Below are positions 1 through 64,000 of a DNA stretch of 64,000 nt, piece by piece (position 1 is the stretch's first letter; the number at the start of each line of letters is the position of its first letter). The DNA comes from Synechococcus sp. CBW1107. GTDB lineage: Bacteria; Cyanobacteriota; Cyanobacteriia; PCC-6307; Cyanobiaceae. The notes below the pieces were generated by a model. It was not told the DNA's origin. It saw nothing but the letters and a program-made list of their open reading frames with translations, and did not search any database. Both the position numbers and the translations under genes were made by a program. Location of the stretch: contig NZ_CP064908.1 in NCBI RefSeq assembly GCF_015841355.1, forward strand, positions 372,001 through 436,000. The letters run 5' to 3'.

Positions 1-1037
1 TTCTCCCCCGCCTGGATGCCCTGGCTTCTCAGCTGGGTCTGGCCTACCTGGCGGATGTGCCTGAGCCGAAGGACAATCCACCGACCCTGATGCGCAATCC
101 CTCCTCCCTCAGCGGCGGGCAGGATCTGGTGACGTTCTATGAGACTCCCGCCTACCGCGACTGGGATCCCTCGATCGTCGTCTTCTTCTCGTTCGCGTTC
201 TTCTTTGCGATGATCATGGCCGACGCCGGCTATGCCCTGGTGCTCGGGCTTGTGGTGGGCCTGAAGTGGAAGGCGATGGGACGCTCGCCCGGCGGACGCC
301 ACTTCCGCATCCTCGCGGCTTTCGGACTGGTGATGGGGCTGGTGTACGGAATCCTGGCCGGAAGCTATTTCGGTGTGGAACCCCCGGCCGGCTCCTTCCT
401 GGCGCAGCTCAAGCTGCTGGATCTCAATGATTTTGCGGCGATGATGAAACTTTCCCTGGTGGTGGGCTGTGCTCACCTGCTGCTCGCCAATGGCGTGGTG
501 GCCCTGCGGGGACAATCTCTGGCCCAGAAGGCACCACCGATCGGCTGGATGGCGGTGATTCTCGGGGGGCTGACGCTGTATCTCGGCAACGCCGTACCGC
601 CCTTCCTCCATCTGGGCCTGGGCCTGATCGCCGGTGGGCTGCTCACCGTTCTTCTGCTCAGCAGTGAACGTCGTATCAGCCATCCGGCTGATCTGGTGCT
701 GCGCCTGCTCGACGGCCTGGGAGCTCTCACGCGCATCTCGAGCCTGTTCGGGGATGTGATGAGCTACCTGCGGCTCTTCGCTCTCGGTCTGGCGAGTGCA
801 TCCCTGGCCATCACCTTCAATCAGCTCGCTGGGCAGGTGTCACGATCCGGCCTGGCGCTGGGCGTGCCGATCGCCCTGCTGATCCTGGTGCTGGGCCATG
901 GCATCAATCTCCTGCTGGCCATCATCAGCGGATTCGTGCACGGCCTCCGGTTGAACTACATCGAGTTCTTCAACTGGGGGCTGTCCGGGGACGGTGTTCC
1001 CTTCAGGCCTTTCATCAAAAAGGAGCTTGCCTCTTGA
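1..1037 (+). CDS. ntpI: V-type ATPase subunit I (a-like), 5'-truncated
   Basis: Membrane stator subunit of a V-type (A/V) ATPase, which forms the ion half-channels against the proteolipid ring. The frame is open to the left edge, so the N-terminal cytoplasmic domain lies outside the window. The visible part has about seven hydrophobic segments. Two family hallmarks are present: SYLRLFALGLA and, near the C-terminus, HGLRLNYIEFFNW, which carry the arginines expected at the ion path. The 5' part shows VTFYETPAYRDWDP, typical of the linker before the first helix. The stop overlaps the TTG start of subunit K (TTGA), so translation is probably coupled. Family assignment is secure; the gene start is not visible. 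Confidence 0.93.
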   Translation, partial: LPRLDALASQLGLAYLADVPEPKDNPPTLMRNPSSLSGGQDLVTFYETPAYRDWDPSIVVFFSFAFFFAMIMADAGYALVLGLVVGLKWKAMGRSPGGRHFRILAAFGLVMGLVYGILAGSYFGVEPPAGSFLAQLKLLDLNDFAAMMKLSLVVGCAHLLLANGVVALRGQSLAQKAPPIGWMAVILGGLTLYLGNAVPPFLHLGLGLIAGGLLTVLLLSSERRISHPADLVLRLLDGLGALTRISSLFGDVMSYLRLFALGLASASLAITFNQLAGQVSRSGLALGVPIALLILVLGHGINLLLAIISGFVHGLRLNYIEFFNWGLSGDGVPFRPFIKKELAS

Positions 1038-1489
1038 ACGACCATTACTCTCTGCTTGCGCTCGGCTGGATCGGGATCTACGCACCGGTGGCACTCGGAG
1101 CCATCGGTGCGGCGATCGGCTGCACCATTGCCGGTCAGGCCGCGATCGGCGCGATGATGGAAGTCAACAGCGGTTACGGGCGTTTCGTCGGCCTCTCCGC
1201 CCTTCCCTCCTCGATGTCGATCTACGGCATCGTGGTGATGTTCATCCTCAACAGGCCCGTGCTCCCGATCAATGCCGGGGCCCTGTTCGGGCTGGGGGTG
1301 CTCTCCGGGCTCGCCTTCCTGCTGGCGGCCATCTATCAGGGCCTCTGCTGTGCCTCGGCCATCTCCGGATCGAAGTCGAAGCCGGAGATCTTCGGTCTGG
1401 CCCTGGCGCCCGCCGCGATCGTGGAAGGTTTCGCCGTGTTCGCCTTTGTCTTCGCCCTGGTGGCTGCCGGCGGCATTCCCAGCAAGTGA
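1034..1489 (+). CDS. ntpK: V-type ATPase subunit K (proteolipid ring)
   Basis: Rotor-ring proteolipid of 151 residues with four hydrophobic helices, so a duplicated V-type hairpin. The start is TTG at 1034, overlapping the subunit I stop. The ion-carrying glutamate is E131 (AAIVEGFAVF) and the helix-3 glutamine is Q102 (IYQGLCC). Against the sodium-binding Enterococcus hirae NtpK pattern L-P-G-T-Q (Thr64, Gln65), this protein reads L-P-S-S-M at 57-61. Ser replaces the Thr and Met replaces one Gln ligand. Whether the ring carries sodium or protons therefore cannot be read simply from the family. The operon partners are subunits I (upstream) and E (59 bases downstream). Confidence 0.92.
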   Translation: MNDHYSLLALGWIGIYAPVALGAIGAAIGCTIAGQAAIGAMMEVNSGYGRFVGLSALPSSMSIYGIVVMFILNRPVLPINAGALFGLGVLSGLAFLLAAIYQGLCCASAISGSKSKPEIFGLALAPAAIVEGFAVFAFVFALVAAGGIPSK

Positions 1490-1548
1490 TCCCGGGTCCG
1501 TGAGTCACGTCGCGATCCGCTGTCCCCTTCCCTCCGCTCTGCCGTTCG

Positions 1549-2250
1549 ATGCCCAAGTCCCGAACCGACCGTGACGACACCCCGGCTCAGGTGGCAGCCG
1601 GAGTCGACGAACTGATCGCCCGGCTGCGCAATCAGGGGGTGGCCGCCGGCCGGACCCAGGCCGACCAGCTGGTGTCCGAGGCCCGGGCCGAGGCCCAGCG
1701 CACCCTTGATCAGGCCCGGCAGCAGGCCGAGCAGATCCTGCAGGAAGCGCGCCAGGAGGCGGAAACCCTGGAAACCTCCGGCAAGCAGGCGTTGGAGCTG
1801 GCCCTGCGGGATGCGGTTCTGACGCTGAAATCCCAGCTGATGGAGCGTTTCCGGGGTGAGGTTCGCCAGCTGGTGGGTGAAGAGCAGCAGAAGCAGGAGA
1901 TCCTCGAGAAGATGATCCTGGAGGTGGTGGGTCGCGTGCGTGCGGAGGCCGATCGCTCCGAGCACACCGAGGTGATCCTGCCGCGCCACATCGTCGGCCT
2001 GGAGGAGCTGAGCCAGAACCCCCAGGAGCTCGAAAACGGAGTGCTCACCCGTTTCGTTCAGCTCGTCTCCCGCGGCATGCTGCGCGAGGGGGTGAGCTTC
2101 GGCGTCGCCTCCGACCGGCAGACGGGCTTGCGCCTGCGGTTGGTGGATCGCGACGTGGTGCTCGATCTCAGTGACACGGCCGTGTCCGAGGCGATCCTCC
2201 AGCATCTCCAACCCCGTTTCCGGGCCCTGCTGGAGGGTGTCGTGAAATGA
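1549..2250 (+). CDS. ntpE: V-type ATPase subunit E (peripheral stalk)
   Basis: Peripheral-stalk subunit of 233 residues. Residues about 10-110 are a charged, Ala/Gln/Glu-rich helix (repeated AEAQRTLDQARQQAEQILQEA-like heptads), predicted as a long coiled coil. A compact alpha/beta C-terminal domain follows, as in the E/NtpE family. It starts with ATG and ends in an ATGA overlap with the DUF2764 gene, so it belongs to the same operon. The family assignment rests on architecture plus context, since the coiled coil itself is not diagnostic. Confidence 0.85.
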   Translation: MPKSRTDRDDTPAQVAAGVDELIARLRNQGVAAGRTQADQLVSEARAEAQRTLDQARQQAEQILQEARQEAETLETSGKQALELALRDAVLTLKSQLMERFRGEVRQLVGEEQQKQEILEKMILEVVGRVRAEADRSEHTEVILPRHIVGLEELSQNPQELENGVLTRFVQLVSRGMLREGVSFGVASDRQTGLRLRLVDRDVVLDLSDTAVSEAILQHLQPRFRALLEGVVK

Positions 2251-3029
2251 GCCTTCGCGTCACGGGCCCGCGCTACACGCTGCTGATGGCCAGCCTGCCG
2301 CCGCTGGGCGGCCTGTTCGAGGCCCGCTCACCGGCCATCTCGCTGCTGAAACTCCAGAGCCGGCTCACCCTCCTGCACCCGGACGACCAGCACACCCTGG
2401 AGTTGATGGAGGGTTTCCTCTCTCAGGCGGTGCGGGATGACGACAGCCTGGCGGGTCCGATCGATGCCCGTCTGCTGACGTCGGCACGCGGCTTTTTCGC
2501 GGAGGTGACGAACCCCACCCTGCGCCAGCTGGTGGCCCAGCGGCTCGATCAGCGCACGATCCTGGCGGCCCTGCGCCGGCGCCATCGCGGCGAGAGCGAG
2601 CCCCCCCGGGGCCAGCCCTGGGGCTTCGGGCCCTGGGTGACCACCATCGAACGCCGCTGGAAGGAGCCCGCCTTCGGACTCGAGGCGGTCTTTCCCTGGA
2701 TTCCCGAGGTGAGCCGCCAACTCGAGGCCGGCGATCTGGTGACGCTTGAACGCACGCTCTTCGGGACGATCTGGAAGGATCTCGACCGCCTTGGCTTCGG
2801 CCACCTCTTCGACTTCGAGGCCGTGGTGATCTATGTGGCCCGCTGGGCTCTGGTGGATCGCTGGTCCCACTTCGACGCCCAGGCCGCCCAGGTGCGCTTC
2901 GCCGACCTCGTCAACGCCTCGCTGGAGGGGATCGCCATCGGGAGCGAAGAACCCTCCCCAACGGCAGTGCCAACAGCTTCACCTCGAGCTCCTGATCCCA
3001 CCCTGCAACCTGCCCCCGCCAGCCGATGA
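2247..3029 (+). CDS. DUF2764-like V-type ATPase operon protein
   Basis: Protein of 260 residues overlapping subunit E (ATGA) upstream and subunit A (ATGA) downstream. The N-terminus YTLLMASLPPLGGLFEA resembles the opening of DUF2764 proteins, which sit between E and A in V-ATPase operons of Chlamydiae, spirochaetes and Bacteroidetes. The rest is helical with an Arg-rich middle, and the C-terminal 30 residues are Pro/Ser/Ala-rich and probably disordered. In these operons it takes the place where other operons encode subunit C, so a central-stalk role is possible. That is inference; I see no catalytic motif. Confidence 0.7.
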   Translation: MSLRVTGPRYTLLMASLPPLGGLFEARSPAISLLKLQSRLTLLHPDDQHTLELMEGFLSQAVRDDDSLAGPIDARLLTSARGFFAEVTNPTLRQLVAQRLDQRTILAALRRRHRGESEPPRGQPWGFGPWVTTIERRWKEPAFGLEAVFPWIPEVSRQLEAGDLVTLERTLFGTIWKDLDRLGFGHLFDFEAVVIYVARWALVDRWSHFDAQAAQVRFADLVNASLEGIAIGSEEPSPTAVPTASPRAPDPTLQPAPASR

Positions 3030-4858
3030 CCGACGCCACCTTCAACCCCGCCCGTGTGGTCGCCGTTCAGGACGACCTGGTGACCATCGCGATGGCCGAC
3101 AGCGATCCCCGTCCGGTTCTCAAGAACGAGGTGATCTACATCCTTCCCACCCGCATGGATGGCGACCGGCAGGAGCGACTGAAGGCCGAGGTGCTGCGGG
3201 TGCACGGCACCACCGCCGACGCCCAGGTGTATGAGAGCACCAAGGGCGTGGGCGTGGGTGATCCGGTGGAGCAGACGGGGGAACTGCTCTCGGTCACCCT
3301 CGGCCCCGGCCTGCTCGGCCAGGTGTACGACGGACTGCAGAATCCGCTGGCCGGCCTGGCGGCGGGCTTCGGCACCTTCCTGCCCCGCGGTGCGACGGTG
3401 GCGCCGCTGGACCCCGAGCGGAAGTGGTCGTTCCAGTCCGCGGCCCGCATGGGCGATCGCCTCAAGGCCGGCGACGTGATCGGCACGGTGCAGGAGGGGC
3501 GGTTCACGCACAAGATCATGGTGCCCTTCGCCGAGCCGGGGGAGGTCACGCTCGAGTGGATCCAGCAGGGCAGCTTCACCGTCGACACGGCGGTCGCCCG
3601 CATCAAGGATGCCCAGGGCAACACCCGCTCCCTCACCCTCACGCAGGAGTGGCCGGTGCGCCGTCCTCTTCCCCAGGGCCTGCTGGAGCGCCGCGTATGT
3701 GAGCGGCTCTACCCGGAGGAGCCGATGATCACCACCCAGCGCATCGTCGACACCTTTCTGCCCATTGCACGAGGAGGCACCGGCTGCATTCCAGGCCCCT
3801 TCGGTGCGGGCAAGACGGTGCTGCAGAACATGATCTCGCGCCACTCCGACGTGGATGTGGTGATCGTGGTGGCCTGCGGGGAGCGGGCTGGCGAAGTGGT
3901 GGAAACCATCACCGAATTCCCCAAGCTCGCTGATCCGAAGACGGGTGGATCGCTGATGGACCGCACGATCATCATCTGCAACACCTCCTCGATGCCCGTG
4001 GCGGCCCGGGAGGCCTCGATCTACACCGGTCTCACCCTCGGCGAGTACTACCGCCAGATGGGCTTCAACGTGCTCCTGATTGCCGATTCCACCTCCCGCT
4101 GGGCCCAGGCAATGCGTGAAACCTCCGGCCGCCTCGAAGAAATCCCCGGGGAGGATGCCTTCCCGGCCTATCTCGACTCCTCGATCAAGAGTGTCTACGA
4201 ACGGGCTGGCATCATCCGCACCAACGACGGCAGCATCGGCAGCCTCACCATGATCGGCACGGTGTCTCCGGCGGGTGGCAACTTCGAGGAACCGGTCACC
4301 CAGTCGACCCTCAGCACCGTGAAGGCCTTCCTGGGGCTGAGTGCGGAGCGGGCCTACAAGCGTTTCTATCCCGCCGTCGACATCCAGATCTCCTGGTCGC
4401 GCTACTTCGGCCAGCTCGAGAGCTGGTATTCCAAGCATGTCTCCCCCGATTGGGTGAAGCGGGTGAAGGCGATGAACGGCCTGTTGCGCCGCGGTGATGC
4501 GGTGAACCAGATGATTCAGGTCACCGGCGAGGAAGGTGTCACCAACGACGACTTTATTCTCTATCAGAAATCACTGTTTCTCGATATGGTCTACCTGCAG
4601 CAGGATTCCTTCGATGAGGTGGATTCCAGTTGTCCGATGGAGCGCCAGAAAGCCTCGTTCGACCTCGTCTGCGATCTTCTAGATCGCAACTACCACTTCA
4701 ACGACAAGGCGTCAGTGCGTGATTTCTTCATCCGTCTCACCGGGTTGTTCAAGAATCTGAACTATGCCCCGGAAGGATCTCCCACCTATGCCAGCTATCT
4801 GCAGCAGATTCATGATCTCGCCGACGCACAGGAGAGCATGGCTGCTGCGGCAGCCTGA
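3026..4858 (+). CDS. ntpA: V-type ATPase catalytic subunit A
   Basis: Catalytic ATPase subunit of 610 residues, full length for the family. Walker A is GPFGAGKT (residues 257-264), followed by CGERAGEVVE with the catalytic glutamate, and ADSTSRWAQAMRE, the A-subunit signature. The sequence style (LMDRTIIICNTSSMPVAAREAS) is that of bacterial V-ATPases encoded together with DUF2764. It starts in a 4-base overlap with DUF2764. Subunits B and D do not follow it, because a convergent helicase gene begins after 47 bases. If the enzyme is complete, B and D should lie upstream of subunit I, outside this window. Confidence 0.96.
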   Translation: MTDATFNPARVVAVQDDLVTIAMADSDPRPVLKNEVIYILPTRMDGDRQERLKAEVLRVHGTTADAQVYESTKGVGVGDPVEQTGELLSVTLGPGLLGQVYDGLQNPLAGLAAGFGTFLPRGATVAPLDPERKWSFQSAARMGDRLKAGDVIGTVQEGRFTHKIMVPFAEPGEVTLEWIQQGSFTVDTAVARIKDAQGNTRSLTLTQEWPVRRPLPQGLLERRVCERLYPEEPMITTQRIVDTFLPIARGGTGCIPGPFGAGKTVLQNMISRHSDVDVVIVVACGERAGEVVETITEFPKLADPKTGGSLMDRTIIICNTSSMPVAAREASIYTGLTLGEYYRQMGFNVLLIADSTSRWAQAMRETSGRLEEIPGEDAFPAYLDSSIKSVYERAGIIRTNDGSIGSLTMIGTVSPAGGNFEEPVTQSTLSTVKAFLGLSAERAYKRFYPAVDIQISWSRYFGQLESWYSKHVSPDWVKRVKAMNGLLRRGDAVNQMIQVTGEEGVTNDDFILYQKSLFLDMVYLQQDSFDEVDSSCPMERQKASFDLVCDLLDRNYHFNDKASVRDFFIRLTGLFKNLNYAPEGSPTYASYLQQIHDLADAQESMAAAAA

Positions 4859-4877
4859 TCCCACGGGTCTTGCAACT

Positions 4878-4904
4878 GAAGGCGGCCAGCAGCAGGCCGC
4901 CTTC
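4878..4904. terminator. Bidirectional hairpin between ntpA and helicase gene
   Basis: Perfect 10-bp inverted repeat GAAGGCGGCC / GGCCGCCTTC with a 7-base loop in the 47-bp gap between two convergent genes. There is no clear T-run on either side, so it is a likely but unproven bidirectional terminator. Confidence 0.55.
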
Positions 4905-4905
4905 A

Positions 4906-6192
<1,287 letters not shown>

Positions 6193-6397
6193 CCCGAAGG
6201 AGGCGAAATCCTGGACCGGGCTTCCGGAAGTGGTGGGAACAGCCCCTGAAACCTGCGGGCTGATCTGCTCCTCTCCCGGAGCTGGGTGGGTCAGACGGGA
6301 AATCGGAGCAGGCCTCGCAAGACGCCTACCCTAAGAGAACGGGGCTGTGACGATGGGAACAGCGGCCAGACCCTGGAATCCATGTCTTGATGCGGCG

Positions 6398-6883
6398 ATG
6401 ATTCCCACCCTCTCCAGCCGTCGTCGTCCGGGCGCTTCGGAGGCGGCCTACTGGCGGCGGCATCCACCCACCTCCTGGATGGCCAGCCAGGCCCTGCTGC
6501 TGGAAGAGAGTGTCGCTCAACCGCAGTCGGGGCTCAGCCATCCGTTGACCGAGTTCCAAGTGGTGCCCTCTCTGCTTGAGACCGCCACGGCGAAAGTTGC
6601 AGCGGAGCAAGTTGCACCGGATCAAGGAGGATCTGCTGAGACCCCACCGGCGCCGGCACAGCAGCCCCTGACCGGCTCAGCGCCCTCCTCCCAAGGCGGT
6701 TGGCTCCCCCTGCTGGTGTGGGCACTGGTGTTGGTGATCGATGGGGCCATGGCCCTCAAGGAGCTGGCCGGACCATGGCTAGTGATCTGGCCTGAGAAAG
6801 CCCCCTGGAATCGCCGAGAGGGACGGGCCCAGGGGGCCATCAGAGGGGGGTGGCCGGCGGCACCCGTGGCGGGCCTGCACTGA
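6398..6883 (+). CDS. Hypothetical single-pass membrane protein
   Basis: Unrecognised protein of 161 residues from ATG 6398; the same frame also has an ATG at 6347. The first 100 residues are Pro/Ala/Gln-rich and low in complexity. One hydrophobic segment follows (LPLLVWALVLVIDGAMAL), then a short basic tail. It is divergent from the helicase and convergent with pntB. The membrane helix and lack of a better frame favour a real gene, but composition alone is weak evidence. Confidence 0.45.
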   Translation: MIPTLSSRRRPGASEAAYWRRHPPTSWMASQALLLEESVAQPQSGLSHPLTEFQVVPSLLETATAKVAAEQVAPDQGGSAETPPAPAQQPLTGSAPSSQGGWLPLLVWALVLVIDGAMALKELAGPWLVIWPEKAPWNRREGRAQGAIRGGWPAAPVAGLH

Positions 6884-6907
6884 GCGGCAAGACTGCTTGC
6901 CCCTGGC

Positions 6908-8320
6908 TCAGCGAGCGCTGCCTGCTCCAGCCGGCACCTTGCCCACACCGAGGGACCGCAGCTCCTGCAGGAGGCTCTGCAGCACCTGCTTGGCATCGCC
7001 GAACACCATCGAGGTCTGGGGGAGCTCGAACAGGTCGTTGCGGATGCCGGCGTAGCCCGATCCCAGGCTGCGCTTGACCACGAACACGGTGCGGGCCTGA
7101 TCCACCTCCAGCACGGGCATGCCGTAGAGGGGGCTGGCGGGATCGTTCTTGGCGCGGGGATTGACCACGTCATTGGCCCCCAGCACGATCACCACATCGG
7201 TGCGCGGGAAGTCGGGGTTGATGTCATCCATTTCCACCAGCTGGTCGTAGGGCACATCGGCCTCCGCCAGCAGCACATTCATGTGGCCGGGCATCCGCCC
7301 GGCCACCGGGTGGATGGCGTAGCGCACCTCGATGCCGTGCTGCTCCAGCAGGCGCGCCAGCTCCTTGAGGCTGTGCTGGGCCTGAGCCACGGCCAGGCCG
7401 TAGCCCGGAACGAAGATCACCCGCTCGGCCGCCTCGAGGGTGAGGGCGCATTCCTCAGGGCTGCAGGAAGTGACATTGGTGTACTCCTCACGGCCGCCGG
7501 CATCCCCGGACTCGGCCGCTCCGGCACCCAGGGCACCCCCGAACAGCACCGAAGTGAGCGAGCGGTTCATGGCCGTGCACATCACCTGGGTGAGGATCAG
7601 ACCGGCCGCGCCCACCATGGCGCCCGCCACGATCAGCAGCTCACTGCCCACCACGAAGCCGGCGGCGGCGGCGGCCACCCCCGAATAGGAGTTCAGCAGC
7701 GAGATCACCACCGGCATGTCGGCGCCACCCACGGGCAGGGTCAGGCCCACGCCCAGCAGCAGAGACAGCACGGTGAGAGGGACCAGCGCAATGGCCATGC
7801 CCTTCAGCACCAGCACGCAGCAGGCCAGGCAGGCCAGGGCCAGAACGATGTTCACGGCATGGCGCTGGGGCCTCAGGGTCCAGCCGGGAGTGCCCAGCCA
7901 TTCCTGCAGCTTGCCCATCGCCACCAGCGAGCCGCTGAAGGTGATCGCACCCACCAGCACCGACACCAGCACCGACACCTGACCCACCAGGTTCATCGGC
8001 GTGGGCAGTTGCACCGCACCGATCGCCACCAGCAGCGATGACATGCCACCGCAGCCGTTGAAGAGCGCCACTGTCTCGGGCATCGACGTCATCGCCACCC
8101 GCAGGGCGAGCACAGCTCCGAGGCCACCGCCGATGCCCAGGCCCAGCAGCATCCAGGGCCAGCCACCGAGACCCTGCTGCAGCAGCAGACCTACCACCGC
8201 CAGGCCGAGAGCCAGCGCCGCGAGACCATTGGCACTGCGGGCCGTGCGGATCTTGGCCAGACCCTTGAGCCCGAAGGCCAGCAGCAGCACCGAGGCCAGT
8301 TCGATCGAGAGTTCAACCAT
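6908..8320 (-). CDS. pntB: NAD(P) transhydrogenase subunit beta
   Basis: Beta subunit (470 residues) of the proton-translocating transhydrogenase, which moves hydride between NADH and NADP+ using the proton gradient. The N-terminal half has about eight or nine membrane helices. The C-terminal half is the NADP(H)-binding dIII domain, with GYGLAVAQAQH, the VLLAEADVPYDQLVEMDDIN segment, GANDVVNP and KRSLGSGYAG. It starts at ATG 8320, sharing one base with the pntAB stop. The three pnt genes form one operon on the minus strand. The split alpha subunit is normal for cyanobacteria. Confidence 0.96.
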   Translation of the reverse strand: MVELSIELASVLLLAFGLKGLAKIRTARSANGLAALALGLAVVGLLLQQGLGGWPWMLLGLGIGGGLGAVLALRVAMTSMPETVALFNGCGGMSSLLVAIGAVQLPTPMNLVGQVSVLVSVLVGAITFSGSLVAMGKLQEWLGTPGWTLRPQRHAVNIVLALACLACCVLVLKGMAIALVPLTVLSLLLGVGLTLPVGGADMPVVISLLNSYSGVAAAAAGFVVGSELLIVAGAMVGAAGLILTQVMCTAMNRSLTSVLFGGALGAGAAESGDAGGREEYTNVTSCSPEECALTLEAAERVIFVPGYGLAVAQAQHSLKELARLLEQHGIEVRYAIHPVAGRMPGHMNVLLAEADVPYDQLVEMDDINPDFPRTDVVIVLGANDVVNPRAKNDPASPLYGMPVLEVDQARTVFVVKRSLGSGYAGIRNDLFELPQTSMVFGDAKQVLQSLLQELRSLGVGKVPAGAGSAR

Positions 8321-8616
8321 CAGTTCGCCTCCCGGCGGCGGAACATCGCCAGCATCCGATCCGTCACGAGAAATCCACCCACCACGTTGAAGAGGGCAAA
8401 GCCGAGGGCCACCGCACCGATCAGCTTCAGGGCTGGGGTGGGGGCCTCACCGATCAGGGCCAGGGCCGCCAGCAGCGTGATGCCGCTGATGGCATTCGCT
8501 CCCGACATCAACGGGGTGTGCAGGGTGGGGGGCACCTTGCCGATCAGTTCCAGGCCCAGAAGGCTTCCGAGCACCAGCACCCAGAGTGCGGCGGTACCAC
8601 TGAGATGACCGCTCAT
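8320..8616 (-). CDS. pntAB: NAD(P) transhydrogenase alpha subunit, membrane part
   Basis: Small membrane subunit of 98 residues corresponding to the C-terminal domain of fused PntA. It has three hydrophobic helices, including LWVLVLGSLLGLELI and the TPLMSGANAISGI motif. I choose ATG 8616 rather than GTG 8643: a GAGGAGGT ribosome site lies 5 bases upstream of that ATG, and the ATG overlaps the pntAA stop as ATGA. The downstream overlap with pntB is a single base, so all three genes are probably translationally coupled. Confidence 0.94.
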   Translation of the reverse strand: MSGHLSGTAALWVLVLGSLLGLELIGKVPPTLHTPLMSGANAISGITLLAALALIGEAPTPALKLIGAVALGFALFNVVGGFLVTDRMLAMFRRREAN

Positions 8617-9776
8617 GCCGTCACCTCCTCGAGGCTGGGCCACAGTTCGGGGCGGCGGCAGGCGCCCTGGTGCGAAATCAGGCAGGGGTCGAGCAAAGGA
8701 TCCTCGGGGTTGAGTTGCAGACCGTCCTCGGAGAACAGGGGCTCGAGAAAGGCCGCGAGGTTGCGCGCGTAGAGGGCGCTGGCGTGGTGGGGCACGGACG
8801 CCGGCAGGTTGGAGGAGCCGATGATGCGCACCCCGCCGATCTCCACGGTGCGATCGGGCTGGCTGCCGGCGCAGTTGCCGCCGGTCGACACCGCCAGGTC
8901 CACCACCACGGAGCCCGGCCGCAGCGCCTTGAGCATCTCCTCGGTGATCAGCAGCGGCGCGGGTCGTCCAGGCACCTGGGCGGTGGTGATCACCGCGTCG
9001 GCTTCGGCCAGGTGGATGGTGAGCTGCTGGCGCTGGGCCTCCAGGAAGGCGGCGCCGGCCTCACGGGCATAGCCCCCGGTCTCACCGGGCGCCTCACGGC
9101 TGGGGGGGTCGATGAAGCGCGCGCCCAGGGATTCCACCTGTTCCTTGGCGGCCGGCCGGACATCACTCACCTTCACCACCGCACCGAGGCGGCGGGCCGT
9201 GGCCACCGCCTGCAGGCCGGCCACACCGGCTCCGAGCACCAGCACCTTGGCGGGCTGCACCGTGCCGGCTGCGGTCATCAGCATCGGGAAGAAGCGGTCG
9301 AGTTCACTCGCCGCCAGCAGCACCGCCTTGTAGCCGGCGATGTTGGCCTGGGAGGAGAGCACATCCATCGACTGGGCCCGACTGATGCGCGGCAGCAGTT
9401 CCAGGGCCAGGGTCGAGAGGCCGCGGCTGCTGAGGCGCTCGATCAGGGCCCGGTTCAGATACGGATCGAGCAGACCCACCAGCAGGGAGCCGGAGGGCAG
9501 CCTCTCGAGCCCGCCGCTGCCTCCATCGCTGTCCTGGACGGGAGGTTGCACGCAGAGCACGAGCTCAGCCGCGCTCCAGGTGTCGGGGCAGCCCCGGGAC
9601 ACGATCGAGGCGCCGGCCTCGATGAAGGCCTCATCGCTGAATCCGGCCTCCAGGCCGGCGCCGGATTCGATGAACACCTCGGAGTTCTTCGCCACCAGCC
9701 GGCGCACCGTCTCTGGTGTGGCGGCGACACGCCGCTCCCCCTCCCGGCTTTCCGCGGGAACCAAGACCCTGACCAC
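8613..9776 (-). CDS. pntAA: NAD(P) transhydrogenase alpha subunit, NAD-binding part
   Basis: Soluble NAD(H)-binding subunit of 387 residues from GTG 9776. It matches the alanine dehydrogenase/PntA family: N-terminal PAESREGERRVAATPETV, a Rossmann segment VLVLGAGVAGLQAVATARRLGA, and DAVITTAQVPGRPAPLLIT. It delivers hydride to the membrane and dIII parts encoded just downstream. The gap of about 200 bases up to the divergent ferredoxin gene must hold the operon promoter. Confidence 0.95.
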   Translation of the reverse strand: MVRVLVPAESREGERRVAATPETVRRLVAKNSEVFIESGAGLEAGFSDEAFIEAGASIVSRGCPDTWSAAELVLCVQPPVQDSDGGSGGLERLPSGSLLVGLLDPYLNRALIERLSSRGLSTLALELLPRISRAQSMDVLSSQANIAGYKAVLLAASELDRFFPMLMTAAGTVQPAKVLVLGAGVAGLQAVATARRLGAVVKVSDVRPAAKEQVESLGARFIDPPSREAPGETGGYAREAGAAFLEAQRQQLTIHLAEADAVITTAQVPGRPAPLLITEEMLKALRPGSVVVDLAVSTGGNCAGSQPDRTVEIGGVRIIGSSNLPASVPHHASALYARNLAAFLEPLFSEDGLQLNPEDPLLDPCLISHQGACRRPELWPSLEEVTA

Positions 9777-9985
9777 AGACGACTCCAGCGGAACTCACTC
9801 TCTCCATTGATGGTCAGAGCGCCGGAGGGGCGCAAGTCGGCATCGAACGTTGTGTTCAAGCCACCACACAGCCTGGGCGTCCATCCCGTCGGCCATGGGG
9901 ATGGCGGCCCACTGTCACGAGGGCTACCCCAAAGCGGTGCTGTGTTGCCTAGCAAGTGTGGGCAATCCTGCGCTGATCTCCAGCC

Positions 9986-10267
9986 ATGGCCTCCTTCACG
10001 ATCACCCTTGAAGACGGCAAGTCGTTCAGTTGCCCGGACGACCAGTACATCCTCGATGCCGCCGAAGAGCAGTCGATCGATCTGCCTTACTCCTGCCGCG
10101 CCGGGGCCTGCAGCACCTGCGCCGGCAAGATCCTCTCCGGCAGCGTCGACCAGTCGGATCAGAGTTTTCTCGATGACGAGCAGATCGCCGAGGGCTTCGC
10201 TCTGCTTTGCGTCAGCTATCCCCTCTCCGACTGCACGATCAAGCCCAATGTCGAAGACGATCTCTGA
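9986..10267 (+). CDS. Plant-type [2Fe-2S] ferredoxin
   Basis: Ferredoxin of 93 residues. The cluster ligands are the Cys-x4-Cys-x2-Cys set in [13 protein letters not shown] plus the distant Cys in ALLCVSYP. The acidic C-terminal surface fits photosynthetic-type electron carriers. It is divergent from the pnt operon. Cyanobacteria usually carry several such ferredoxins, so I cannot say this is the main PetF. Confidence 0.95.
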
Positions 10268-10297
10268 AGCCGTGACGGAGGCAAGGCCCCCAGGCCC

Positions 10298-11968
10298 TCA
10301 GATCGCCTCCAGCTCCCTGTAGGCCGCCGTCCAGGTGGCCTGATCGAGCCGCTCGATCGCCTCCTCGGCGCTGGCGGCTCGGCTGGCGAGGCCTTCGCGC
10401 ACCGCCGCCAGCGCCACGGCTTCCGCCACCGCCCGCGACACCGCCTGCACCTGCGTGAGTTCGGGCATCAGGGCGGCATCCGGATCCCGGAAGGCCGGAA
10501 TGCGGTCGGCCAGGGCATCGAGCCCGGCATCGATCATGCCCTCACTGACCTGGGTGGCGCCGACCGCCACGCTGGCGAATCCCAGGCCGGGAAAGAGAAA
10601 ACAGTTGTTGCACTGCCCGATCCGGCGACGACCGCCCTGCCAGCTCACCGGCTCGAACGGGCTGCCACTGGCCACCAGGGCCCGTCCGCCCGTCCAGGCG
10701 TAGAGATCGGCGGGGGTGGCCTCCGCCAGGCGTGTGGGATTGGAGAGGGGCAGGATGATCGGCCGCTGCACCGCCGCGGCCATCGTCTTGACCACCTCGC
10801 GGCTGAACGCACCGGCCACGGTGGAGGTCCCAATCAGCACGCTCGGACGGACCGTCCGCACCACCTCGAGCAGACCGATCCTGCCCTGCGCGTCGGGCTC
10901 GAAGGCCGACCGCTCGGAGGGATCCCTGGCCAGGGCCAGGGCCATGGGGGAGAGGCCTGACTGATCGGCCAGCACCAGACCCTCCCGGTCGATGGCCCAG
11001 ATGCGGCGGCGCGCCTCAGGCTCACTCAAGCCTGCCCTGCTGAGCAGGCGCACCAGACCCTCGGCGATGCCACACCCGGCCGTCCCCGCCCCGAACACCA
11101 CGATGCGATGGTCCTCCAGGGGCAGTCCGGCGCCGTGGGAGGCCGCCTTCACGACCGCGCAGGCCACCCCGCGGGTGCCCTGGATGTCGTCGTTGAAGCT
11201 GGGCAGCCGCTCGCGGTACCGAGCCAGCAGCTGGTGGGCATGGCCGGTGCCGAAGTCTTCCCAGTGCAGCAGCGCTCCCGGGAACCGACGCTGCAGGGCC
11301 TCCACGCTGCGGTCCAGGAAGGTGTCGTAGTCGGCACCATCCAGGCGCGGGTGACGCCAGCCGGGATACAGGGGGTTCTCCAGCAGCTCCTCACGGTCGG
11401 TGCCCACATCCAGCACCAGGGGCAGCACGCGGGCGGGATCCAGCCCGGCGCAGAGCGTGTAGACCGCCAGCTTGCCCAGACAGATCTCGATGCCGCCGAC
11501 GCCCTGATCGCCGATGCCGAGAATTCCCTGCGAATCAGTGATCAGGATCAGATCCACCGGCCCGGGCACCGCCTGCTCCAGCACCGTTTCGATCCGCTCC
11601 AGATCCGGTGCCGCCAGAAACACGCCGCCGGAGGGTGTGCGGTAATCGAGGCTGAAGCGCTGGATCGCCGCCCCCACGGTCGGGGTGTAGACGATCGGCA
11701 TCACCGCCTCGATGTGATCCGCCAGGAAGCGATGGAAGAGGGTGAGGTTCGCCTGGCGCAGGGCCACCGCGAAGCGGAACTTCTCCAGGTCGCTCCCCAG
11801 GGTGAGGAAGGCCTGCCAGTGCCGCTCCACCTGGATCTCCAGGCTCTCCACGGCGTGGGGCAGCAGGCCATCGAGCCCGAACGCCCGGCGTTCCCGGCGG
11901 CTGAAGGCCGTCCCTTTGTTAAGGCAGGGATCGGCGAGTAGATCGCGGCCCCGCAGACGGGTGCTCAG
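10298..11968 (-). CDS. NAD-type malic enzyme (MaeA/SfcA-like)
   Basis: Oxidative decarboxylation of malate to pyruvate. Family motifs: MPIVYTPTVGAA, RTPSGGVFLAAPD, ILGIGDQGVGGIEICLGK, VLDVGTDREELL, SFNDDIQGT, NAD site VFGAGTAGCGIAEG, and QCNNCFLFPGLG. The first usual start codon is GTG 11851, but the frame upstream encodes RGRDLLADPCLNKGTAFS and FGLDGLLPHAV, the conserved N-terminus of the family. No ATG, GTG or TTG occurs between there and the in-frame stop at about 12018. I therefore extend to CTG 11968 as the most plausible candidate (556 residues, near SfcA length); that start is inferred. Confidence 0.92.
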   Translation of the reverse strand: MSTRLRGRDLLADPCLNKGTAFSRRERRAFGLDGLLPHAVESLEIQVERHWQAFLTLGSDLEKFRFAVALRQANLTLFHRFLADHIEAVMPIVYTPTVGAAIQRFSLDYRTPSGGVFLAAPDLERIETVLEQAVPGPVDLILITDSQGILGIGDQGVGGIEICLGKLAVYTLCAGLDPARVLPLVLDVGTDREELLENPLYPGWRHPRLDGADYDTFLDRSVEALQRRFPGALLHWEDFGTGHAHQLLARYRERLPSFNDDIQGTRGVACAVVKAASHGAGLPLEDHRIVVFGAGTAGCGIAEGLVRLLSRAGLSEPEARRRIWAIDREGLVLADQSGLSPMALALARDPSERSAFEPDAQGRIGLLEVVRTVRPSVLIGTSTVAGAFSREVVKTMAAAVQRPIILPLSNPTRLAEATPADLYAWTGGRALVASGSPFEPVSWQGGRRRIGQCNNCFLFPGLGFASVAVGATQVSEGMIDAGLDALADRIPAFRDPDAALMPELTQVQAVSRAVAEAVALAAVREGLASRAASAEEAIERLDQATWTAAYRELEAI

Positions 11969-12029
11969 GGGGGGCGTAGGGCGGGCCAGGAGGATTCAGC
12001 AACCTGGCAGCGGAGCGTAGGTCAGGGGC

Positions 12030-12428
12030 TCAGAGCAGGCGCATCAGGCAGCCCACCAGGGCCATCACCAGCAGCACGGTCGAAGCGAGGAAGCTGATGG
12101 CAAAACCCGGTGCGCGCTGCTCTGGAGCCCGCAGATAGCCCACGGCGTAGAGCACACGACCCAGCACCCAGAACGCCCCCAGCACCGAAGCCGCGGTGGC
12201 GTTGGAGAGCAGGACAGCGAGCCAGAAGGCCGGCAGGAACACCACCAGCTGCTCCAGGGTGTTCTGCTGGACCCGCACGGCCCGCTCGAAGGCCGGCGGT
12301 CCGGTCATCAGCGGTGGCTTCACCCCGTCACGCTGCCGCGCCCGACCCACCTGCAGGGCCGTGGCCTGAAAGGTGATCACGGCCAGCAGGGTGATCAGGC
12401 CCGGCAGGGGAAGGGGGGCGATGGTCAT
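12030..12428 (-). CDS. MAPEG-family membrane protein
   Basis: Small integral membrane protein (132 residues from ATG 12428; a GTG lies at 12452) with four hydrophobic segments. The MAPEG signature is present as RVQQNTLEQLVVFLPAFW. Members of this family act in eicosanoid and glutathione metabolism in eukaryotes; bacterial members mostly have no known substrate. A small membrane protein gene ends 7 bases upstream, so the two are probably cotranscribed. Confidence 0.85.
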   Translation of the reverse strand: MTIAPLPLPGLITLLAVITFQATALQVGRARQRDGVKPPLMTGPPAFERAVRVQQNTLEQLVVFLPAFWLAVLLSNATAASVLGAFWVLGRVLYAVGYLRAPEQRAPGFAISFLASTVLLVMALVGCLMRLL

Positions 12429-12435
12429 GGCGGCT

Positions 12436-12615
12436 TCAGCCCAGCGGCCCACCCTGACCCATGGCGGCCACTCCAGCCAGGACAGCCACCATCACCGCCA
12501 TCGCGATGACGGCCCAGGAGACATGGCTGCGGGCTTCCATCGCAGATTCCCGGCCCCGGATCGGCATGTCCTCGGCATAGAGATTGTCATGATTTTCAAG
12601 ATCGTGGGTATGCAT
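12436..12615 (-). CDS. Small single-pass membrane protein
   Basis: Protein of 59 residues: a polar, His/Asp/Glu-rich N-terminal half (MHTHDLENHDNLY) followed by one hydrophobic helix (WAVIAMAVMVAVLAGVAAM). I choose ATG 12615 because GGAGG lies 5 bases upstream. It sits directly before the MAPEG gene. No function recognised. Confidence 0.6.
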   Translation of the reverse strand: MHTHDLENHDNLYAEDMPIRGRESAMEARSHVSWAVIAMAVMVAVLAGVAAMGQGGPLG

Positions 12616-12727
12616 GAAAGCCTCCATCAACTGCCTCCAGGGTGGCCGCTGCTGACGGGTCCTGCCTCTGAACGCCGGCACTTGTGACAGAGCTTTGCCG
12701 ATCGTGATCGCCTCGGCGGGCGTGGAC

Positions 12728-12883
12728 TCAGCGCAGGGTGCTGATCAGTCCGCGACGCCGCAGTTCCCGGGCGAATTCACTGGACAGGCGGTCCCTCGCC
12801 AGAACGGCACGCCAGCGTCCGTACCAGTCGAGGCAACGGAACAGCACCCAGGTGAGGAACAGAACCTGCAGGAAGGGTTTCAG
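12728..12883 (-). CDS. Possible small membrane-associated protein
   Basis: A short frame encodes PFLQVLFLTWVLFRCLDWYGRW followed by an Arg/Glu-rich amphipathic tail ending LISTLR. The composition looks protein-like (hydrophobic helix then basic helix). The frame has no ATG, GTG or TTG upstream of the hydrophobic part; CTG 12883 is the first near-cognate candidate and gives 51 residues. Reported with reserve. Confidence 0.35.
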   Translation of the reverse strand: MKPFLQVLFLTWVLFRCLDWYGRWRAVLARDRLSSEFARELRRRGLISTLR

Positions 12884-12912
12884 GGTCGAAGGGGCCGGGC
12901 TCTGATTCGAAT

Positions 12913-13452
12913 TTAGGCAGACCCAAGGGCCCTGTCATCTCCGGAATCGAGGGTCCAGAGCGCCAGACCGCCGCCACGGCCCCGGGCCGCCAACCAGCCC
13001 AGAGTCGCCCCGCCGCCGATCAGGGCGAAGAAGGGCAGCTCCCCGGGCCGTTGCTGATCAAAGGGAAGCGGCTGGGGGAGAGGGCGATCGAGGGGCCGAA
13101 AGGGTCCCAGCTCCAGCCGCAGACGCTCGAAGCGGAACAGCAGCAGGGGCCGCCTGCCCTCCAGACGAGCCTGGCCCACAAAGGTGAGCTGAAGGCCCCC
13201 CAGCTGAACGCTGTTACGGATCACCAGCCCGTCACCGGGGCCGGGGTCTTCGATCACCAGCTGTGCCCCGAAGGCCCGCAGGAGCCCGCTGGCCAGCTCC
13301 GCCGGCCGCTGGGATCCCCGCGGCCAGGTGCGCTGCAGGCGCCAGCTGCCGATCAGCTGGGAAGGCACGACGGCCCCGCCCTGTCTGCGGCTGATCGCCT
13401 CCATCTTCAGCAGATCCGCCGCGTCAGGGAGGCCAGCGAGTGTCGGGTCCAT
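12913..13452 (-). CDS. Conserved hypothetical protein
   Basis: Protein of 179 residues from ATG 13452 (the frame also allows a start at 13509). It opens with a helical segment, then IGSWRLQRTWPRGSQ and several predicted beta strands with alternating hydrophobic residues (LQLTFVGQARL, LLLFRFERLRLEL). The C-terminus is a Gly-rich hydrophobic stretch. The pattern recalls lipocalin/fibrillin-like barrels of photosynthetic organisms, but I have no firm motif for that. Confidence 0.6.
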   Translation of the reverse strand: MDPTLAGLPDAADLLKMEAISRRQGGAVVPSQLIGSWRLQRTWPRGSQRPAELASGLLRAFGAQLVIEDPGPGDGLVIRNSVQLGGLQLTFVGQARLEGRRPLLLFRFERLRLELGPFRPLDRPLPQPLPFDQQRPGELPFFALIGGGATLGWLAARGRGGGLALWTLDSGDDRALGSA

Positions 13453-13644
13453 GCGTTGGTGGCCTGGGGGGGCTGGGGCAGAGCCCAGCCTGGCGGAGAG
13501 CCCCACCAACCTTCCAAGCAGCTGGGGTCAGTTCCCGCCCAGGCCCCATTGCCGACTCCGGCAAGCCCGCTATGACCAGGCCCCTGTGTGGAAACGATGG
13601 GGAGAGGACTCCAAGCTGAAACAGGCCGCTGGCCCCCGGGGCCC

Positions 13645-14157
13645 ATGGCCCGGGCTTGTGCCTGGACCTTCGCCGCGGCGATCGCCCTGATGGCCGTCGA
13701 GGACGCCGGCGCCCAGACCGGACCCGCCTTGAGCCTCCGGCGCAGCCCACGCACCCTGCCCGCCACCGGGGATCCGGTCTGGCAGCTGCAGCTGACGGTT
13801 CCCGGCCAGAAGACCCTCAGCTTCGAGGCCTTGGTGGGACGGGCCTCGCGTCAGGAGGCCGACCGTCACCGACTGGGCAGCCAGGCCCCCCTGCCGGCGG
13901 GGCGCTATCGACTCACCGACATCAGCGCCATCAGACCGGAGGATCCCGTGGAACTGGGACGGGTGCTCTGGATCGGGCTGGAGCCCCAGTTCCCGACGGC
14001 TCGGCGCGCCCTGGGCATCCATCACGATCCCAGTGCCGGCCTGGGCGCCGAGAGTGGCACCGATGGCTGCATCGGCCTGATCCGCAGCAGCGACCTGCTC
14101 ACCCTCGCGGCGCTGCTGGATCAGAGCGGCGTCCGCGATCTGGAGGTGCTCCAGTGA
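13645..14157 (+). CDS. Secreted YkuD-type L,D-transpeptidase-like protein
   Basis: Exported protein of 170 residues. ATG 13645 gives a good signal peptide (basic MARACAW, hydrophobic core, AGAQ cleavage region). The C-terminal part has the catalytic-box layout of YkuD enzymes: a His pair in GIHHDPS and Cys in SGTDGCIGLIRSSDL. Such enzymes make 3-3 peptidoglycan cross-links or attach proteins to the wall. The catalytic box is compact compared with the usual HG...SHGC-R, so activity is likely but not certain. Its last 59 bases overlap the convergent PfkB kinase gene. Confidence 0.75.
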   Translation: MARACAWTFAAAIALMAVEDAGAQTGPALSLRRSPRTLPATGDPVWQLQLTVPGQKTLSFEALVGRASRQEADRHRLGSQAPLPAGRYRLTDISAIRPEDPVELGRVLWIGLEPQFPTARRALGIHHDPSAGLGAESGTDGCIGLIRSSDLLTLAALLDQSGVRDLEVLQ

Positions 14158-15025
14158 AGGCCGCGCTCCACTGGGAGGCATAGGCCCCGCGGGCATCGAG
14201 CGCAGCGGCCCCGCAGCGGCAGGCCAGCGCCAGGGCGCCGGAGCGGTCCCAGCCGGCAGCCAGAGCCGCCGTGAACCCCGCGGCAAAACTGTCGCCGGCG
14301 CCGTAGGCATCCACCGGGGGATGGCTGCGTTCGATCGCGCTGAAGCGACCTCCGGGCACCGTGAAGCCCCCTTGCTCGGCTTCCGTGGCCACATAAAGGT
14401 GAGGCGCCGGGCAGAGATCGCCGGCCCGATAGCGCTCGCCGGGATCCCGGGCACTGCCGATCAGGGCGTCGAGCTCCACGCCAGCCGCCTGCAGCACCGG
14501 CAGGCGCACCCGGGGGGTGGCCGCCAGCAGCCTCGCCCGCCGAGCCAGCCGCAGGGCGGCCGCATCGGCGGCGGTCACGAACACGCCATCGCAGGCCGCC
14601 AGCTCCGCCCAGGGCAGCGGATCGCTGGCGGCGGGTGCGAGCCGCTCGCCGATCACGGTGATGGTGCGCTCCCCGCTGGCCTCCACGAAGGTGATCGCGC
14701 GGCGGGTTGGGGCCTCCCGCCAGGCCACATGGAGCTCCAGCCCCATGGCCCGCAGCTCAGCGGCAGCCCGCTCGCCGAGAGCATCACGGCCCAGGGCCGT
14801 GAAGAAAGCCACCGGTTGATTCGTGAGCCGGGTGAACTGGGCGGCCACCACGGCGCCGCCGCCGGCGGGTTGCTCCAGCATCTCGAGAGCATGCTGAATC
14901 TGACCGGCCGACGGCAGGCTCTCCACCACGACGAAGCTGACCCACTCGACGTGGCCCACCACCGCCAGCCGCTGCGGCGGCAACGGCGGCAGGGCCGGAG
15001 ACTCGGCTGGGGCGGACAGGGACAT
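14099..15025 (-). CDS. PfkB-family sugar/nucleoside kinase
   Basis: Ribokinase-like kinase of 308 residues. The second PfkB signature DAYGAGDSFAAGF, with the catalytic Asp and anion hole, is near residue 245. The N-terminal GGGAVVAAQFTRLTNQPVAFFTALG is the first signature region. The substrate cannot be read from sequence. The C-terminal 25 residues (RGRRSDPAAPRG end) overlap the transpeptidase gene on the other strand and may be non-essential. Confidence 0.88.
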   Translation of the reverse strand: MSLSAPAESPALPPLPPQRLAVVGHVEWVSFVVVESLPSAGQIQHALEMLEQPAGGGAVVAAQFTRLTNQPVAFFTALGRDALGERAAAELRAMGLELHVAWREAPTRRAITFVEASGERTITVIGERLAPAASDPLPWAELAACDGVFVTAADAAALRLARRARLLAATPRVRLPVLQAAGVELDALIGSARDPGERYRAGDLCPAPHLYVATEAEQGGFTVPGGRFSAIERSHPPVDAYGAGDSFAAGFTAALAAGWDRSGALALACRCGAAALDARGAYASQWSAAFTGAPPDRGRRSDPAAPRG

Positions 15026-15086
15026 CCAGGCTCAGCATCAGCAGCTGATCCAGGATGGCGGCTCCTCTCCCGGCTTCGCCGCAGCC

Positions 15087-15218
15087 ATGGCCCCCAAGGA
15101 ACGGTCCGCCACCACCGTGAAACTCCAGATCGCTGGTGCGGTGTTTCTGCCGCTGCTGCTGCTGGGGCTATGGCTGAAGTCGCTCGGATTCTTCAGCTCG
15201 CCGCTGCAGGGAGGCTGA
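15087..15218 (+). CDS. Small membrane protein, 43 residues
   Basis: ATG 15087 to TGA 15218. A basic N-terminus (MAPKERSATTVK) precedes one strong hydrophobic helix (AGAVFLPLLLLGLWL) and a short tail. Typical of the many tiny membrane proteins of picocyanobacteria. No function recognised. Confidence 0.5.
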   Translation: MAPKERSATTVKLQIAGAVFLPLLLLGLWLKSLGFFSSPLQGG

Positions 15219-15238
15219 GGCGCCCGCTCTGGCGTCGC

Positions 15239-15394
15239 TCAGCCCGCTTCCTTGGCGTCATCGAGGGAGGCGAGATAGCGCTTGCATTGACCCGAGGCCC
15301 CTGGCTCCTCCAGGCGGCGGGAGCTGCTGCTGCCCGGTTGACTGCAGTCCTGAGGGAGATGGGTGAGCTCAGGGAGGGGCTGGGATTCGGGCAT
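15239..15394 (-). CDS. Small soluble hypothetical protein, 51 residues
   Basis: ATG 15394 to TGA 15239. Pro/Ser-rich first half, then CKRYLASLDDAKEAG, a plausible short helix. It is convergent with the preceding small membrane gene. It is supported only by its protein-like composition. Confidence 0.4.
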   Translation of the reverse strand: MPESQPLPELTHLPQDCSQPGSSSSRRLEEPGASGQCKRYLASLDDAKEAG

Positions 15395-15679
15395 GGCCGA
15401 ATCGTAGGAGGACTGTCAGCACAGACCGCGGCCGATCACCGATGGAACCTCCCTGGCCTTCTTCTGCCTCAGCGTGCTGTTGCTGGCCCTCAGCGGTTAC
15501 CTGGTGGCGGGCCACGGAGGAAACAGACCGCCCCTGGGCTGAATGCCGGAGATCAGCCATGGACTTCAGCTTCCGAGGTCCATGTCACCGATCACAATAT
15601 TTATGAAGGCGCGTGGGAGTTCCATGGGGCCTGCGGGATAACCCGCTGGTAGCTTGAAAAAAGAAGGCACTTCCGCTCC

Positions 15680-16186
15680 ATGTCATTACGTCAACATCTG
15701 CTGCGCGGCCTGTTGCGCGGCGGCCTCGCCACGGCAGTGGTCACCACCACGTTGATTCTGGGCGCCGGCGAGGGGAAAAGCGAAGTTCTCTACACCCTGA
15801 CCACCCAGTGCAGCCTCAAGGGCGAGCCCTCCAGAGCCTGCATCGTGCAAGCGATCAATGAAGGCGAGTCCACTCTCTACCGCCACAAGATCGGTGGTGA
15901 CGTTCTGACGGTCCGGGTGAGGGATCAACCCGTACGCATGGATCTCTGGTCGAAAGACTCCAAGTCATGGGTCAGCCTGATGCGAGCCGAAGCCCGCTTC
16001 TCCACCAACACGGTCTGCTTCAACGGCAAGGATCTGTGTGTGGTCAATCCCAACTATCTCAACAGTGTCCTGCAGGAACGCGCCGATGTGATGAAGGACC
16101 GGGATCTGGTGATGGTCCACTTCGGCAAAGACGGACGTGTTGATGCCAGCTGCTACGACGACGGCTGCGATGTGGTGCGCAAATGA
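15680..16186 (+). CDS. Secreted hypothetical protein, Cys-containing
   Basis: Protein of 168 residues with a signal peptide (basic MSLRQHLLRGLLRGG, hydrophobic core to GAGEGKSE). The mature part has five cysteines, including a C-terminal Cys pair (ASCYDDGCDVV), suggesting disulfides in the periplasm. The ATGA overlap with the next secreted protein points to joint expression. No family recognised. Confidence 0.7.
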   Translation: MSLRQHLLRGLLRGGLATAVVTTTLILGAGEGKSEVLYTLTTQCSLKGEPSRACIVQAINEGESTLYRHKIGGDVLTVRVRDQPVRMDLWSKDSKSWVSLMRAEARFSTNTVCFNGKDLCVVNPNYLNSVLQERADVMKDRDLVMVHFGKDGRVDASCYDDGCDVVRK

Positions 16187-17154
16187 AAGGAATCGCTGGT
16201 TTAAGCCTGTTGCTCTCTGGGGTGCTCAGCGTCCCGACCAGTGCGGCGCTGGCGCTGGACAACCCCCTTGGGGTCAGCCAGGGAGCGTCCAATCCTGAAT
16301 TGATCGCCCGGGGGGGTGGAGGTGGCCGTGGAGGTGGCGGAAGCCGTGGTGGAGGCGGGGGAAGTCGTGGCAGCGGCGGAAATCGTGGAGGCGGGAGCCG
16401 AGCCCGCACAGGCCTGAGCGGAGGCGGCGGCAGCCTGAACCGCGGCAACAGCCGCCCCAGCGGCGGCTGGAGCAACAGGGTGTCGTCACCCTCGGCGCGG
16501 CCATCGATCCAGCGGCCATCCGGCTCGAACTCCCTCGGCCGTGGTGACATCAATCGTGGCGGCAACCGGAATCTCAACCTGGACAGCAACAGATCCATCA
16601 ACCGCGATGTCAACCGGAACATCAATCGCGATGTCAACCGGACTGTGAATCGCGATGTCAACCGGAACATCAACCGCGATATCAACCGGAATGTCAACCG
16701 AAACGTGAACTGGGACACGAATCGGCGTGTCAACATCAACAATGTCAATGTGAACGCCGGCTGGGCTCGTCCGGGCTGGGGTGTGGCACGGCCTTGGAAT
16801 GCGGGCTGGTACGGCGGCTGGTCCTCTCCCACCTGGGGATGGTGGGGGGCAAGAGCCGCGACATGGGGGGTGGCCTCCCTGGCTACGGCAGCCGTCATCA
16901 ACAACGCTGTCGACAACGCCCTGAGCAGTAACAGCACCTACATCGTGGTTCCCAACACCGATTACCAGCTGCTCTACGGCTCGGTACAACCCTCCGGCTC
17001 CCAGGGGGTCAGCTTCGCCGTCACCGCCGATGGCAGCACCTACCAGCTCTCGGCCGATTGCAACCGGGGCCTGCTGGATGGCCGTGAACCGAGCAGCTCC
17101 GCCGAAGCAGAGCTGCTCAATGCAGCCTGTCAGGTGGCCTTCGGCTCTGTCTGA
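16183..17154 (+). CDS. Secreted Gly-rich, Asn/Arg-repeat protein
   Basis: Exported protein of 323 residues, start overlapping the previous stop. After a signal peptide (to about residue 24) comes a Gly/Arg/Ser-rich tract (about 45-85), a spacer, then roughly fifteen short N-R-(D)-V/I-N repeats (about 125-190, for example NRDVNRNINRDVNR). A Trp/Gly-rich hydrophobic stretch follows, then a compact C-terminal domain (ADGSTYQLSADCNRGLLDG). The repeats alternate Asn and Arg with Val/Ile, so a beta or disordered polycation is likely. A cell-surface role is inferred from export and composition only. Confidence 0.75.
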   Translation: MKGIAGLSLLLSGVLSVPTSAALALDNPLGVSQGASNPELIARGGGGGRGGGGSRGGGGGSRGSGGNRGGGSRARTGLSGGGGSLNRGNSRPSGGWSNRVSSPSARPSIQRPSGSNSLGRGDINRGGNRNLNLDSNRSINRDVNRNINRDVNRTVNRDVNRNINRDINRNVNRNVNWDTNRRVNINNVNVNAGWARPGWGVARPWNAGWYGGWSSPTWGWWGARAATWGVASLATAAVINNAVDNALSSNSTYIVVPNTDYQLLYGSVQPSGSQGVSFAVTADGSTYQLSADCNRGLLDGREPSSSAEAELLNAACQVAFGSV

Positions 17155-17654
17155 GCCCCTCGGCTCGGCTACGTCTGATACGGCCACGCCGTGGGGCAGG
17201 GCCTGATGCAGGCTCACCCCGGCGTGACCACCGCATCGACGCTGGGACCCACCTCGATCGCGTCCTGCACGGCGTTCTCGATCACGGCAGAGGTGAGGCC
17301 TCCGAAGGCATCACCACGAATACTATGGCGACCGATATTACAAAAAAGTGCCCCTTCTGTCGGACGACACAACTCAAGCGGGAGATATCTGGCATTATCT
17401 GACAAAGAAGATCAACCGCTGATACGGGATCGAAAGCGTGAGCCCCGCCAGAGATGCCACCAGGAAAGGCGGGCCCACAAGCCATGACCATCCGGAGCCG
17501 AACAATGGCTTAATCCCCTACCAGGGGCCTCAGGAACCGCGAAGATGATCAAGGCTTAAGGTAGGTTACTTGCAAGATGAGCTAGAACCGTGGCAAAAGC
17601 TCATCATCATTATTGAATGAAGCCATAGGATCTAGATTCTGAAGATCATGCTGA
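17155..17654. other. Intergenic stretch, no convincing gene
   Basis: About 500 bases without a supported gene. A short minus-strand frame (17214-17405) ends in protein-like sequence (GGLTSAVIENAVQDAIEVG) but has no family, ribosome site or partner. Confidence 0.4.
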
Positions 17655-17891
17655 TCAGAGTTCTGGATCTGGCAGGGAGGCCCCAATCCGCTCCGCCAGC
17701 AGCAGGCAGGCGTCCATCTCGGCCCAGAGCAATTCCCGCCGCTGGGAATCGACGGCATAGGAACGCCGGTGCAGATCCCTGCCCAGATAGCGCAGAGCAT
17801 CACGGATCCATCGCCAGTCGTCGTGGCTGCAGTCGGGCGGTTGCGGCACGGTGTCATCCAAGGAGGCCGATTGAGCCAGGGGTTCAGCCAT
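17655..17891 (-). CDS. Small acidic hypothetical protein, 78 residues
   Basis: From ATG 17891; an upstream in-frame start at 17978 is possible. The sequence is helical and rich in Asp, Trp and Leu (WRWIRDALRYLGRDLHRR, LLWAEMDACLLLAERIG). It is divergent from the secreted protein at 17952. Nothing identifies a function. Confidence 0.5.
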   Translation of the reverse strand: MAEPLAQSASLDDTVPQPPDCSHDDWRWIRDALRYLGRDLHRRSYAVDSQRRELLWAEMDACLLLAERIGASLPDPEL

Positions 17892-17951
17892 GCGCCATGG
17901 GATGGATCCAGCCAGCGACTGTACCGTTGAGATTCCAGCGAGCATGCAGTC

Positions 17952-18383
17952 ATGGGGAGCCCAGCAATCGCGCGGCAAGGGTTCCGCTGGATCACGGCTT
18001 CGTCTCTGGGACTGGCAGGGCTTCTGCTGGGAGTCCGCGCCATGGCCGCGCCCTTCAGCTACGACCCCGTGTCCTTCACCAGCTTTGCCAACAGCCGCAT
18101 GAAAGCCCTGGGCAAGGATGTGGTCTTCCGCAACCTGGCTCTGTGCCGGCGTGATGGGTCGAGTGGCTATCGATGCCTGGAGGGAGACGTGCTCCGGAGA
18201 GAAGCCGGCCAGCCTGGGCGCGAACTCTGCAGACTGCGCTCAGTGGGCTATCACCCAGCCACACGAAACATCAACTACCTGACCAAGGATTGCGTCCGCA
18301 AAACAGATCAGCAACGGCTGCGTGAGCAGTCTGAAAAGCTATTGCGCAAGGGGCTCGACGCACTGGAGAACCTCAATCCATGA
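17952..18383 (+). CDS. Secreted hypothetical protein, last core gene before the island
   Basis: Protein of 143 residues with an N-terminal hydrophobic signal (ITASSLGLAGLLLGVRAMAA). The mature part contains four cysteines and a charged C-terminal helix. It ends 60 bases before the partial tRNA-Lys repeat, so it marks the left core boundary. No family recognised. Confidence 0.6.
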   Translation: MGSPAIARQGFRWITASSLGLAGLLLGVRAMAAPFSYDPVSFTSFANSRMKALGKDVVFRNLALCRRDGSSGYRCLEGDVLRREAGQPGRELCRLRSVGYHPATRNINYLTKDCVRKTDQQRLREQSEKLLRKGLDALENLNP

Positions 18384-18442
18384 CCAGCTGATCGCTCCGC
18401 CTGGATCAGACCCGCCACAACGGCCGAGCGGATCAGTGAACT

Positions 18443-18488
18443 ATGGGTCGCCTGAGATTCGAACTCAGGACCAATCGGTTAAAAGCCG
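18443..18488 (-). repeat. Left attachment site (partial tRNA-Lys copy)
   Basis: 46 bases identical to 58923-58968, covering the tRNA-Lys discriminator base, acceptor 3' strand, T arm and up to the anticodon loop. The bases beyond 18488 no longer match tRNA, so this is a displaced 3' fragment and not a working tRNA gene. Confidence 0.92.
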
Positions 18489-18695
18489 GTTGCAAATCAG
18501 GCAAATCCATTGGCGCAACGGGGGCATGCCGGCCGACTGACAGATCGCTGACAGACCTCACTAGTCCCGCTCAGGTCTCTTCCTGAGATCTTGTCATGGC
18601 GGGGGTCGGCGCTGATGCTCCTGAAGGGCGGGCAAACTTCCCTATTCGCACTCAAGGAACCCTTCAACTTCCGCATGCGTCGGCGACATCAGGGA
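18489..18695. other. Left island end, no gene seen
   Basis: Short non-coding stretch between the left attachment site and the convergent toxin gene. I see no gene or terminator hairpin. Confidence 0.4.
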
Positions 18696-19196
18696 TCAGG
18701 ACGGGCCTGGCTGGCCTCCAAGCGGGAGGTAGAGGCTGAGGGGGGCGTCGAGGTAGGGCTGAAAGCCGTAATGGAGGTAGAAGCTCTTTGCGGCTTCGCC
18801 TTTGGCATCGACGATCAGGGCGTAGCCGCCCACAGACTGACGAACCAGCAGACAGCGCTCAACAGCAAGGCCGACCAGCAGTACGCCAATCCCCTCACCG
18901 CGCCAGCGCAGATCCCGGGCCAGTCGACCCATGCGGAAGCAGGGGATCGGATAGGGCGGCAGAGGGCGGGCGTCCTGGGGCTGGAGGCTGGCCAGACTGA
19001 CTTCGGCCGGAGCCAGGGTGTAGTAGCCGGCAATGGAGCTGGGATCGGACTCCGGCACCAGAACAAAGGTCTGACTGATGCCCCGTCGCATGTTCTGGTG
19101 GGCGTTCTGCTGGAGGAAGCGGTTCAGGGCAGGCTCGCCACTGTCGAAGGCGGAGCGGTTGTGGCGCTTGGGGTCAAGCAGGTGCTCTTCAAACAC
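18696..19196 (-). CDS. GNAT acetyltransferase toxin (TacT-like)
   Basis: GNAT-fold protein of 166 residues paired with a DUF1778 antitoxin, which overlaps its start by 8 bases. Toxins of this group acetylate aminoacyl-tRNA and stop translation. Visible GNAT features: IAGYYTLAPAEVSL (beta strands 2-4), the acetyl-CoA loop LARDLRWRGEGIGVLLVGLA, and AAKSFYLHYGFQP. The N-terminal pattern HNRSAFDSGEPALNRFL is typical of the toxin subfamily. It probably stabilises the island or aborts phage infection. Confidence 0.9.
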   Translation of the reverse strand: MFEEHLLDPKRHNRSAFDSGEPALNRFLQQNAHQNMRRGISQTFVLVPESDPSSIAGYYTLAPAEVSLASLQPQDARPLPPYPIPCFRMGRLARDLRWRGEGIGVLLVGLAVERCLLVRQSVGGYALIVDAKGEAAKSFYLHYGFQPYLDAPLSLYLPLGGQPGPS

Positions 19197-19461
19197 GCTT
19201 GACCCGGGCCTGAACCTCTCTCATGGACTCCTGCAAGGCCTCGTTAGGGCGAAACGGCTGGGCCAGAGCAGTGTGGAAGGCTTCGTAGTCGCGGGTTGAG
19301 AGGGACACCGCTCTATCACGTTGGATGGCCTCTGTTGCCCTCTGCTTGGCGGCGGACCTGACGAAAGCGGCCACAGAGATGCCCTCTAGAGCGGCAGCCA
19401 TTACGAACAGCTGCTTGTCGCTGCTGGATAGCTTGAGATCGAGGCGTTCGGTAGCGGACAT
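19189..19461 (-). CDS. DUF1778 ribbon-helix-helix antitoxin (TacA-like)
   Basis: Antitoxin of 90 residues from ATG 19461. The N-terminal ribbon-helix-helix is SATERLDLKLSSSDKQLFVMAA; the C-terminal part, which wraps the toxin, contains DYEAFHTALAQPFRPNEAL. The frame extends further upstream, but this start gives the standard family N-terminus. A 7-bp inverted repeat 24 bases upstream is the likely operator, so the pair is expected to repress itself. Confidence 0.88.
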   Translation of the reverse strand: MSATERLDLKLSSSDKQLFVMAAALEGISVAAFVRSAAKQRATEAIQRDRAVSLSTRDYEAFHTALAQPFRPNEALQESMREVQARVKRV

Positions 19462-19484
19462 GGGCCCCACGCTCCACGATTTCC

Positions 19485-19509
19485 ATGGTACGGCAAAAAG
19501 CAGTACCAT
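19485..19509. promoter_or_regulatory. Probable TA operator
   Basis: Inverted repeat ATGGTAC - 11 bases - GTACCAT directly upstream of the antitoxin start. It is placed and shaped like ribbon-helix-helix operators of TacA-type antitoxins. Binding is inferred. Confidence 0.6.
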
Positions 19510-19847
19510 CACTGCTGTTGCCTTCTCGGCCCTGCGGAGGTCGGACTCTTTCCGCCCTGGAGCTGTCAACCCTGGTGATGGCGGAGTGCATTGAGACTTC
19601 TGGGGAAGGATCCAGAGCACTCGGCCTGCCATCTCCCTGCCGTCTAGATGGGGGAGCAGTCATCAGAACCCAGGGAGCGCCTCTCACAGGAAGTCCGCTT
19701 GCCAGAGGATTCGGTACAGCAGGGTTCACTCAGAGCACCCCATCGGGGCTGGTGCGGTCCAGAATCTCCAGCAGCAGCTCCAGCACCTGGCGAACAACTG
19801 GTTGCAGCGGACAGTCCACTTTGCAGCCTGCCGCTGAATCTGAGCGT

Positions 19848-20405
19848 TCAGATCGGATACCCATACCTTTGAGCTGCCCTGAACGCTTCGACAACTTCAT
19901 CATCGTCATCGCGTTCATATGTACCTCGTTCACGAATCCGCCCCGTGGGTTGCTGCGGAGGGCTGACGCTATTACCCATGAGCTGCTGCGCGAAGGGCAG
20001 GGCATCCTCGGATTCCTTTTGCTTGAGCTCGGCCAGCCTGGCGATCACTCCCGGCAGAGTGCAGCCGCTCACGTCCAGCCCCTCGATCACTCCAGCATCT
20101 TCAGACAGACGTATGAAAGTCGAGGCATCGGTTGTCGTGATCTTGTGCTTTTCAAGGAAGCCCTTGTAGGCCTCAGTTCCTGAGAGGGCCCTGAGCTTGC
20201 GGAGTGCATCGCCAACAATCAGCGCGGAGGCCAGCTCCAGGTCATGCGGTCTGTTCTTCTTGCTTTTGACGGCACGAAGCGCGGTCAAGGCAACAAGGAC
20301 GAAGGCCTCCTGATCTACTGGCGTTTCGGCTTGCTTGTACAGTCTATAAAGATCGGAGGGCGTGTCCTGCAGCGTGGGGCTGGAGGTCTTTGCAGAATTT
20401 TTCAT
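19848..20405 (-). CDS. Hypothetical island protein
   Basis: Protein of 185 residues from ATG 20405 (an in-frame start also exists at 20438). Helical and charged: ALTALRAVKSKKNRPHDLEL, then LRALSGTEAYKGFLEKH, and a C-terminal acidic patch (YERDDDDEVVEAF). It lies between the toxin-antitoxin pair and the HUH-like gene on the same strand. No family recognised; a DNA-binding or regulatory role would only be a guess. Confidence 0.6.
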   Translation of the reverse strand: MKNSAKTSSPTLQDTPSDLYRLYKQAETPVDQEAFVLVALTALRAVKSKKNRPHDLELASALIVGDALRKLRALSGTEAYKGFLEKHKITTTDASTFIRLSEDAGVIEGLDVSGCTLPGVIARLAELKQKESEDALPFAQQLMGNSVSPPQQPTGRIRERGTYERDDDDEVVEAFRAAQRYGYPI

Positions 20406-20679
20406 AGGATTTATAAAGAACGGGAATAGAGTTGACATATCAACTATACACTATCGAAGGCATATCTCGTGGATCCTGGGGCGGCGGGAGGAAACAATAC
20501 CCAGCCCAGGATTTTTTTATAAAGCGTGTATTAAAAGCCGATAGGGGTTACTGGAGGCCGCCTAGTTGCTCAGCAGCTACGAATGCGGGAAGGTCTGCCT
20601 GGAGTGACTTCACTGGGCTGAGTGGGGCCACTGCCTTCCAGGCGCTACGGCACAGAGGGCACCAGCGAAAGGGATCCAG

Positions 20680-21330
20680 TCAAAACGACGGACTGACGAA
20701 GTTTGAGGCCATCACGTCCAAAGCCATGCGCTGAGAGGAGGTTTCCTTCGTGAGGTACCCGATCAGACCTACGGCATCCGTTACGGAGCAGACATGGGGC
20801 GGGCGCTGCCTGGAGAGGCACTTGGCGTGCTTGGTCATGTAGAGCTTCCACTCAGCGGTCATGCACTCCACGGAGTCGTACTTCCCCAGGGGCTTAGGAA
20901 GGAGCAGGTGACCATGCAGCTGAACATCCTTGCCCTCCTCAACGAAGAACAGCATCGGTGGTGGTGCGGAGCGCCACGCCTGGTTGAGGCGCTGGATGCC
21001 GTAGTGCCGACGGATGATCAGGCTCCGCATGTGCTGGTTGTCGGTCGACATGCTGTCGATGTCGCTCCGGCGGCGCTTGTAGTAGTTGTAGGAGCCCACC
21101 TGATTCCAGGCGCTGGTGGTTGGTCGACGCCTACTCGACGCTGAATATGCAGCGGACTGGCCCTTGCCGTGCCAGCCAGTCTCCTCAGGGGAGCGGGGGT
21201 GATAGCTCACCATGTACTTGGGTTCGAAGCCACCCCTGAGCTGCTCCTCAAGGAACTGCCGCAGCTGGACCTGCTCTTGGTTGGGAGTGCAGCGCGGCGG
21301 CCGCTGGAAGCTAGTGCTATTGGGGATCAT
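20680..21330 (-). CDS. HUH-endonuclease-like replication protein, copy 1
   Basis: Protein of 216 residues. It has a His-x-His pair in QLHGHLLLP (H139, H141) after a hydrophobic strand (PPPMLFFVEEG) and a later Tyr-x-x-Lys in GLIGYLTKET (Y192, K195). That order matches motifs 2 and 3 of HUH single-strand endonucleases (Rep proteins and relatives). A divergent paralogue with the same layout lies at 48352-49029. It is divergent from a UvrD-like helicase, the usual partner of rolling-circle Rep proteins. The family assignment rests on motif order, so call it likely rather than proven; a transposase of the same fold is the alternative. Confidence 0.6.
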   Translation of the reverse strand: MIPNSTSFQRPPRCTPNQEQVQLRQFLEEQLRGGFEPKYMVSYHPRSPEETGWHGKGQSAAYSASSRRRPTTSAWNQVGSYNYYKRRRSDIDSMSTDNQHMRSLIIRRHYGIQRLNQAWRSAPPPMLFFVEEGKDVQLHGHLLLPKPLGKYDSVECMTAEWKLYMTKHAKCLSRQRPPHVCSVTDAVGLIGYLTKETSSQRMALDVMASNFVSPSF

Positions 21331-22307
21331 TGTGAATATGCAGAAAATTTATCTATATACAAAGAAAAGAGTATAGATACTGAGCAAGCGAAGAGAGAAG
21401 GATGCTCGTATCCTCATTCTCCATGCTAGCGCATGGAGAAAACAAATCTATTTTGATAAATATCTAGTGCCCTCATTACATTTCTTTCCTTGCTAGTGAA
21501 TAGCAACGACTCCTCGTGGCTACTGCTATCTACTCTTGCCCTTTACGCACCCCCGCTCGCCGTTGGCTCGCTACCTATAGATGCATATAGCGGCAGACTG
21601 GATCTGCCAATGCAGCGCAAAGCAACCGAGACGGATCACGGAGGGCTGAGTATCTAGCCCACGTACTTGGCGACCCTGCTATCCAAGAGGGATTCGCGCT
21701 GTTCAGAGGGTATTGCTGATGAGCCTCGTTGGCTGGCCTTGTCTTGATGCGAGAAGACCGAGAGCGGCTTGACCAGCGGGATTGCCCGCTGGGATTGAGA
21801 GTCAAGTCATGTGTAGATAGAGCATATCAAAACAGGCAAAGAAAATGTCGGCGGAACCTGTAGTCGCCTAAACACAGTATACACAATTCTGAGATAATAC
21901 AAGGGCAGGGACATTATAAGCATGGCTTGATCGCGCATTGCTTGCCAGGCGCTTCTTCAAGAATATTTCAAGGACAGCATAATCTATCTATTAAAGTTGT
22001 TTGTGTTCTTGCCGTACAGATGCGTGCTGAGATGACGTCGGACTGATTTTTGGAATGTGGAAAATTCCGTGCGCTGGAAAATTGACCGATTCTCGTTTCA
22101 GGGTGCCTTAGGGCCTCCCCCAACTGACTTAATCATTGGTTGAGACCAAGGCGTTGTCCGAGGTGGCTGGTGAACCAGCAGTCGCCTTCAACCTCCGCTG
22201 AATGTTACGCGTTCAGCCACTGGCCGCTGCTTGTGCCCTTGCAGCAGCGCAAGTGTCCATGGAGCAAACCCTGAACAACAACCACATGACTTTCAAGGAG
22301 AATCATC
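21331..22307. other. AT-rich intergenic stretch, candidate origin
   Basis: About 980 bases without a gene between the divergent HUH-like and helicase genes. It is visibly more AT-rich than its surroundings and contains the perfect hairpin at 21417-21440. The ribosome site AAGGAG lies 7 bases before the helicase ATG. Confidence 0.5.
21417..21440. promoter_or_regulatory. Perfect hairpin upstream of the HUH-like gene
   Basis: 10-bp perfect inverted repeat TTCTCCATGC / GCATGGAGAA around a 4-base loop (TAGC), 87 bases upstream of the HUH-like start. Rep proteins of this type often nick in such loops, so it is a candidate nick site; a transcription terminator is possible but lacks a T-run. Confidence 0.45.
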
Positions 22308-24461
22308 ATGACCACTTCACACCACCCGCCTGATGGCGGAGGGACTTTGAGCGAGGAGCAACAGGCGATTGTTCACTCTCGCTCTGACTCATTGCGCGTG
22401 CTGGCTTTTGCCGGTACGGGCAAGACGACCACGCTGCGGGCCTATGCCCGGGAACGACCCCAGCAACGAATGCTGTATCTGGCGTTCAATCGCACGGTGG
22501 CGGCAGAAGCCCGGGAGAGCTTCCCGACCAACGTCACCTGCTCCACGATTCACGCCCTGGCTTACCGGGCTGTGGGGTATCGCTATCGGCACCAGCTGCG
22601 GGGCAGCATCCGCGCCAACCAGGCGGCAATTGCCCTTGGGCTGGACCAGCGCAACCACAAGGAGCTGGTGCTGGCTGATCGTGCTCTCAAGGTGCTGCAG
22701 CATTTCCTCTGCAGCGGCTGCAACGATCTGGCTGAGTTCACCGGGGCGGTCAGTTACCACCAGCGCTACCCCAGGCAGGCTCTGCAGGCTGCATCACGGC
22801 TGTGGGAACTGATGGTGGATCCCACGTCGTCCTGCGTGCCGATGCTGCATGACGGCTACCTGAAGCTGTATCAGCTCTCGAGGCCCCAGCTCAGATTCGA
22901 TGTGATCCTGCTGGATGAAGCCCAGGACACCAATCCCGTCACGCTGAAGATCCTCGCAGATCAGAGCTGCAGCAGGGTGTTCGTAGGGGATCCTCACCAG
23001 CAGATCTATCAGTTCCGCCATGCCACCAACGCCATTGCCAGCGCTGGTCACTGGGACGAGCTGGCCCTGACCGGCAGCTTCCGCTTTGGTGCTGCCATCG
23101 CTGAGGCCGCCAACCACCTGCTGGCCTTGAAAGGGGAGCCTCGCCAGCTGAGGGGTCTGCGCAGCACATCACCACCTGAGACCAGCGCGTTCATTGCCCG
23201 TGGCAATGCCGCGATCTACAAGCAGGCCCTGGCACTGGCCCACCAGGGCAAGCAGACCTACTGGTGCGGCGGAATCGACGGGTACCGCCTCCAGCAGCTG
23301 TTGGATCTCTGCCACCTCAAGCGTGGGGAGCAGTCACAGATCCGTGATCCGTTCATCGCTGCCTTCAAGGGCTACGGGGAACTGTGCAGCTACGCCGAAG
23401 CGCAAGACGTGCGCGACATCAAGGCCTGGTGCCATCTGATCGATCGTCATGACCACTGGCAGGGCATTCCCGAGGAGATCGCTGGGATCAAGCGGATGGC
23501 CGTCAGTTCCATCACGCCCGACGTGATGGCCCTGACCACAGCCCACAAGTCCAAGGGCCTGGAATTCGGCAGCGTGACCCTGGCTGATGACTTCCATGGC
23601 CACGACCTCCTGCATGGAGCCCCCACTGACCTCAAGAACTGGGAGTACGGCCCCCAGCAGGCGCCTGCTCTCTGGGATGAGCAGGGCTATAGAGGCGGGG
23701 TGGTGCTGCCAGAGGAGGAGCTCAACCTGCGCTATGTCGCTTTGACGCGGGCTCAGCAGAGCTGCCGCTCCCCGCAGTGGTCAGCACCGATGTTTGCTGA
23801 CCTGGCCAACTACGTGAAGGACTACCCGAGATTCCTGCTGGTGGATTCCCATGAGGTTCTCAAGCCGAAGCTAACCGCAGGTACCCCATCCGGTCTGAAG
23901 CAGGGTGATGAAGCTGTGATGGTGACTGGGAAGGAAGTGAGCTCTGTGCAACAGGGCCATGACCCTGAGCCTGCCCTGAGCGGTGAATCAGCAGGGACTG
24001 AACCCGTTGCAGAGTTCGCTACTCAAGCTGGCCAGACGATCACGCTGAGCTGGTTTCAGGGCGCCATCGATCCCAGCCACGTCCATGTGGTCACCAGTCA
24101 CTACGAGCGCAGGTATCCGGCCCTGAACTGGGACTGGCTGCTGCTGGAGTTCTCGGAGCTGCGGGTGGTGAGCAGCGATCCTGCTGGTGCTGTTGCGGTC
24201 ATGCTGGGGAAGAACCAGTTGGCCTCAGCGCAGCAACTCGTTGAGCGATTCCTGATGGACGTGGGTCTGGTGCTGCAACCCGACGACGTGGTTGCTCTCC
24301 AGGCTCCCGAGGGAACGAATGGTGAGTGCCCCGTGGAGGAGTTGGTTGAAGCTGACGAGTGCACCAAGGAAGGGGCAACGGGCAGTGAAGCCGTCGAGGA
24401 GCCTGCACGGCGTTCCATGAGGAAGCGGCTGGCCAAGTTCTGGATGCGGGTGGGTCAGTAA
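22308..24461 (+). CDS. UvrD/Rep-like (FBH1-like) DNA helicase
   Basis: Superfamily 1 3'-5' DNA helicase of 717 residues. Motifs in order: Walker A LAFAGTGKTTTL (about 33-43), Ia YLAFNRTVAAEA and TIHALAYRA, motif II LLDEAQDTNP, motif III VGDPHQQIYQFR, motif IV SFRFGAAIA, motif V TAHKSKGLEFGSV, motif VI LRYVALTRAQQ. The last 200 residues are a less conserved extension. ATG 22308 has a clear AAGGAG ribosome site. It is divergent from the HUH-like gene; together they resemble a rolling-circle Rep plus helicase pair. Alternatively it is a general repair or anti-recombination helicase carried by the island. Confidence 0.92.
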   Translation: MTTSHHPPDGGGTLSEEQQAIVHSRSDSLRVLAFAGTGKTTTLRAYARERPQQRMLYLAFNRTVAAEARESFPTNVTCSTIHALAYRAVGYRYRHQLRGSIRANQAAIALGLDQRNHKELVLADRALKVLQHFLCSGCNDLAEFTGAVSYHQRYPRQALQAASRLWELMVDPTSSCVPMLHDGYLKLYQLSRPQLRFDVILLDEAQDTNPVTLKILADQSCSRVFVGDPHQQIYQFRHATNAIASAGHWDELALTGSFRFGAAIAEAANHLLALKGEPRQLRGLRSTSPPETSAFIARGNAAIYKQALALAHQGKQTYWCGGIDGYRLQQLLDLCHLKRGEQSQIRDPFIAAFKGYGELCSYAEAQDVRDIKAWCHLIDRHDHWQGIPEEIAGIKRMAVSSITPDVMALTTAHKSKGLEFGSVTLADDFHGHDLLHGAPTDLKNWEYGPQQAPALWDEQGYRGGVVLPEEELNLRYVALTRAQQSCRSPQWSAPMFADLANYVKDYPRFLLVDSHEVLKPKLTAGTPSGLKQGDEAVMVTGKEVSSVQQGHDPEPALSGESAGTEPVAEFATQAGQTITLSWFQGAIDPSHVHVVTSHYERRYPALNWDWLLLEFSELRVVSSDPAGAVAVMLGKNQLASAQQLVERFLMDVGLVLQPDDVVALQAPEGTNGECPVEELVEADECTKEGATGSEAVEEPARRSMRKRLAKFWMRVGQ

Positions 24462-25267
24462 ATTCGGCAGGCCACGAAAGGGAGTAGATGGAGATATCGG
24501 CAAGTTGGGGCAAGGGCTGCTGATCCTGTTGAGCAGGGCATCAGGTCAAGGACGAGATCAGGACTGCTGTTTGAACGTCCCATGCATTCCTCTCAAAACG
24601 GGAAAAAGAATTTAACGACTGAAGCAGGATTCACAGACCCTCCTGAGGCTGGCAAGCAGTCCGCACGGTCTGACCCATCCCCACAGTGATGCCACTGGCA
24701 GGAGTCTCGGCTTCCCACCCGGCAGCGGGGTTTCAGGGTGTCACGCGGCGCAAGGGCAAGGCGAGTGCGGGAGAACGATCGCAACCTGCTGCTGCCGCTG
24801 AACACCAAGACCATCGGAGCCGCTCCCGCACCCTTGCGCTCGCGTGCTTCATTTCCCCTCGCCGCGGCCGGGATGGGTGGGTCAGGTCACTGCGGCTGAG
24901 CTCATGCCCGCGACTGCGGGGGCGGAGCGCTCGAGGGCGCTGCTCTGAACCGAGCACACTGGTGCGCCTCCCAGGGAGTAAGAGCGTAAGAGACGCCAAA
25001 TCCATTGCAGCAACTGGGATCTTAGCTTCTTACGCTTCTTACGAGGGGACGACGCCTGAGCGCCTGCGTCAGTACTTGAGCCTGCCCGCCACCGGCAGCA
25101 GGTACCAGGCCGGAATGCTGCCCCCAGGCGGCATGCGGTCATCTGGTATCTCCAACAGGTAACTGATCAGATCAAGCTCAGTTGCGGCAGAGGCCCTTCG
25201 GGCACAGGGAGGAGGAGATACCACCGAGCAAACACCATTTGGGCAACCCAGCCCAGAGTGACCGCGG
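24462..25267. other. Non-coding stretch after the helicase gene
   Basis: About 800 bases in which I find no convincing gene. Short frames on both strands look like shadow. The notable content is the GTAAG repeat cluster listed separately. Confidence 0.4.
24978..25046. repeat. GTAAG iteron-like repeats, inverted arrangement
   Basis: Two 8-base units GTAAGAGC, GTAAGAGA on the plus strand (24978-24993), then three units on the minus strand (within 25021-25046, reading CGTAAGAAG, CGTAAGAAG, CTAAGA). The same motif recurs as tandem 8-base units at 54665-54696, beside the primase gene. Binding by a Rep or recombinase protein is inferred. Confidence 0.5.
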
Positions 25268-25500
25268 CACAATTTAAATCAGCCCTGGGAGAGCAGCGGT
25301 CTACGCAAACCGCAGCGGATCGATCGGCTGCTGGTGGTGGTCGCCATTGCCGTGTTGGTCAGCAGCCTCCAGGGTTATGCGGTCAGCCTGGATGGCCTGC
25401 GCCATCAGGTGGATCCCCCGTGGTGGCGTGCAGCGCCGCTGGAAACAGCCCTGTTTCTCTCGCCTTCGGCTGCCTCCAAGGCCACGACTTCAGCGAGCGC
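25268..25500 (+). pseudogene. IS4-family transposase C-terminal remnant
   Basis: Two frames together encode FKSALGEQRS and then RIDRLLVVVAIAVLVSSLQGY, the C-terminal helix pattern of IS4-type transposases (FKSRGF...RI-RLL-VVAIA). The frame changes between the pieces, and the upstream catalytic part is absent. This is an old decayed copy. Confidence 0.55.
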
Positions 25501-25842
25501 AGCAGCCGGCTGTCGCGTTACGGTATCGCCGGATGTGTGGCGGTCAGTCAGACCCCGTACCATCATGGTGCCTGACCAGCTTCAGACAGAAGGATTGGTT
25601 GATGCTGAAAAAATGAGCGCCTGAACGCGCCACTTCCCCGCGGTGCTGATTACGCTTTTTTGTACCTAACCACTTCGCCGGACAATGTGCTTGGTGACTG
25701 CCCCAACAATCTTCCTGACCTTCGGCTCAGACTGCTTCTTCCATCAATGCTGAGCTAGACAAGAACTTGTTTGCCATTTCCGCAAAAGGCCCTGGATCAT
25801 TCATCAAATCCAGCACTCTATCCTTGATCTCCTGTCGGCTTG
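25501..25842. other. Upstream region of the WD40/chaperone cassette
   Basis: About 340 bases between the IS4 remnant and the first cassette gene, without a supported gene. The cassette promoter should lie here; I cannot point to clear -35/-10 boxes. Confidence 0.35.
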
Positions 25843-27693
25843 ATGCCCGCAACACTGACACCCAGTCAACTTGAGAAATACTCCTCTCGCTTGAAGGGGG
25901 AGAGCTTGCGCCCAGGCCTGCCGATCCGATGGCAGCAGATGAGGGCGATTCGCAAGTTGGCCACTGATGGCTCAAGGAAAGCTGTAAAGGCATTGGCTGA
26001 AGCGGTGGAGCATGAATTAGCACTTGAGGAGCAAACCCGCGACCACTTGATGGTGGTGCTTGGATCCTTACGCCTCTCACTAACCATCGACGCACTTTGC
26101 ACCCAGTGGATGGAGACTGGAGAGGCAGGTGATGGGCTCGCCGGCCTGCTGCTCAAGAGTGGACATGCGCCCGCCGATCTCGCCGAGCGAGCCATGTTCC
26201 TGCTGTTGATCGGTGAGCTGGAGCGCTACGAGGAGCTGGATCTCGATGGCACGCTACTGGCCAAGGCCCTTACCGCTGCCAGTCCAGGAGTGCGCAAACG
26301 CCTGGCAGCAGCAGCGGCGGCGGCGGGCCGTGCTGAATGGCTTCAGGCGATGGAGTATGCGAAACCTCTCGAAGCCTTTAACACCGACGACTGGACCACG
26401 ACAGTGCAGGTGCTGAGGCGAGCGGGCGATCGGCAAGCTCTCTTGCAGTGGGCGATGAAAGCACCACCGCTCCACAGCCGATCACTGCTGCAGGCGATGG
26501 CAGCTGGAACACCACCAGAGGAACAAGACGAGCCGGTGGTGGCGGCCCTGCTGGCTTTCAGCCAAAGCCTTCCAGCAGCAAAGGTGGATGAACTACAGCC
26601 TGATCGGTGCACCCGCACCCTTGAAGGCCATTCCAACTACGTGTACTCAGTGGCGTTGTCAGCGGATGGCCGCTGCCTCGCCTCTGCCAGCGGTGACAAG
26701 ACGATTCGTTTGTGGGACCCGGCCAGCGGCGCCTGCACCCGCACCCTCGAAGGCCATTCGAACAGGGTGTACTCAGTGGCGTTGTCAGCGGATGGCCGCT
26801 GCCTCGCCTCTGCCAGCGGTGACAAGACGATTCGTTTGTGGGACCCGGCCAGCGGCGCCTGCACCAGCATCCTCAAAGGCCATTCGAACAGTGTGTACTC
26901 AGTGGCGTGGTCAGCGGATGGCCGCTGCCTCGCCTCTGGCAGCTCTGACAAGACGATCCGTTTGTGGGACCCGGCCAGCGGCGCCTGCACCGGCACCCTC
27001 AAAGGCCATTCCGAAACTGTGTGGTCAGTGGCGTGGTCAGCGGATGGCCGCTGCCTCGCCTCTGGCAGCTCTGACAAGACGATCCGTTTGTGGGACCCGG
27101 CCAGCGGCGCCTGCACCGGCACCCTCAATGGCCATTCCGAAACTGTGTGGTCAGTGGCGTGGTCAGCGGATGGCCGCTGCCTCGCCTCTGGCAGCTCTGA
27201 CAAGACGATCCGTTTGTGGGACCCGGCCAGCGGCGCCTGCACCGGCACCCTCAATGGCCATTCCGAAACTGTGTGGTCAGTGGCGTGGTCAGCGGATGGC
27301 CGCTGCCTCGCCTCTGGCAGCTCTGACAAGACGATCCGTTTGTGGGACCCGGCCAGCGGTGCCTGCACCCTCAAAGCCCATTCCAGCGTGCGCTCAGTGG
27401 CGTGGTCAGCGGATGGCCGCTGCCTCGCCTCTGGCAGCTGGGATAACACGATCCGGCTCTGGAGAAATGATGTCGCAGAGTTGTTGTTGACCCCGTTGGC
27501 CAGCGTTGATGGCACGTATTGGCAGCTGCTGGCGGCTTACCAACAAGACCAGAGCCAGCAGCCCGAATGGGTGCGAGCCTGGCTCGATTTCATCACCGCC
27601 CTCGGCGCGGTGATCCGTCGCTTTGATGTGGGCGTGGATGAGGCCAGCGTTCAGCTGGATTCCTCACCCTTCGAGATCGAAATCGATGGCTAA
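25843..27693 (+). CDS. WD40 propeller protein 1 of the chaperone cassette
   Basis: Protein of 616 residues from ATG 25843 (TTG 25840 is an alternative). Residues 1-245 are a helical, HEAT-like domain (QLEKYSSRLKGESLRP, WQQMRAIRKLATDGSRKAV). Seven WD40 blades follow (about 262-541), each near 42 residues: GHS-x-x-V-x-SVA-SADGRCLAS-x-S-DKTIRLWDPASGACT. Seven blades make one complete propeller. The last 60 residues (WVRAWLDFITALGAVIRRFDV) are shared with the second WD40 protein at 36229. Blades 4-6 are almost identical at protein and DNA level, implying recent duplication or gene conversion. The Hsp70-like gene starts 17 bases later. I infer a recognition or scaffold role; the ligand is unknown. 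Confidence 0.88.
   Translation: MPATLTPSQLEKYSSRLKGESLRPGLPIRWQQMRAIRKLATDGSRKAVKALAEAVEHELALEEQTRDHLMVVLGSLRLSLTIDALCTQWMETGEAGDGLAGLLLKSGHAPADLAERAMFLLLIGELERYEELDLDGTLLAKALTAASPGVRKRLAAAAAAAGRAEWLQAMEYAKPLEAFNTDDWTTTVQVLRRAGDRQALLQWAMKAPPLHSRSLLQAMAAGTPPEEQDEPVVAALLAFSQSLPAAKVDELQPDRCTRTLEGHSNYVYSVALSADGRCLASASGDKTIRLWDPASGACTRTLEGHSNRVYSVALSADGRCLASASGDKTIRLWDPASGACTSILKGHSNSVYSVAWSADGRCLASGSSDKTIRLWDPASGACTGTLKGHSETVWSVAWSADGRCLASGSSDKTIRLWDPASGACTGTLNGHSETVWSVAWSADGRCLASGSSDKTIRLWDPASGACTGTLNGHSETVWSVAWSADGRCLASGSSDKTIRLWDPASGACTLKAHSSVRSVAWSADGRCLASGSWDNTIRLWRNDVAELLLTPLASVDGTYWQLLAAYQQDQSQQPEWVRAWLDFITALGAVIRRFDVGVDEASVQLDSSPFEIEIDG
26626..27465 (+). repeat. Seven 126-bp WD40 blade repeats
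   Basis: Units begin at 26626, 26752, 26878, 27004, 27130, 27256 and 27376; all are 126 bases long except the sixth (120) and the partial last one. Units 4-6 look almost identical base for base. Changes concentrate at the two codons after GHS (NY, NR, NS, ET, ET, ET) and at the ASASG/ASGSS site. Confidence 0.9.
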
Positions 27694-27710
27694 TCCCCAC
27701 CTCTGAAGCC

Positions 27711-29309
27711 ATGCCTGGTCGTCTTGCGGTTGATTTCGGCACCTCCAACACCGTGCTCGCCCTCTGGGATGCCGATCGCCAGGAGGCCAGCACCTATGCC
27801 CCGGCGGCCTACCGCAGCCTTTATCCCCAGGGCGATGGCACCACGTCTGTAATCCCCTCCCTGATCCACTACGGAGAAGATCAGCACCAATGGCTGGGGC
27901 AGCAAGTGCTGCAGCGCAACCTGCTCAAGCATCCGCATACCCTGCGCTGGGCCAAGAGCTACATCGGCCGGGGAGGCACTAGCCGGGGTCGCCGCATCGG
28001 GGAACGGCAGGTGAGCTTTCACCAGGCCGGCCACGACTTTCTCACCACCCTGCTCAGGCTCACCCGCGAGGATCTGGCCCTCGCGGATGAGGAGATCGCC
28101 CTCACGGTTCCAGTCGACAGTTACGAGCACTACGCCGCCTGGCTGGGGGACGCCGCCTCTGCGGCAGGCCTGCCCCGCTACCGGCTGATTGATGAGGCCT
28201 CAGCTGCTGCACTTGGCTATGGCGCCCACATCCAGGCTGGTGACTGCTACCTAGTGTTTGATTTCGGCGGTGGCACACTCGATGTCGCCGTGGTGCTGAT
28301 CGAGCCGGAGGACACTGCCGCAAATGGCCGCCGCTGTCGGATCCTCGCCAAGGCTGGTGCGCAGATCGGCGGGATCAGCCTCGATAAGCTGCTCTTCCAG
28401 GATGTGCTGCTGCAAACCGGACGGGCCGACACTGATCCGCTGATCCAGACCCTCAGCGGCGCCATCCTCGCCGAATGCGAGCAGGCCAAGATCCAACTCA
28501 CCAGCCAAAGTGAGGCAGCGATCACCCTGCTGGACCCTGATACCGGCCAGGTGCTGGAGGCGGCCTGGAGCCGCAGCCGCTTCGAGGAACTGATGGATGA
28601 GGCTGGTCTGATCGGAGGGATCGATCGTCTCATCCGCCAGGCGCTCAACCGCGCCCGGGATCGCGGCTACAGCGAGGAGCAGATCAAATCGGTGCTGCTG
28701 GTGGGCGGCAGCAGCCAGATCCCGGTGGTGCGCACCACCCTGGCGCGGATCTTCGGGAAGGACCGGCTCTTCGCGGATCGCCCGATCGATGCGGTGGCCA
28801 GAGGGGCAGCGGCCTTTGTCGGTGGAGTCGATTTCTACGACCACATCCAGCACAGCTACGCCATTCGTCACCGCGATCCAAAAACCGGCCACTGGACCTA
28901 CCGTACGCTCGTCGAGGCCGGTAGCCCCTACCCCAGTGCTGAACCGATCGCCCATCTCACTGTCAAAGCCTCCTTCGACGGGCAGGACCAGTTGGGCCTG
29001 GCGATCTTTGAACTTGGCGAGCAACTCCAATCCACAGGAGCTGCAGCCTCCACCGAGCTGGTGTTCGATCCAGCTGGTGGTGCCCGCATCCTGGCGGTGG
29101 CAACGGCTGAGCAGGAACGACGCAGCCATTTCTGGATGAATGAGAACTCCCCCACCTTCCTCACCACCAGCCAGCCTGTGAATGCCGGGGACGCTTGTTT
29201 TCGAATCAGCTTCGGGATCGATGGCAACAAGCGCTTGTTGCTCACCGCCCGCGAGCTGGCCAATGGTCGCCTGCTCTACAGCGACTATCCCGTGATCCAG
29301 CTGAGCTGA
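27711..29309 (+). CDS. Hsp70-like ATPase of the WD40/AAA cassette
   Basis: Hsp70/actin-fold ATPase of 532 residues. Phosphate-1 loop DFGTSNT (residues 8-14), a VDSYEHYAAW segment, phosphate-2 FDFGGGTLDVA (about 183), and adenosine motif LLVGGSSQIPVV (about 330). The region after about 385 is a short beta substrate-binding-like part (PYPSAEPIAHLTVKASFDG); the helical lid and EEVD-like end of DnaK are missing (DnaK is about 100 residues longer). A GrpE-like factor encoded in the same cassette suggests a private nucleotide-exchange partner. Substrate delivery by the WD40 proteins is inference. Confidence 0.92.
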   Translation: MPGRLAVDFGTSNTVLALWDADRQEASTYAPAAYRSLYPQGDGTTSVIPSLIHYGEDQHQWLGQQVLQRNLLKHPHTLRWAKSYIGRGGTSRGRRIGERQVSFHQAGHDFLTTLLRLTREDLALADEEIALTVPVDSYEHYAAWLGDAASAAGLPRYRLIDEASAAALGYGAHIQAGDCYLVFDFGGGTLDVAVVLIEPEDTAANGRRCRILAKAGAQIGGISLDKLLFQDVLLQTGRADTDPLIQTLSGAILAECEQAKIQLTSQSEAAITLLDPDTGQVLEAAWSRSRFEELMDEAGLIGGIDRLIRQALNRARDRGYSEEQIKSVLLVGGSSQIPVVRTTLARIFGKDRLFADRPIDAVARGAAAFVGGVDFYDHIQHSYAIRHRDPKTGHWTYRTLVEAGSPYPSAEPIAHLTVKASFDGQDQLGLAIFELGEQLQSTGAAASTELVFDPAGGARILAVATAEQERRSHFWMNENSPTFLTTSQPVNAGDACFRISFGIDGNKRLLLTARELANGRLLYSDYPVIQLS

Positions 29310-29337
29310 TTCCACCTCCTCTCCTGCCCTCCCTGCC

Positions 29338-29727
29338 ATGTCGCACTTCACCACCATCCGCACCCGTGTTGTGGAAGCCAGCCATCTGCAGAAGGCCCTG
29401 GTTGATCTCGGGTACACCGTGCAGCACGGGCCCATCACGGTGAATGGCTACCAGGGCAACACCACCAAGGCCGATCTCAAGATTGCCACTGCCAGCAAGG
29501 GCTACGACATCGGCTTCCGCCGCACCAATTCCAATGATGGCTATGAGCTGGTAGCCGACTGGTGGGGGATTCGTGGCATTGAGCAGAAAGACTTCGTGCG
29601 GCAATTGCATCAGCGCTACGCCTACCATGCCGCCCAGGAGGCTCTGATCGCAGAAGGATTCAGTTTGGTGGAAGAAGGCCAACAGCAGGACGGCACCCTT
29701 CACCTCGTGCTGCGACGCAGCATCTGA
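29338..29727 (+). CDS. DUF1257 (Ycf35-like) protein
   Basis: Protein of 129 residues matching the DUF1257/Ycf35 family: MSHFTTIRTRVVEASHLQKAL at the start, GHGP-like VQHGPITVNGYQG, ADLKIATASKGYDIGFRR, and YAYHAAQEALIAEGF. Ycf35 is a chloroplast/cyanobacterial protein of unknown function. Here it is part of a mobile cassette, so it is probably a paralogue of the chromosomal housekeeping copy. It is commonly linked with DUF2997, as here. Confidence 0.85.
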   Translation: MSHFTTIRTRVVEASHLQKALVDLGYTVQHGPITVNGYQGNTTKADLKIATASKGYDIGFRRTNSNDGYELVADWWGIRGIEQKDFVRQLHQRYAYHAAQEALIAEGFSLVEEGQQQDGTLHLVLRRSI

Positions 29728-29775
29728 GCGTCGCCCAACAGACCCATCAAACCTTGATCAATCTGCCTTAAGCCC

Positions 29776-29997
29776 ATGGAGATCCAGGAAATCGATGTCT
29801 TCGTCGCCCCCGATGGCACCGTGAAGCTTCAGGTTCGTGGGGTCAATGGCGGACAATGCCTCAGCCTCACCAAAGGGCTTGAAACCCTCCTTGGTGGAGA
29901 GATCAGCAGTCGGGAGATGACACCCGATGCCGATGCGGATGATCAAGGCGTGAGCTGGCAGGTGGATGACACCCAGGCAATTGGCGGCGGCTGGTAG
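29776..29997 (+). CDS. DUF2997-like small protein
   Basis: Protein of 73 residues: MEIQEIDVFVAPDGTVKLQVRG then GGQCLSLTKGLETLLGGEISSREMTPD. This is the DUF2997 pattern (I/V-x-V-x-I-x-PDG-x-V, single Cys then TK-LE--LG). It lies between DUF1257 and the AAA+ gene with 2 bases to the next start, so translational coupling is likely. Function unknown; the family usually sits beside DUF1257. Confidence 0.75.
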   Translation: MEIQEIDVFVAPDGTVKLQVRGVNGGQCLSLTKGLETLLGGEISSREMTPDADADDQGVSWQVDDTQAIGGGW

Positions 29998-29999
29998 CG

Positions 30000-30488
30000 A
30001 TGTCGTTTCAACAGGAACTGGATCTCTGCCTGCGGGCTCGCTTCACGTTGATCGTGCTGATCACTCCGGAGGAGGAACGTGCCGTTGCAGAGGTGCGCAA
30101 GGCCTGTGAGACGAACAAGCGCCCCTGCCTGAGCTGGGATGCGGGTGATGGCTTCGAGGCAATCGCGAATTGGACAGGCAGCGTTCCAACAGCGCCCGAC
30201 CCGAAAACCGCTCTGGAGAAGATCGACCAGCACGATGGCGATGCCCTCTTCATCCTGCGCGATTTCCACGACATCTGGAGCAATGCCCAGCTCAAGCGCA
30301 AGCTGCGCAACCTTGCCCAGCGTTTCCGCTACACTCGTAAATCTATCCTGATCACCACACCCAGCCCCAAGCTGCCGGCGGAACTCAAGGATGTTGCGGT
30401 GGTGGTGGAGTTCCCCCCTCCCGACACCGCCGAGCTTGAGACGGTACTCAACGGCCTCACGACCACTCCCGGAGTGCAGGTGCAACTC
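30000..30488 (+). pseudogene. Ycf46-like AAA+ ATPase, N-terminal part (IS-disrupted)
   Basis: First 163 codons of an AAA+ gene broken by IS256 copy 1. It shows the Ycf46-type N-terminal P-loop-like domain (ARFTLIVLITPEEERAV, ALFILRDFHDIW, KSILITTPSPKLPAELKD). The 8-base target TGCAACTC is duplicated at both ends of the insert; removing the insert and one copy joins codon 163 in frame to 34536 and restores about 507 residues, normal for Ycf46. As the sequence stands, translation runs 14 codons into the IS and stops at 30530. Confidence 0.88.
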
Positions 30489-30681
30489 GGTAGCGCCCCT
30501 CCGAGTGGTGTAACTCAGGAGGTCCTGTGACCCTCTCCGGAGGGTGAACAGGAGCAGTCAGGGGATGACTGCTTGGAAGCTGATTGCGCAGCTCCATTGA
30601 TCCATTATGAACCCTGATCGCTGAATTGGCAACTCAGCGATCGATGTGTTCTGTGTAGATCGAGGTAGAAGCTGGTGCGCT

Positions 30682-31398
30682 TCAGCTGATGGTTGCAGCC
30701 GGCTGGGCGTTCGGATCTGCATCGGTGAGCTCCAAGGGCTCTTCTGGCTCTGGGATCTTGGCCATGGTGGCCTCAGAGAAGAAGCGGCGACGCTCCAGCT
30801 GCCATTCCTCCTGCTGCTCCAGCAGCTGGCTGCCCACCAGGCGCACGATCGCTGGATCATTGGGGAAGATGCCGACCACGTTGGTGCGGCGTTTGATCTC
30901 CTTGTTGAGGCGCTCGAGCGGGTTGGTGCTCCAGACCTTGCGCCAGTGCTCCTGGGGGAAGTGCAGGAAGGCCAGCACGTCGTCCCGGGCGGCTTCCATC
31001 ACGGGCACGGCGCCGGGGAACTGCTTGCGCAGCATCTCGGTGACCCGCTGCCAGTGGGCGCGCACCTGATCTGGAGCCTGGATCACGAACACCGCTTTCA
31101 TGGCAGCGGCCACCATGTCCTGGCCGGCCTTGGGCACATGGCTCAGCAGGTTGCGCAGGAAGTGCACCCGGCACCTCTGCCAGCTACTGCCCTGGAACAT
31201 CCGCTTGATCGCTGCCGTCAGGCCCAGGTGGGCATCCGAGATCACCAGGCGGGTGCCGTCGAGGCCACGCTCCTTGAGTGAGCCCAGGAACTGACGCCAG
31301 AAGCCCTCCGCCTCGCTGTCGCCCACGGCAATGCCGAGAACTTCGCGGTAGCCGAGGGCATTGATGCCGATCGCCACCACCACCGCCCGCGACACCAC
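30682..31398 (-). pseudogene. IS256 transposase, C-terminal part
   Basis: Carries the second catalytic Asp (VISDAHLG) and the Glu (NPLERLNKEIKRR) of the mutator-type DDE transposase. It is translated identically to the intact transposase of copy 2. Cut off from its N-terminus by the IS21 element, so not functional. Confidence 0.9.
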
Positions 31399-31562
31399 TG
31401 TCAAGCGACATCCGCTTTTGGTCCTCCGGCGACACGAAAACTGGTCCACCTGATGGCTTGCTGATGGGGGCCTTACGGCTGCCCTTGGATCGGTGTTTCA
31501 TCGGTGGGTGTCGTGTCGTTGTTGTTGGCTGCGGCATCTGTGCCGCTTGATCCGGGTTCCCC

Positions 31563-32429
31563 TTAGGCCTTCTCACCGGGCGGTGGTGGCCGTAGGCCAG
31601 CGCTGTCCGGTGAGGAGGAACCGCCCGCCTGCGGGCGGATCAGGCCGCTGCGCCGCTTCTCCCTGAGCCGGTAGCTGTCGCCCCGGATCGTCAGCACGTG
31701 GCTGTGGTGCAGCAGCCGGTCGAGGATCGCTGTGGCGACCACCTGATCGCCAAACACCTCGCCCCATTCCATGACGGGGCGGTTGGAGGTGATCAGCACG
31801 CTGCCGCGCTGGTAGCAGCGGGAGATCAGCTGGAAGAACAGGTACGCAGCGTTCGGCTCCAGCGGCAGGTAGCCCAGCTCATCGATGATCAGCAGCCGGG
31901 TTTTGGCGTACTGCGTCAGCCGGCCCTCCAGGGCGTGCTGCGCCTGGGCCTTGGCCAGGGCGCTGATCAGCTCCATGGCACCGACGTACTGGACGCTGTG
32001 ACCGAGACGCACCGCCTCCCGGCCCAGCGCCACCGCCAGGTGGGTCTTGCCCACACCCGGCGGCCCGAGCAGCAGCAGGGTGTCGCCGTTGGCCACCCAG
32101 CGGCAGGTGGCCAACTCACGGATCTGGGCCGGGTCGATCGACGGCTGGGCCTCGAAATCGAACGCTTCCAGCGTGCGCACATAGGGGAAGCGCGCCAGCC
32201 GCAGCGCCATCTCCATCCGCAGCTGGTCTTTGCGTGCCACCTCGGCCGCGCACAGCCAGGCCAGGGCCTCGCGCAGGTTCATCTCCCGCCTTGCCGCTTC
32301 CTCCAGCAGCGCATCGAGGCGGTCGCGGATTGCTGGGAGCCGTAGGCGGGTGAGCATTGCCTCCAGCTCCTCGGTCGGTACCGGTGGTATCGCCGCTGTG
32401 GATCGGTTGCGTGGGTTGGTGGGACTCAT
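31563..32429 (-). CDS. istB: IS21 helper ATPase IstB
   Basis: AAA+ transposition helper of 288 residues. Walker A GPPGVGKTHLAVALG, Walker B LLIIDELGYLP, sensor LITSNRPVMEWGEVFGD. It starts in an ATGA overlap with istA. IstB assembles on target DNA and activates IstA. The reading frame is intact. Confidence 0.94.
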   Translation of the reverse strand: MSPTNPRNRSTAAIPPVPTEELEAMLTRLRLPAIRDRLDALLEEAARREMNLREALAWLCAAEVARKDQLRMEMALRLARFPYVRTLEAFDFEAQPSIDPAQIRELATCRWVANGDTLLLLGPPGVGKTHLAVALGREAVRLGHSVQYVGAMELISALAKAQAQHALEGRLTQYAKTRLLIIDELGYLPLEPNAAYLFFQLISRCYQRGSVLITSNRPVMEWGEVFGDQVVATAILDRLLHHSHVLTIRGDSYRLREKRRSGLIRPQAGGSSSPDSAGLRPPPPGEKA

Positions 32430-33778
32430 GCCGCCACCTCCCCGATCAGCTCGGCATAAACCGCCAGAGGCCGGGCCAGTTCAGAGCTGCGGACCGGGCG
32501 CTGCTCCTGATCACGTCTTGCGTTGCCATCCCGCAGCGATCGCTCCGCCTCGCGCTGCTGCCGTTGCGGCAGCAGGCCCTCCCAATGGCCGTCGATCACC
32601 TGGCGGCTGCGGCTACCGGGCCGCTGGCGCCTGTGCTCAGCGACGATCCGGCCGCCGTGGCGGATCAGTACCTGTTGATCGCGCACCAGCACGCTCACCC
32701 GCTGACGGATCAGCGCCTGCGGCGCCGAGTACCAGTTCGCCTCCACCTCCACGCAGCAGTCGCTGTGCACGATCCGCACCAGCTCCCGCTCCGCCAGGAA
32801 CGACGGCTTGGCCTCCAGCGGCTGCAACGCCTGGGCTTCTGCCCGCACAAACCGGTCCAGCGGCGCCTCGCCGGTGGTGCCGTGCACCCGCAGGTCGGCC
32901 ACCTCGCGGGTCCAGCGCACCAGATGGGCCTCAAACTCCGCCCAGCTGCTGAACTCCCGCCCAGCGATGGCGTTCCTCTTGACGTACGCCACCCCACGCT
33001 CGTCCTTGCCTTTGGTTCTGGCCCGGTACGGCCGACAGGCACGGGGCTTGAACCCCCAGTAACGGGCGAACTCCTCCAGCCGCTCGGCAAAAACCAGGAT
33101 GTTGCGCTCGGGATCGTGCTGGCTCACCAGCGCACGGGCGTTATCCACCAGCACCTCCTGCGGTACCCCGCCCCAGTGGCGGAAACCCTCCTCCAGGGCC
33201 TGGAGCCAGTGGTCCTGCTTCTCGCTGCGGAATGCCCGCACCAGCAGCCGGCGCGAGTACCCCAGGGTGAGCACCGCCAGGTGCACCCGCACCCGCTCGC
33301 CGCCAATGCTCACCAGGCACTGGCCAAAGTCTGCCTGCAGTTGCCGGCCCGGCGGGGTCTCAAACCGCACCGTCGCCAGGGCCGCGTTGCGCAGCTCCCG
33401 CCGCCACGGCTCCACGGCACGCTCCACTGTCCGCAGGCTCACCTCGATTCCCTTCTCACTGGCCAGCTCCTGCCGCACCACATCGGCATTGCCGCGGTGG
33501 GCCATAAACCGCTGCCGCAGCCACTCCCGTTGGCCATCGAGAACCGTGTTGCGGCAGGGCTTCCCGTAGGGCTGCCAGCCACCCTGCCGCAGGTACTTGC
33601 GCACCGTCTCCGGTGAACAGCCCAGTTCTTTAGCAATCCGCCTCCGGCCCCAACCTGCTGCCGATAGCCGTCGCATCGCCTCCACGTCCTGAGGGGTCTG
33701 CACAGCTGTCTCCAGAACCATCGGCTCCAGAGATGGCGCCCCTGCGCTGCCCTTGTCGTCCTGCCTGGCTCGCTCCAC
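32426..33778 (-). CDS. istA: IS21 transposase IstA
   Basis: DDE transposase of 450 residues. An N-terminal helix-turn-helix (RRIAKELGCSPETVRKYL) precedes the retroviral-integrase core: QADFGQCLV (first Asp), EVLVDNARALV (second Asp) and TKGKDERGVAYVKRNA (Glu). Frame intact, so the nested IS21 is probably still mobile. Confidence 0.94.
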   Translation of the reverse strand: MERARQDDKGSAGAPSLEPMVLETAVQTPQDVEAMRRLSAAGWGRRRIAKELGCSPETVRKYLRQGGWQPYGKPCRNTVLDGQREWLRQRFMAHRGNADVVRQELASEKGIEVSLRTVERAVEPWRRELRNAALATVRFETPPGRQLQADFGQCLVSIGGERVRVHLAVLTLGYSRRLLVRAFRSEKQDHWLQALEEGFRHWGGVPQEVLVDNARALVSQHDPERNILVFAERLEEFARYWGFKPRACRPYRARTKGKDERGVAYVKRNAIAGREFSSWAEFEAHLVRWTREVADLRVHGTTGEAPLDRFVRAEAQALQPLEAKPSFLAERELVRIVHSDCCVEVEANWYSAPQALIRQRVSVLVRDQQVLIRHGGRIVAEHRRQRPGSRSRQVIDGHWEGLLPQRQQREAERSLRDGNARRDQEQRPVRSSELARPLAVYAELIGEVAA

Positions 33779-33832
33779 GGGGTGGACCAGTTTTCGTGTC
33801 GCCTCCGGACCAGTTTTCGCTGTCGCCTGACA

Positions 33833-34377
33833 ACCACCTGCATATTTCGGCCCAGGCGGCCGTGGAGGTAGGTGGCGTCGAGGTAGACGTAGGGAAAGCG
33901 GGCATGGTCAAGCGGCCGGCCCAGAAAGGCTTTCACCTGCTCATCGAGCCCCTGGCAGATGCGGCTCACCTCCGATTTGGAGATGCCGCTGGCCCCGCCC
34001 AGCGCCTCCACCAGGGCGTCGACCTTGCGGGTGGAGATCCCGCCGGTGTAGGCCTCCATCACCACGGCGTAGAGCGCCTTGTCCACCCGGCGGCGTGGCT
34101 CCAGCCAGCTGGGAAAGAAGCTGCCCTGCCGCAACCTGGGAATGGCCAGGCTGAGGTCGCCCACCTGGGTGGTGAGCAGCCGCTCCCGGTAGCCGTTGCG
34201 ATGGGTGGAGCGCTGATCGGGGCAGCGCTCATGGAGTTGAGCGCCCGTGAGGGCAGAAACCTCGGCTTCCAGCAGGTCCTGGAAACCCCGGCGCACGATC
34301 TCTGGGATCAGGGCGCCAGCGGTGGTGCCCTCCATGAGCTGGCTCAGCTCGGAGGCGCCACTATGGGTGAGGGTCAT
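33833..34377 (-). pseudogene. IS256 transposase, N-terminal part
   Basis: First 180 codons of the transposase, up to GRNMQVV, including the first catalytic Asp (YVYLDATYL). The frame then runs into IS21. Matches residues 1-180 of copy 2. Confidence 0.9.
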
Positions 34378-34535
34378 GGTCTGTGTTCGGTTTGGTGGTA
34401 GTTCTCCGAACAGGGTCACAGACCGGCCCACCCATTGCCACAGCTGAAATCTGAGGGAGGTGAGCCGTCAGCCCCGGCTACGCCGGGGCTGATCCTCCTG
34501 AGTTACACCACTTGCTGGGACGCCGCTTGCAACTC

Positions 34536-35570
34536 ACTCCACTGGGTCGCGAGAAGTTGGTTCAAGCAGCCCTTGGCCTCACCAGCGCCCAGGCACAGCG
34601 AGTGTTCTCCAAGGCGATCGTGCGCGATGGCCTGCTCAATGACCAGGACATCGATCTGGTGACGGAGGAGAAGAAGCAGATCATCCGCGAAAGCCAGGCC
34701 CTTGAGTTCTATGCCGCCAGCGAAAGCCCCGCCGATCTAGGAGGCTGCGAAGTGCTGAAGGATTGGTTGCGGCTCAGGGAGCGAGCATTCAGCCAGGAAG
34801 CTCGCGACTATGGCCTGCCATCACCACGTGGCATGGCCCTGATCGGTATCCCTGGTACCGGAAAAAGCCTCACCGCCAAGATGATCGGCGGCCTCTGGCA
34901 CCTGCCGCTGCTGCGACTTGATGTGGGCTCCCTGTTCGGGTCATTGGTTGGGGAATCAGAGCAACGCACCCGTCAGGCGTTGCAGATGGCTGAAACCGTT
35001 TCGCCCTGCATCCTCTGGATCGATGAGATGGAGAAGGCCTTCGCAACAGGCGGCCTTGATGGTGGCACCAGCACCAGGGTGTTCGGCACCATCCTCACCT
35101 GGATGCAGGAGAAGACCGCCCCTTGCTTCGTGGTAGCGACCGCCAACGACATCAGCAGCCTGCCGCCGGAGCTGCTGCGGCGCGGCCGTTTCGATGAGAT
35201 CTTCTTCCTTGATCTCCCCACACTCTCCGAACGCCGCGAAATCCTCTCCGTGCATCTGCGCAAACGCCAGCGCATTATTCACGACTTTGATCTCGATGGC
35301 CTCTCCCGCCTCTCGGAGGGCTACGTGGGTGCTGAGATCGAGCAGGCGATTGTTGATGCGATGTACATCGGCTTCAACCAGGAGCGCGAGTTCAACTCCG
35401 ATGACATCTCCCGTTCCCTCGATCGCCAGGTGCCGCTCTCGGTCTCGCAGCGGGAGCGCATCGGAGCCCTGCGGGCCTGGTTGCAGGAAGGCCGGGCCCA
35501 GTCGGCCTCGTTCCGCGAGAGCTTCGATGCGGTGCAGCAGTTCGTGCCGCTCGACATCCGCCAGCCCTGA
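34536..35570 (+). pseudogene. Ycf46-like AAA+ ATPase, C-terminal part
   Basis: The catalytic AAA+ module of the interrupted gene: Walker A GIPGTGKSLTAK, Walker B ILWIDEMEKA, sensor 1 VVATANDISSLPPELL, and the arginine-bearing RRGRFDEIFF, followed by the helical lid. Sequence between residues is complete to the stop, so a truncated ATPase could still be made from an internal start (for example the codons around 34512-34620). Without the N-terminal domain, function is doubtful. The GrpE-like gene begins 41 bases later. Confidence 0.88.
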
Positions 35571-35611
35571 GCACTTCCGCCCAGCGACACTACCCCCCAG
35601 CTGCCATTCCG

Positions 35612-36229
35612 ATGCTGCGACGCTTTCGCCACTGGCTCTCGCGCTTTGCCGATCAGCCACCCCAGCCGCACGAAGCTCCAGGCCATAACAATGCCGCAGC
35701 GCTGCAGCACAAAGAGCTCAACCAAGAGCGTACCCTGCGACTGGCGGCGGAGAGTGAGCTGCAGAAACTGCGGCTCGACCTCCAACAAGCCGAGCAACGG
35801 CTGGCTCAACTCCAGGCTGATCTCCAACGCCAAGACCATCAGCAGCACGATGTACTCAGCGAGTCGCTCAACGCCCACCTCGAGGAGTTACTGAGGCCCC
35901 TGGCAACGCCATTTGCTCAGCTTCTCACCCAGCAGCATCTGATTGAGCAGCAGGGTAAAGAACTGAGCACCAAGGATCTGCTTGCCACCAGCCGCCGCCT
36001 CTGGGAGGGACTCGCACCAGCTGGACTGGAAGCAGTGGAGAGCATCGGATCAGTGGTGGCCTTCGATCCAGATCGTCATCAGCCACTCAGCCAGGCCACG
36101 AGCCTCATCAATGGAGAATCAGTGAGGGTGAGGATTCCGGGAATCACATTCAGGGGGCGAATTCTCAAGACTGCCGCAGTGGAGGATATCGCTCTTGACG
36201 ATGCCAGTGTTGTAGCTACAACGGCTTGA
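35612..36229 (+). CDS. GrpE-like nucleotide exchange factor
   Basis: Protein of 205 residues. Residues about 30-75 are a Gln/Leu-rich coiled coil (QLAQLQADLQRQDHQ). The C-terminal domain matches the GrpE beta domain: SIGSVVAFDPDRHQPL and INGESVRVRIPGITFRGRILKTAAVE. GrpE proteins release ADP from Hsp70; here the natural partner is the Hsp70-like ATPase of the same cassette. The stop overlaps the start of the second WD40 gene by one base. Confidence 0.85.
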   Translation: MLRRFRHWLSRFADQPPQPHEAPGHNNAAALQHKELNQERTLRLAAESELQKLRLDLQQAEQRLAQLQADLQRQDHQQHDVLSESLNAHLEELLRPLATPFAQLLTQQHLIEQQGKELSTKDLLATSRRLWEGLAPAGLEAVESIGSVVAFDPDRHQPLSQATSLINGESVRVRIPGITFRGRILKTAAVEDIALDDASVVATTA

Positions 36230-38421
36230 TGATGAACCCTTCTGCTCGCTCTCCGCTAAATCCTACCCAGATCAAGCGATATGGTTCCCGCTTGCGTGGG
36301 GAGCAGTTCAGGCCGCTGCTCCCCCGGCGCTGGCAGCAGAAGCGGGCAATTCGAAAGCTGGCAAATGATGGCACACCAGATGCTGTGGCTGCTTTGGCTG
36401 AAGGCATTGCAGCAAGCCTTCTCCCCAGCACCACGATTTTTGAGGCCGTAGTTGCTCCTCTGGCTCATATGGCAGCAGAGCTACATTCGCCTTTTGGCGA
36501 GCTGGTGGCTTCCCTCGTAAATAAGATTGTAGCGAAGTACTCCACAAGTAATACACTTCATAGGGGTGCAATTGCTGCTCTGGATAAGTTGGCTCACCAG
36601 CTAGATTCCCCTGCAAGCATTGATCTGCTTTGCCGTCATTGGATTGAATGCGGAGATGCTGAGGATGAATTGGCCAGACTGCTTGTGAATGCCGGCCATG
36701 CACCATCTGATGCTGCCAGTCGAGCACTGTTTTGGATGTTAAGCGGCCAATTGCAGAGATATGAACAGCTGGATCTCGACAGCACTCTCCTGGCCGAGGC
36801 CATGGCTACTGCTAGCCCGGCAGTGCGCAAACGGCTAGCGACCGTGTCGGCGAAGACGGGAAGGACTCAATGGCTAAGAGCGATGCTGAAAACCAAGCAG
36901 CCTCATGCCTTCAGCGATGACGACTGGGCCACATCGGTGAAGGTACTTAAGCAAGCTGGGGATCTTGAAGCCATTTGGAAGTGGGCATTTATGGCACCAC
37001 CAATATATGGGCGGCTGTTGGTTCAAGCGATCCCGGCGGGAATACCACCACCAGCTCGTTATGGAGAAATTCCTATTGCAGAACTGCTGAGTCTTTCACG
37101 GCATCTCCCAGAACAAGCAGACTGGATCGAATTAGAACCAGTTGTTTGCACAGATTACTTACAAGGACATGAGCAGAATGTGATGTTGTTAGCCTGGTCG
37201 CCGGATGGGCTCTGCCTCGCTTCTTGTAGTTCCGACAAGACCATCCGTTTGTGGGACCCAGTCAAAGGAGTCTGTACTAGAACCTTCAAGGGGCATTCCA
37301 TTCCTGTTTCATCGATAGCCTGGTCACCAAATGGGCTCCGTCTTGCTTCCATAGCTAATCGGGGGAAATGGATCAGATTGTGGGACCCATACAGTGGCGT
37401 CTGCACTAATACTCTCAAGGGGCATTCCTCAGGTATATTAACACATGCATGGTCGCCTAATGGCCGCATTCTAGCTTCTGGAAGCATAGATAAGACTATT
37501 CGATTATGGGATCCGGCCCTCGGCGCATGCGCCCATACTCTCGAGGGTCATACTAAGTCGGTGAATTCAGTTGCTTGGTCGCCTGATGGTCGCAGCATTG
37601 CTTCCACCAGCATTGAGTCAACCATACGTTTGTGGAATCCATATACAGGCAAATGCACGCACATCCTCCAGGGACATAAGGGATCGGTGAACAAGATCGC
37701 CTGGTCTCCGGATGGACGCTTCCTTGCCTCTAATGCCTTTGATGGTAAAAGGATTCACATATGGAACCCACTTACAGGAACCTGCTTCCATATCCTTCAG
37801 GGTCATGCTGGTTCGGTAAATTCGATTGCTTGGTCTCCTGATGGACGTTGGCTCGCCTCGTGTAGCACTGATAAGACGATCAGGTTGTGGGATCCACGCA
37901 CAGGTGAATGCTGTAATACGATAAGTGATAATAAATACAATGTAAAGTCAATTTCGTGGTCTCCTGATGGGCGCTATCTGACTTCCATTGAACATGATTA
38001 TGGAAAGTCACAAGTAGGCGACTGGGGATATTCATGGGGGCACTCGGAATACTGTGCCAAGCTATATAGGACTGCAGGGTGGACAGCGGTCAGCGAAATG
38101 TATCTCGGTTCTAATTCAGATGAATCATTTACATGGTCTCCTTCTGGCCGCTGCCTAGCCACTGCAAGCGGAGAAACTATTAAACTGTGGAAAAATAAAA
38201 TAGAGAACCTAATATTTTATCCACTCATGAGCTTCACGCCGAAGGATAGGGAGTTCTTGGCTGACAGTCAGAAAGATTTGGAGCATAATCCGCGTTGGTC
38301 AAGACCCTGGCTGGACTTTATTGTCGCAATATGCCATGTAATTAATCGCTTTGATGTCATTGTTGACGATTTGCCAATTTCTCTTGAGACTTCAAGTTTC
38401 GAAGTAGAAGTTGATGACTGA
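36229..38421 (+). CDS. WD40 propeller protein 2 of the chaperone cassette
   Basis: Protein of 730 residues, paralogue of the 25843 protein. The N-terminal 300 residues have the same helical domain (QIKRYGSRLRGEQFRP, WQQKRAIRKLANDGTPDAV); then about eight WD40 blades, here clearly diverged from one another (for example GHTKSVNSVAWSPDGRSIAS). The C-terminal 60 residues are shared (RPWLDFIVAICHVINRFDV, ending in acidic residues). The start (ATG 36229, or the next ATG at 36232) overlaps the GrpE stop. The coding sequence is visibly more AT-rich than the first WD40 gene, so the two have different histories. Confidence 0.88.
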   Translation: MMNPSARSPLNPTQIKRYGSRLRGEQFRPLLPRRWQQKRAIRKLANDGTPDAVAALAEGIAASLLPSTTIFEAVVAPLAHMAAELHSPFGELVASLVNKIVAKYSTSNTLHRGAIAALDKLAHQLDSPASIDLLCRHWIECGDAEDELARLLVNAGHAPSDAASRALFWMLSGQLQRYEQLDLDSTLLAEAMATASPAVRKRLATVSAKTGRTQWLRAMLKTKQPHAFSDDDWATSVKVLKQAGDLEAIWKWAFMAPPIYGRLLVQAIPAGIPPPARYGEIPIAELLSLSRHLPEQADWIELEPVVCTDYLQGHEQNVMLLAWSPDGLCLASCSSDKTIRLWDPVKGVCTRTFKGHSIPVSSIAWSPNGLRLASIANRGKWIRLWDPYSGVCTNTLKGHSSGILTHAWSPNGRILASGSIDKTIRLWDPALGACAHTLEGHTKSVNSVAWSPDGRSIASTSIESTIRLWNPYTGKCTHILQGHKGSVNKIAWSPDGRFLASNAFDGKRIHIWNPLTGTCFHILQGHAGSVNSIAWSPDGRWLASCSTDKTIRLWDPRTGECCNTISDNKYNVKSISWSPDGRYLTSIEHDYGKSQVGDWGYSWGHSEYCAKLYRTAGWTAVSEMYLGSNSDESFTWSPSGRCLATASGETIKLWKNKIENLIFYPLMSFTPKDREFLADSQKDLEHNPRWSRPWLDFIVAICHVINRFDVIVDDLPISLETSSFEVEVDD

Positions 38422-38580
38422 GCATAGTGCCTTTATTGGATAGCTTGGGGCCCTGATATCGTTATGCCCAGGCGACGAGGCCCTCCCGATCACCGGGCCA
38501 TGGTCGCTCAGCCAGGTGACTGATCACTCTCCTTAACGGCTCTTCCTGAAGTCCCAAGGTCGCTGTTCATTGCTACCCGA
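38422..38580. other. Gap between WD40 gene 2 and IS256 copy 2
   Basis: About 160 bases without a gene; the last 8 bases (CTACCCGA) are the target duplicated by IS256 copy 2. Confidence 0.5.
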
Positions 38581-40180
38581 GGTAGCGCCCCTCCGAGTGG
38601 TGTAACTCAGGAGGTCCTGTGACCCTCTCCGGAGGGTGAACAGGAGCAGTCAGGGGATGACTGCTTGGAAGCTGATTGCGCAGCTCCATTGATCCATTAT
38701 GAACCCTGATCGCTGAATTGGCAACTCAGCGATCGATGTGTTCTGTGTAGATCGAGGTAGAAGCTGGTGCGCTTCAGCTGATGGTTGCAGCCGGCTGGGC
38801 GTTCGGATCTGCATCGGTGAGCTCCAAGGGCTCTTCTGGCTCTGGGATCTTGGCCATGGTGGCCTCAGAGAAGAAGCGGCGACGCTCCAGCTGCCATTCC
38901 TCCTGCTGCTCCAGCAGCTGGCTGCCCACCAGGCGCACGATCGCTGGATCATTGGGGAAGATGCCGACCACGTTGGTGCGGCGTTTGATCTCCTTGTTGA
39001 GGCGCTCGAGCGGGTTGGTGCTCCAGACCTTGCGCCAGTGCTCCTGGGGGAAGTGCAGGAAGGCCAGCACGTCGTCCCGGGCGGCTTCCATCACGGGCAC
39101 GGCGCCGGGGAACTGCTTGCGCAGCATCTCGGTGACCCGCTGCCAGTGGGCGCGCACCTGATCTGGAGCCTGGATCACGAACACCGCTTTCATGGCAGCG
39201 GCCACCATGTCCTGGCCGGCCTTGGGCACATGGCTCAGCAGGTTGCGCAGGAAGTGCACCCGGCACCTCTGCCAGCTACTGCCCTGGAACATCCGCTTGA
39301 TCGCTGCCGTCAGGCCCAGGTGGGCATCCGAGATCACCAGGCGGGTGCCGTCGAGGCCACGCTCCTTGAGTGAGCCCAGGAACTGACGCCAGAAGCCCTC
39401 CGCCTCGCTGTCGCCCACGGCAATGCCGAGAACTTCGCGGTAGCCGAGGGCATTGATGCCGATCGCCACCACCACCGCCCGCGACACCACCTGCATATTT
39501 CGGCCCAGGCGGCCGTGGAGGTAGGTGGCGTCGAGGTAGACGTAGGGAAAGCGGGCATGGTCAAGCGGCCGGCCCAGAAAGGCTTTCACCTGCTCATCGA
39601 GCCCCTGGCAGATGCGGCTCACCTCCGATTTGGAGATGCCGCTGGCCCCGCCCAGCGCCTCCACCAGGGCGTCGACCTTGCGGGTGGAGATCCCGCCGGT
39701 GTAGGCCTCCATCACCACGGCGTAGAGCGCCTTGTCCACCCGGCGGCGTGGCTCCAGCCAGCTGGGAAAGAAGCTGCCCTGCCGCAACCTGGGAATGGCC
39801 AGGCTGAGGTCGCCCACCTGGGTGGTGAGCAGCCGCTCCCGGTAGCCGTTGCGATGGGTGGAGCGCTGATCGGGGCAGCGCTCATGGAGTTGAGCGCCCG
39901 TGAGGGCAGAAACCTCGGCTTCCAGCAGGTCCTGGAAACCCCGGCGCACGATCTCTGGGATCAGGGCGCCAGCGGTGGTGCCCTCCATGAGCTGGCTCAG
40001 CTCGGAGGCGCCACTATGGGTGAGGGTCATGGTCTGTGTTCGGTTTGGTGGTAGTTCTCCGAACAGGGTCACAGACCGGCCCACCCATTGCCACAGCTGA
40101 AATCTGAGGGAGGTGAGCCGTCAGCCCCGGCTACGCCGGGGCTGATCCTCCTGAGTTACACCACTTGCTGGGACGCCGCT
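38581..40180 (-). mobile_element. IS256-family element, copy 2, intact
   Basis: 1600 bp, same ends as copy 1, flanked by the 8-bp duplication CTACCCGA (38573-38580 and 40181-40188). All shared parts translate identically to copy 1, so one copy arose very recently from the other. Confidence 0.94.
38774..40030 (-). CDS. IS256-family (mutator-type) transposase
   Basis: Transposase of 418 residues from ATG 40030; an in-frame upstream start gives 436. Catalytic residues: Asp in YVYLDATYL, Asp in VISDAHLG, Glu in NPLERLNKEIKRR. The mutator signature CRVHFLRNLLSHVPK is present. The only full copy of this transposase in the window, so it could also mobilise the interrupted copy 1. Confidence 0.95.
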   Translation of the reverse strand: MTLTHSGASELSQLMEGTTAGALIPEIVRRGFQDLLEAEVSALTGAQLHERCPDQRSTHRNGYRERLLTTQVGDLSLAIPRLRQGSFFPSWLEPRRRVDKALYAVVMEAYTGGISTRKVDALVEALGGASGISKSEVSRICQGLDEQVKAFLGRPLDHARFPYVYLDATYLHGRLGRNMQVVSRAVVVAIGINALGYREVLGIAVGDSEAEGFWRQFLGSLKERGLDGTRLVISDAHLGLTAAIKRMFQGSSWQRCRVHFLRNLLSHVPKAGQDMVAAAMKAVFVIQAPDQVRAHWQRVTEMLRKQFPGAVPVMEAARDDVLAFLHFPQEHWRKVWSTNPLERLNKEIKRRTNVVGIFPNDPAIVRLVGSQLLEQQEEWQLERRRFFSEATMAKIPEPEEPLELTDADPNAQPAATIS

Positions 40181-40315
40181 CTACCCGAGCGCCATACCCC
40201 TCGCCGCCACATCTCAGCCTCTCGCTCGTCACCCAGTTAGCCCCCTCTGCCAGGAAAGATGACGCCTCTTCATCCCGACCATTTCAACCACCAGGGGGCC
40301 TGATGGAATCGATCG

Positions 40316-40822
40316 ATGCGTCCTTACAGCGAGGCCGTCAAGGCTGATGTCCGCCGGCGGATGGGGCCACCTCATCGCCAGAGCGTGGCGGAGATTGCCC
40401 AGGAACTGGGGATCCACGTGATCACCCTCTACGCTTGGCGCAAGGGCTGGCGGCTGGAGGGAGAGGTGGTGCCGGCATCGCAGAAGGACCCTGAGGGCTG
40501 GAGCGCTGCTGACAAGTTCACGGTGGTGCTGGAGACCGCTGGGCTGAACGCCACCGAGCTCAGCGCCTATTGCCGGGAGCGGGGTCTGTACCCGGAGCAG
40601 GTGGAGCGCTGGCGGCAGGCATCGCAGGATGCCAACGAGAAGCCGGTACTGACGCTGAAAGAACAGAGGGAGCTGGAGAAGCTCCGCGCCCAGGACCAGC
40701 GCGAGATCAAACGGCTCCAGAAGGAACTGCGCAAGAAGGAGAAGGCCCTGGCAGAAGCGGCGGCGCTGCTGCTGGTCACAAAAAAGATGCAGGCCCTCTG
40801 GGGAGAGGCCGAGGAGGACTGA
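40316..40822 (+). CDS. IS3-family transposase OrfA
   Basis: Protein of 168 residues: helix-turn-helix (SVAEIAQELGIHVITLYAWRKGW) at the start and a long Lys/Glu coiled coil at the end. Near its 3' end the run A6G (40780-40786) is a classic -1 slippery site, and orfB lies in the -1 frame. An OrfAB fusion transposase by programmed frameshifting is therefore expected for the family. Confidence 0.85.
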   Translation: MRPYSEAVKADVRRRMGPPHRQSVAEIAQELGIHVITLYAWRKGWRLEGEVVPASQKDPEGWSAADKFTVVLETAGLNATELSAYCRERGLYPEQVERWRQASQDANEKPVLTLKEQRELEKLRAQDQREIKRLQKELRKKEKALAEAAALLLVTKKMQALWGEAEED

Positions 40823-41908
40823 CCTCCGCGGCTGATCGCCGGAGGGCACTGGAGATCCTCGATGACGCTGTGGCCGCAGGGGCTACAGCGGCGCGGGTGG
40901 CGGAGCGCATGGCCATCAGCCTGCGCACCCTGCAGCGCTGGCGGCGTCAGTTCGCGGGTGATGGGGACGGTGGGGACCGCCGTAAAGGCAGCGCCCGCCA
41001 CGTGGCCCATCGGCTGAGCCAGCAGGAGCGGCAGCAGATCCTTGCGGTCTGCAACAAGCCGCAGTACGCCTCGCTGCCGCCGGCGCAGATCGTGCCCGCC
41101 CTGGCCGACCAGGGTGAGTTCGTGGCCTCCGAGAGCAGCTTCTACCGCGTGCTCCACGCCCACCAGCAGGTACAGCACCGCGGACGGGCCAGACCGCCAC
41201 AGGAGGCGCGTCCGGTGCCCAGGCGGCGTGCTGATGGGCCCAATCAGCTCTGGAGCTGGGACATCACCCTACCTGCCCACCAGCGTGCGGGGCATATGGC
41301 TCTACCTCTACCTGGTGGTCGACGTCTGGAGCCGCAAGATCGTCGCCTGGGACGTCCACGAGCGCGAGGATGCCCAGCTGGCCGCGGATCTGATCAGCAG
41401 GGCCTGCATCAGGGAGCGCATCAGCAAGCAGCGCCAGCGCCGGTTGATCCTGCACGCCGACAACGGCAGCGCCATGCGCGCCGCCACGCTGGAGGTGCGG
41501 CTGGAGGAGCTGGGGGTACTGCGCTCCTTCTCCAGGCCACGGGTGTCGAACGACAACCCCTACTCCGAGGCGCTGTTCCGCACGGCCAAATACCGGCCCG
41601 ACTACCCCAGTCGGCCCTTTACCAGCAAGGAAGAGGCCTGCCAGTGGGCGGCGGCATTCGTGCACTGGTACGTGCATGAACACCGCCACAGCGCCATCCG
41701 GTTCGTGACCCCGCAGCAGCGGCACAACGGTCAGGCCCCGGCCATCTGCCACCAGCGCACGCTGGTCTATGAGCAGGCCAGAGAGCACCATCCCAGGCGT
41801 TGGTCACGATCCGTGCGCTGCTGGCAACAACCCGCCGTTGTCTGGATCAATGAACCGCCTGATGACACAACAGCCGAGGAGGAGTTACTCTTTCATCAGG
41901 TGGCCTGA
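40820..41908 (+). pseudogene. IS3-family transposase OrfB, frameshifted
   Basis: Helper helix-turn-helix (ISLRTLQRWRRQF) and integrase core. The frame is right up to NQLWSWDIT; then one extra C near 41270 moves the rest (YLPTSVRGIWLYLYLVVDVWSRKIV, LHADNGSAM, second half of the core) into the +1 frame. Two halves of one transposase are thus separated by a single-base shift. Either a real mutation or a sequencing error. Confidence 0.8.
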
Positions 41909-41986
41909 ATAGGCGCCAACCGGCGACATCTTTCCTGAAAGTCACCGACCACCCTGGCCTGGGCTTACCCAGTTCTTGCATTTATC

Positions 41987-42997
41987 ATGCAACTCCAACT
42001 ACTCAGCACGCCATTTAATCGCGACTACATCCCAAGCGAACACACGCGGCTGACTACCAACTTTGCCAACTTATCCCAGCATCCAGCTACACGCATCGAG
42101 CAGATTGAGAAGACGCTGGGATTGATCAACGAACGCTTCAACAAGAACCTGGGAACATTCGGCGAGCACAACGAACCTCGCCATCGAATCACCCTTGATG
42201 TGATCACAGTTATCGCCAAGCCAGGCCCATCGGCATCTGGAGGGTTTCCTATTTCGGAGATGCTTAGATGCCGCATTCATGATCAACAACGGCAGAGATG
42301 GTTGCAGGGGCCCATCGGCTTTTGCTATTCCTCTTTCGTACGCGACTACGACTTCAATGTTCTGCTGCCGCGAATTCGCAACGGAGAAGCCAGCCAACAA
42401 GAAGTCAGCAGCTTCGGAGATCTTCACGGAGTTCTGTATCAGCTTCAATTTTCTCACCTCTACTCTCAAGGCGTTCTGAAAGAACCAGCCCTGATCGCCA
42501 TCAGCGTGGCCCATCAGCATCGCTATCAAAGCACGACAGCAACGATTGATGGTCTTGGAATGATCTATGCCCCTCAGGGAGAAGAGTCAATCACATCTCG
42601 CTATTTTGGCCGCATGGGACTTGACGTGAATTACGCCCTGGCACCCGGCTCAAAAGCTCCACTAGCCATTTATCATCAACCAAACGATCTCCAGAGCCGA
42701 TCAAAGCTGCAGCTGTGTGCTCTTGTTGCAGTCATGGACACGTTTCAACGCATCTATCGGCCAGAGATTTATGCCAGTCACTCAATCCCAGATGACACGT
42801 TCGTCGCAGATCTCAACAACCAAGACTACGAGCCTGCTCCAATCTTATATGACCGATCCGAGCGTGACCAGGTGCATGCGCCCAGGCAGGCGCAGTATGC
42901 CTTTGATCAATTTCTCATGCCCTGGGCCTCCGAGCTTAATGAACTCCTGCAGGATCACCATGCCCTACTGGCATCGCGTCCACCCGTCTTTCCCTGA
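41987..42997 (+). CDS. mesX: DUF1852 protein, MesX-like (methionine synthesis)
   Basis: Protein of 336 residues matching the DUF1852/MesX family along its whole length: RLTTNFANLS, GFCYSSFVRDYDFNVLLPRI, FGDLHGVLY, YFGRMGLDVNYALAPGSKAPLA, MDTFQRIYRPEIYAS, ILYDRSERDQV. MesX is the putative oxygenase partner of MesD, a folate-independent methionine synthase core protein. No MesD or MetE-like gene lies in the window. The gene stands alone between an IS3 element and an IS5 element and looks more AT-rich than neighbours, so it is probably mobile cargo. It might work with a partner elsewhere in the genome. Confidence 0.85.
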   Translation: MQLQLLSTPFNRDYIPSEHTRLTTNFANLSQHPATRIEQIEKTLGLINERFNKNLGTFGEHNEPRHRITLDVITVIAKPGPSASGGFPISEMLRCRIHDQQRQRWLQGPIGFCYSSFVRDYDFNVLLPRIRNGEASQQEVSSFGDLHGVLYQLQFSHLYSQGVLKEPALIAISVAHQHRYQSTTATIDGLGMIYAPQGEESITSRYFGRMGLDVNYALAPGSKAPLAIYHQPNDLQSRSKLQLCALVAVMDTFQRIYRPEIYASHSIPDDTFVADLNNQDYEPAPILYDRSERDQVHAPRQAQYAFDQFLMPWASELNELLQDHHALLASRPPVFP

Positions 42998-43119
42998 ACG
43001 CCCCCGGAGTACGGAGCTACTGTGCGACTCTGATCTTAAGGGCACCTCGAAAAATCGTAAGACCGCTTGATAACGTCCAGATTTAGATTATACTAGGCCA
43101 TACCGATTACATACTTTCT

Positions 43120-43144
43120 ATGGGCCAGCGAGGTTTCTGGGACG
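43120..43144 (+). pseudogene. IS5 transposase N-terminal stub
   Basis: ATG plus seven codons (MGQRGFWD) of the IS5 transposase left of the IS66 insertion. Removing IS66 and one CTGGGACG copy joins it in frame to 44846. Confidence 0.8.
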
Positions 43145-44837
43145 GTATCCGTTCAGGGGGCGTGACAGCTCGCGGCGAACATCGGCCCTGCTGAACCCTT
43201 GACGACAGCTTGATTTCCGGTTGCATCTCAGGTAGAGACCCGCCTGTGATGACCGCACATCCGGCTGGAATTCCAGAAGCCGACTGGCTGGAAACTCCCG
43301 CCAGCGTCAGAGCGCTGATCAACGCCCAGCAGCAGGAGATCGAGCTGTTGCGCGGCCAACTCACCTCCTTGGCCACCGAGTTGGCAAACCTGCGTGAGCG
43401 GATCGGACGCAGCTCTCGCAACTCATCCAAACCTCCCTCCAGTGATGGTCTGGGTTTTAAGCCGCCAGAACGGCGCAAGGGCAGTGGCCGCAAGCGGGGC
43501 GGCCAGCAGGGCCATCCCGGATCCGGACCAGAGCTGCTGTCGATCGAGCGGGTGGATCAGGTGGTGGATCACCACCCTGATGCCTGCCGCCGCTGTGGCA
43601 CCTTGCTCCAGGGAGAGGATCTCGATCCCCTGCGCCATCAGGTGATCGAGATCCCGCCGATTACCCCGCTGGTGATCGAGCACCGGCTGCATCGCCTGGT
43701 CTGCCCCTGCTGTTCCACCAGCACCTGCGCCTCGTTGCCGGCGGATGTGGAGGCCAGTCACTACGGCCCAAGGCTCAGTGCACTGGTGGGCCTGCTGGGC
43801 AGTGCCTTTCCGTTGAGTTTCAGCAAGACCCAGGCCCTGCTCCAGCAGCTGGTAGGAGTGGAGATGAGCCGCGGCGCGATTGGACGGGTCCGCCAGCGCT
43901 TGAGTGCAGCACTGGAGCAGCCCATGCAGGAGGCCCTTGCTTTTGCCCGCGTGCAGCCGGTGGCCTACGTAGATGAAACTGGCGCCCCCACCGGCAATGC
44001 CGACGGCAACAATCCCACTGGAAAGCGGGGCTGGCAGTGGGTCATGGTCACCGCCGTGGTGACGGTATTTGTGCAAGGGCTGAGTCGATCGACGACCGCT
44101 GCCATCGAGCTGCTGGGGAACGCCTTTGGCGGGATTGTGGTGAGCGATCGCTTCTCGGCCTACAACCACCTGCCCACCAAGCAGCGCCAGCTGTGCTGGG
44201 CGCACCTGATCCGCGACCTGACGGCCATCGCCGAACGCCCGGGCGCCAGCGCTGAATTCGGAGCCCAGCTGCTGGGCCTGCAGCAGCAGCTGTTTGGCCA
44301 CTGGCACCGCTACAAGGAGGGAAAGATTGACTGGCCCGCCTTGCAGCAAAGCTGCCGGCCGATCCGCCAGACCTTTGAGACCACGCTGCAGCGGGTAGTA
44401 GAGCTCGGCTACCAGCGCGGCGAGCGAACGCCTTGGGCCAGCACAGTGCGCACGTGCCAGCAGCTCCAGAAGGTGACAGGTGGGTTGTGGACCTTCCTGG
44501 AGAACGAGGGAATAGAGCCCACCAACAACGCCGCAGAACGTGCCCTGCGCCAATCGGTGATTCAGCGCAAGATCAGTCAAGGAGTCCAATCCCGCCAAGG
44601 TGCGATCTGCCGGAGCCGCCTGCTCACGGTCACCACTACCCTCAGGCAACAGGGGCGGGATGTCTGGGAGTTCCTGGAGCAGGCCTGGATCGCCCATCAC
44701 CGCGATGGGGTGATGCCGTCACTGCTGAGCGATCCCTGAAGGCAGAAGAAAGGACAAGGAAGAGTCTCTGATCGCTCAGCGGTGAGCGATCAGGCTTGCA
44801 TTCGTGCGGTGGGGCGTCCCGACCCCTGAACGCATAC
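43145..44837 (+). mobile_element. IS66-family element nested in IS5
   Basis: 1693 bp with inverted ends GTATCCGTTCAGGGG and GTATGCGTTCAGGGG (reverse). The 8-bp target duplication is CTGGGACG (43137-43144, 44838-44845), the length expected for IS66. Confidence 0.92.
43249..44739 (+). CDS. tnpC: IS66-family transposase TnpC
   Basis: Transposase of 496 residues from ATG 43249 (frame open to 43210). N-terminal leucine-rich coil, then SSRNSSKPPSSDG, a zinc ribbon (CRRCGTLL...CPCC), and the DDE core: AYVDETGAP, VSDRFSAYNHL, NNAAERALRQSVIQRKIS. The accessory genes tnpA and tnpB found in many IS66 elements are absent, as in the single-gene subgroup. Confidence 0.95.
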   Translation: MTAHPAGIPEADWLETPASVRALINAQQQEIELLRGQLTSLATELANLRERIGRSSRNSSKPPSSDGLGFKPPERRKGSGRKRGGQQGHPGSGPELLSIERVDQVVDHHPDACRRCGTLLQGEDLDPLRHQVIEIPPITPLVIEHRLHRLVCPCCSTSTCASLPADVEASHYGPRLSALVGLLGSAFPLSFSKTQALLQQLVGVEMSRGAIGRVRQRLSAALEQPMQEALAFARVQPVAYVDETGAPTGNADGNNPTGKRGWQWVMVTAVVTVFVQGLSRSTTAAIELLGNAFGGIVVSDRFSAYNHLPTKQRQLCWAHLIRDLTAIAERPGASAEFGAQLLGLQQQLFGHWHRYKEGKIDWPALQQSCRPIRQTFETTLQRVVELGYQRGERTPWASTVRTCQQLQKVTGGLWTFLENEGIEPTNNAAERALRQSVIQRKISQGVQSRQGAICRSRLLTVTTTLRQQGRDVWEFLEQAWIAHHRDGVMPSLLSDP

Positions 44838-44845
44838 CTGGGACG

Positions 44846-45855
44846 AACAACAAAGAGTTGCAAAGCTCCAAGAGAAGAAGCCGGTTCTGATCCGTCTCGC
44901 AGAATCGATTCCCTGGGAATCTTTCCGCCCTTTGCTTGACAAGGGCTATAGCCAGGAGCGCAAAAGCAATGCTGGACGCAAGAGAATCGACCCACTGATT
45001 CTTTTCAAGATGCTGGTGCTCCAGCAGCTATTTAATTTAAGTGATGAAGAGATCGAATTCCAAGTAAATGACCGTCGCTCCTTCGAGGGGTTTGTTGGTC
45101 TTGGGGTGATGAATGACATACCAGATGCCACCACAGTCGCCTTCTTCAGAGAGCGACTGCGCAAGGCGGGAGTTATCGAGGAACTCTTTGAGATGTTTGA
45201 GGAATACCTGCGCTCTCAGGGTCTCCAAGCCCGGGGTGGTCAGATCATTGACGCGACTCTCGTCCCTGTTCCCAAGCAACGCAATACCCGCGAGGAGAAC
45301 AAGGAAATCAAAGCCGGAAGGCTGCCAGAGGGCTGGGATGAAAACCTAGACCGCTTGCAGCAAAAGGATTTAGACGCTCGCTGGACACAAAAGAACGGCC
45401 TCAGTTACTACGGTTACAAGAACAGTATTTGCATCGATGTCGACCATGGATTCATACGCCGATATGCTGTCACTCCTGCCAATATCCACGACAGCCAGAT
45501 GCTTCCACTTCTGCTTGATCCAGAAAACGAGCATGACTATGTCTGGGCAGACTCAGCATATTCCGGCGAATGCTTTGATGCTCTTCTGAGTCTCGGTGGC
45601 TTCGAAAGCCTGATCCACGAAAAAGGCGCTCGCAATCATCCGCTTAGCGACGCAGCCAAGGAATTAAATCGTCTTAAGTCGTCGATCAGAGCTTGTGTCG
45701 AGCATGTCTTTGGCTGCATGACCATGTCCATGGGTGGAAAGCTGACAAGAAAGATTGGGCTAGAAAGGAACGAGGCTTGGTGGGGTCTCAAGAACCTAAC
45801 ATTTAATTTACTGCGCTATCTCCAGCGCTCTGCCCACGTAGTAGTGGTTGCATGA
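44846..45855 (+). pseudogene. IS5-family transposase, main part (N-terminus cut off by IS66)
   Basis: Nearly the whole IS5-type DDE transposase: RLAESIPWESFRPLLDKG, NLSDEEIEFQVNDRRSF, PDATTVAFFRERL, IIDATLVPVP (Asp), VWADSAYSG (Asp), and a C-terminal R-x3-E-x6-Y-like region. The frame reaches up into the IS66 side without ATG/GTG/TTG until TTG 44932, inside the conserved part. Joined to 43120-43144 it would encode 344 residues, so the break is due only to IS66. Confidence 0.88.
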
Positions 45856-46262
45856 GTCACTCATAGAAGTGATACGGTTCAGTGAAACTCGTCAATAGTT
45901 GATATAATGCTTTCTTGCGTAGCCGCCTCCATGGCGGCATTTTTATGTCCGCAAGATTTCCTATTTGTGCTGATTATTCGAGGTGCCCTTAACGATGTAG
46001 GTCATCAATCTCGCTAGCTGCACCCGAGGTCGTCCATTTCATTCGGGAGTGATGGCCGTAAAGATGCTGGCTATAACCTCTGTAGATAATGGCTCGATCT
46101 TGTCAACGGCAAGCTGCTGCCAAATAAAGCACGGGATTCTGAATGTAGAGCGTGAGAAGCAACAATGAACAAAGGATAGCAAACGTGAATAGATCCCAAT
46201 AGAGTTTACGGAGTAACAAATGAAAGTCGACAAGAGTTCAGCATCGCCTAGCAAAAAAATGA
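45856..46262. other. IS5 right end and following gap
   Basis: Holds the terminator at 45922 and the IS5 right end at 45988. The remaining 270 bases hold no supported gene. Confidence 0.5.
45922..45945 (+). terminator. Rho-independent terminator of the IS5 transposase
   Basis: GCCGCC - TCCAT - GGCGGC stem-loop followed by ATTTTTA, 66 bases after the transposase stop. Confidence 0.8.
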
Positions 46263-46763
46263 TTGCCATGCAGGCCATCTATCGAGGAGGTCTTGCAAGA
46301 TCGTACAATCGTTACCATTCGCAGGAATCAGGACACCAGCTTCAAGTATCTCCTGCATATGGTCTTGGCCAAGCCAGAGGTCGGTGAACTGCCGGAGGGT
46401 CACAATGGATGGATGCCCCGCCGACTTCCCGTCATAGGGATCATCGCCGTACGAATGGACCATCATATCGGCCAGATTCTTGACCAGGACATCAGTGAAC
46501 TGACCCATAAACAGTGGATCGCATTCTTTGACAGACATGCACTCTTTGGCCAGCTACTTGACCGGCTTGGCCTATCGTCTGACCTGAGAACCCTGGCCCA
46601 GTGGAGTTCAGATCCTCATCGGTACTTCTACAGAAATGTCTGGCTGCGTGGGCACTGGCAGTGGTTGCGCATCTTGGAGGAGAACCCGGGACTGACGACA
46701 TTGACCGTCAGCTTGGCTGATATTGTCGCGGCAATAGAAGCGGACAAGACCGCCTCAGGATAA
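46263..46763 (+). CDS. Hypothetical protein, strand uncertain
   Basis: Frame of 166 residues with protein-like sequence in its second half (WIAFFDRHALFGQLLDRLGL, RILEENPGLTTLTVSLADIV). The minus strand over 46248-46538 also reads naturally (QFTDVLVKNLADMMVHSYGDD, ILEAGVLIPANGNDC). One of the two is a shadow or both are remnants of a mutated gene. No family recognised for either. Confidence 0.35.
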   Translation: MPCRPSIEEVLQDRTIVTIRRNQDTSFKYLLHMVLAKPEVGELPEGHNGWMPRRLPVIGIIAVRMDHHIGQILDQDISELTHKQWIAFFDRHALFGQLLDRLGLSSDLRTLAQWSSDPHRYFYRNVWLRGHWQWLRILEENPGLTTLTVSLADIVAAIEADKTASG

Positions 46764-47147
46764 GAACGGAAACTAGTTGAAGTCTATAAGGTAACTATAT
46801 AAGCTAGTGCACCACTCACCAAACTCGAGTGGTTTGGATGGGTAGCCGATTACGGCAATCGTTCTCGGCTGCCCCAGCCTTAGCAAGCGCAGAAGAGTAA
46901 TGAGCCGCCCACTCAGCAAAATGTACTTGTAGGATTTGAAGAACTGAATATACCTAGCTCATACCTAGTTAGGATTCCGGATCGCTTACATCGCGCCCCC
47001 CCCTTGGCTTTGAACTTGGCGGTTCCAGCGCGGCGTTGACTCATCGCTTGGAGCCCCTTTCAAGGTCAGTGCCCAGCCTCATAGGTTAAAGGTGAAGTGC
47101 TCTCCAGAAAAAACAGACCAGCTCAGGGAAGGGTGTCCCGCCTCCCA
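46764..47147. other. Intergenic stretch, nothing recognised
   Basis: About 380 bases with no supported gene, repeat or hairpin that I can point to. Confidence 0.4.
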
Positions 47148-47927
47148 TTAAGGACAGCGTAACTTATATTCATCGGCGAGTCTTATGAACTCAATGTGCT
47201 CCTTGGTGTATACTTTCGGCCCAAAGTATGGGTTTACGAGAAAAGTGCTGAGGGCTTGCCATGTGTTGCGGTCACTTGGCTTTATGAGCTCGCCATTGAG
47301 AGACTCATAGGGTGGGATCTCTAGAGCCCTCTGGATTAGGTCGTTTCGCAATGAATTGCATTTACTCAAAGTGTTGTCCTTTATAACTATGGAGGGTGGC
47401 GTTAGCGGGCCCTGCTCGCTGTAAATAATGCCGATTGCGAGTAAAGATGCCATGCCTGCTGCTACCCCGATGGCCACTTGAGTTTTATTGAGGCGTGAAT
47501 TCACATCAGCGCTTATTTTCTCTTCTTGGGTAAATGCCTTCTTGTTGAGTGGCTGGTCACTTAATCTATTTATCTGTTTCGCTTCCTCTGTTATTTGCGC
47601 TTGGCTCGTCGTGGTTTGCTCAAGAGATAGCTGAGGAGGCTCTTCAATCATTCCGCTCAATAGCTGTCCTATCTTTTTGACCACAACGGGAAGATAGCTG
47701 CGGGCTAATTCCTGCAGCAACGCATCGCGCTGTACTGCCCCGCCTCCACGTTTCACAATATTCTGCAAAGACTTGAACGATGACCTCGTAACTACGTCAA
47801 GCATGGGTAGCAGTAGTTCATCTTCTGCTAACTGATCTCGCAAGAAAGCTTGGATATGCTGGTTGGTTGGACTGCCTATGCGGATGTAAGCGCCTAGGCG
47901 AGCGCCAATTTCTATGTAGCTCACCAC
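47148..47927 (-). CDS. Hypothetical membrane-anchored protein
   Basis: Protein of 259 residues, start at 47927. Residues 1-95 form a helical soluble domain (IQAFLRDQLAEDELLLPMLD, LQELARSYLPVVVKKIGQLL). A Gln/Glu/Thr-rich linker follows, then one membrane helix (VAIGVAAGMASLLAIGIIY, about 150-168) and a C-terminal domain of 90 residues with two cysteines. It is flanked by a transposase remnant and non-coding DNA. No family recognised. Confidence 0.6.
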   Translation of the reverse strand: MVSYIEIGARLGAYIRIGSPTNQHIQAFLRDQLAEDELLLPMLDVVTRSSFKSLQNIVKRGGGAVQRDALLQELARSYLPVVVKKIGQLLSGMIEEPPQLSLEQTTTSQAQITEEAKQINRLSDQPLNKKAFTQEEKISADVNSRLNKTQVAIGVAAGMASLLAIGIIYSEQGPLTPPSIVIKDNTLSKCNSLRNDLIQRALEIPPYESLNGELIKPSDRNTWQALSTFLVNPYFGPKVYTKEHIEFIRLADEYKLRCP

Positions 47928-48020
47928 GGTGATGAATTGCGAAGCGTGTGGCCACTGTTGGCCAGCTTCGGGCGGCAGGTGGAGAACCCGAACTGGGGGA
48001 TGGTTGATGGGGCTAAGGGA

Positions 48021-48345
48021 TTAATCGGCAATGTCATATGCATTAAGTACTACGCTGAGAATCTCACAGTAGCTTACTGCAGTTGTTGATTCATGGGCCA
48101 CCTGAGCTGGGTGCCTTTTACTGGACAGTGTTAGCCCCCCGTCATCGTTAACTTTGGGCGGGAGGAACAGGGTTGGGCAAATGTAGACCTCATGGGGAGT
48201 TCTGCCTCCCAGTGCGCTGTGGAGCCTTCGATGGCAGTACCTCCCCAGACTGGGGACCAAGCTGATCTCCGCTTCCTAGCCATCGCTGTAGGCACCAATC
48301 TGCTCCACTTCATACTTGAAGGTCCGCCACAGCCTCCCTACCTTG
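48021..48345 (-). pseudogene. IS3-family OrfB C-terminal remnant
   Basis: Encodes FKYEVEQIGAYSDG, an in-frame stop, EAEISLVPSLGRYCHRRLHSAL and GGRTPHEVY, the C-terminal pattern of IS3 OrfB proteins. The stop and missing catalytic core show a decayed fragment, unrelated in detail to the IS3 at 40250. Confidence 0.75.
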
Positions 48346-48351
48346 ATCTTT

Positions 48352-49029
48352 TCATTGCATCGCCAACGGCCTGACCAACGATCCTCCACCTCTTCTGAGC
48401 CGAGGCCCTTGGCAACCCTGTTGAATGAACACTGACAGCTCAAAGTCCAGCGGGGTGTAGGTACCGGATGCCTGCTTGATGATGTAGCTCATCACCCCCA
48501 CAGGCTCTGTAATCAGCCTGACGTCAATCGTGCGGTCACGATCCAGGGCACGAATGGCCGTGCGGAAGTGGCCATTGAATTCAAGGTTCAGTTCACCAAC
48601 GCTGTCGTGTTGGGCAGGTGGTTGCGGGATCAGCAGGTGTGTGTGAAATCGGCCAGCTTCAGAGCTGCGCTCATGGCTGAAGTACAGCGGTGGTGCCTGA
48701 GCCACCCTGGTTTGCTGGATGCGGTTGTAGCCCCACACGCGCTTGAGCATGACGTTCTTGAAGTGCCTGGCCTCCCGGGTAACGTCGGCATAATCCCGCT
48801 GTTGAGGGGACCAGTGCCAAGTGATGATGTACTTGAGCTGGACGCCATGGCGCAGCTCCAGCAGCAGGTGACTAAGCAGGGAGAAGGCCTCGGGGGTGTA
48901 GCTCTGCCAGTGATACTCCAGCTCTTGAAGACGGCCAGGGGGAAGGCTGAGGTGCTCGAGTGCGGCCTTGACGCCTGAGTATTCGCGGGCAGCTGCACTG
49001 GTTGGAATTGGACAGGGGGATGTGATCAT
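48352..49029 (-). CDS. HUH-endonuclease-like replication protein, copy 2
   Basis: Protein of 225 residues, diverged paralogue of the 20680-21330 protein. It has the His-x-His pair in RFHTHLLIPQ (H129, H131) and Tyr-x-x-Lys in GVMSYIIKQAS (Y182, K185). Shared context includes LKYIITWHW / PKYMVSYHP, a run aligning VMLKRVWGYNRIQQTRVAQAPPL with the copy-1 segment, and PPAQHDSVGELNLEF / PLGKYDSVECMTAEW. The motif order fits HUH Rep or relaxase-like nickases. Two diverged copies in one island suggest two element generations or a two-component system. Confidence 0.6.
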   Translation of the reverse strand: MITSPCPIPTSAAAREYSGVKAALEHLSLPPGRLQELEYHWQSYTPEAFSLLSHLLLELRHGVQLKYIITWHWSPQQRDYADVTREARHFKNVMLKRVWGYNRIQQTRVAQAPPLYFSHERSSEAGRFHTHLLIPQPPAQHDSVGELNLEFNGHFRTAIRALDRDRTIDVRLITEPVGVMSYIIKQASGTYTPLDFELSVFIQQGCQGPRLRRGGGSLVRPLAMQ

Positions 49030-50051
49030 GGCGATTTAATGCGAAGGGAATGTGATGCGGTTGTTGAGTGAAGCGGGTTGGCCTTGATGATGCTCTGAAT
49101 TATTCCGCTATGTGTATATGTTCAACTGGTTGAGACAGACGGCGAGTCGGCGCTGAGGACACTCTGGTTATTAAACTATTTATAAAAGTTCAGCGAGACG
49201 AGCGAACGTGGGAGGGCATTCCCTCAGAGATACTGCACATTGCTTCATCGGCCATGCATGACTGGAGCATTCGATCTTTGGGAGTCGAGGAATTCCCGTG
49301 TGTGTAGATACTGTTTAACTAGCAGGCATGATTCCTCACGGCCGCTGGTTGCTCTTCAGGGGGATGCGTCCTTTCTGGCCAGCCCTCTTAACTGGTCAAA
49401 AATCCTGGACTTGATTGCGGTTATGTGTGCTGTGGTATGGCTTGAGTTGCTGAATGCGGGGTATCGGAGAAGGTTCAGGTGCTGAAGAGAAGTACGGCTT
49501 GAATCAGGGTGTTGGCTGGTTTAGGTGTTGGGGAGATGTTGATGTGCGATGTCGCGCGAGGCGGTGTCAGCACATCTCCAGAATATAGCAGATAGGATCC
49601 AGAATCAAGATGACTGGTTATCAGGCCTTGTTTCCAGAATGTTATCCAGGGTTTCGCAGATGCTGCCCTGTTTGCTGCTGACTTGATCGGGTTGGCTTGC
49701 GCACCAGGGCTGGTTTGCTGTCGTAACTCCTCATCCGATTGTCCGGGTGTGCAAATGATCCCCGTGAGGCTTCCCCCCTTCCTCCATTCCCCTTTTGGCT
49801 GATATCCCCGTGCTGGACTGGGCTTTGGTGGGGGTAACAAGGGAGGAATTTGTTTCTCCCTTTTCCCCCCTTCGCCCGGACACAGCAGAAGGGAGCGCGC
49901 AGGATTCCTCAGCATGCGCGGCCGCACAAGGGCTCACGCGAGCTGGCCCGCCACGGAGATGTGACACCCGGGGAACTTCTGCAGGGCCGAAGTTCTGGGC
50001 CAGCCCTTGCTGCTGGCCGCGCTGGTGCTTCGGGTCCTGCGCTGCTGCCCG
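49030..50051. other. Long intergenic stretch before ardC
   Basis: About 1 kb without a supported gene. Its first 200 bases, upstream of HUH copy 2, are AT-rich. A weak GAGGG-CATT-CCCTC hairpin lies near 49213. Short frames in the second half look like chance. Confidence 0.4.
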
Positions 50052-51056
50052 ATGGGTACCACCAAAATCTCAACCCGCTCTCGTGCCACCTCCAGGTCGA
50101 AATCCGGGCATTCTGTTCTGGCAACCCCAGCTGAGAAGCTGGTGGAGTCCCTGATCCAACTGCTCGAGTCCGGCACCGCACCCTGGAGGCGTGAGTGGGA
50201 TTCCAGTGGTGGTGGTCACCACGTCAACCTGCTCTCTGGCCATCGTTACCGGGGCGCCAACCCGATCCTGCTCACGCTGGGGATGCACCTGCGGGGATCG
50301 GCACTGCCCTACTGGTGCGGGTTCGCTGAGGCGAAGGCGCTGGGGATCTTCCCTCGCAAGGGTAGCCAGGGGATCCGGATCCTCAGGCCCCAGGTCAACC
50401 ACTCAGGTCCCGTGGGGTCGGATACGTCGGCCCCCTCGGATGCGCCAACTGGATCCAGCTGTGTAGGCGGTACTCCTGCAGAGCGGACTTGGGTCAGTTT
50501 CCGCCCCGTGGTGGTCTTCAACGCGGCTGATCTCGATGGAGATGGCCTGGGGGATCTGATCTCAGAGCGGCAGCGGGAGGCGGGGTTGATCGCCAAGCCT
50601 GAACCGGAACGCCTCGCTGCTGCGGAAGCCGTGCTCAGTGGCTGGGCGGTTCCTGTTTCCTACGGAGGGGAGCGTGCCTGTTACTTCCCCCAGATCGATC
50701 GGATCCAGCTTCCCGAGCGCCAGGCATTCCACTCAGCTGCAGGTTTCTATGCCACTTTGGCGCATGAAGCAATCCACTCCACCGGTCACCCCAGCCGGCT
50801 CAAGCGAGATCTGAGGGGTCGTATGGGCTCGATGGCCTATGCCCGCGAGGAACTAGTGGCGGAGCTCGGGGCAGTGCTCCTGGGTGACCGGTTGGAGATC
50901 GGCAGTGCGATGGAGAACCACGCTGCCTACCTGGGGCACTGGATCAATCTCCTCAAGGAAAACCCGCAGGTGCTGTTCCATGTGCTGGGTGAGGCCAGGC
51001 GGGCGGTTGATCTGATTTCGCCGGAAGCGAAGCCAGAAAGCACAGAACCTGACTGA
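50052..51056 (+). CDS. ardC: ArdC-type antirestriction protein
   Basis: Protein of 334 residues from ATG 50052 (frame open to 50007). The N-terminal part is the ssDNA-binding ArdC domain: TAPWRREW, LSGHRYRGANPILLTL, KGSQGIRILRP. The C-terminal part is a zinc-metallopeptidase-like domain with LAHEAIHSTGH (HExxH) and a downstream ELVAELGAVLLG. ArdC proteins protect incoming single-stranded DNA of mobile elements from restriction. It lies in the replication half of the island. There is an insertion between the two domains (GSDTSAPSDAPTG), low in complexity. Confidence 0.9.
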   Translation: MGTTKISTRSRATSRSKSGHSVLATPAEKLVESLIQLLESGTAPWRREWDSSGGGHHVNLLSGHRYRGANPILLTLGMHLRGSALPYWCGFAEAKALGIFPRKGSQGIRILRPQVNHSGPVGSDTSAPSDAPTGSSCVGGTPAERTWVSFRPVVVFNAADLDGDGLGDLISERQREAGLIAKPEPERLAAAEAVLSGWAVPVSYGGERACYFPQIDRIQLPERQAFHSAAGFYATLAHEAIHSTGHPSRLKRDLRGRMGSMAYAREELVAELGAVLLGDRLEIGSAMENHAAYLGHWINLLKENPQVLFHVLGEARRAVDLISPEAKPESTEPD

Positions 51057-51184
51057 ATGCGATTGGTGACGGGGCTACGGCCCTCTTCAGTCTGCATGGC
51101 CTCGCTCAAGGGGTTCCCAAGCTGACCTGCAGCCAGCCCTTGACCGGGCCACGCGTCAACCGAGGGCCCTTTGCCCTCTTGGCC

Positions 51185-51368
51185 ATGACCGTCTATCCCA
51201 CTGACTCACTGCAGTTGGCCGCCACGATTGAGGCCTGGGAGGTGGAATGCTCCTGCGGCTGGCTTGAGCCTGCGCCTGTTGCTCTCCAGGGTGAGCTTTC
51301 ACTGCCATCCGTGAACGATCCCGCCTTGATTGGCTCGGCTTGGGACAGCTGGTCCACTCACCCCTACC
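51185..51368 (+). pseudogene. Small conserved-looking gene disrupted by IS256 copy 3
   Basis: MTVYPTDSLQLAATIEAWEV, two cysteines (ECSCGWLEP), then WSTHPY. The IS interrupts it; after removal the frame continues at 53053 with LEQQQLEELPGFDAHDLN and a stop at 53108, giving 79 residues. Downstream of ardC on the same strand. Function unknown. Confidence 0.75.
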
Positions 51369-53044
51369 GCTGGCGTCCCCGGCAGTGGTGTAAATCCCCA
51401 GGGCCTCAGCCCGGCGTAGCCGGGCTGAGCGTCCGCACCTCAGGCGATCGGCTCCACGGCTGACGTTGCAAGGGGTGGGCAGGCCCGTTTCCCTGGTTTG
51501 AGAACCACCTCAACCAGACAGACCATGCCCAAGACCCATGCTGCCGTACCTGAGCTGGCCTCGCTACTCGATGGCAGCAGTGCCGGGGAGCTGATCCCTG
51601 AACTGGCACGCCACGGCCTGCAGCAGCTGATCGAGCTGGAGCTCGCTGCCTTCCTCGGTGCGGACTGGCACGAGCGCACCGAGGAGCGGCTCGGCCACCG
51701 CAACGGCTACCGGCCTCGCACCCTGACCACCCAGGTGGGGGATCTGGCACTGCAGATCCCGAAACTGCGCGCGGGCAGCTTCCTCCCCTCGATCCTCGAA
51801 CCCCGCCGCCGGGTTGATCAGGCCCTGTACGCGGTGATCATGGAGGCTTACATCGGTGGGGTCTCGACCCGCAAGGTCGATGCCCTGGTGGCGGCGCTCG
51901 GCTCCCAGAGCGGCATCTCCAAGTCGCAGGTGAGTCGCATCTGTCAGGAGATCGACCAGCAGGTGCAGGCGTTTCTGAGCCGGCCCCTGGAGAGCAGCGG
52001 CTACGCCTACGTCTATCTCGATGCCACCTACCTCAAGGGGCGGCTGGGCAAGGCTCAGCAGGTCTGCTCCCGCGCTGTCGTCGTCGCCATGGGGGTGAAC
52101 GAGGATGGTCGCCGGGAGTTGCTGGGCCTCAAGGTCGGCGACAGCGAGACCGAGAGCTTCTGGGCGGAGTTCATCGCCCATCTCAAAGAACGGGGCCTGG
52201 GTGGCGTCAGGCTGGTGATCTCTGACGCCCACACCGGCCTCACCAAGGCGATCCGCCGCCAGCTGCAGGGAAGCGTCTGGCAGCGCTGCCGCGTCCATTT
52301 CGCCCGCAACCTGCTGCAGTGCGTCCCCAAGGCTCACCAGGGCATGGTCACCGCCGCCCTGCGCAGCGTGTTCGCCCAGGAGAGCGCTGAGGAGATCGCG
52401 TCACGCTGGGACGATCTGGCCGCCTCGCTGGCGGAGCGCTTCCCCAAGGCCGCTGCGCTCATGCACGGCGCCAAGGAGGACGTGCTGGCTTTCCGGCCCT
52501 TCCCCAGGGACCACTGGCGCAAGATCTGGAGCACCAACCTGCTGGAGCGGGTCAACGAGGAAATCAAACGCCGCACCAGGGTCGTCGGCATCTTCCCCAA
52601 CGACGCGTCGATCACCCGCCTGGTGGGCGCGGTACTGCTGGAGCAGCACGAGCACTGGCAGCTGGAGGGCCGGCGCATGTTCTCAGCCGAGAGCATGGCG
52701 ACCATCCCGGAGCTGGATGCCATCCCTGCTCTCCAGGCCCTCAGCACCTGAGAGAGGCAGGACGCAGGCCCCAGGTGATCGAGGCTGCAGCGCCCCCAGA
52801 GGGCGCAGCGGCCTTGATCGCAGCCCGGGGGCCGGCCGCTGCCACCTCCAGGCCGCAGAAGTCACTCCAACTCACAACACATCCGCAAGCTGACGAAAGA
52901 CTTGACAAGTCATTCGTCCTGATTCATCGTGATTGAATGAGGCGCATCTGCACCTCCGGAATGACAGCCCGTCATTCCACCCTGTTCACCCTCTGACTAG
53001 GGCATTCGGGCCTCGGGTTTTACACCACGCAAAGGGACGCGGCC
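51369..53044 (+). mobile_element. IS256-family element, third, different type
   Basis: 1676 bp, ends sharing GCGTCC and GTGGTGTAAA with the other IS256 elements, target duplication CCCCTACC (51361-51368, 53045-53052). Transposase sequence differs clearly from copies 1 and 2, so this is a separate element of the same family. Confidence 0.88.
51525..52751 (+). CDS. IS256-family transposase (second type)
   Basis: Mutator-type DDE transposase of 408 residues from ATG 51525 (frame open to 51498). Catalytic residues: Asp in YVYLDATYLKG, Asp in VISDAHTG, Glu in NLLERVNEEIKRR; CRVHFARNLLQCVPK signature present. Roughly two thirds similar by eye to the transposase at 38774. Intact. Confidence 0.95.
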   Translation: MPKTHAAVPELASLLDGSSAGELIPELARHGLQQLIELELAAFLGADWHERTEERLGHRNGYRPRTLTTQVGDLALQIPKLRAGSFLPSILEPRRRVDQALYAVIMEAYIGGVSTRKVDALVAALGSQSGISKSQVSRICQEIDQQVQAFLSRPLESSGYAYVYLDATYLKGRLGKAQQVCSRAVVVAMGVNEDGRRELLGLKVGDSETESFWAEFIAHLKERGLGGVRLVISDAHTGLTKAIRRQLQGSVWQRCRVHFARNLLQCVPKAHQGMVTAALRSVFAQESAEEIASRWDDLAASLAERFPKAAALMHGAKEDVLAFRPFPRDHWRKIWSTNLLERVNEEIKRRTRVVGIFPNDASITRLVGAVLLEQHEHWQLEGRRMFSAESMATIPELDAIPALQALST

Positions 53045-53052
53045 CCCCTACC

Positions 53053-53108
53053 TGGAGCAGCAGCAGCTGGAGGAACTGCCGGGCTTTGACGCCCACGACC
53101 TCAACTGA
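53053..53108 (+). pseudogene. 3' fragment of the IS-disrupted small gene
   Basis: Last 18 codons (LEQQQLEELPGFDAHDLN) of the 79-residue gene begun at 51185. In frame with it when the IS and one target copy are removed. Confidence 0.75.
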
Positions 53109-53144
53109 GGCTCCAGCGAACTCGTTGATTAAGGCTGCGGTTTC

Positions 53145-53264
53145 ATGGCCTCTGCGCAGGCCAGCGCTGACCGTAACCCGGCTTGCAGCTGTGTTCGTTG
53201 GCTGCGCTGTTGTGACTGCGGCCAGGTCGATCAAGGGCTGCGCAAGTGCCAATGGCCCCCTTGA
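53145..53264 (+). CDS. Cys-rich mini-protein, 39 residues
   Basis: ATG 53145 to TGA 53264: MASAQASADRNPACSCVRWL then RCCDCGQVDQGLRKCQWPP. Six cysteines in 25 residues suggest a small zinc-binding knuckle. It precedes two further small genes on the same strand. Composition is the only support. Confidence 0.4.
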   Translation: MASAQASADRNPACSCVRWLRCCDCGQVDQGLRKCQWPP

Positions 53265-53311
53265 CGGACCTGGCACCGGGTTGGGCAGGCGTTGTCCTTG
53301 GCGCTCCTGCC

Positions 53312-53476
53312 ATGAAATGCCGCACCCTCAAGATCACCTGCTGGTTCTGGCTGCAGCGCCACACGCGCTCGCTGCGCTGGTTCGTTGGTTTGGCCTGGCC
53401 CCTGCAGCAGTTCCCTCGCAAGCTCGCCATCGAGCTCGAACTGCGTCGCTGTGAGCGGAGCTGGGGGAAGCGGTGA
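53312..53476 (+). CDS. Small basic hypothetical protein, 54 residues
   Basis: ATG 53312. Trp/Arg-rich (ITCWFWLQRHTRSLRWFVGLAW then RKLAIELELRRCERSWGKR), an amphipathic, positively charged sequence. The stop overlaps the next ATG (TGATG). No function recognised. Confidence 0.45.
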   Translation: MKCRTLKITCWFWLQRHTRSLRWFVGLAWPLQQFPRKLAIELELRRCERSWGKR

Positions 53477-53727
53477 TGCCTGTGGGGGCTGAGGCCCCCT
53501 TCTTACAGACGAATCGTTCTGCTCGTTGCGCACCCCAACGCGTGGGCCTGCTGGTTGTCAGCGCCTGCGGTCATCGCTGCACCCGCTCGCGCCTGCTCGA
53601 GGTTTCGCTACGTCCGCTCGTGGCGCTGGTGGTTGTGGTGACCGGAGCGTTGTCGTTGCCTCTGGCGCTGTCTGTTCCCTGGGCCTGGGTTGGCGTCCTG
53701 ACGGGAGGGACAGCCCTGAGTGGGTGA
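53476..53727 (+). CDS. Small membrane hypothetical protein, 83 residues
   Basis: ATG 53476, one base overlap with the upstream small gene. Polar N-terminus with cysteines, then a long hydrophobic region (LVALVVVVTGALSLPLALSV) that may form one or two helices. Possibly the middle gene of a small operon ending in the sigma factor. Confidence 0.4.
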   Translation: MPVGAEAPFLQTNRSARCAPQRVGLLVVSACGHRCTRSRLLEVSLRPLVALVVVVTGALSLPLALSVPWAWVGVLTGGTALSG

Positions 53728-53834
53728 TGAACGGCGATCGGCTGGTGGTGGCGTCGTGGCCATGGCTTGGTCTTCCCCCGATTGTCCCTACGCGGTGCTG
53801 CGGGGTGGGGGGCGCGTCCTGCGTCATCACCACG

Positions 53835-54401
53835 ATGCGACCCCACTCAGACCGTGATCGCCTTGTTCATCAGTTCCTCTCCCTGGCTGATGCCCTGGCC
53901 CGCCAGTTCAGCCGCCGTTATCCAGATCTGCTGGAGCTTGCTGATGCCCAGGGCGTGGCCCGCCTTGAGCTGGTTCGGGCCTGCAGCCGCATCAAGGATC
54001 CCCTCACCGCCCCCGCCTACCTCAAGCGCTGCATTCAGGGTGCCCTGGCCCACTGGATCCGCGATCGGGCCTTGCTGGTCAGGCTGCCGAAGTCAGCCAG
54101 AAGTGAGGCCCCCTGGAAACACCAGAGCCTGGATCAGGTGCTGCCCGGTGGTGGTGGCAGCTGGCTCGATACCCTCCCCGCACCGGATCAGGCTTCAGGG
54201 CCAGAGACCGATGCTGGTGATCCGGGGCTGGAGGCCATGCTCGATCAGCTCACCGCCAGGGAAGCGGCCACCCTCAGGCTCACCGTCCTCCAGGGGCTCA
54301 GCCTCCGCCAGGCAGCCCAGCAGTTGGGGCTCAGTGCCATGAGCGTTCAGCGGGCCCAGAAGAAGGCTCTGGAAGCGCTCAGACAGCAAGTGTCGGCCTG
54401 A
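53835..54401 (+). CDS. Island-encoded small sigma-70-like factor
   Basis: Protein of 188 residues from ATG 53835. The N-terminal half resembles sigma region 2 (LADALARQFSRRYPDLLELAD, GVARLELVRACSRI, YLKRCIQGALAHWIRDRA); the C-terminal half is a region-4-type helix-turn-helix (AREAATLRLTVLQGLSLRQA then AQQLGLSAMSVQRAQKKALEAL). The Pro/Ser-rich linker is typical of short sigma factors. It may direct RNA polymerase to island promoters. A simple helix-turn-helix regulator is the alternative. Confidence 0.75.
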   Translation: MRPHSDRDRLVHQFLSLADALARQFSRRYPDLLELADAQGVARLELVRACSRIKDPLTAPAYLKRCIQGALAHWIRDRALLVRLPKSARSEAPWKHQSLDQVLPGGGGSWLDTLPAPDQASGPETDAGDPGLEAMLDQLTAREAATLRLTVLQGLSLRQAAQQLGLSAMSVQRAQKKALEALRQQVSA

Positions 54402-54563
54402 GGGCCTTGCGGGCCAGCTCCGTCGCCCTGGAGCTGGCCCGCTGATCACGTCAGCCTGCTGCTGGGCCTGGGTGGTCGGGTCGTCGCGGGGGAGGGCAAG
54501 CGTGGTCAGCGCAATGTCACTGGGCAGAAGGGTGGAACCAGCCGCTGGACAATGATAAAATCA

Positions 54564-54575
54564 CCTTATATAAGG
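54564..54575. promoter_or_regulatory. AT-rich perfect palindrome
   Basis: CCTTATATAAGG, a perfect 12-bp palindrome in an AT-rich patch. Its position between convergent genes makes a promoter less likely; protein binding or replication use is possible. Confidence 0.35.
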
Positions 54576-54664
54576 CGACTTTGTTCTTTAGGGCGTTTTG
54601 CGCTTCGGAGCTGCTTCGTCCCTGTCGGTGTCGGCAGGGCTTGCTTGCGCCACCCCTATCCCTT

Positions 54665-54696
54665 GGTAAGGGCGTAAGACCGTAAGAACGTAAGAA
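54665..54696 (+). repeat. Tandem 8-bp GTAAG iterons
   Basis: Four consecutive 8-base units: GGTAAGGG, CGTAAGAC, CGTAAGAA, CGTAAGAA. The same motif, also at 8-base spacing, occurs at 24978-24993. Confidence 0.6.
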
Positions 54697-54789
54697 AAGC
54701 CCGGCCCCGAAAGGCCAGGCTGCTGACTCGGGCTTTGACGGGATACCCCCGACAAGCGCAGCCGTCTGCTTCTGTCGAAGGCAGGGTGC

Positions 54790-56721
54790 TCAGGCCGGTG
54801 CTTCTGGCGGACTGGTATCCGCGCTGGAAGCCGACTCCGCATCGGTCTCGGGCGGATCCAGATCAAGACCCGGGGTGCTCCAGGGGATGATGCTGCAACG
54901 CTTGGAGCCAGCCCCGGGGAAGTGCACGGGATCCTTGGGGTTAGTGACCTCGGGGAGATCCCGAAGACGTTCTTTGTGGCCACCGTCGCGCCATTTAGTG
55001 CCCTTGTAGACGGCTTTGATGCCCGGGCTGCTGTTGGCAACCAGTAGGCCTTGATCACGATCCACCTTGAGGCCATTGGCCCCGAGCAGGTCCTCGTCGG
55101 CCTGACGGGGTTCATGAGCGTTGCGGACGCGGCCAACCAGTTGGGCGAGCGTGAAGCCACCTCCGCGGGCGGGCCGAGTCCCGAGGAGGTGATCCAGGCA
55201 GTCGTAAGACTCCTGCAGGGCCGATGGTGCCTCGTCGTCGTCGGGATCCCAGCTCCACTGCTGCTCTTCCAGCCAGGCCGTGGCCCGATCCACCTCGATG
55301 GGTTGAGTGCCGATCAGCGAATATGCCCCGGCCAGCAAGGTGCCGTGGGTCTGCGCGAAGCGGGAGGACTGGGTGTCCCCCACCTTGGCGCGGACGGCCT
55401 CTGTGAACACCTCGATGTTGTGGAGCAAGGCGTGGAGATTCGACACCGTGCGGCGCATGATCCGGTTCCCCAGCTCTGGTGTCACCAACTTCTGGCGCTC
55501 CTGCTCCAGCTGAACCCACTCCTCCTGGGGGATTTGCCGCCGGCGAACCGTGACCATCCGCGACGCGTCAGCCGCGTTGACGAGGGGGCCATTGATGCAG
55601 AACAACGCCACCGATGAACGGCACGGGTAAGTGGTCCCAGCGCCGTTGCCAGAACCCAGGGCCGTGGGCGTGCCATCAAAGCTCTGGCGGACCAGCATCA
55701 GGTGATTCTTCCGCAGCTGGGGATTCTCGGCCTCGGATTCATCGATGCAGATCGGCACGGTGTCGCACCCGAGGAGTTGACGAACACCAGCCATGGTCGG
55801 GGCGCTGAGGTCCAGCCCAGATCCGGCCTGGAGGGGCTTGATGAAGTTGTTCTTCTGATCGCTTTTGCCTGAGGAGAACCGGGAGGTGACTTGAAGCCCC
55901 GGTCGACAGGGAATGGCAGCAGCCACGTTGCTGATCACCGCGAACCCAGCCACATAGAGATGGTCGGCCGGGCCGGCCCAGCCCGTGCGCTTGCTGATGT
56001 CGATCAGCAAGCGACCGTCCTCATCGGTGCTGGGCTGGACCAGGGGATCGATCCCTAGTGCCGGGCGTAGCTCATAGGTGAACGCCGATTCCACGTCGAT
56101 GATCGGGCAGAGCATCCCGTCAACCTCGAGGCGATCGCCGAGATGCCAGATCGTGCGGCCCTGGTCCCAGTAGACGCCTCGACCCCGAAGGGTTGATGGT
56201 TGAAACACTCCGGCAGTGTTGGCCTGAGCGATCAGATCTGCGTAAGCAGCAGTGCTGTCGAAGGCCGCTCTCGACTTCCCCACAGGCTTGTAGGCCTCTG
56301 ACCAGTACGTTCGATCTGGGTCCAGCCCGAGGAAAAAGGTCGGCGTGGCAGAGGGTTTCGCTTTCCAGATCAGTCCCGTGGCACCCGAACGGAAATGGAC
56401 CTGCTTCCCGTCGCTGTCCCAGCCGAGCACCTGGTAGGCGGGTATTCGCGGGGGTAATGGCTGGTCTTCGTCCTTGCTGCTCTCCGCACCCTGGTGATCG
56501 AGGACGCGGTAGTCGGCCTCGATGACTTCCTCCTCCTCGTTGGATTCCGTGGCGGCTGGCAGTCGGTGGTCCGGGTAGGGCCTGCCGGCCTTGGTTGGGG
56601 CCCGAAGGCCCCCCTCAAGGGATTCCGAGTTGCGGACCTCGGCGGAGCAGGAAGCCGAGACGCCTGTCAGTCGCCAGTCTTCGAGGTTGTCCGGGTTGAA
56701 CCCGTTGATTTCGAAGGTCAT
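54790..56721 (-). CDS. Primase/helicase-like replication protein
   Basis: Protein of 643 residues in an ATGA overlap with the AlpA-like gene upstream. It resembles DUF927-type or phage/satellite helicase-primase proteins: a region with GVYWDQGRTIWHLGDRLEVDG, then a degenerate P-loop area (SRFSSGKSDQKNNF), MAGVRQLLGCDTVPICIDES (Walker B-like IDE) and SVALFCINGPL, then RRRQIPQEEW. The C-terminal 60 residues are Pro/Asp/Glu-rich. The P-loop lacks the usual GxxGxGKS spacing, so ATPase activity is uncertain. With integrase and AlpA-like genes it forms the element core. Confidence 0.65.
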   Translation of the reverse strand: MTFEINGFNPDNLEDWRLTGVSASCSAEVRNSESLEGGLRAPTKAGRPYPDHRLPAATESNEEEEVIEADYRVLDHQGAESSKDEDQPLPPRIPAYQVLGWDSDGKQVHFRSGATGLIWKAKPSATPTFFLGLDPDRTYWSEAYKPVGKSRAAFDSTAAYADLIAQANTAGVFQPSTLRGRGVYWDQGRTIWHLGDRLEVDGMLCPIIDVESAFTYELRPALGIDPLVQPSTDEDGRLLIDISKRTGWAGPADHLYVAGFAVISNVAAAIPCRPGLQVTSRFSSGKSDQKNNFIKPLQAGSGLDLSAPTMAGVRQLLGCDTVPICIDESEAENPQLRKNHLMLVRQSFDGTPTALGSGNGAGTTYPCRSSVALFCINGPLVNAADASRMVTVRRRQIPQEEWVQLEQERQKLVTPELGNRIMRRTVSNLHALLHNIEVFTEAVRAKVGDTQSSRFAQTHGTLLAGAYSLIGTQPIEVDRATAWLEEQQWSWDPDDDEAPSALQESYDCLDHLLGTRPARGGGFTLAQLVGRVRNAHEPRQADEDLLGANGLKVDRDQGLLVANSSPGIKAVYKGTKWRDGGHKERLRDLPEVTNPKDPVHFPGAGSKRCSIIPWSTPGLDLDPPETDAESASSADTSPPEAPA

Positions 56722-56987
56722 GCCGCACCTCCTTTTGCCTTTCCAGAGGCACTGGTGCGGACCCGAACGGTCATTTGCCGTGTTTTGGCGTTCTCTCTCA
56801 AGACACGTTCCAGGGCCTCAGGCTTGTACCGGATTGGGGAATTGCGGTAGATGCCGAGCGACACCCAGTCCGTGCCAGGTTTGAGAATTTCTTTGTCTCG
56901 GTAAGACTGCAGCGTGTCTCGGGAGAGGCCCGTGTGGCAGCAGGCCTCCTGGGTGGAGACCCATTTCTTGGTGATCTTGGTGGTCAT
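56718..56987 (-). CDS. AlpA/excisionase-like helix-turn-helix protein
   Basis: Protein of 89 residues. The winged-helix pattern KKWVSTQEACCHTGLSRDTL then YRDKEILKPGTDWVSLG is that of AlpA/MerR-type excisionases, with a basic C-terminus. Such proteins control integrase-driven excision and element transcription. It overlaps the primase gene start and is the first gene of that operon. Confidence 0.75.
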   Translation of the reverse strand: MTTKITKKWVSTQEACCHTGLSRDTLQSYRDKEILKPGTDWVSLGIYRNSPIRYKPEALERVLRENAKTRQMTVRVRTSASGKAKGGAA

Positions 56988-57318
56988 AAAAAAATTGTTG
57001 TAAAGGAATGAGACTTCATGGCCGATGTTCTCGGGGGGGGGCTTGGGCGGACCGAAGTCCGTGCCCGTCGCAACCCTCGAAGTTGAGCTTCAGCAGGTAG
57101 GGGTAAGGAGCAAAAACGCGTATTACTGACCTTGGCTGCCATTGTTAATGGGGATTTAACCAAATCCCGTCTTCGCCGCCTCCTGCAAAATTCGGCTCGC
57201 AAGCCGTTCAGGAGGGATGGGAAGCGCTAGTGCGTGAAATTTTTCTCCGCCCTCTGTCTGTCCTCCATGGCTTACCCCTACAACCTAGGAACCTCGCTCA
57301 GAGCAACCCGTCGCGGGC
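56988..57318. other. Region between integrase and AlpA-like genes
   Basis: About 330 bases without a gene. An AT-rich patch (A7 at 56989 and following) lies just upstream of the AlpA-like start and may be its promoter. Confidence 0.4.
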
Positions 57319-58728
57319 TCACTCCACTGGCTTCCTCACTGACGATTGGGCAGCCAGCGGCGCCATGACGGGGGTGGCTTCGTCATGGGCCTTCTGGCGT
57401 GCCATCCCCCGCTCTCGCTGGACCGCGGTCAGTTCCGCGAGGTAGCGCTTGGCATGTATGGATTCGCTGTGGCCCATGCTGGCCGCCTTCAGGGTCGTCG
57501 ACCAGGTGGTGGTCTCCCGGGCCCTGATCGCCCAGGCATGGCGAAGGTCGTAGCACTTGCAGCGGCCCCTGATCGCTCGGGGCTGGGGCTGACCGGGGAC
57601 GTGACGGGGCTGGTGATACCCGAACAGCTTGATGGGCAGCTCCCTGTCCTCTCGGCCCCTGTTGCGCAGCCAGTGGACGACGACACGACCGAGCTCGGTG
57701 TTGTTCCAGAACTGGAGGCCCCCGTCAGCGGAATCGGCCGTCTTGATCGGGTGGCGCCGCCGGAGCGCAGCCAACATGGCCTTCGAGCGGGGCAAGTCCA
57801 TCAACCGGTAACGATCCAGCCACTCCACCGGCAAGGGCAACGCGAAACGGTGCCCGGTCTTGGTGGAGGAGCCACCCGATTCCTCGAACACACTGATTTC
57901 TATAAAGGTGGGGTTTTCCACGCCCTGACCTGGCAACCGCTCAATGTGCCAGACCTCATGGGGGCGTAACCCATAGGTGGCGATCATCGCCATCACCCAT
58001 CCCCGGAGGGGGTCCACCGACTGCAGTTGATCCAACCAGGACTGGATATCGCTGGTGCGAGGGATGAAGCGCGGTGCAGGGGCTTTCGTGCGGCCTGCTG
58101 CCGACTTCAGGCCCTCGAGCTTGCTGCACAGGGCTGGGGTGGCGATGGCCACTCCTTTCTTGGCCAGGTACCTGACCATCTGGATGACACCGTAAAAACC
58201 GCTGGTGTTGTAGTTCCTTTGGATCAGCAGGGCCCTGGGGTCCGCCCGGTTGGCCTGGATCGAGGCGGGGGTATTCAGGCAGAACAGCTCGAGATGCTCG
58301 GTCCGCGCGATCTGTTCGTCAGGGAAGGACCGGCCGAAATATCCCTTGTTCGAGAAGCAGACGAAGGGGTTGCGATCCCTGGCTTTTGGGCCGCCAGGGG
58401 CAATGTCCGCCAGGATCAGCCGGCGAATTTCCCCCCAGGTCTGCCCGGAGGTCCCCGATGGCGTGCCGGATGAGCCCGAGAGCCGCGTCCAGTCGAGGCC
58501 ATCGCCTCCTGCCTTCAGGTTTGTCTGGGCATCCAGCAGGAGCTGGGTCAGCGCGAACACCGACTCGTCATCGTCAGCGCTGAAGCCCTTCGCGGTCTGG
58601 GTCCTCCCTCCGCGCTGGGTCTCATAAACAGTGAGGTGGGGGCTCTCGCTGCGCACCCGGAACCGGTAGGGGCATCCCGCGAGACGCAGCCGCTCGAGCG
58701 ATTGAACCAGGACGCTGCGCGCTCGCAT
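57319..58728 (-). CDS. int: Tyrosine recombinase (island integrase)
   Basis: Site-specific recombinase of 469 residues. The N-terminal core-binding part is followed by the catalytic domain: Arg in TYGLRPHEVW, the second box as CYDLRHAWAIR (Tyr where most families have His), His in SMGHSESIHAKR, and the nucleophile Tyr in KRYLAEL. It is transcribed away from the adjacent intact tRNA-Lys, the usual layout for an integrase that targets the tRNA 3' end. The perfect repeats at both ends show which site it uses. Confidence 0.9.
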   Translation of the reverse strand: MRARSVLVQSLERLRLAGCPYRFRVRSESPHLTVYETQRGGRTQTAKGFSADDDESVFALTQLLLDAQTNLKAGGDGLDWTRLSGSSGTPSGTSGQTWGEIRRLILADIAPGGPKARDRNPFVCFSNKGYFGRSFPDEQIARTEHLELFCLNTPASIQANRADPRALLIQRNYNTSGFYGVIQMVRYLAKKGVAIATPALCSKLEGLKSAAGRTKAPAPRFIPRTSDIQSWLDQLQSVDPLRGWVMAMIATYGLRPHEVWHIERLPGQGVENPTFIEISVFEESGGSSTKTGHRFALPLPVEWLDRYRLMDLPRSKAMLAALRRRHPIKTADSADGGLQFWNNTELGRVVVHWLRNRGREDRELPIKLFGYHQPRHVPGQPQPRAIRGRCKCYDLRHAWAIRARETTTWSTTLKAASMGHSESIHAKRYLAELTAVQRERGMARQKAHDEATPVMAPLAAQSSVRKPVE

Positions 58729-58866
58729 CGTGGTGGACAGAGGACCGAACTGGACCCCTTCAGTCTGCCCGGGTCGGGCTGTCAGCGTTTGTCAGTACTG
58801 ACAGAAAATCCCGTCAACAAGCCCCAACGTCCGGCAACTTACCTCAACTTCCGAGAGCACTGGTCC

Positions 58867-58901
58867 GGCTCAAATCCCTTGCCGCACAGGGGATTTGAGC
58901 C
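58867..58901. repeat. Inverted repeat next to the right attachment site
   Basis: Perfect 12-bp arms GGCTCAAATCCC / GGGATTTGAGCC with an 11-base loop, about 20 bases from the attachment site. It lacks a T-run on the tRNA-sense side, so integrase arm binding is as likely as termination. Confidence 0.5.
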
Positions 58902-58922
58902 AAAAAACAAGGTGACAACTGA

Positions 58923-58968
58923 ATGGGTCGCCTGAGATTCGAACTCAGGACCAATCGGTTAAAAGCCG
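58923..58968 (-). repeat. Right attachment site within tRNA-Lys
   Basis: 46 bases identical to 18443-18488, overlapping the 3' two thirds of tRNA-Lys. Marks the right island boundary and the crossover region. Confidence 0.92.
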
Positions 58969-58995
58969 AGTGCTCTACCGCTGAGCTAGCGACCC
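58925..58995 (-). tRNA. trnK: tRNA-Lys (anticodon UUU)
   Basis: 71 bases, full cloverleaf: acceptor GGGTCGC/GCGACCC, D arm GCTC/GAGC, anticodon loop CTTTTAA (UUU) closed by a stem with one mismatch at its base, T arm CTGAG/CTCAG with TTCGAAT. CCA is not encoded. It is the integration target, and the element keeps it intact. Confidence 0.97.
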
Positions 58996-59114
58996 GCCCT
59001 GGAGGGCTGCCCTCGCGGGCACCCCTGGAACGTATCACCCAGGGGGCACCTCCTCCAAGGGAGCATGGACGGGTCATCAGGGGGCGCTGATCCCCCGGTT
59101 TCCCCCAGACCGCC

Positions 59115-59618
59115 ATGTCCTCCTTCAGCTGGCCCGAACCCAGCGTTCACCCGGAAGCCTGGGTGGCCCCCTCAGCGGTGCTGATCGGGGATGTGAGCCT
59201 CGACGCCGGGGCGAGCCTCTGGCCGATGGCTGTGGCCCGGGGTGACCTCTGCAGCATTCAGATCGGAGCCAACAGCAACGTCCAGGACGGGGCCGTGCTG
59301 CACGGGGATCCAGGCCAACCGGTGCTGATCGGAGCAGGGGTCACCGTCGGCCACCGGGCTGTTGTCCATGGCGCCACCCTGGGAGACGGCTGTCTGATCG
59401 GCATCGGCGCCATCGTTCTCAATGGGGTGCGGGTCGGGGAAGGGGCCCTGGTGGCCGCAGGGGCTGTGGTGACCAGAGACGTTCCGGCCCGCACCCTGGT
59501 GGCGGGCATCCCGGCGCAGGCCAGGCGCAGCCTGAGCGAGCTCGAGGCCGCCGAACAGCTCCAGCACGCCATGCGTTACAGCCAGCTGGCCGCCGCCCAT
59601 GCCGGCCGCGGGACCTGA
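59115..59618 (+). CDS. Gamma-carbonic-anhydrase-like hexapeptide protein
   Basis: Left-handed beta-helix protein of 167 residues, YrdA/gamma-CA type. Repeats: [18 protein letters not shown], then hexapeptide runs. The metal-binding histidines are placed as in the family: VLHGDPG and VGHRAVVHG. Function as a carbonic anhydrase is possible; many members are inactive or act on acyl-CoA compounds. It is the first core gene right of the island. Confidence 0.9.
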
Positions 59619-59704
59619 ATGCTGCGATTTGGATCAACCGCCTGGGAGCGCTTCTGGGGCGGCAGCGGATGTCCGTAAGATCGCTCCACGATGATTCTCC
59701 CTCG

Positions 59705-59827
59705 ATGGACGCTCGGCTGCTGCTGGTTACCGCCCCGATCCTGCTCGCCGTGGCCTGGGCCGTGTTCAACATCGGCCGTGCGGCTGTCGGTCAGCTTCAA
59801 CTGATGCTCAAGCGGTCCCGCGCCTGA
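59705..59827 (+). CDS. psbY: Photosystem II protein PsbY
   Basis: Protein of 40 residues: [20 protein letters not shown] then [20 protein letters not shown]. One membrane helix followed by the F/Y-NIGR-A---Q motif typical of PsbY, a small subunit at the edge of PSII near cytochrome b559. The stop shares one base with the trmFO start (TGATG), so the pair is probably cotranscribed. Confidence 0.9.
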
Positions 59828-61188
59828 TGGTTCTGGTGATCGGTGCCGGGCTCGCCGGCACCGAAGCGGCCTGGCAGATCGCCCAGGCAGGCCTGCCGGT
59901 GAGGCTGGTGGAGATGCGGCCCGTGCGGCGCTCTCCCGCTCACCACAGCGCCGAATTTGCTGAACTTGTCTGCAGCAACAGTTTCGGTGCCCTCTCCAGT
60001 GATCGGGCCGCCGGGCTGCTGCAGGAGGAGCTCCGTCGGCTGGGTTCACTCGTGATCAGCACAGCCGACGGCCATGCGGTTCCGGCCGGCGGCGCCCTGG
60101 CGGTGGATCGCGGCCGCTTCAGCGCTGATCTCACCCGCACCCTTGAAACCCATCCCCTGATCCAGGTGGAACGGACCGAGCAGCTGCGGCTGCCCGAACC
60201 AGGGGAGATCACCGTGCTGGCCACCGGCCCCCTCACCAGTGACTCCCTGGCCGAGGATCTGCGCCGTTTCACCGGCCGCGACGACTGCCATTTCTTCGAC
60301 GCGGCCAGCCCGATCGTGGCGGGCGAGAGCATCGACATGGAGGTGGCCTTCCGCGCCAGCCGCTACGACAAGGGCGACGCCGACTACATCAACTGCCCCA
60401 TGAACCGGGAGCAGTACGACCGCTTCCGGCAGGCCCTGCTGACAGCCGAGCAGGCCGAACTCAAGGATTTCGATCAGGAACGCGCCAGCTTCTTCGAGGG
60501 CTGCCTGCCGATCGAGGAGCTGGCCCGTCGCGGCGACGACACCATGCGCTACGGACCGCTCAAACCCATCGGCCTCTGGGATCCGCGCTGGGGCGACCTC
60601 CACGACCGCGACGTGCGCCGCGCCAGACGGGCCCATGCCGTGGTGCAGCTGCGCCAGGAAGACCGCGACGGACGCCTTTGGAACCTGGTGGGCTTCCAGA
60701 CCAACCTGAAATGGGGGGAGCAGCAACGTGTGCTGCGGCTGATCCCAGGCCTGGAGAACGCCGAGTTCGTGCGCTTCGGGGTGATGCATCGCAACACCTT
60801 CCTCGAGGCCCCGCAGCTGCTGGATCCCACCCTGCAGTTCAGGCAGCGGCCCAGTCTGCTGGCAGCAGGGCAGATCACCGGCACCGAGGGGTATGCCGCC
60901 GCTGTGGCCGGCGGCTGGCTGGCGGGCACCAACGCCGCCCGCCTCGCCCATGGCCAGAGTCCGATTGACCTGCCGCCCACCACCATGATCGGAGCCCTCA
61001 CCCACTTCATCGCCGAAGCTCCCAGCGCAAGGTTCCAGCCGATGCCCCCCAACTTCGGTCTAATGCCCGAGCTGAACGTGCGGGTGCGGGAGAAGCGGGC
61101 CCGCTACGGCGCCTACCGCGATCGCTCCCTGGCCGATCTGGACCCGTTCAGGCCCTCAGTTCGCAGTGCTGAGCTGACCTTTGCCTAG
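59827..61188 (+). CDS. trmFO: tRNA uracil-54 C5-methyltransferase TrmFO
   Basis: Folate- and FAD-dependent enzyme (453 residues) that makes ribothymidine 54 in tRNA. FAD site [13 protein letters not shown] at the N-terminus; family motifs [61 protein letters not shown], and [20 protein letters not shown] near the C-terminus. The start overlaps psbY, and the 3' end overlaps the longest crtH frame. Confidence 0.96.
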
Positions 61189-61216
61189 GGTCGAGCCTGC
61201 CAGCCGGCCCACCCCC

Positions 61217-62782
61217 GTGAGCGTCCTCTCCAGCCCCGACAGCTCGGCCACCACCAGCGGAGCCGATCCCCATGGCTGGGACGCGCTCGTGATCGGCTCC
61301 GGAATCGGCGGCCTGGTGACGGCCACCCAGCTGGCCGCCAAGGGGGCGAAGGTGCTGGTGCTGGAGCGCTACCTGATCCCCGGCGGCAGTGGCGGCAGTT
61401 TCGAGCGCCAGGGCTACACCTTCGACGTGGGCGCCTCGATGATCTTCGGCTTCGGCGAGAAGGGTCACACCAACCTGCTCACCCGCGCCCTGGCCGACGT
61501 GGGCGAACGACAGGAAACCATCCCCGACCCGGCCCAGCTCGAGTACCACCTCCCCGGCGGTCTGACCGTGGCGGTGGATCGCGACTACGACACCTTCATC
61601 GAGCGGCTCTCGGCCTGCTTCCCCCATGAAGCGGCCGGCATCCGCCGCTTCTACGACACCTGCTGGAGCGTCTTCCGCTGTCTCGACGCGATGCCGCTGC
61701 TCTCACTCGAGGATCCGGCCTACCTGGCGAAGGTGTTTGTGCGCGCACCGCTGGCCTGCCTCGGCCTGGCCCGCTGGCTGCCGGTGAATGTGGGCGATGT
61801 GGCCCGCCGGCACATCAGGGATCCGGCGCTGCTGAAATTCATCGACATGGAGTGCTTCTGCTGGTCGGTGATGCCAGCGGACCGAACGCCGATGATCAAT
61901 GCCGGCATGGTCTTCTCCGACCGTCATGCCGGCGGGATCAACTACCCCCGCGGCGGGGTGGGCTCGATTGCGCGCCATCTGGTGAGGGGTCTGGAGCGAC
62001 ACGGCGGCGCGATCCGCTACCGCTCCCGGGTCACCCGTGTGCTGATCGAGGGCGGCAAAGCCGTGGGGGTGGAGCTGGCGGGTGGTGAAACGATCCGGGC
62101 CCGACGGGTGATCTCCAACGCCACCCGCTGGGACACCTTCGGCGGGCTGGTGGAGGAGGCCCAGGTGCCGGCCGCCGAGCACACCTGGCGGCGGCGTTAC
62201 AAGGCCTCGCCCTCGTTCCTGTCCCTGCATCTGGGAGTGAACGCTGAGGTGATCCCCGCAGGCAGCCACTGCCACCACCTGCTGCTGGAGGACTGGAGCG
62301 CGATGGAGGCGGAGCAGGGCACGATCTTCGTCTCGATTCCAACCCTGCTCGATCCGGCGCTGGCACCGCAGGGGAAGCACATCGTCCATGCCTTCACTCC
62401 CTCGAACCTGGAGGCCTGGCAGGGGCTCTCCCCCAGCGACTACCGGACGCAGAAACAGGCGGCAGCCGATCGCCTGATCCTCCGGCTCGAGCAGATCCTG
62501 CCCGGCCTGGGGGCAGCGATCAGCCATCGGGAAGTGGGCACTCCCCGCAGCCACCGGCGCTTCCTCGGGCGTCACCAGGGCAGCTATGGACCGGTGCCGG
62601 CCCTGCGCCTGCCGGGGCTGCTGCCGATGCCCTTCAACCGCAGCGGGATCCCCGGGCTCTATCTGGTGGGTGATTCCTGCTTTCCCGGCCAGGGGCTGAA
62701 CGCAGTGGCGTTCAGTGGCTTCGCCTGCGCCCACCGGGTGGGTGCCGATCTGGGCCTCAACCCCTGGGCCCTGCCGGCGTGA
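61217..62782 (+). CDS. crtH: Carotenoid cis-trans isomerase CrtH
   Basis: CrtISO-type flavoprotein (521 residues from GTG 61217; TTG 61181 is the longest frame) that turns poly-cis lycopene into all-trans. FAD-binding VIGSGIGGLVTATQLAAKG, YLIPGGSGGSF, and the C-terminal FAD contact GLYLVGDSCFPGQGLNAVAFSG. CrtI-like phytoene desaturases share this layout; the middle region with DMECFCWSVMP and the context of a cyanobacterium favour CrtH. Confidence 0.93.
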   Translation: MSVLSSPDSSATTSGADPHGWDALVIGSGIGGLVTATQLAAKGAKVLVLERYLIPGGSGGSFERQGYTFDVGASMIFGFGEKGHTNLLTRALADVGERQETIPDPAQLEYHLPGGLTVAVDRDYDTFIERLSACFPHEAAGIRRFYDTCWSVFRCLDAMPLLSLEDPAYLAKVFVRAPLACLGLARWLPVNVGDVARRHIRDPALLKFIDMECFCWSVMPADRTPMINAGMVFSDRHAGGINYPRGGVGSIARHLVRGLERHGGAIRYRSRVTRVLIEGGKAVGVELAGGETIRARRVISNATRWDTFGGLVEEAQVPAAEHTWRRRYKASPSFLSLHLGVNAEVIPAGSHCHHLLLEDWSAMEAEQGTIFVSIPTLLDPALAPQGKHIVHAFTPSNLEAWQGLSPSDYRTQKQAAADRLILRLEQILPGLGAAISHREVGTPRSHRRFLGRHQGSYGPVPALRLPGLLPMPFNRSGIPGLYLVGDSCFPGQGLNAVAFSGFACAHRVGADLGLNPWALPA

Positions 62783-62892
62783 GCCGTCCTGAAGGGCCCG
62801 TAACGCCGGCTGAGCCGGAAACCCGACCCCGCCACGCTCGCGCCCCCTCAGGCCCGCTCCATAGGGTGAGCGCCATTGATGTCGATGTCGTC

Positions 62893-63126
62893 ATGGGCCC
62901 CGTCCCCACCCCCAACCACGAGGATCTGGCCCGCTACCTGGAGCAGAACGACGCTCTCAGCAAGCCCTGGCTGATGCTGCAGCTGCGCATGAGCCGGCTC
63001 AGGGAAGAGAAGGAGTCCCTCGGTGCCGATGAATACCTGCGCCGGGTGCAGGACGCCCACAACGACCTGATGCGTCTGGGAACCTTCTGGCGGGGCCGCG
63101 AAGCCGAACTGTTCGGCCACAGCTGA
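62893..63126 (+). CDS. Conserved-looking small helical protein, 77 residues
   Basis: From ATG 62893 (the frame extends to 62779 with low-complexity sequence). Helical and charged: HEDLARYLEQNDALSKPWLM, RMSRLREEKESLGADEYLRR, DAHNDLMRLGTFWRGREAEL. No function recognised; lies between crtH and a membrane protein gene. Confidence 0.65.
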   Translation: MGPVPTPNHEDLARYLEQNDALSKPWLMLQLRMSRLREEKESLGADEYLRRVQDAHNDLMRLGTFWRGREAELFGHS

Positions 63127-63133
63127 TCCCTCC

Positions 63134-63703
63134 ATGGTCTCCAACCCGCCAGGAGAGCCCCCGCATCAGCCCCAGACCTACCCGGTGGCTCCGCTGATTC
63201 GCTTCACCCTGCTGGGGCTGTATCTCGCCCTGGTGCTGCCCCTGCCGCTGCTGGCCACACCACCGTTGCGGCCGTTGGTCACGGCCGCCCTGCCGCTGGG
63301 CTTCATGCTGATGGTCGCTCTGCTCAGCGAGCGGGTCAGGCTTGATCGCGACGGCATCACGGTCGGCCATCCTCCCTGGTGCGCCTGGCTGCTGCGCCGG
63401 GGGTGGCAGCTGCCCTGGAGTCAGCTGGAGTCTTTGACCAGCCTGGCCACGAGCCAGGGAGGGCGGGTCCATTACCTGCGCTGCCGCGATGGCCGCCGCC
63501 TGCTGCTGCCCCAGCGGGTGGACCGCTTCCCCGCCTTCCTGCTGCAGGTGCAACGCACCAGCGGTCTGGATCTCTCGGCCGTGGGCAGGATCTCCCCAGC
63601 CTGGACCTACTGGGCTCTGGCCGGTCTCTCACTGGCCATGCTGGTGGGGGAGCTGGTGGTGATCACCACCCTGACCATGACCTCTGTCCCCAGTCCGGTC
63701 TGA
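63134..63703 (+). CDS. Membrane protein with PH-like domain, hypothetical
   Basis: Protein of 189 residues. Two membrane helices near the N-terminus (FTLLGLYLALVLPLPLLA, PLVTAALPLGFMLMVALL), a beta-rich central part (RVRLDRDGITVGHPPW, WQLPWSQLESLTSL), and a C-terminal helix (YWALAGLSLAMLVGELVVI). The middle resembles bacterial PH domains. It follows the previous gene after 7 bases. Confidence 0.7.
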   Translation: MVSNPPGEPPHQPQTYPVAPLIRFTLLGLYLALVLPLPLLATPPLRPLVTAALPLGFMLMVALLSERVRLDRDGITVGHPPWCAWLLRRGWQLPWSQLESLTSLATSQGGRVHYLRCRDGRRLLLPQRVDRFPAFLLQVQRTSGLDLSAVGRISPAWTYWALAGLSLAMLVGELVVITTLTMTSVPSPV

Positions 63704-63716
63704 AGCGAGCAGGACG

Positions 63717-64000
63717 TCAGCTGGCTCCGGCAGCCTGGGTTCGCACCCCACCGGCCGGGCTGAGCGAGGGTTCAGAGGCTTCCGGGAGGGTTTCGAGGCT
63801 GAAGCGGTAGCCCTGCTGGCGCACGGTTTCGATGCCACCTCCTTCGCCAAGACCGGCCAGCTCGAGCTTGCGGCGCAGGGTGAGCACCTGGGTGTCGACG
63901 GAGCGGGGTCCGCCGCTGAACGGGGGCCAGGCCATGCGCAGCAGCTCCTGGCGGCTGCGCACCATGCCCGGAGGCATCAGCAGGGCACAGAGCAAAGCGA
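63717..64000 (-). CDS. OmpR/PhoB-type response regulator, C-terminal part
   Basis: The frame is open to the right window edge; the receiver domain is outside. Winged-helix signature: LLCALLMPPGMVRSRQELLR, RSVDTQVLTLRRKLE, IETVRQQGYRFSLE. It binds DNA as the output of a two-component system. The partner kinase is not visible. Convergent with the membrane protein gene. Confidence 0.85.
   Translation of the reverse strand, partial: ALLCALLMPPGMVRSRQELLRMAWPPFSGGPRSVDTQVLTLRRKLELAGLGEGGGIETVRQQGYRFSLETLPEASEPSLSPAGGVRTQAAGAS

Follow-up and report, generated by a model that had tools for sequence, protein, structure and literature searches.

The nuclease domain of parvovirus/AAV Rep (NS1) is of the HUH type and is fused to an SF3 helicase, and rolling-circle replicons of the pMV158/CRESS type use a single-tyrosine HUH initiator. 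HxH followed by YxxK is the motif order of Rep proteins. Among phage protein families, PHROG 3584 is annotated 'replication initiation protein'. The archaeal provirus SNJ2 carries an integrase, a replication initiator and a hairpin origin in one excisable circle, and its initiator, Rep-Arvir, is described as distinct from the HUH superfamily (PMC13107129). In picocyanobacteria, integrative elements have been described whose tyrosine integrase lies near tRNA-Cys or near tRNA-Phe and is often accompanied by a serine recombinase; the terms 'HUH' and 'replication initiat' are absent from that text (PMC10187409).

Here we analysed a 64-kb stretch of DNA (the window) from the freshwater cyanobacterium Synechococcus sp. 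CBW1107, in which genes for an HUH-like protein and a helicase diverge. The HUH-like protein resembles AAV Rep in its predicted fold and in having the HUH motif before the tyrosine, but its family consists of stand-alone proteins of about 180-280 aa that lack a fused SF3 helicase; a separate, divergent SF1 helicase is present instead in 3 of 20 family loci (genomes G000, G003 and G128). It shares a single-tyrosine HUH motif with the pMV158/CRESS-type initiators, whereas its element is integrated in the chromosome and no relative was found in 72,556 plasmid records. PHROG 3584 matches some family members but neither of the window's own copies, and the elements here have integrases and are chromosomal. 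The proposed combination of functions recalls the SNJ2 provirus, which differs in being archaeal and in having an initiator described as outside the HUH superfamily (PMC13107129). Two related loci resemble the described picocyanobacterial elements: L049 has an integrase, a serine recombinase and an HUH gene of this family, and L052 has an integrase and such a gene on a stretch with tRNA-Cys. The sites here, in contrast, are tRNA-Lys, mpg and uvrA.

Motifs and predicted fold place the 216-aa protein in an HUH family

The genes and sites at the centre of the locus, in window coordinates, are as follows.

19848-20438, minus strand: ORF196, downstream of the HUH gene in the same direction, with homologues adjoining HUH genes in G003 and G323
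20680-21330, minus strand: HUH endonuclease-like gene, 216 aa, assigned from family alignment, AF2 model and VIA-align
21331-22307: AT-rich intergenic region, candidate origin, with an internal block conserved in G003
21417-21440: perfect hairpin TTCTCCATGC-GCTA-GCATGGAGAA on the strand in HUH sense; candidate site for nicking or binding
22308-24461, plus strand: SF1 UvrD-like helicase, 717 aa, divergent partner of the HUH gene

The 216-aa protein, encoded by an open reading frame, is a member of an HUH family. Its HGH motif (HxH, residues 139-141) precedes YLTK (YxxK, residues 192-195), and H139, H141, Y192 and K195 were the sole invariant columns in an alignment of 17 family members. Conservation of both histidines and of the catalytic tyrosine in all 17 bears out an earlier note on this DNA, which had read the protein as an HUH-like nickase. 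A second member of 225 aa, 27% identical, is encoded in the same island (48352-49029, minus strand). Between G000 and G003, dN/dS was 0.33 for the HUH gene, 0.25 for the helicase and 0.28 for ORF196; all three are under purifying selection.

The earlier note had proposed checking the protein by profile search and structure prediction. Alone, the 216-aa sequence matched no HUH family in Pfam, NCBIfam or PHROGs and no curated model, and its top Pfam match, DUF7819 (E 0.02), was rejected as a chance match. PHROG 3584 matched 6 of the 17 family members (best E 1.2e-5), and for two of these the match is known to cover the stretch from the HUH motif to the tyrosine. When the family profile was compared with PDB sequences, the sole match was the parvovirus NS1 nuclease (E 0.067); a profile of eight marine members matched no HUH chain in the PDB, only an NDH subunit at E 0.2.

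Structure prediction agreed with the assignment. The AF2 model of the 216-aa protein aligned best with the AAV Rep nuclease in VIA-align (Z 9.4, rmsd 3.0-3.4, about 12% identity) and aligned with RepB at Z 5.9. For the model of a marine-branch relative, the best match was SIRV1 ORF119 at Z 9.2, and AAV Rep aligned at Z 8.5. Confidence in the two models was moderate (pLDDT 67.7 and 68.5). Because Foldseek E-values were weak (best 0.11 and 0.02, with a designed protein as the first match of the second model), the HUH fold, an antiparallel sheet with the HUH strand at its centre, is a prediction only, although the best VIA-align matches of both members were HUH proteins. The models suggest that the family adds a divergent bacterial HUH branch with a predicted fold closest to parvovirus Rep.

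The divergent helicase is an SF1 enzyme distant from PcrA and UvrD

The helicase, likewise encoded by an open reading frame, contains the motifs AGTGKTT, DEAQD, TAHKSKGLE and RYVALTRA and matched UvrD-helicase PF00580 (E 8.3e-17). It scored 37 bits against UvrD-type equivalog models with curated cut-offs of 965-1144, and 34 bits against pcrA with a cut-off of 911. Of the UvrD/PcrA-type label given earlier, the SF1 assignment thus stands but orthology to PcrA or UvrD does not; judged by these scores, the enzyme is SF1 but far from those orthologues. Homologues were 82% identical in G003 and 48% identical in G128. The helicase family also occurs on plasmids, in 1,675 records; this HUH protein had no match in any of them. 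A repeat, R, sits downstream of the helicase gene and was weighed as a candidate att site.

The intergenic region contains a hairpin shared with G003

The earlier description of a divergent gene pair around an AT-rich region with a hairpin upstream of the HUH gene was accurate. The region spans 977 bp at 48.6% GC, compared with 62.9% for the window, and 9 of 631 windows of its size were equally AT-rich. Compared with G003, an internal block was 88% conserved and three other measured stretches 48-63%. The 10 bp of the hairpin stem pair perfectly, and the loop has 4 bases. When the region was shuffled 300 times with its dinucleotides kept, a stem of at least this length arose in 3 shuffles, and 16 such stem matches, several overlapping, were listed for the 64-kb window. 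The hairpin coincides exactly with a 24-bp conserved run in G003. G000 and G003 each have a single copy of its pattern, which occupies the same position upstream of HUH in both. The pattern was absent from nine other genomes searched; in G128, the 900 bp preceding the HUH gene contained no perfect stem of at least 7 bp. Rfam gave one sub-threshold match only.

The gene pair lies in an island within tRNA-Lys

The HUH and helicase genes are inside a 40,480-bp island in tRNA-Lys with an exact 46-bp repeat at both borders.

18443-18488: attL, an exact 46-bp copy of the 3' end of tRNA-Lys
18489-58922: genomic island, absent from four of eight other genomes of the genus
18696-19632, minus strand: GNAT/TacA-like toxin-antitoxin pair at the left end of the island
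50007-51056, plus strand: ArdC-like anti-restriction protein
57319-58728, minus strand: divergent tyrosine recombinase P0004, 469 aa, beside the tRNA-Lys end of the island
58923-58968: attR, the other exact 46-bp copy, inside tRNA-Lys (58924-58995, minus strand)

The site was empty in G001, G002, G003 and G008. P0004 matched nothing in Pfam or NCBIfam, but hhalign related it to two integrases (probability 89, E 2e-6), and it carries the motifs GLRPHE, DLRH and MGHS...Y. It lies 36 kb from the 216-aa HUH gene. A Pfam integrase search of G000 had found none in the island; the idea of a lost integrase was dropped once P0004 was recognised. The border repeats, empty sites and putative integrase at one end point to a tRNA-integrated island. 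The island contains several insertion sequences and may have lost its mobility. No att pair appears to bound the 5.3-kb block around the gene pair alone, since a direct-repeat search of 12000-34000 yielded just a WD40 array.

The earlier note had suggested that the island, or an ancestor plasmid fused in it, brought its own replication. A fused plasmid is not supported, because the HUH protein has no relative among the 72,556 plasmid records and the DNA is a tRNA-Lys island that has att repeats and a divergent recombinase and whose site is empty in relatives.

Related HUH genes are carried by small integrative elements

Related HUH genes are carried by small insertion elements in other cyanobacteria of the same family. 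A tyrosine integrase lay within 5 kb of the HUH gene in 14 of 21 HUH loci examined, many of them in elements of 3-5 kb. One 3,506-bp contig (L060) with a 127-bp terminal repeat encodes an integrase, an HUH protein, a small RHH-like ORF (recognised by eye) and a methyltransferase, and no further replication gene was recognised on it. We did not accept its terminal repeat as proof of a circle, because an element that is integrated and flanked by identical att repeats could give the same assembly. Two other small contigs (G276:C10 and G148:C92) have no terminal repeat and can be aligned to elements that lie within long contigs of chromosomal origin, and were therefore dropped as plasmids.

Proposed mechanism and alternatives

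We consider it probable that the HUH protein acts on an integrative element after its excision as a circle, which it would nick and replicate, with the helicase probably unwinding DNA for it; the putative replication role is plausible. The island would be such an element, integrated in the tRNA-Lys gene, and the recombinase at 57319-58728 would use the 46-bp repeats to excise it as a circle. One strand would then be nicked by the HUH protein; the cut would probably fall within the intergenic region, perhaps in the hairpin. The protein would remain on the 5' end through Y192, and rolling-circle synthesis would start from the 3' OH left behind. Ahead of the fork, the divergent SF1 helicase would most likely unwind the DNA. 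In favour of this reading are the invariant catalytic residues, the HUH-like predicted fold, the PHROG 3584 and NS1 matches, the integrases near many HUH loci, the gene content of the 3,506-bp contig, the att repeats with empty sites, the recurrence of the helicase pair, purifying selection and the conserved run at the hairpin. Against it weigh the weak Foldseek E-values and moderate model confidence, the marine profile that matched no HUH chain, the restriction of the hairpin to two genomes and of the helicase pair to 3 of 20 loci, the helicase relatives on plasmids that have no match to this HUH protein, the distance and divergence of the recombinase, and the insertion sequences in the island.

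The protein could instead serve in mobilisation: as a nickase (relaxase) it would cut an oriT, a helper conjugation system would move the excised island, and replication would be secondary. Genes for ArdC, a protein typical of conjugative DNA entry, lie close to the second HUH gene here and to the HUH gene in G182. Integrative mobilisable elements pirate conjugation systems (PMC5704250). Among the plasmid relatives of the helicase, 1,206 of the 1,675 are on conjugative plasmids. However, the motifs follow the Rep order, the predicted fold is closest to replication nucleases, and no coupling protein or T4SS gene was found among the ORFs scanned (a subset of all ORFs); we regard a relaxase as unlikely. 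That the protein amplifies the island upon phage infection for packaging, as in a phage satellite, is very unlikely: it had no match in 50,697 phage records, and no capsid or packaging gene was found among the island ORFs scanned, although PHROG 3584 is a phage protein family and one family member lies on an IMG/VR contig. In searches of viral contigs, the A2 query matched one, and A1 and P0003 matched none.

Still less probable is that the protein acts as a transposase, an HUH enzyme of the Y1/RAYT, IS91 or Helitron-like kind, and moves the 5.3-kb block 19729-25087 itself. This block is common to G000 and G003 with different flanks, its hairpin and helicase would suit a Helitron-like unit, an HUH protein with an SF1 helicase is reminiscent of Helitrons, and the model of the L060 relative aligned with a Helitron transposase at Z 7.3. 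Yet the block is single-copy per genome, no defined ends or terminal repeats were found for it, and several marine elements hold a Y1 transposase as a separate gene. We give least credence to an inactive replicon relic retained as chromosomal genes with another function. The several insertion sequences in the island and the broken helicase, without the rest of the pair, in G007 would fit a relic, but purifying selection and the invariant catalytic residues argue against it.

With the HUH protein as the replication initiator of an excised circle, a broader reading can be offered tentatively. Picocyanobacteria may host an undescribed superfamily of integrative elements with their own HUH rolling-circle initiator. 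Its members would range from minimal elements of ~3.4 kb, which encode an integrase, HUH and small RHH proteins and target mpg and uvrA, both genes for DNA repair, up to 40-kb tRNA islands. One freshwater branch would have a split, divergent HUH nuclease and SF1 helicase around a hairpin origin. To our knowledge, the copying and spread of small integrative elements in Synechococcus and its relatives are largely open questions. An HUH initiator common to elements at several attachment sites would offer a direct handle on both.

HUH protein and its predicted fold

The earlier note had read an HUH-like nickase gene, divergent from a UvrD-like helicase around a hairpin, and this observation is confirmed here. 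The relevant features are:

18443-18488 and 58923-58968: exact 46-bp repeat, tRNA-Lys 3' end
19848-20438, minus strand: ORF196
20680-21330, minus strand: 216-aa HUH-like protein (P0001)
22308-24461, plus strand: 717-aa SF1 helicase (P0002)
48352-49029, minus strand: second HUH-family gene
54790-56721: 643-aa protein adjoining the recombinase, without family match
57319-58728: recombinase adjoining tRNA-Lys, with tyrosine-recombinase motifs

P0001 had no significant match in Pfam, NCBIfam or PHROGs. Within its family, apparently Cyanobiaceae, a four-sequence profile detected relatives in 18 of 400 genomes, spread over 11 of 59 genera; of 386 genomes in a phylum sample, 3 had one, all three from the same family. 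Synechococcus sp. Cruz-7E5 (G003) is the sole other genome of the genus carrying this HUH gene besides CBW1107 (3.2 Mb, single contig). The HUH reading had been tied to the conservation of two histidines and a tyrosine. In an alignment of 17 members, H139, H141 and Y192 were invariant together with K195 and no other column, and H44, P124, E131, D205 and S209 were near-invariant. A PDB search with the family profile, at E-values up to 10, gave a single match, the parvovirus NS1 nuclease 4kw3 (E 0.067), with the aligned region covering the HxH of 4kw3. PHROG 3584, "replication initiation protein", was touched by six members (best E 1.2e-5) and PF23343, REP_ORF2-G2P, by two (best E 0.015).

The AlphaFold2 model of P0001 had a pLDDT of 67.7 and a pTM of 0.69, with pLDDT of 85-94 in blocks of ten over residues 141-190. 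Its top VIA-align match was AAV Rep (Z 9.4, rmsd 3.0-3.4 over 118-137 residues), followed by parvovirus NS1 (Z 7.7) and the unrelated Thg1 (Z 7.3), placing AAV Rep ~2 Z units ahead of unrelated folds. Foldseek E-values were weak (best 0.11). The model of the member from L060, an IMG/VR contig, matched SIRV1 ORF119 (Z 9.2) and AAV Rep (Z 8.5), with ribosomal proteins close behind. The identification of P0001 as an HUH nuclease is strongly supported and very likely correct.

Helicase and intergenic hairpin

P0002 has SF1 motifs and a Pfam UvrD-helicase domain, and matched PHROG 1967, DNA helicase, at 9.3e-76. Among 72,556 plasmid records, 1,675 contained relatives, and 1,206 of these plasmids are predicted to be conjugative; 50,697 phage records yielded 100 with a relative. 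The divergent helicase-HUH pair is present in CBW1107, G003 and the family genome G128 (3 of the 20 HUH loci of 18 genomes); G007 has a broken helicase without the HUH gene.

CBW1107 and G003 each have a single copy of the stem-loop TTCTCCATGC-GCTA-GCATGGAGAA, placed 110-112 bp ahead of the HUH start; a search of 9 other genomes found no copy. G128 lacks such a hairpin. Between CBW1107 and G003 the hairpin forms exactly 24 consecutive identical columns, with flanks 57% and 63% identical. A second intergenic block of ~226 bp is 88% conserved. The hairpin is a candidate nick site, binding site or operator.

Beyond the helicase lies repeat R (24462-25120), an intergenic, multi-copy repeat that contains a long imperfect hairpin. 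It is present in 8 of 9 genomes of the genus, with three copies on the same strand of G003:C1. It adjoins tRNA-Pro at three loci and lies near tyrosine integrases at two; an ncRNA or att are candidate roles. A ~42-bp sub-part (24639-24684) has many dispersed copies in the genus and overlaps a below-threshold CPEB3 ribozyme match (24623-24683, minus strand, E 0.05). A 33-bp sequence (25086-25118) is scattered through several genomes of the genus.

The island at tRNA-Lys

In relatives, the window's left and right flanks come together. In G001, G002, G003 and G008 the site is empty, with the flanks overlapping within the 46-bp repeat; G004, G005 and G007 have other DNA between them, and in G006 they lie on different contigs. 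Counting one repeat copy, the island is 40,480 bp long. It contains both HUH genes, the helicase, ArdC, a TacA/GNAT pair and several insertion sequences. The recombinase aligned with two integrases (hhalign, prob 89, E 2e-6), and a remnant of its N-terminus, 71% identical, lies at the same place in G007. Judging from the coordinates, the HUH gene, ORF196, TacA, GNAT and recombinase would share one direction in an excised circle.

The island also encodes two WD40-repeat proteins (25840-27693, with closely similar 126-bp repeats, and 36226-38421) near HSP70-, AAA- and GrpE-like genes, and a MesX-like putative oxygenase (41987-42997).

HUH genes in other integrative elements

Among 21 HUH loci (the 20 above plus L060), a tyrosine integrase lies within 5 kb at 14 and 7-9 kb off at two more (48352-49029 in the window, and L056); the integrase queries were drawn from these same loci, so the tally shows presence and is not an independent search. 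In this tally no tyrosine integrase was found at L055 or L046, and contig borders cut off L053 and L041. The P0001 gene is 36 kb from the island recombinase.

Marine-branch elements measure ~3.2-5.0 kb between repeat starts and hold an integrase, the HUH gene and 1-2 small ORFs that look RHH-like by eye; several also carry a Y1 transposase. Four (L042, L045, L043, L054) have flanking direct repeats of 234-292 bp, which hold the start of a gene that we take, from a motif, to be mpg (3-methyladenine DNA glycosylase), adjoining a presumed pyrB. Since these elements sit in the mpg-like 5' part with direct repeats, they appear to supply a new gene start. L051 and L060 occupy the 3' end of what is presumably uvrA. 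L060 is 3,506 bp long, with an exact terminal repeat of 127 bp. At L051, several repeats of the uvrA-like 3' end form an array with two integrases, apparently by tandem accretion of elements. The L047 integrase adjoins tRNA-Ser, and on G003:C4 a second HUH gene lies ~7 kb from an integrase that is ~200 bp from tRNA-Pro.

L049 and L052 resemble an integrase element of picocyanobacteria reported in PMC10187409, which lies close to tRNA-Phe or tRNA-Cys and is often accompanied by a serine recombinase; neither "HUH" nor "replication initiat" occurs in the text of that paper. The literature searched, with subscription papers mostly outside it, contained no description of integrative elements of picocyanobacteria that carry an HUH initiator. 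The earlier note's idea of a fused plasmid found no support in the present analysis. The best explanation, which we consider somewhat probable, is that the HUH protein serves in replication of the excised integrative element.

Follow-up and report, generated by a model that had tools for sequence, protein, structure and literature searches.

A WD40 propeller with near-identical blades beside Hsp70, GrpE and AAA+ genes in Synechococcus: a possible recognition adaptor

WD40 propellers built from near-identical blades are common in cyanobacteria, and their targets are largely unknown. One criterion for recognizing a recently amplified WD40 propeller is a set of consecutive blades with a median identity above 60% (PMC9218822). 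In the NWD genes of the fungus Podospora, diversifying selection acts on repeat codons 7, 9, 25 and 27, each pair of which flanks a conserved position (PMC1805685). The gene described here, WD40-1, lies in a stretch of 64,000 nucleotides from Synechococcus sp. CBW1107 (NZ_CP064908.1, positions 372,001 to 436,000), which is called the window below. A first-pass annotation had likened its blades to the recognition repeats of fungal HET/NLR genes. The gene and its repeat units are as follows.

25843 to 27693, plus strand: WD40-1 gene, ATG at 25843, about 616-617 amino acids
26608 to 27480, plus strand: array of seven WD40 units (TRF and base-by-base alignment)
26608, 26734, 26860, 26986, 27112 and 27238, plus strand: starts of units 1 to 6, 126 bp each
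26986 to 27363, plus strand: units 4 to 6, differing at 1-2 bases of 126
27364 to 27480, plus strand: unit 7, shortened to 117 bp (39 codons)

The WD40-1 array and its protein

TRF describes the array at 26608-27455 as 6.8 copies of a period of 126 with 94% matches, and together with base-by-base alignment this confirms the original observation of near-identical blades in a seven-unit array. The reported 126-base repeat holds for units 1-6 but not for the 117-bp unit 7, which is also the most diverged unit (73-78%), and so the spacing is not uniform. Units 4-6 are almost identical even at silent sites, just as had been noticed: units 4 and 5 are one base apart (a replacement at codon 6), units 5 and 6 are one base apart (a silent change at codon 41), and units 4 and 6 are two bases apart. 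These three units are the youngest duplications. Units 1 and 2 form a second close pair, with five differences. Among units 1-6, replacement variation falls at codons 3, 4, 6, 10, 11, 13, 17, 27 and 29, and silent variation at codons 5, 9, 33 and 41. The changes had been assigned to the two residues after GHS and to the ASAS/ASGS site; codons 10-11 and 27 do vary, but so do codons 3, 6, 13, 17 and 29. A search of the rest of the genome with the array gave no other copy: the paralogue matched at 68%, and one further match spanned 30 bp.

The WD40-1 protein consists of a helical N-terminal domain (about residues 1-250), a seven-bladed propeller (about residues 256-542), and C-terminal helices with an acidic tail that ends in FEIEIDG. 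AlphaFold2, run with four family sequences as input (mean pLDDT 83.6), predicts a helical solenoid at residues 8-243, a single closed propeller of 28 strands at residues 256-542 with the usual closing strand preceding unit 1, and C-terminal helices leading into a tail of low confidence. The model agrees with the earlier proposal that the seven blades form exactly one propeller. The closed-propeller WD40 fold is also indicated by PF00400, which matches in seven stretches (Pfam), and by comparison of the model with the seven-bladed 7big (TM 0.96 by target length). The top fold matches are seven-bladed WD40 domains, both designed and bacterial. Among solved structures, the highly repetitive Nostoc propeller 2ymu is the closest by sequence, and it is also among the best folds. 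The Pfam matches listed (the best 25 of 56) include no NACHT/STAND domain, and no cell-death domain was identified.

A paralogue of WD40-1 lies nearby:

about 36226/36229 to 38421, plus strand: WD40-2, N-terminal region and tail each 54% identical to those of WD40-1, blades diverged

Median blade identity is 0.82 in WD40-1 and 0.50 in WD40-2, in accord with the description of the paralogue at 36229 as strongly diverged. It is 0.29-0.33 in six cyanobacterial relatives with eight recognised blades; in four others no more than one blade can be recognised. At the DNA level, units 1-6 average 92% identity among themselves, compared with 58% for the blades of the paralogue and 63% for WD40-1 blades against WD40-2 blades; the helical domains of the two proteins are 54% identical. 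The blades of WD40-1 (82%) are thus far more alike than those of the paralogue (50%) or of the relatives (about 30%), which argues that the WD40-1 array was re-amplified or homogenised after the duplication that separated WD40-1 from WD40-2. The propeller was rebuilt recently, through tandem amplification of individual blades. With seven blades at a median of 0.82, WD40-1 lies well within the range of recently amplified propellers as defined above.

The comparison of silent and replacement differences gave a different picture for the unit as a whole than for particular codons. The parsimony tree of the units, ((1,2),(3,(4,(5,6)))), carries 23 changes (18 replacement and 5 silent); conversion may have carried adjacent differences along together, and so not all of the 23 are independent. 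The neutral expectation for the unit is about 75% replacement, and the observed ratio fits neutrality (p=0.48). Positive selection over the whole unit was therefore rejected. To relate the changes to the Podospora repeats, we equated codons 7, 9, 25 and 27 of the latter with codons 11, 13, 29 and 31 here by motif, using spacing and the conserved V and D. Three of the four equated codons (11, 13 and 29) vary in WD40-1. Nine of the 23 changes fall on the four codons, where 2.2 would be expected (p=0.00015), and the rate of replacement at these codons is higher than the silent rate of the array (p=0.0016). The two repetitive propellers of Pseudanabaena (see below) lean towards the equated codons likewise (permutation p=0.017 and 0.066). 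The accumulation of changes at codons 11, 13 and 29 is suggestive of selection rather than proof of it, since the constraint of the scaffold in any WD40 protein also drives changes to the loops.

The cassette and its relatives

WD40-1 is the first of a run of genes on the plus strand, separated by short gaps, in the order WD40-1, Hsp70, DUF1257, DUF2997, Ycf46-like AAA+, GrpE and WD40-2.

27711 to 29309, plus strand: Hsp70-family ATPase (Pfam HSP70, 5e-31), 17 bp after WD40-1
29338 to 29727, plus strand: DUF1257 (Ycf35-like) gene
29776 to 29998, plus strand: DUF2997 gene, 73 amino acids (Pfam DUF2997, 3e-14)
30000 to 30488, plus strand: 5' part of the Ycf46-like AAA+ ATPase gene, through the first copy of an 8-bp target duplication
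30489 to 34527: IS256/Mutator-type element with a nested IS21-type element, splitting the AAA+ gene
31563 to 32429 and 32426 to 33778, minus strand: nested IS21-type genes istB and istA, respectively
34536 to 35570, plus strand: 3' part of the AAA+ ATPase gene (AAA domain, 2e-28)
35612 to 36229, plus strand: GrpE-like nucleotide exchange factor (Pfam GrpE, 5e-7), overlapping the start of WD40-2

The Hsp70 is 52-60% identical to the Hsp70s of cassettes elsewhere, and the GrpE is 31-41% identical to its counterparts. A known defence system was rejected as an identification of the cassette: PADLOC gave no full-length match (the AAA domain resembles that of IetA, and the other matches were weak and partial), and NCBIfam gave no full-length match either. 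No description of the cassette was found in the literature searched, including work on Ycf46, DUF1257 and DUF2997. Upstream of the cassette, at 22308-24461 of the window, lies a gene for a UvrD-type helicase (717 amino acids) with moderate similarity to GajB-type helicases, for which no partner gene was identified. Further upstream, at 16596-16700, an open reading frame contains 4.4 copies of the 24-bp tandem repeat CATCAACCGCGATGTCAACCGGAA.

The element within the AAA+ gene has imperfect terminal repeats and is flanked at 30481-30488 and 34528-34535 by the 8-bp target duplication TGCAACTC. When the two halves of the gene are joined at this duplication, the reading frame runs through 507 codons without interruption. 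Neither half has decayed, and the insertion therefore looks recent. With the AAA+ gene split, the cassette may be inactive in this strain; its machine is probably impaired. Immediately after WD40-2, on its downstream side, the same Mutator-type transposase gene is present in intact form. This copy belongs to a transposase cluster at 38774-45855 (the Mutator-type copy, an IS3-like pair, IS66 and a DDE transposase) that surrounds a gene for a MesX-like putative oxygenase at 41987-42997.

The distribution of the cassette is sporadic. A survey of sampled genomes for the helical domain gave hits in one of nine from the genus, 3 of 400 from the family and 6 of 386 from the phylum; a profile search detected it in 11 of 367. 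The WD40-1 gene is absent from all eight other genus genomes examined. A closer homologue within the family (genome G369, locus L030) lies on a 5-kb contig, is broken into two frames and ends within the first blades. No relative was found in viral contigs, and the sole match in a contig scan was a Planctomyces MAG, limited to the WD40 part. Hsp70s more than 50% identical to that of the window occur in three other sampled genomes. The full set of Hsp70, GrpE, DUF1257, DUF2997, Ycf46-type AAA+ and adaptor (the WD40-1-like protein, named for the role proposed below) is present in the window and on a Pseudanabaena galeata plasmid, and nearly all of it in genomes G475 and G415. In G475, GrpE, Hsp70, DUF1257, AAA+ and adaptor genes form one run, in which a DUF2997-like frame separates DUF1257 from AAA+; the adaptor has no recognisable WD40 blade, and its tail end is still similar. 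G415 has the same partners except DUF2997, which was not identified there. G469 has AAA+, adaptor and GrpE genes, and G575 has GrpE and Hsp70. In the G469 adaptor gene (L031, 2807-2920), a TAA in frame directly precedes the conserved C-terminal tail, and the tail may be lost.

The plasmid, pPg_01 of P. galeata CCNP1313 (NZ_CP112875.1), carries GrpE, Hsp70, DUF1257, DUF2997 and AAA+ genes together with four adaptor paralogues.

L091, 14120-22430 and 30399-32603: the four helical/propeller paralogues
L091, 27012-28585, between DUF1257 and DUF2997: HEC-02 gene pair (PADLOC E values 3e-148 and 4e-67 over gene length)

Three of the paralogues have N-terminal stretches in common, with 91-100% protein identity where aligned, and all four share the tail region (72-90%). 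Their propellers are mostly 16-70% identical to one another, and in two of the four the blades are highly repetitive (medians 0.62 and 0.68). The last paralogue is without the final tail residues. This constant-variable-constant pattern is the strongest evidence for the propeller as the exchangeable part. Across cassettes, the ends of the adaptor are conserved, and it is the propeller that has been exchanged, has decayed or was re-amplified. The HEC-02 pair is embedded in the plasmid operon, in one case only. HEC candidates were put forward on the basis of "guilt-by-embedding" in defence loci, and antiviral activity has been shown for several of them (PMC12988326); no specific statement on HEC-02 itself was found.

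Proposed function and alternative explanations

These patterns are consistent with a model in which WD40-1, with its re-amplified blades, could well be a recognition adaptor of an Hsp70/GrpE and AAA+ remodelling machine, possibly a defensive one. The conserved helical domain and tail would dock the adaptor to the chaperone or ATPase, the upper face of the propeller would bind a client, and the Hsp70/AAA+ machine would unfold or remodel the bound client. A new binding face could arise by re-amplification of blades together with alteration of blade residues 11, 13 and 29. We infer the adaptor role for the Hsp70/AAA+ machine in the first place, and with less certainty that the cassette is a defence system, in which case the clients might be foreign (phage or plasmid proteins). 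The most far-reaching version is tentative and rather doubtful: the cassette would be a prokaryotic defence system of a kind not yet described, its Hsp70/GrpE and AAA+ machine directed by a family of adaptors whose ends stay constant and whose WD40 propeller is exchangeable. Blade re-amplification and upper-face substitutions would supply new specificities, and the system would be a chaperone-based counterpart in cyanobacteria of the fungal HET/NLR sensors.

A serious rival, and a quite plausible one, is that the blades were recently amplified with no change in recognition, the loops varying as the least constrained parts. Highly repetitive WD40 proteins are widespread in cyanobacteria (PMC5587647, PMC9218822), the closest solved sequence is the highly repetitive 2ymu from Nostoc, and the 18:5 ratio of replacement to silent changes is neutral, all of which fits plain amplification. 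This explanation does not account as readily for changes that gather on the interaction codons and exceed the silent rate there (the p values of 0.00015 and 0.0016 above), nor for the constant ends and exchanged propellers of the Pseudanabaena members. The same turnover of propellers bears on an improbable third reading, that Ycf35/DUF2997/Ycf46-type factors with Hsp70/GrpE carry out housekeeping assembly of a photosynthetic or Fe-S complex, with the WD40 proteins scaffolding fixed clients. A ferredoxin gene adjoins DUF2997 and ycf35 in Synechocystis (PMC4284462), and DUF1257 is suspected of a role in photosynthesis (PMC13131479). However, the genome has a separate DUF1257/Ycf35 relative, 39.5% identical, and the cassette is sporadic and in one strain plasmid-borne.

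The number of units could in principle be an assembly artefact, as near-identical units 4-6 are prone to collapse and long reads were needed for the Podospora WD40 arrays (PMC12222747). A miscount is very improbable here, given a single 3.2-Mb contig, an intact frame and seven blades that close one propeller. Diversification directed by a retroelement (DGR), or fed by silent blade cassettes at other sites in the genome, is scarcely credible and was rejected. DGRs do diversify sensors of bacterial conflict systems (PMC10907252), but the sole match to a reverse transcriptase is some 0.5 Mb distant, the genome is without a second array, donor blades or a template copy, and the changes are not limited to adenines.

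If the adaptor reading is true, Hsp70 and AAA+ chaperones would be joined to a changeable recognition surface, and the purpose of highly repetitive WD40 propellers in bacteria would become testable. The WD40-1 family is a natural comparison set, with the same ends and the same cassette and with propellers that are decayed, diverged or freshly rebuilt.

Comparison with known systems

Like WD40-1, the Nostoc WRAP propeller (PDB 2ymu) is cyanobacterial and has seven near-identical 42-residue blades with few silent changes. In contrast to WD40-1, WRAP is part of a fusion with a STAND ATPase and has a TIR-STAND partner gene (PMC9218822); the WD40-1 propeller is instead joined to a helical solenoid and accompanied by Hsp70, GrpE and AAA+ genes. 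Hsp70 and GrpE together with superstructure-forming repeats recall the chaperone/NTPase conflict systems of multicellular bacteria, including GAP1-N2 (PMC7159879, which makes no mention of DUF1257 or Ycf46). No GAP1-N2 GTPase was found among the cassette genes, which have a Ycf46-type AAA+ with DUF1257/DUF2997 instead. The PADLOC candidate HEC-02 is embedded in the P. galeata copy of the cassette and is not part of the cassette in the window.

WD40-1 resembles the Podospora NWD/HET-D/HET-E proteins in its 42-residue repeats of high identity and in variation at codons 11, 13 and 29 (equated with Podospora 7, 9 and 25; PMC1805685). It differs from them in lacking a NACHT or HET domain and an excess of replacements over the whole unit, and in having seven repeats and one paralogue, as seen in one strain only. 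Membership in the NLR/HET group was rejected, as WD40-1 carries no NTPase domain and its N-terminus is a helical solenoid encoded beside Hsp70, GrpE and AAA+ genes. The fungal logic suggested in the first-pass annotation survives in part: selection over the whole unit and membership in the group fall away, while the young re-amplified propeller, the changes at codons 11, 13 and 29, and the constant ends with exchanged propellers in Pseudanabaena agree with it. Rather than describing membership, the HET/NLR analogy would fit the way in which a recognition surface could change.
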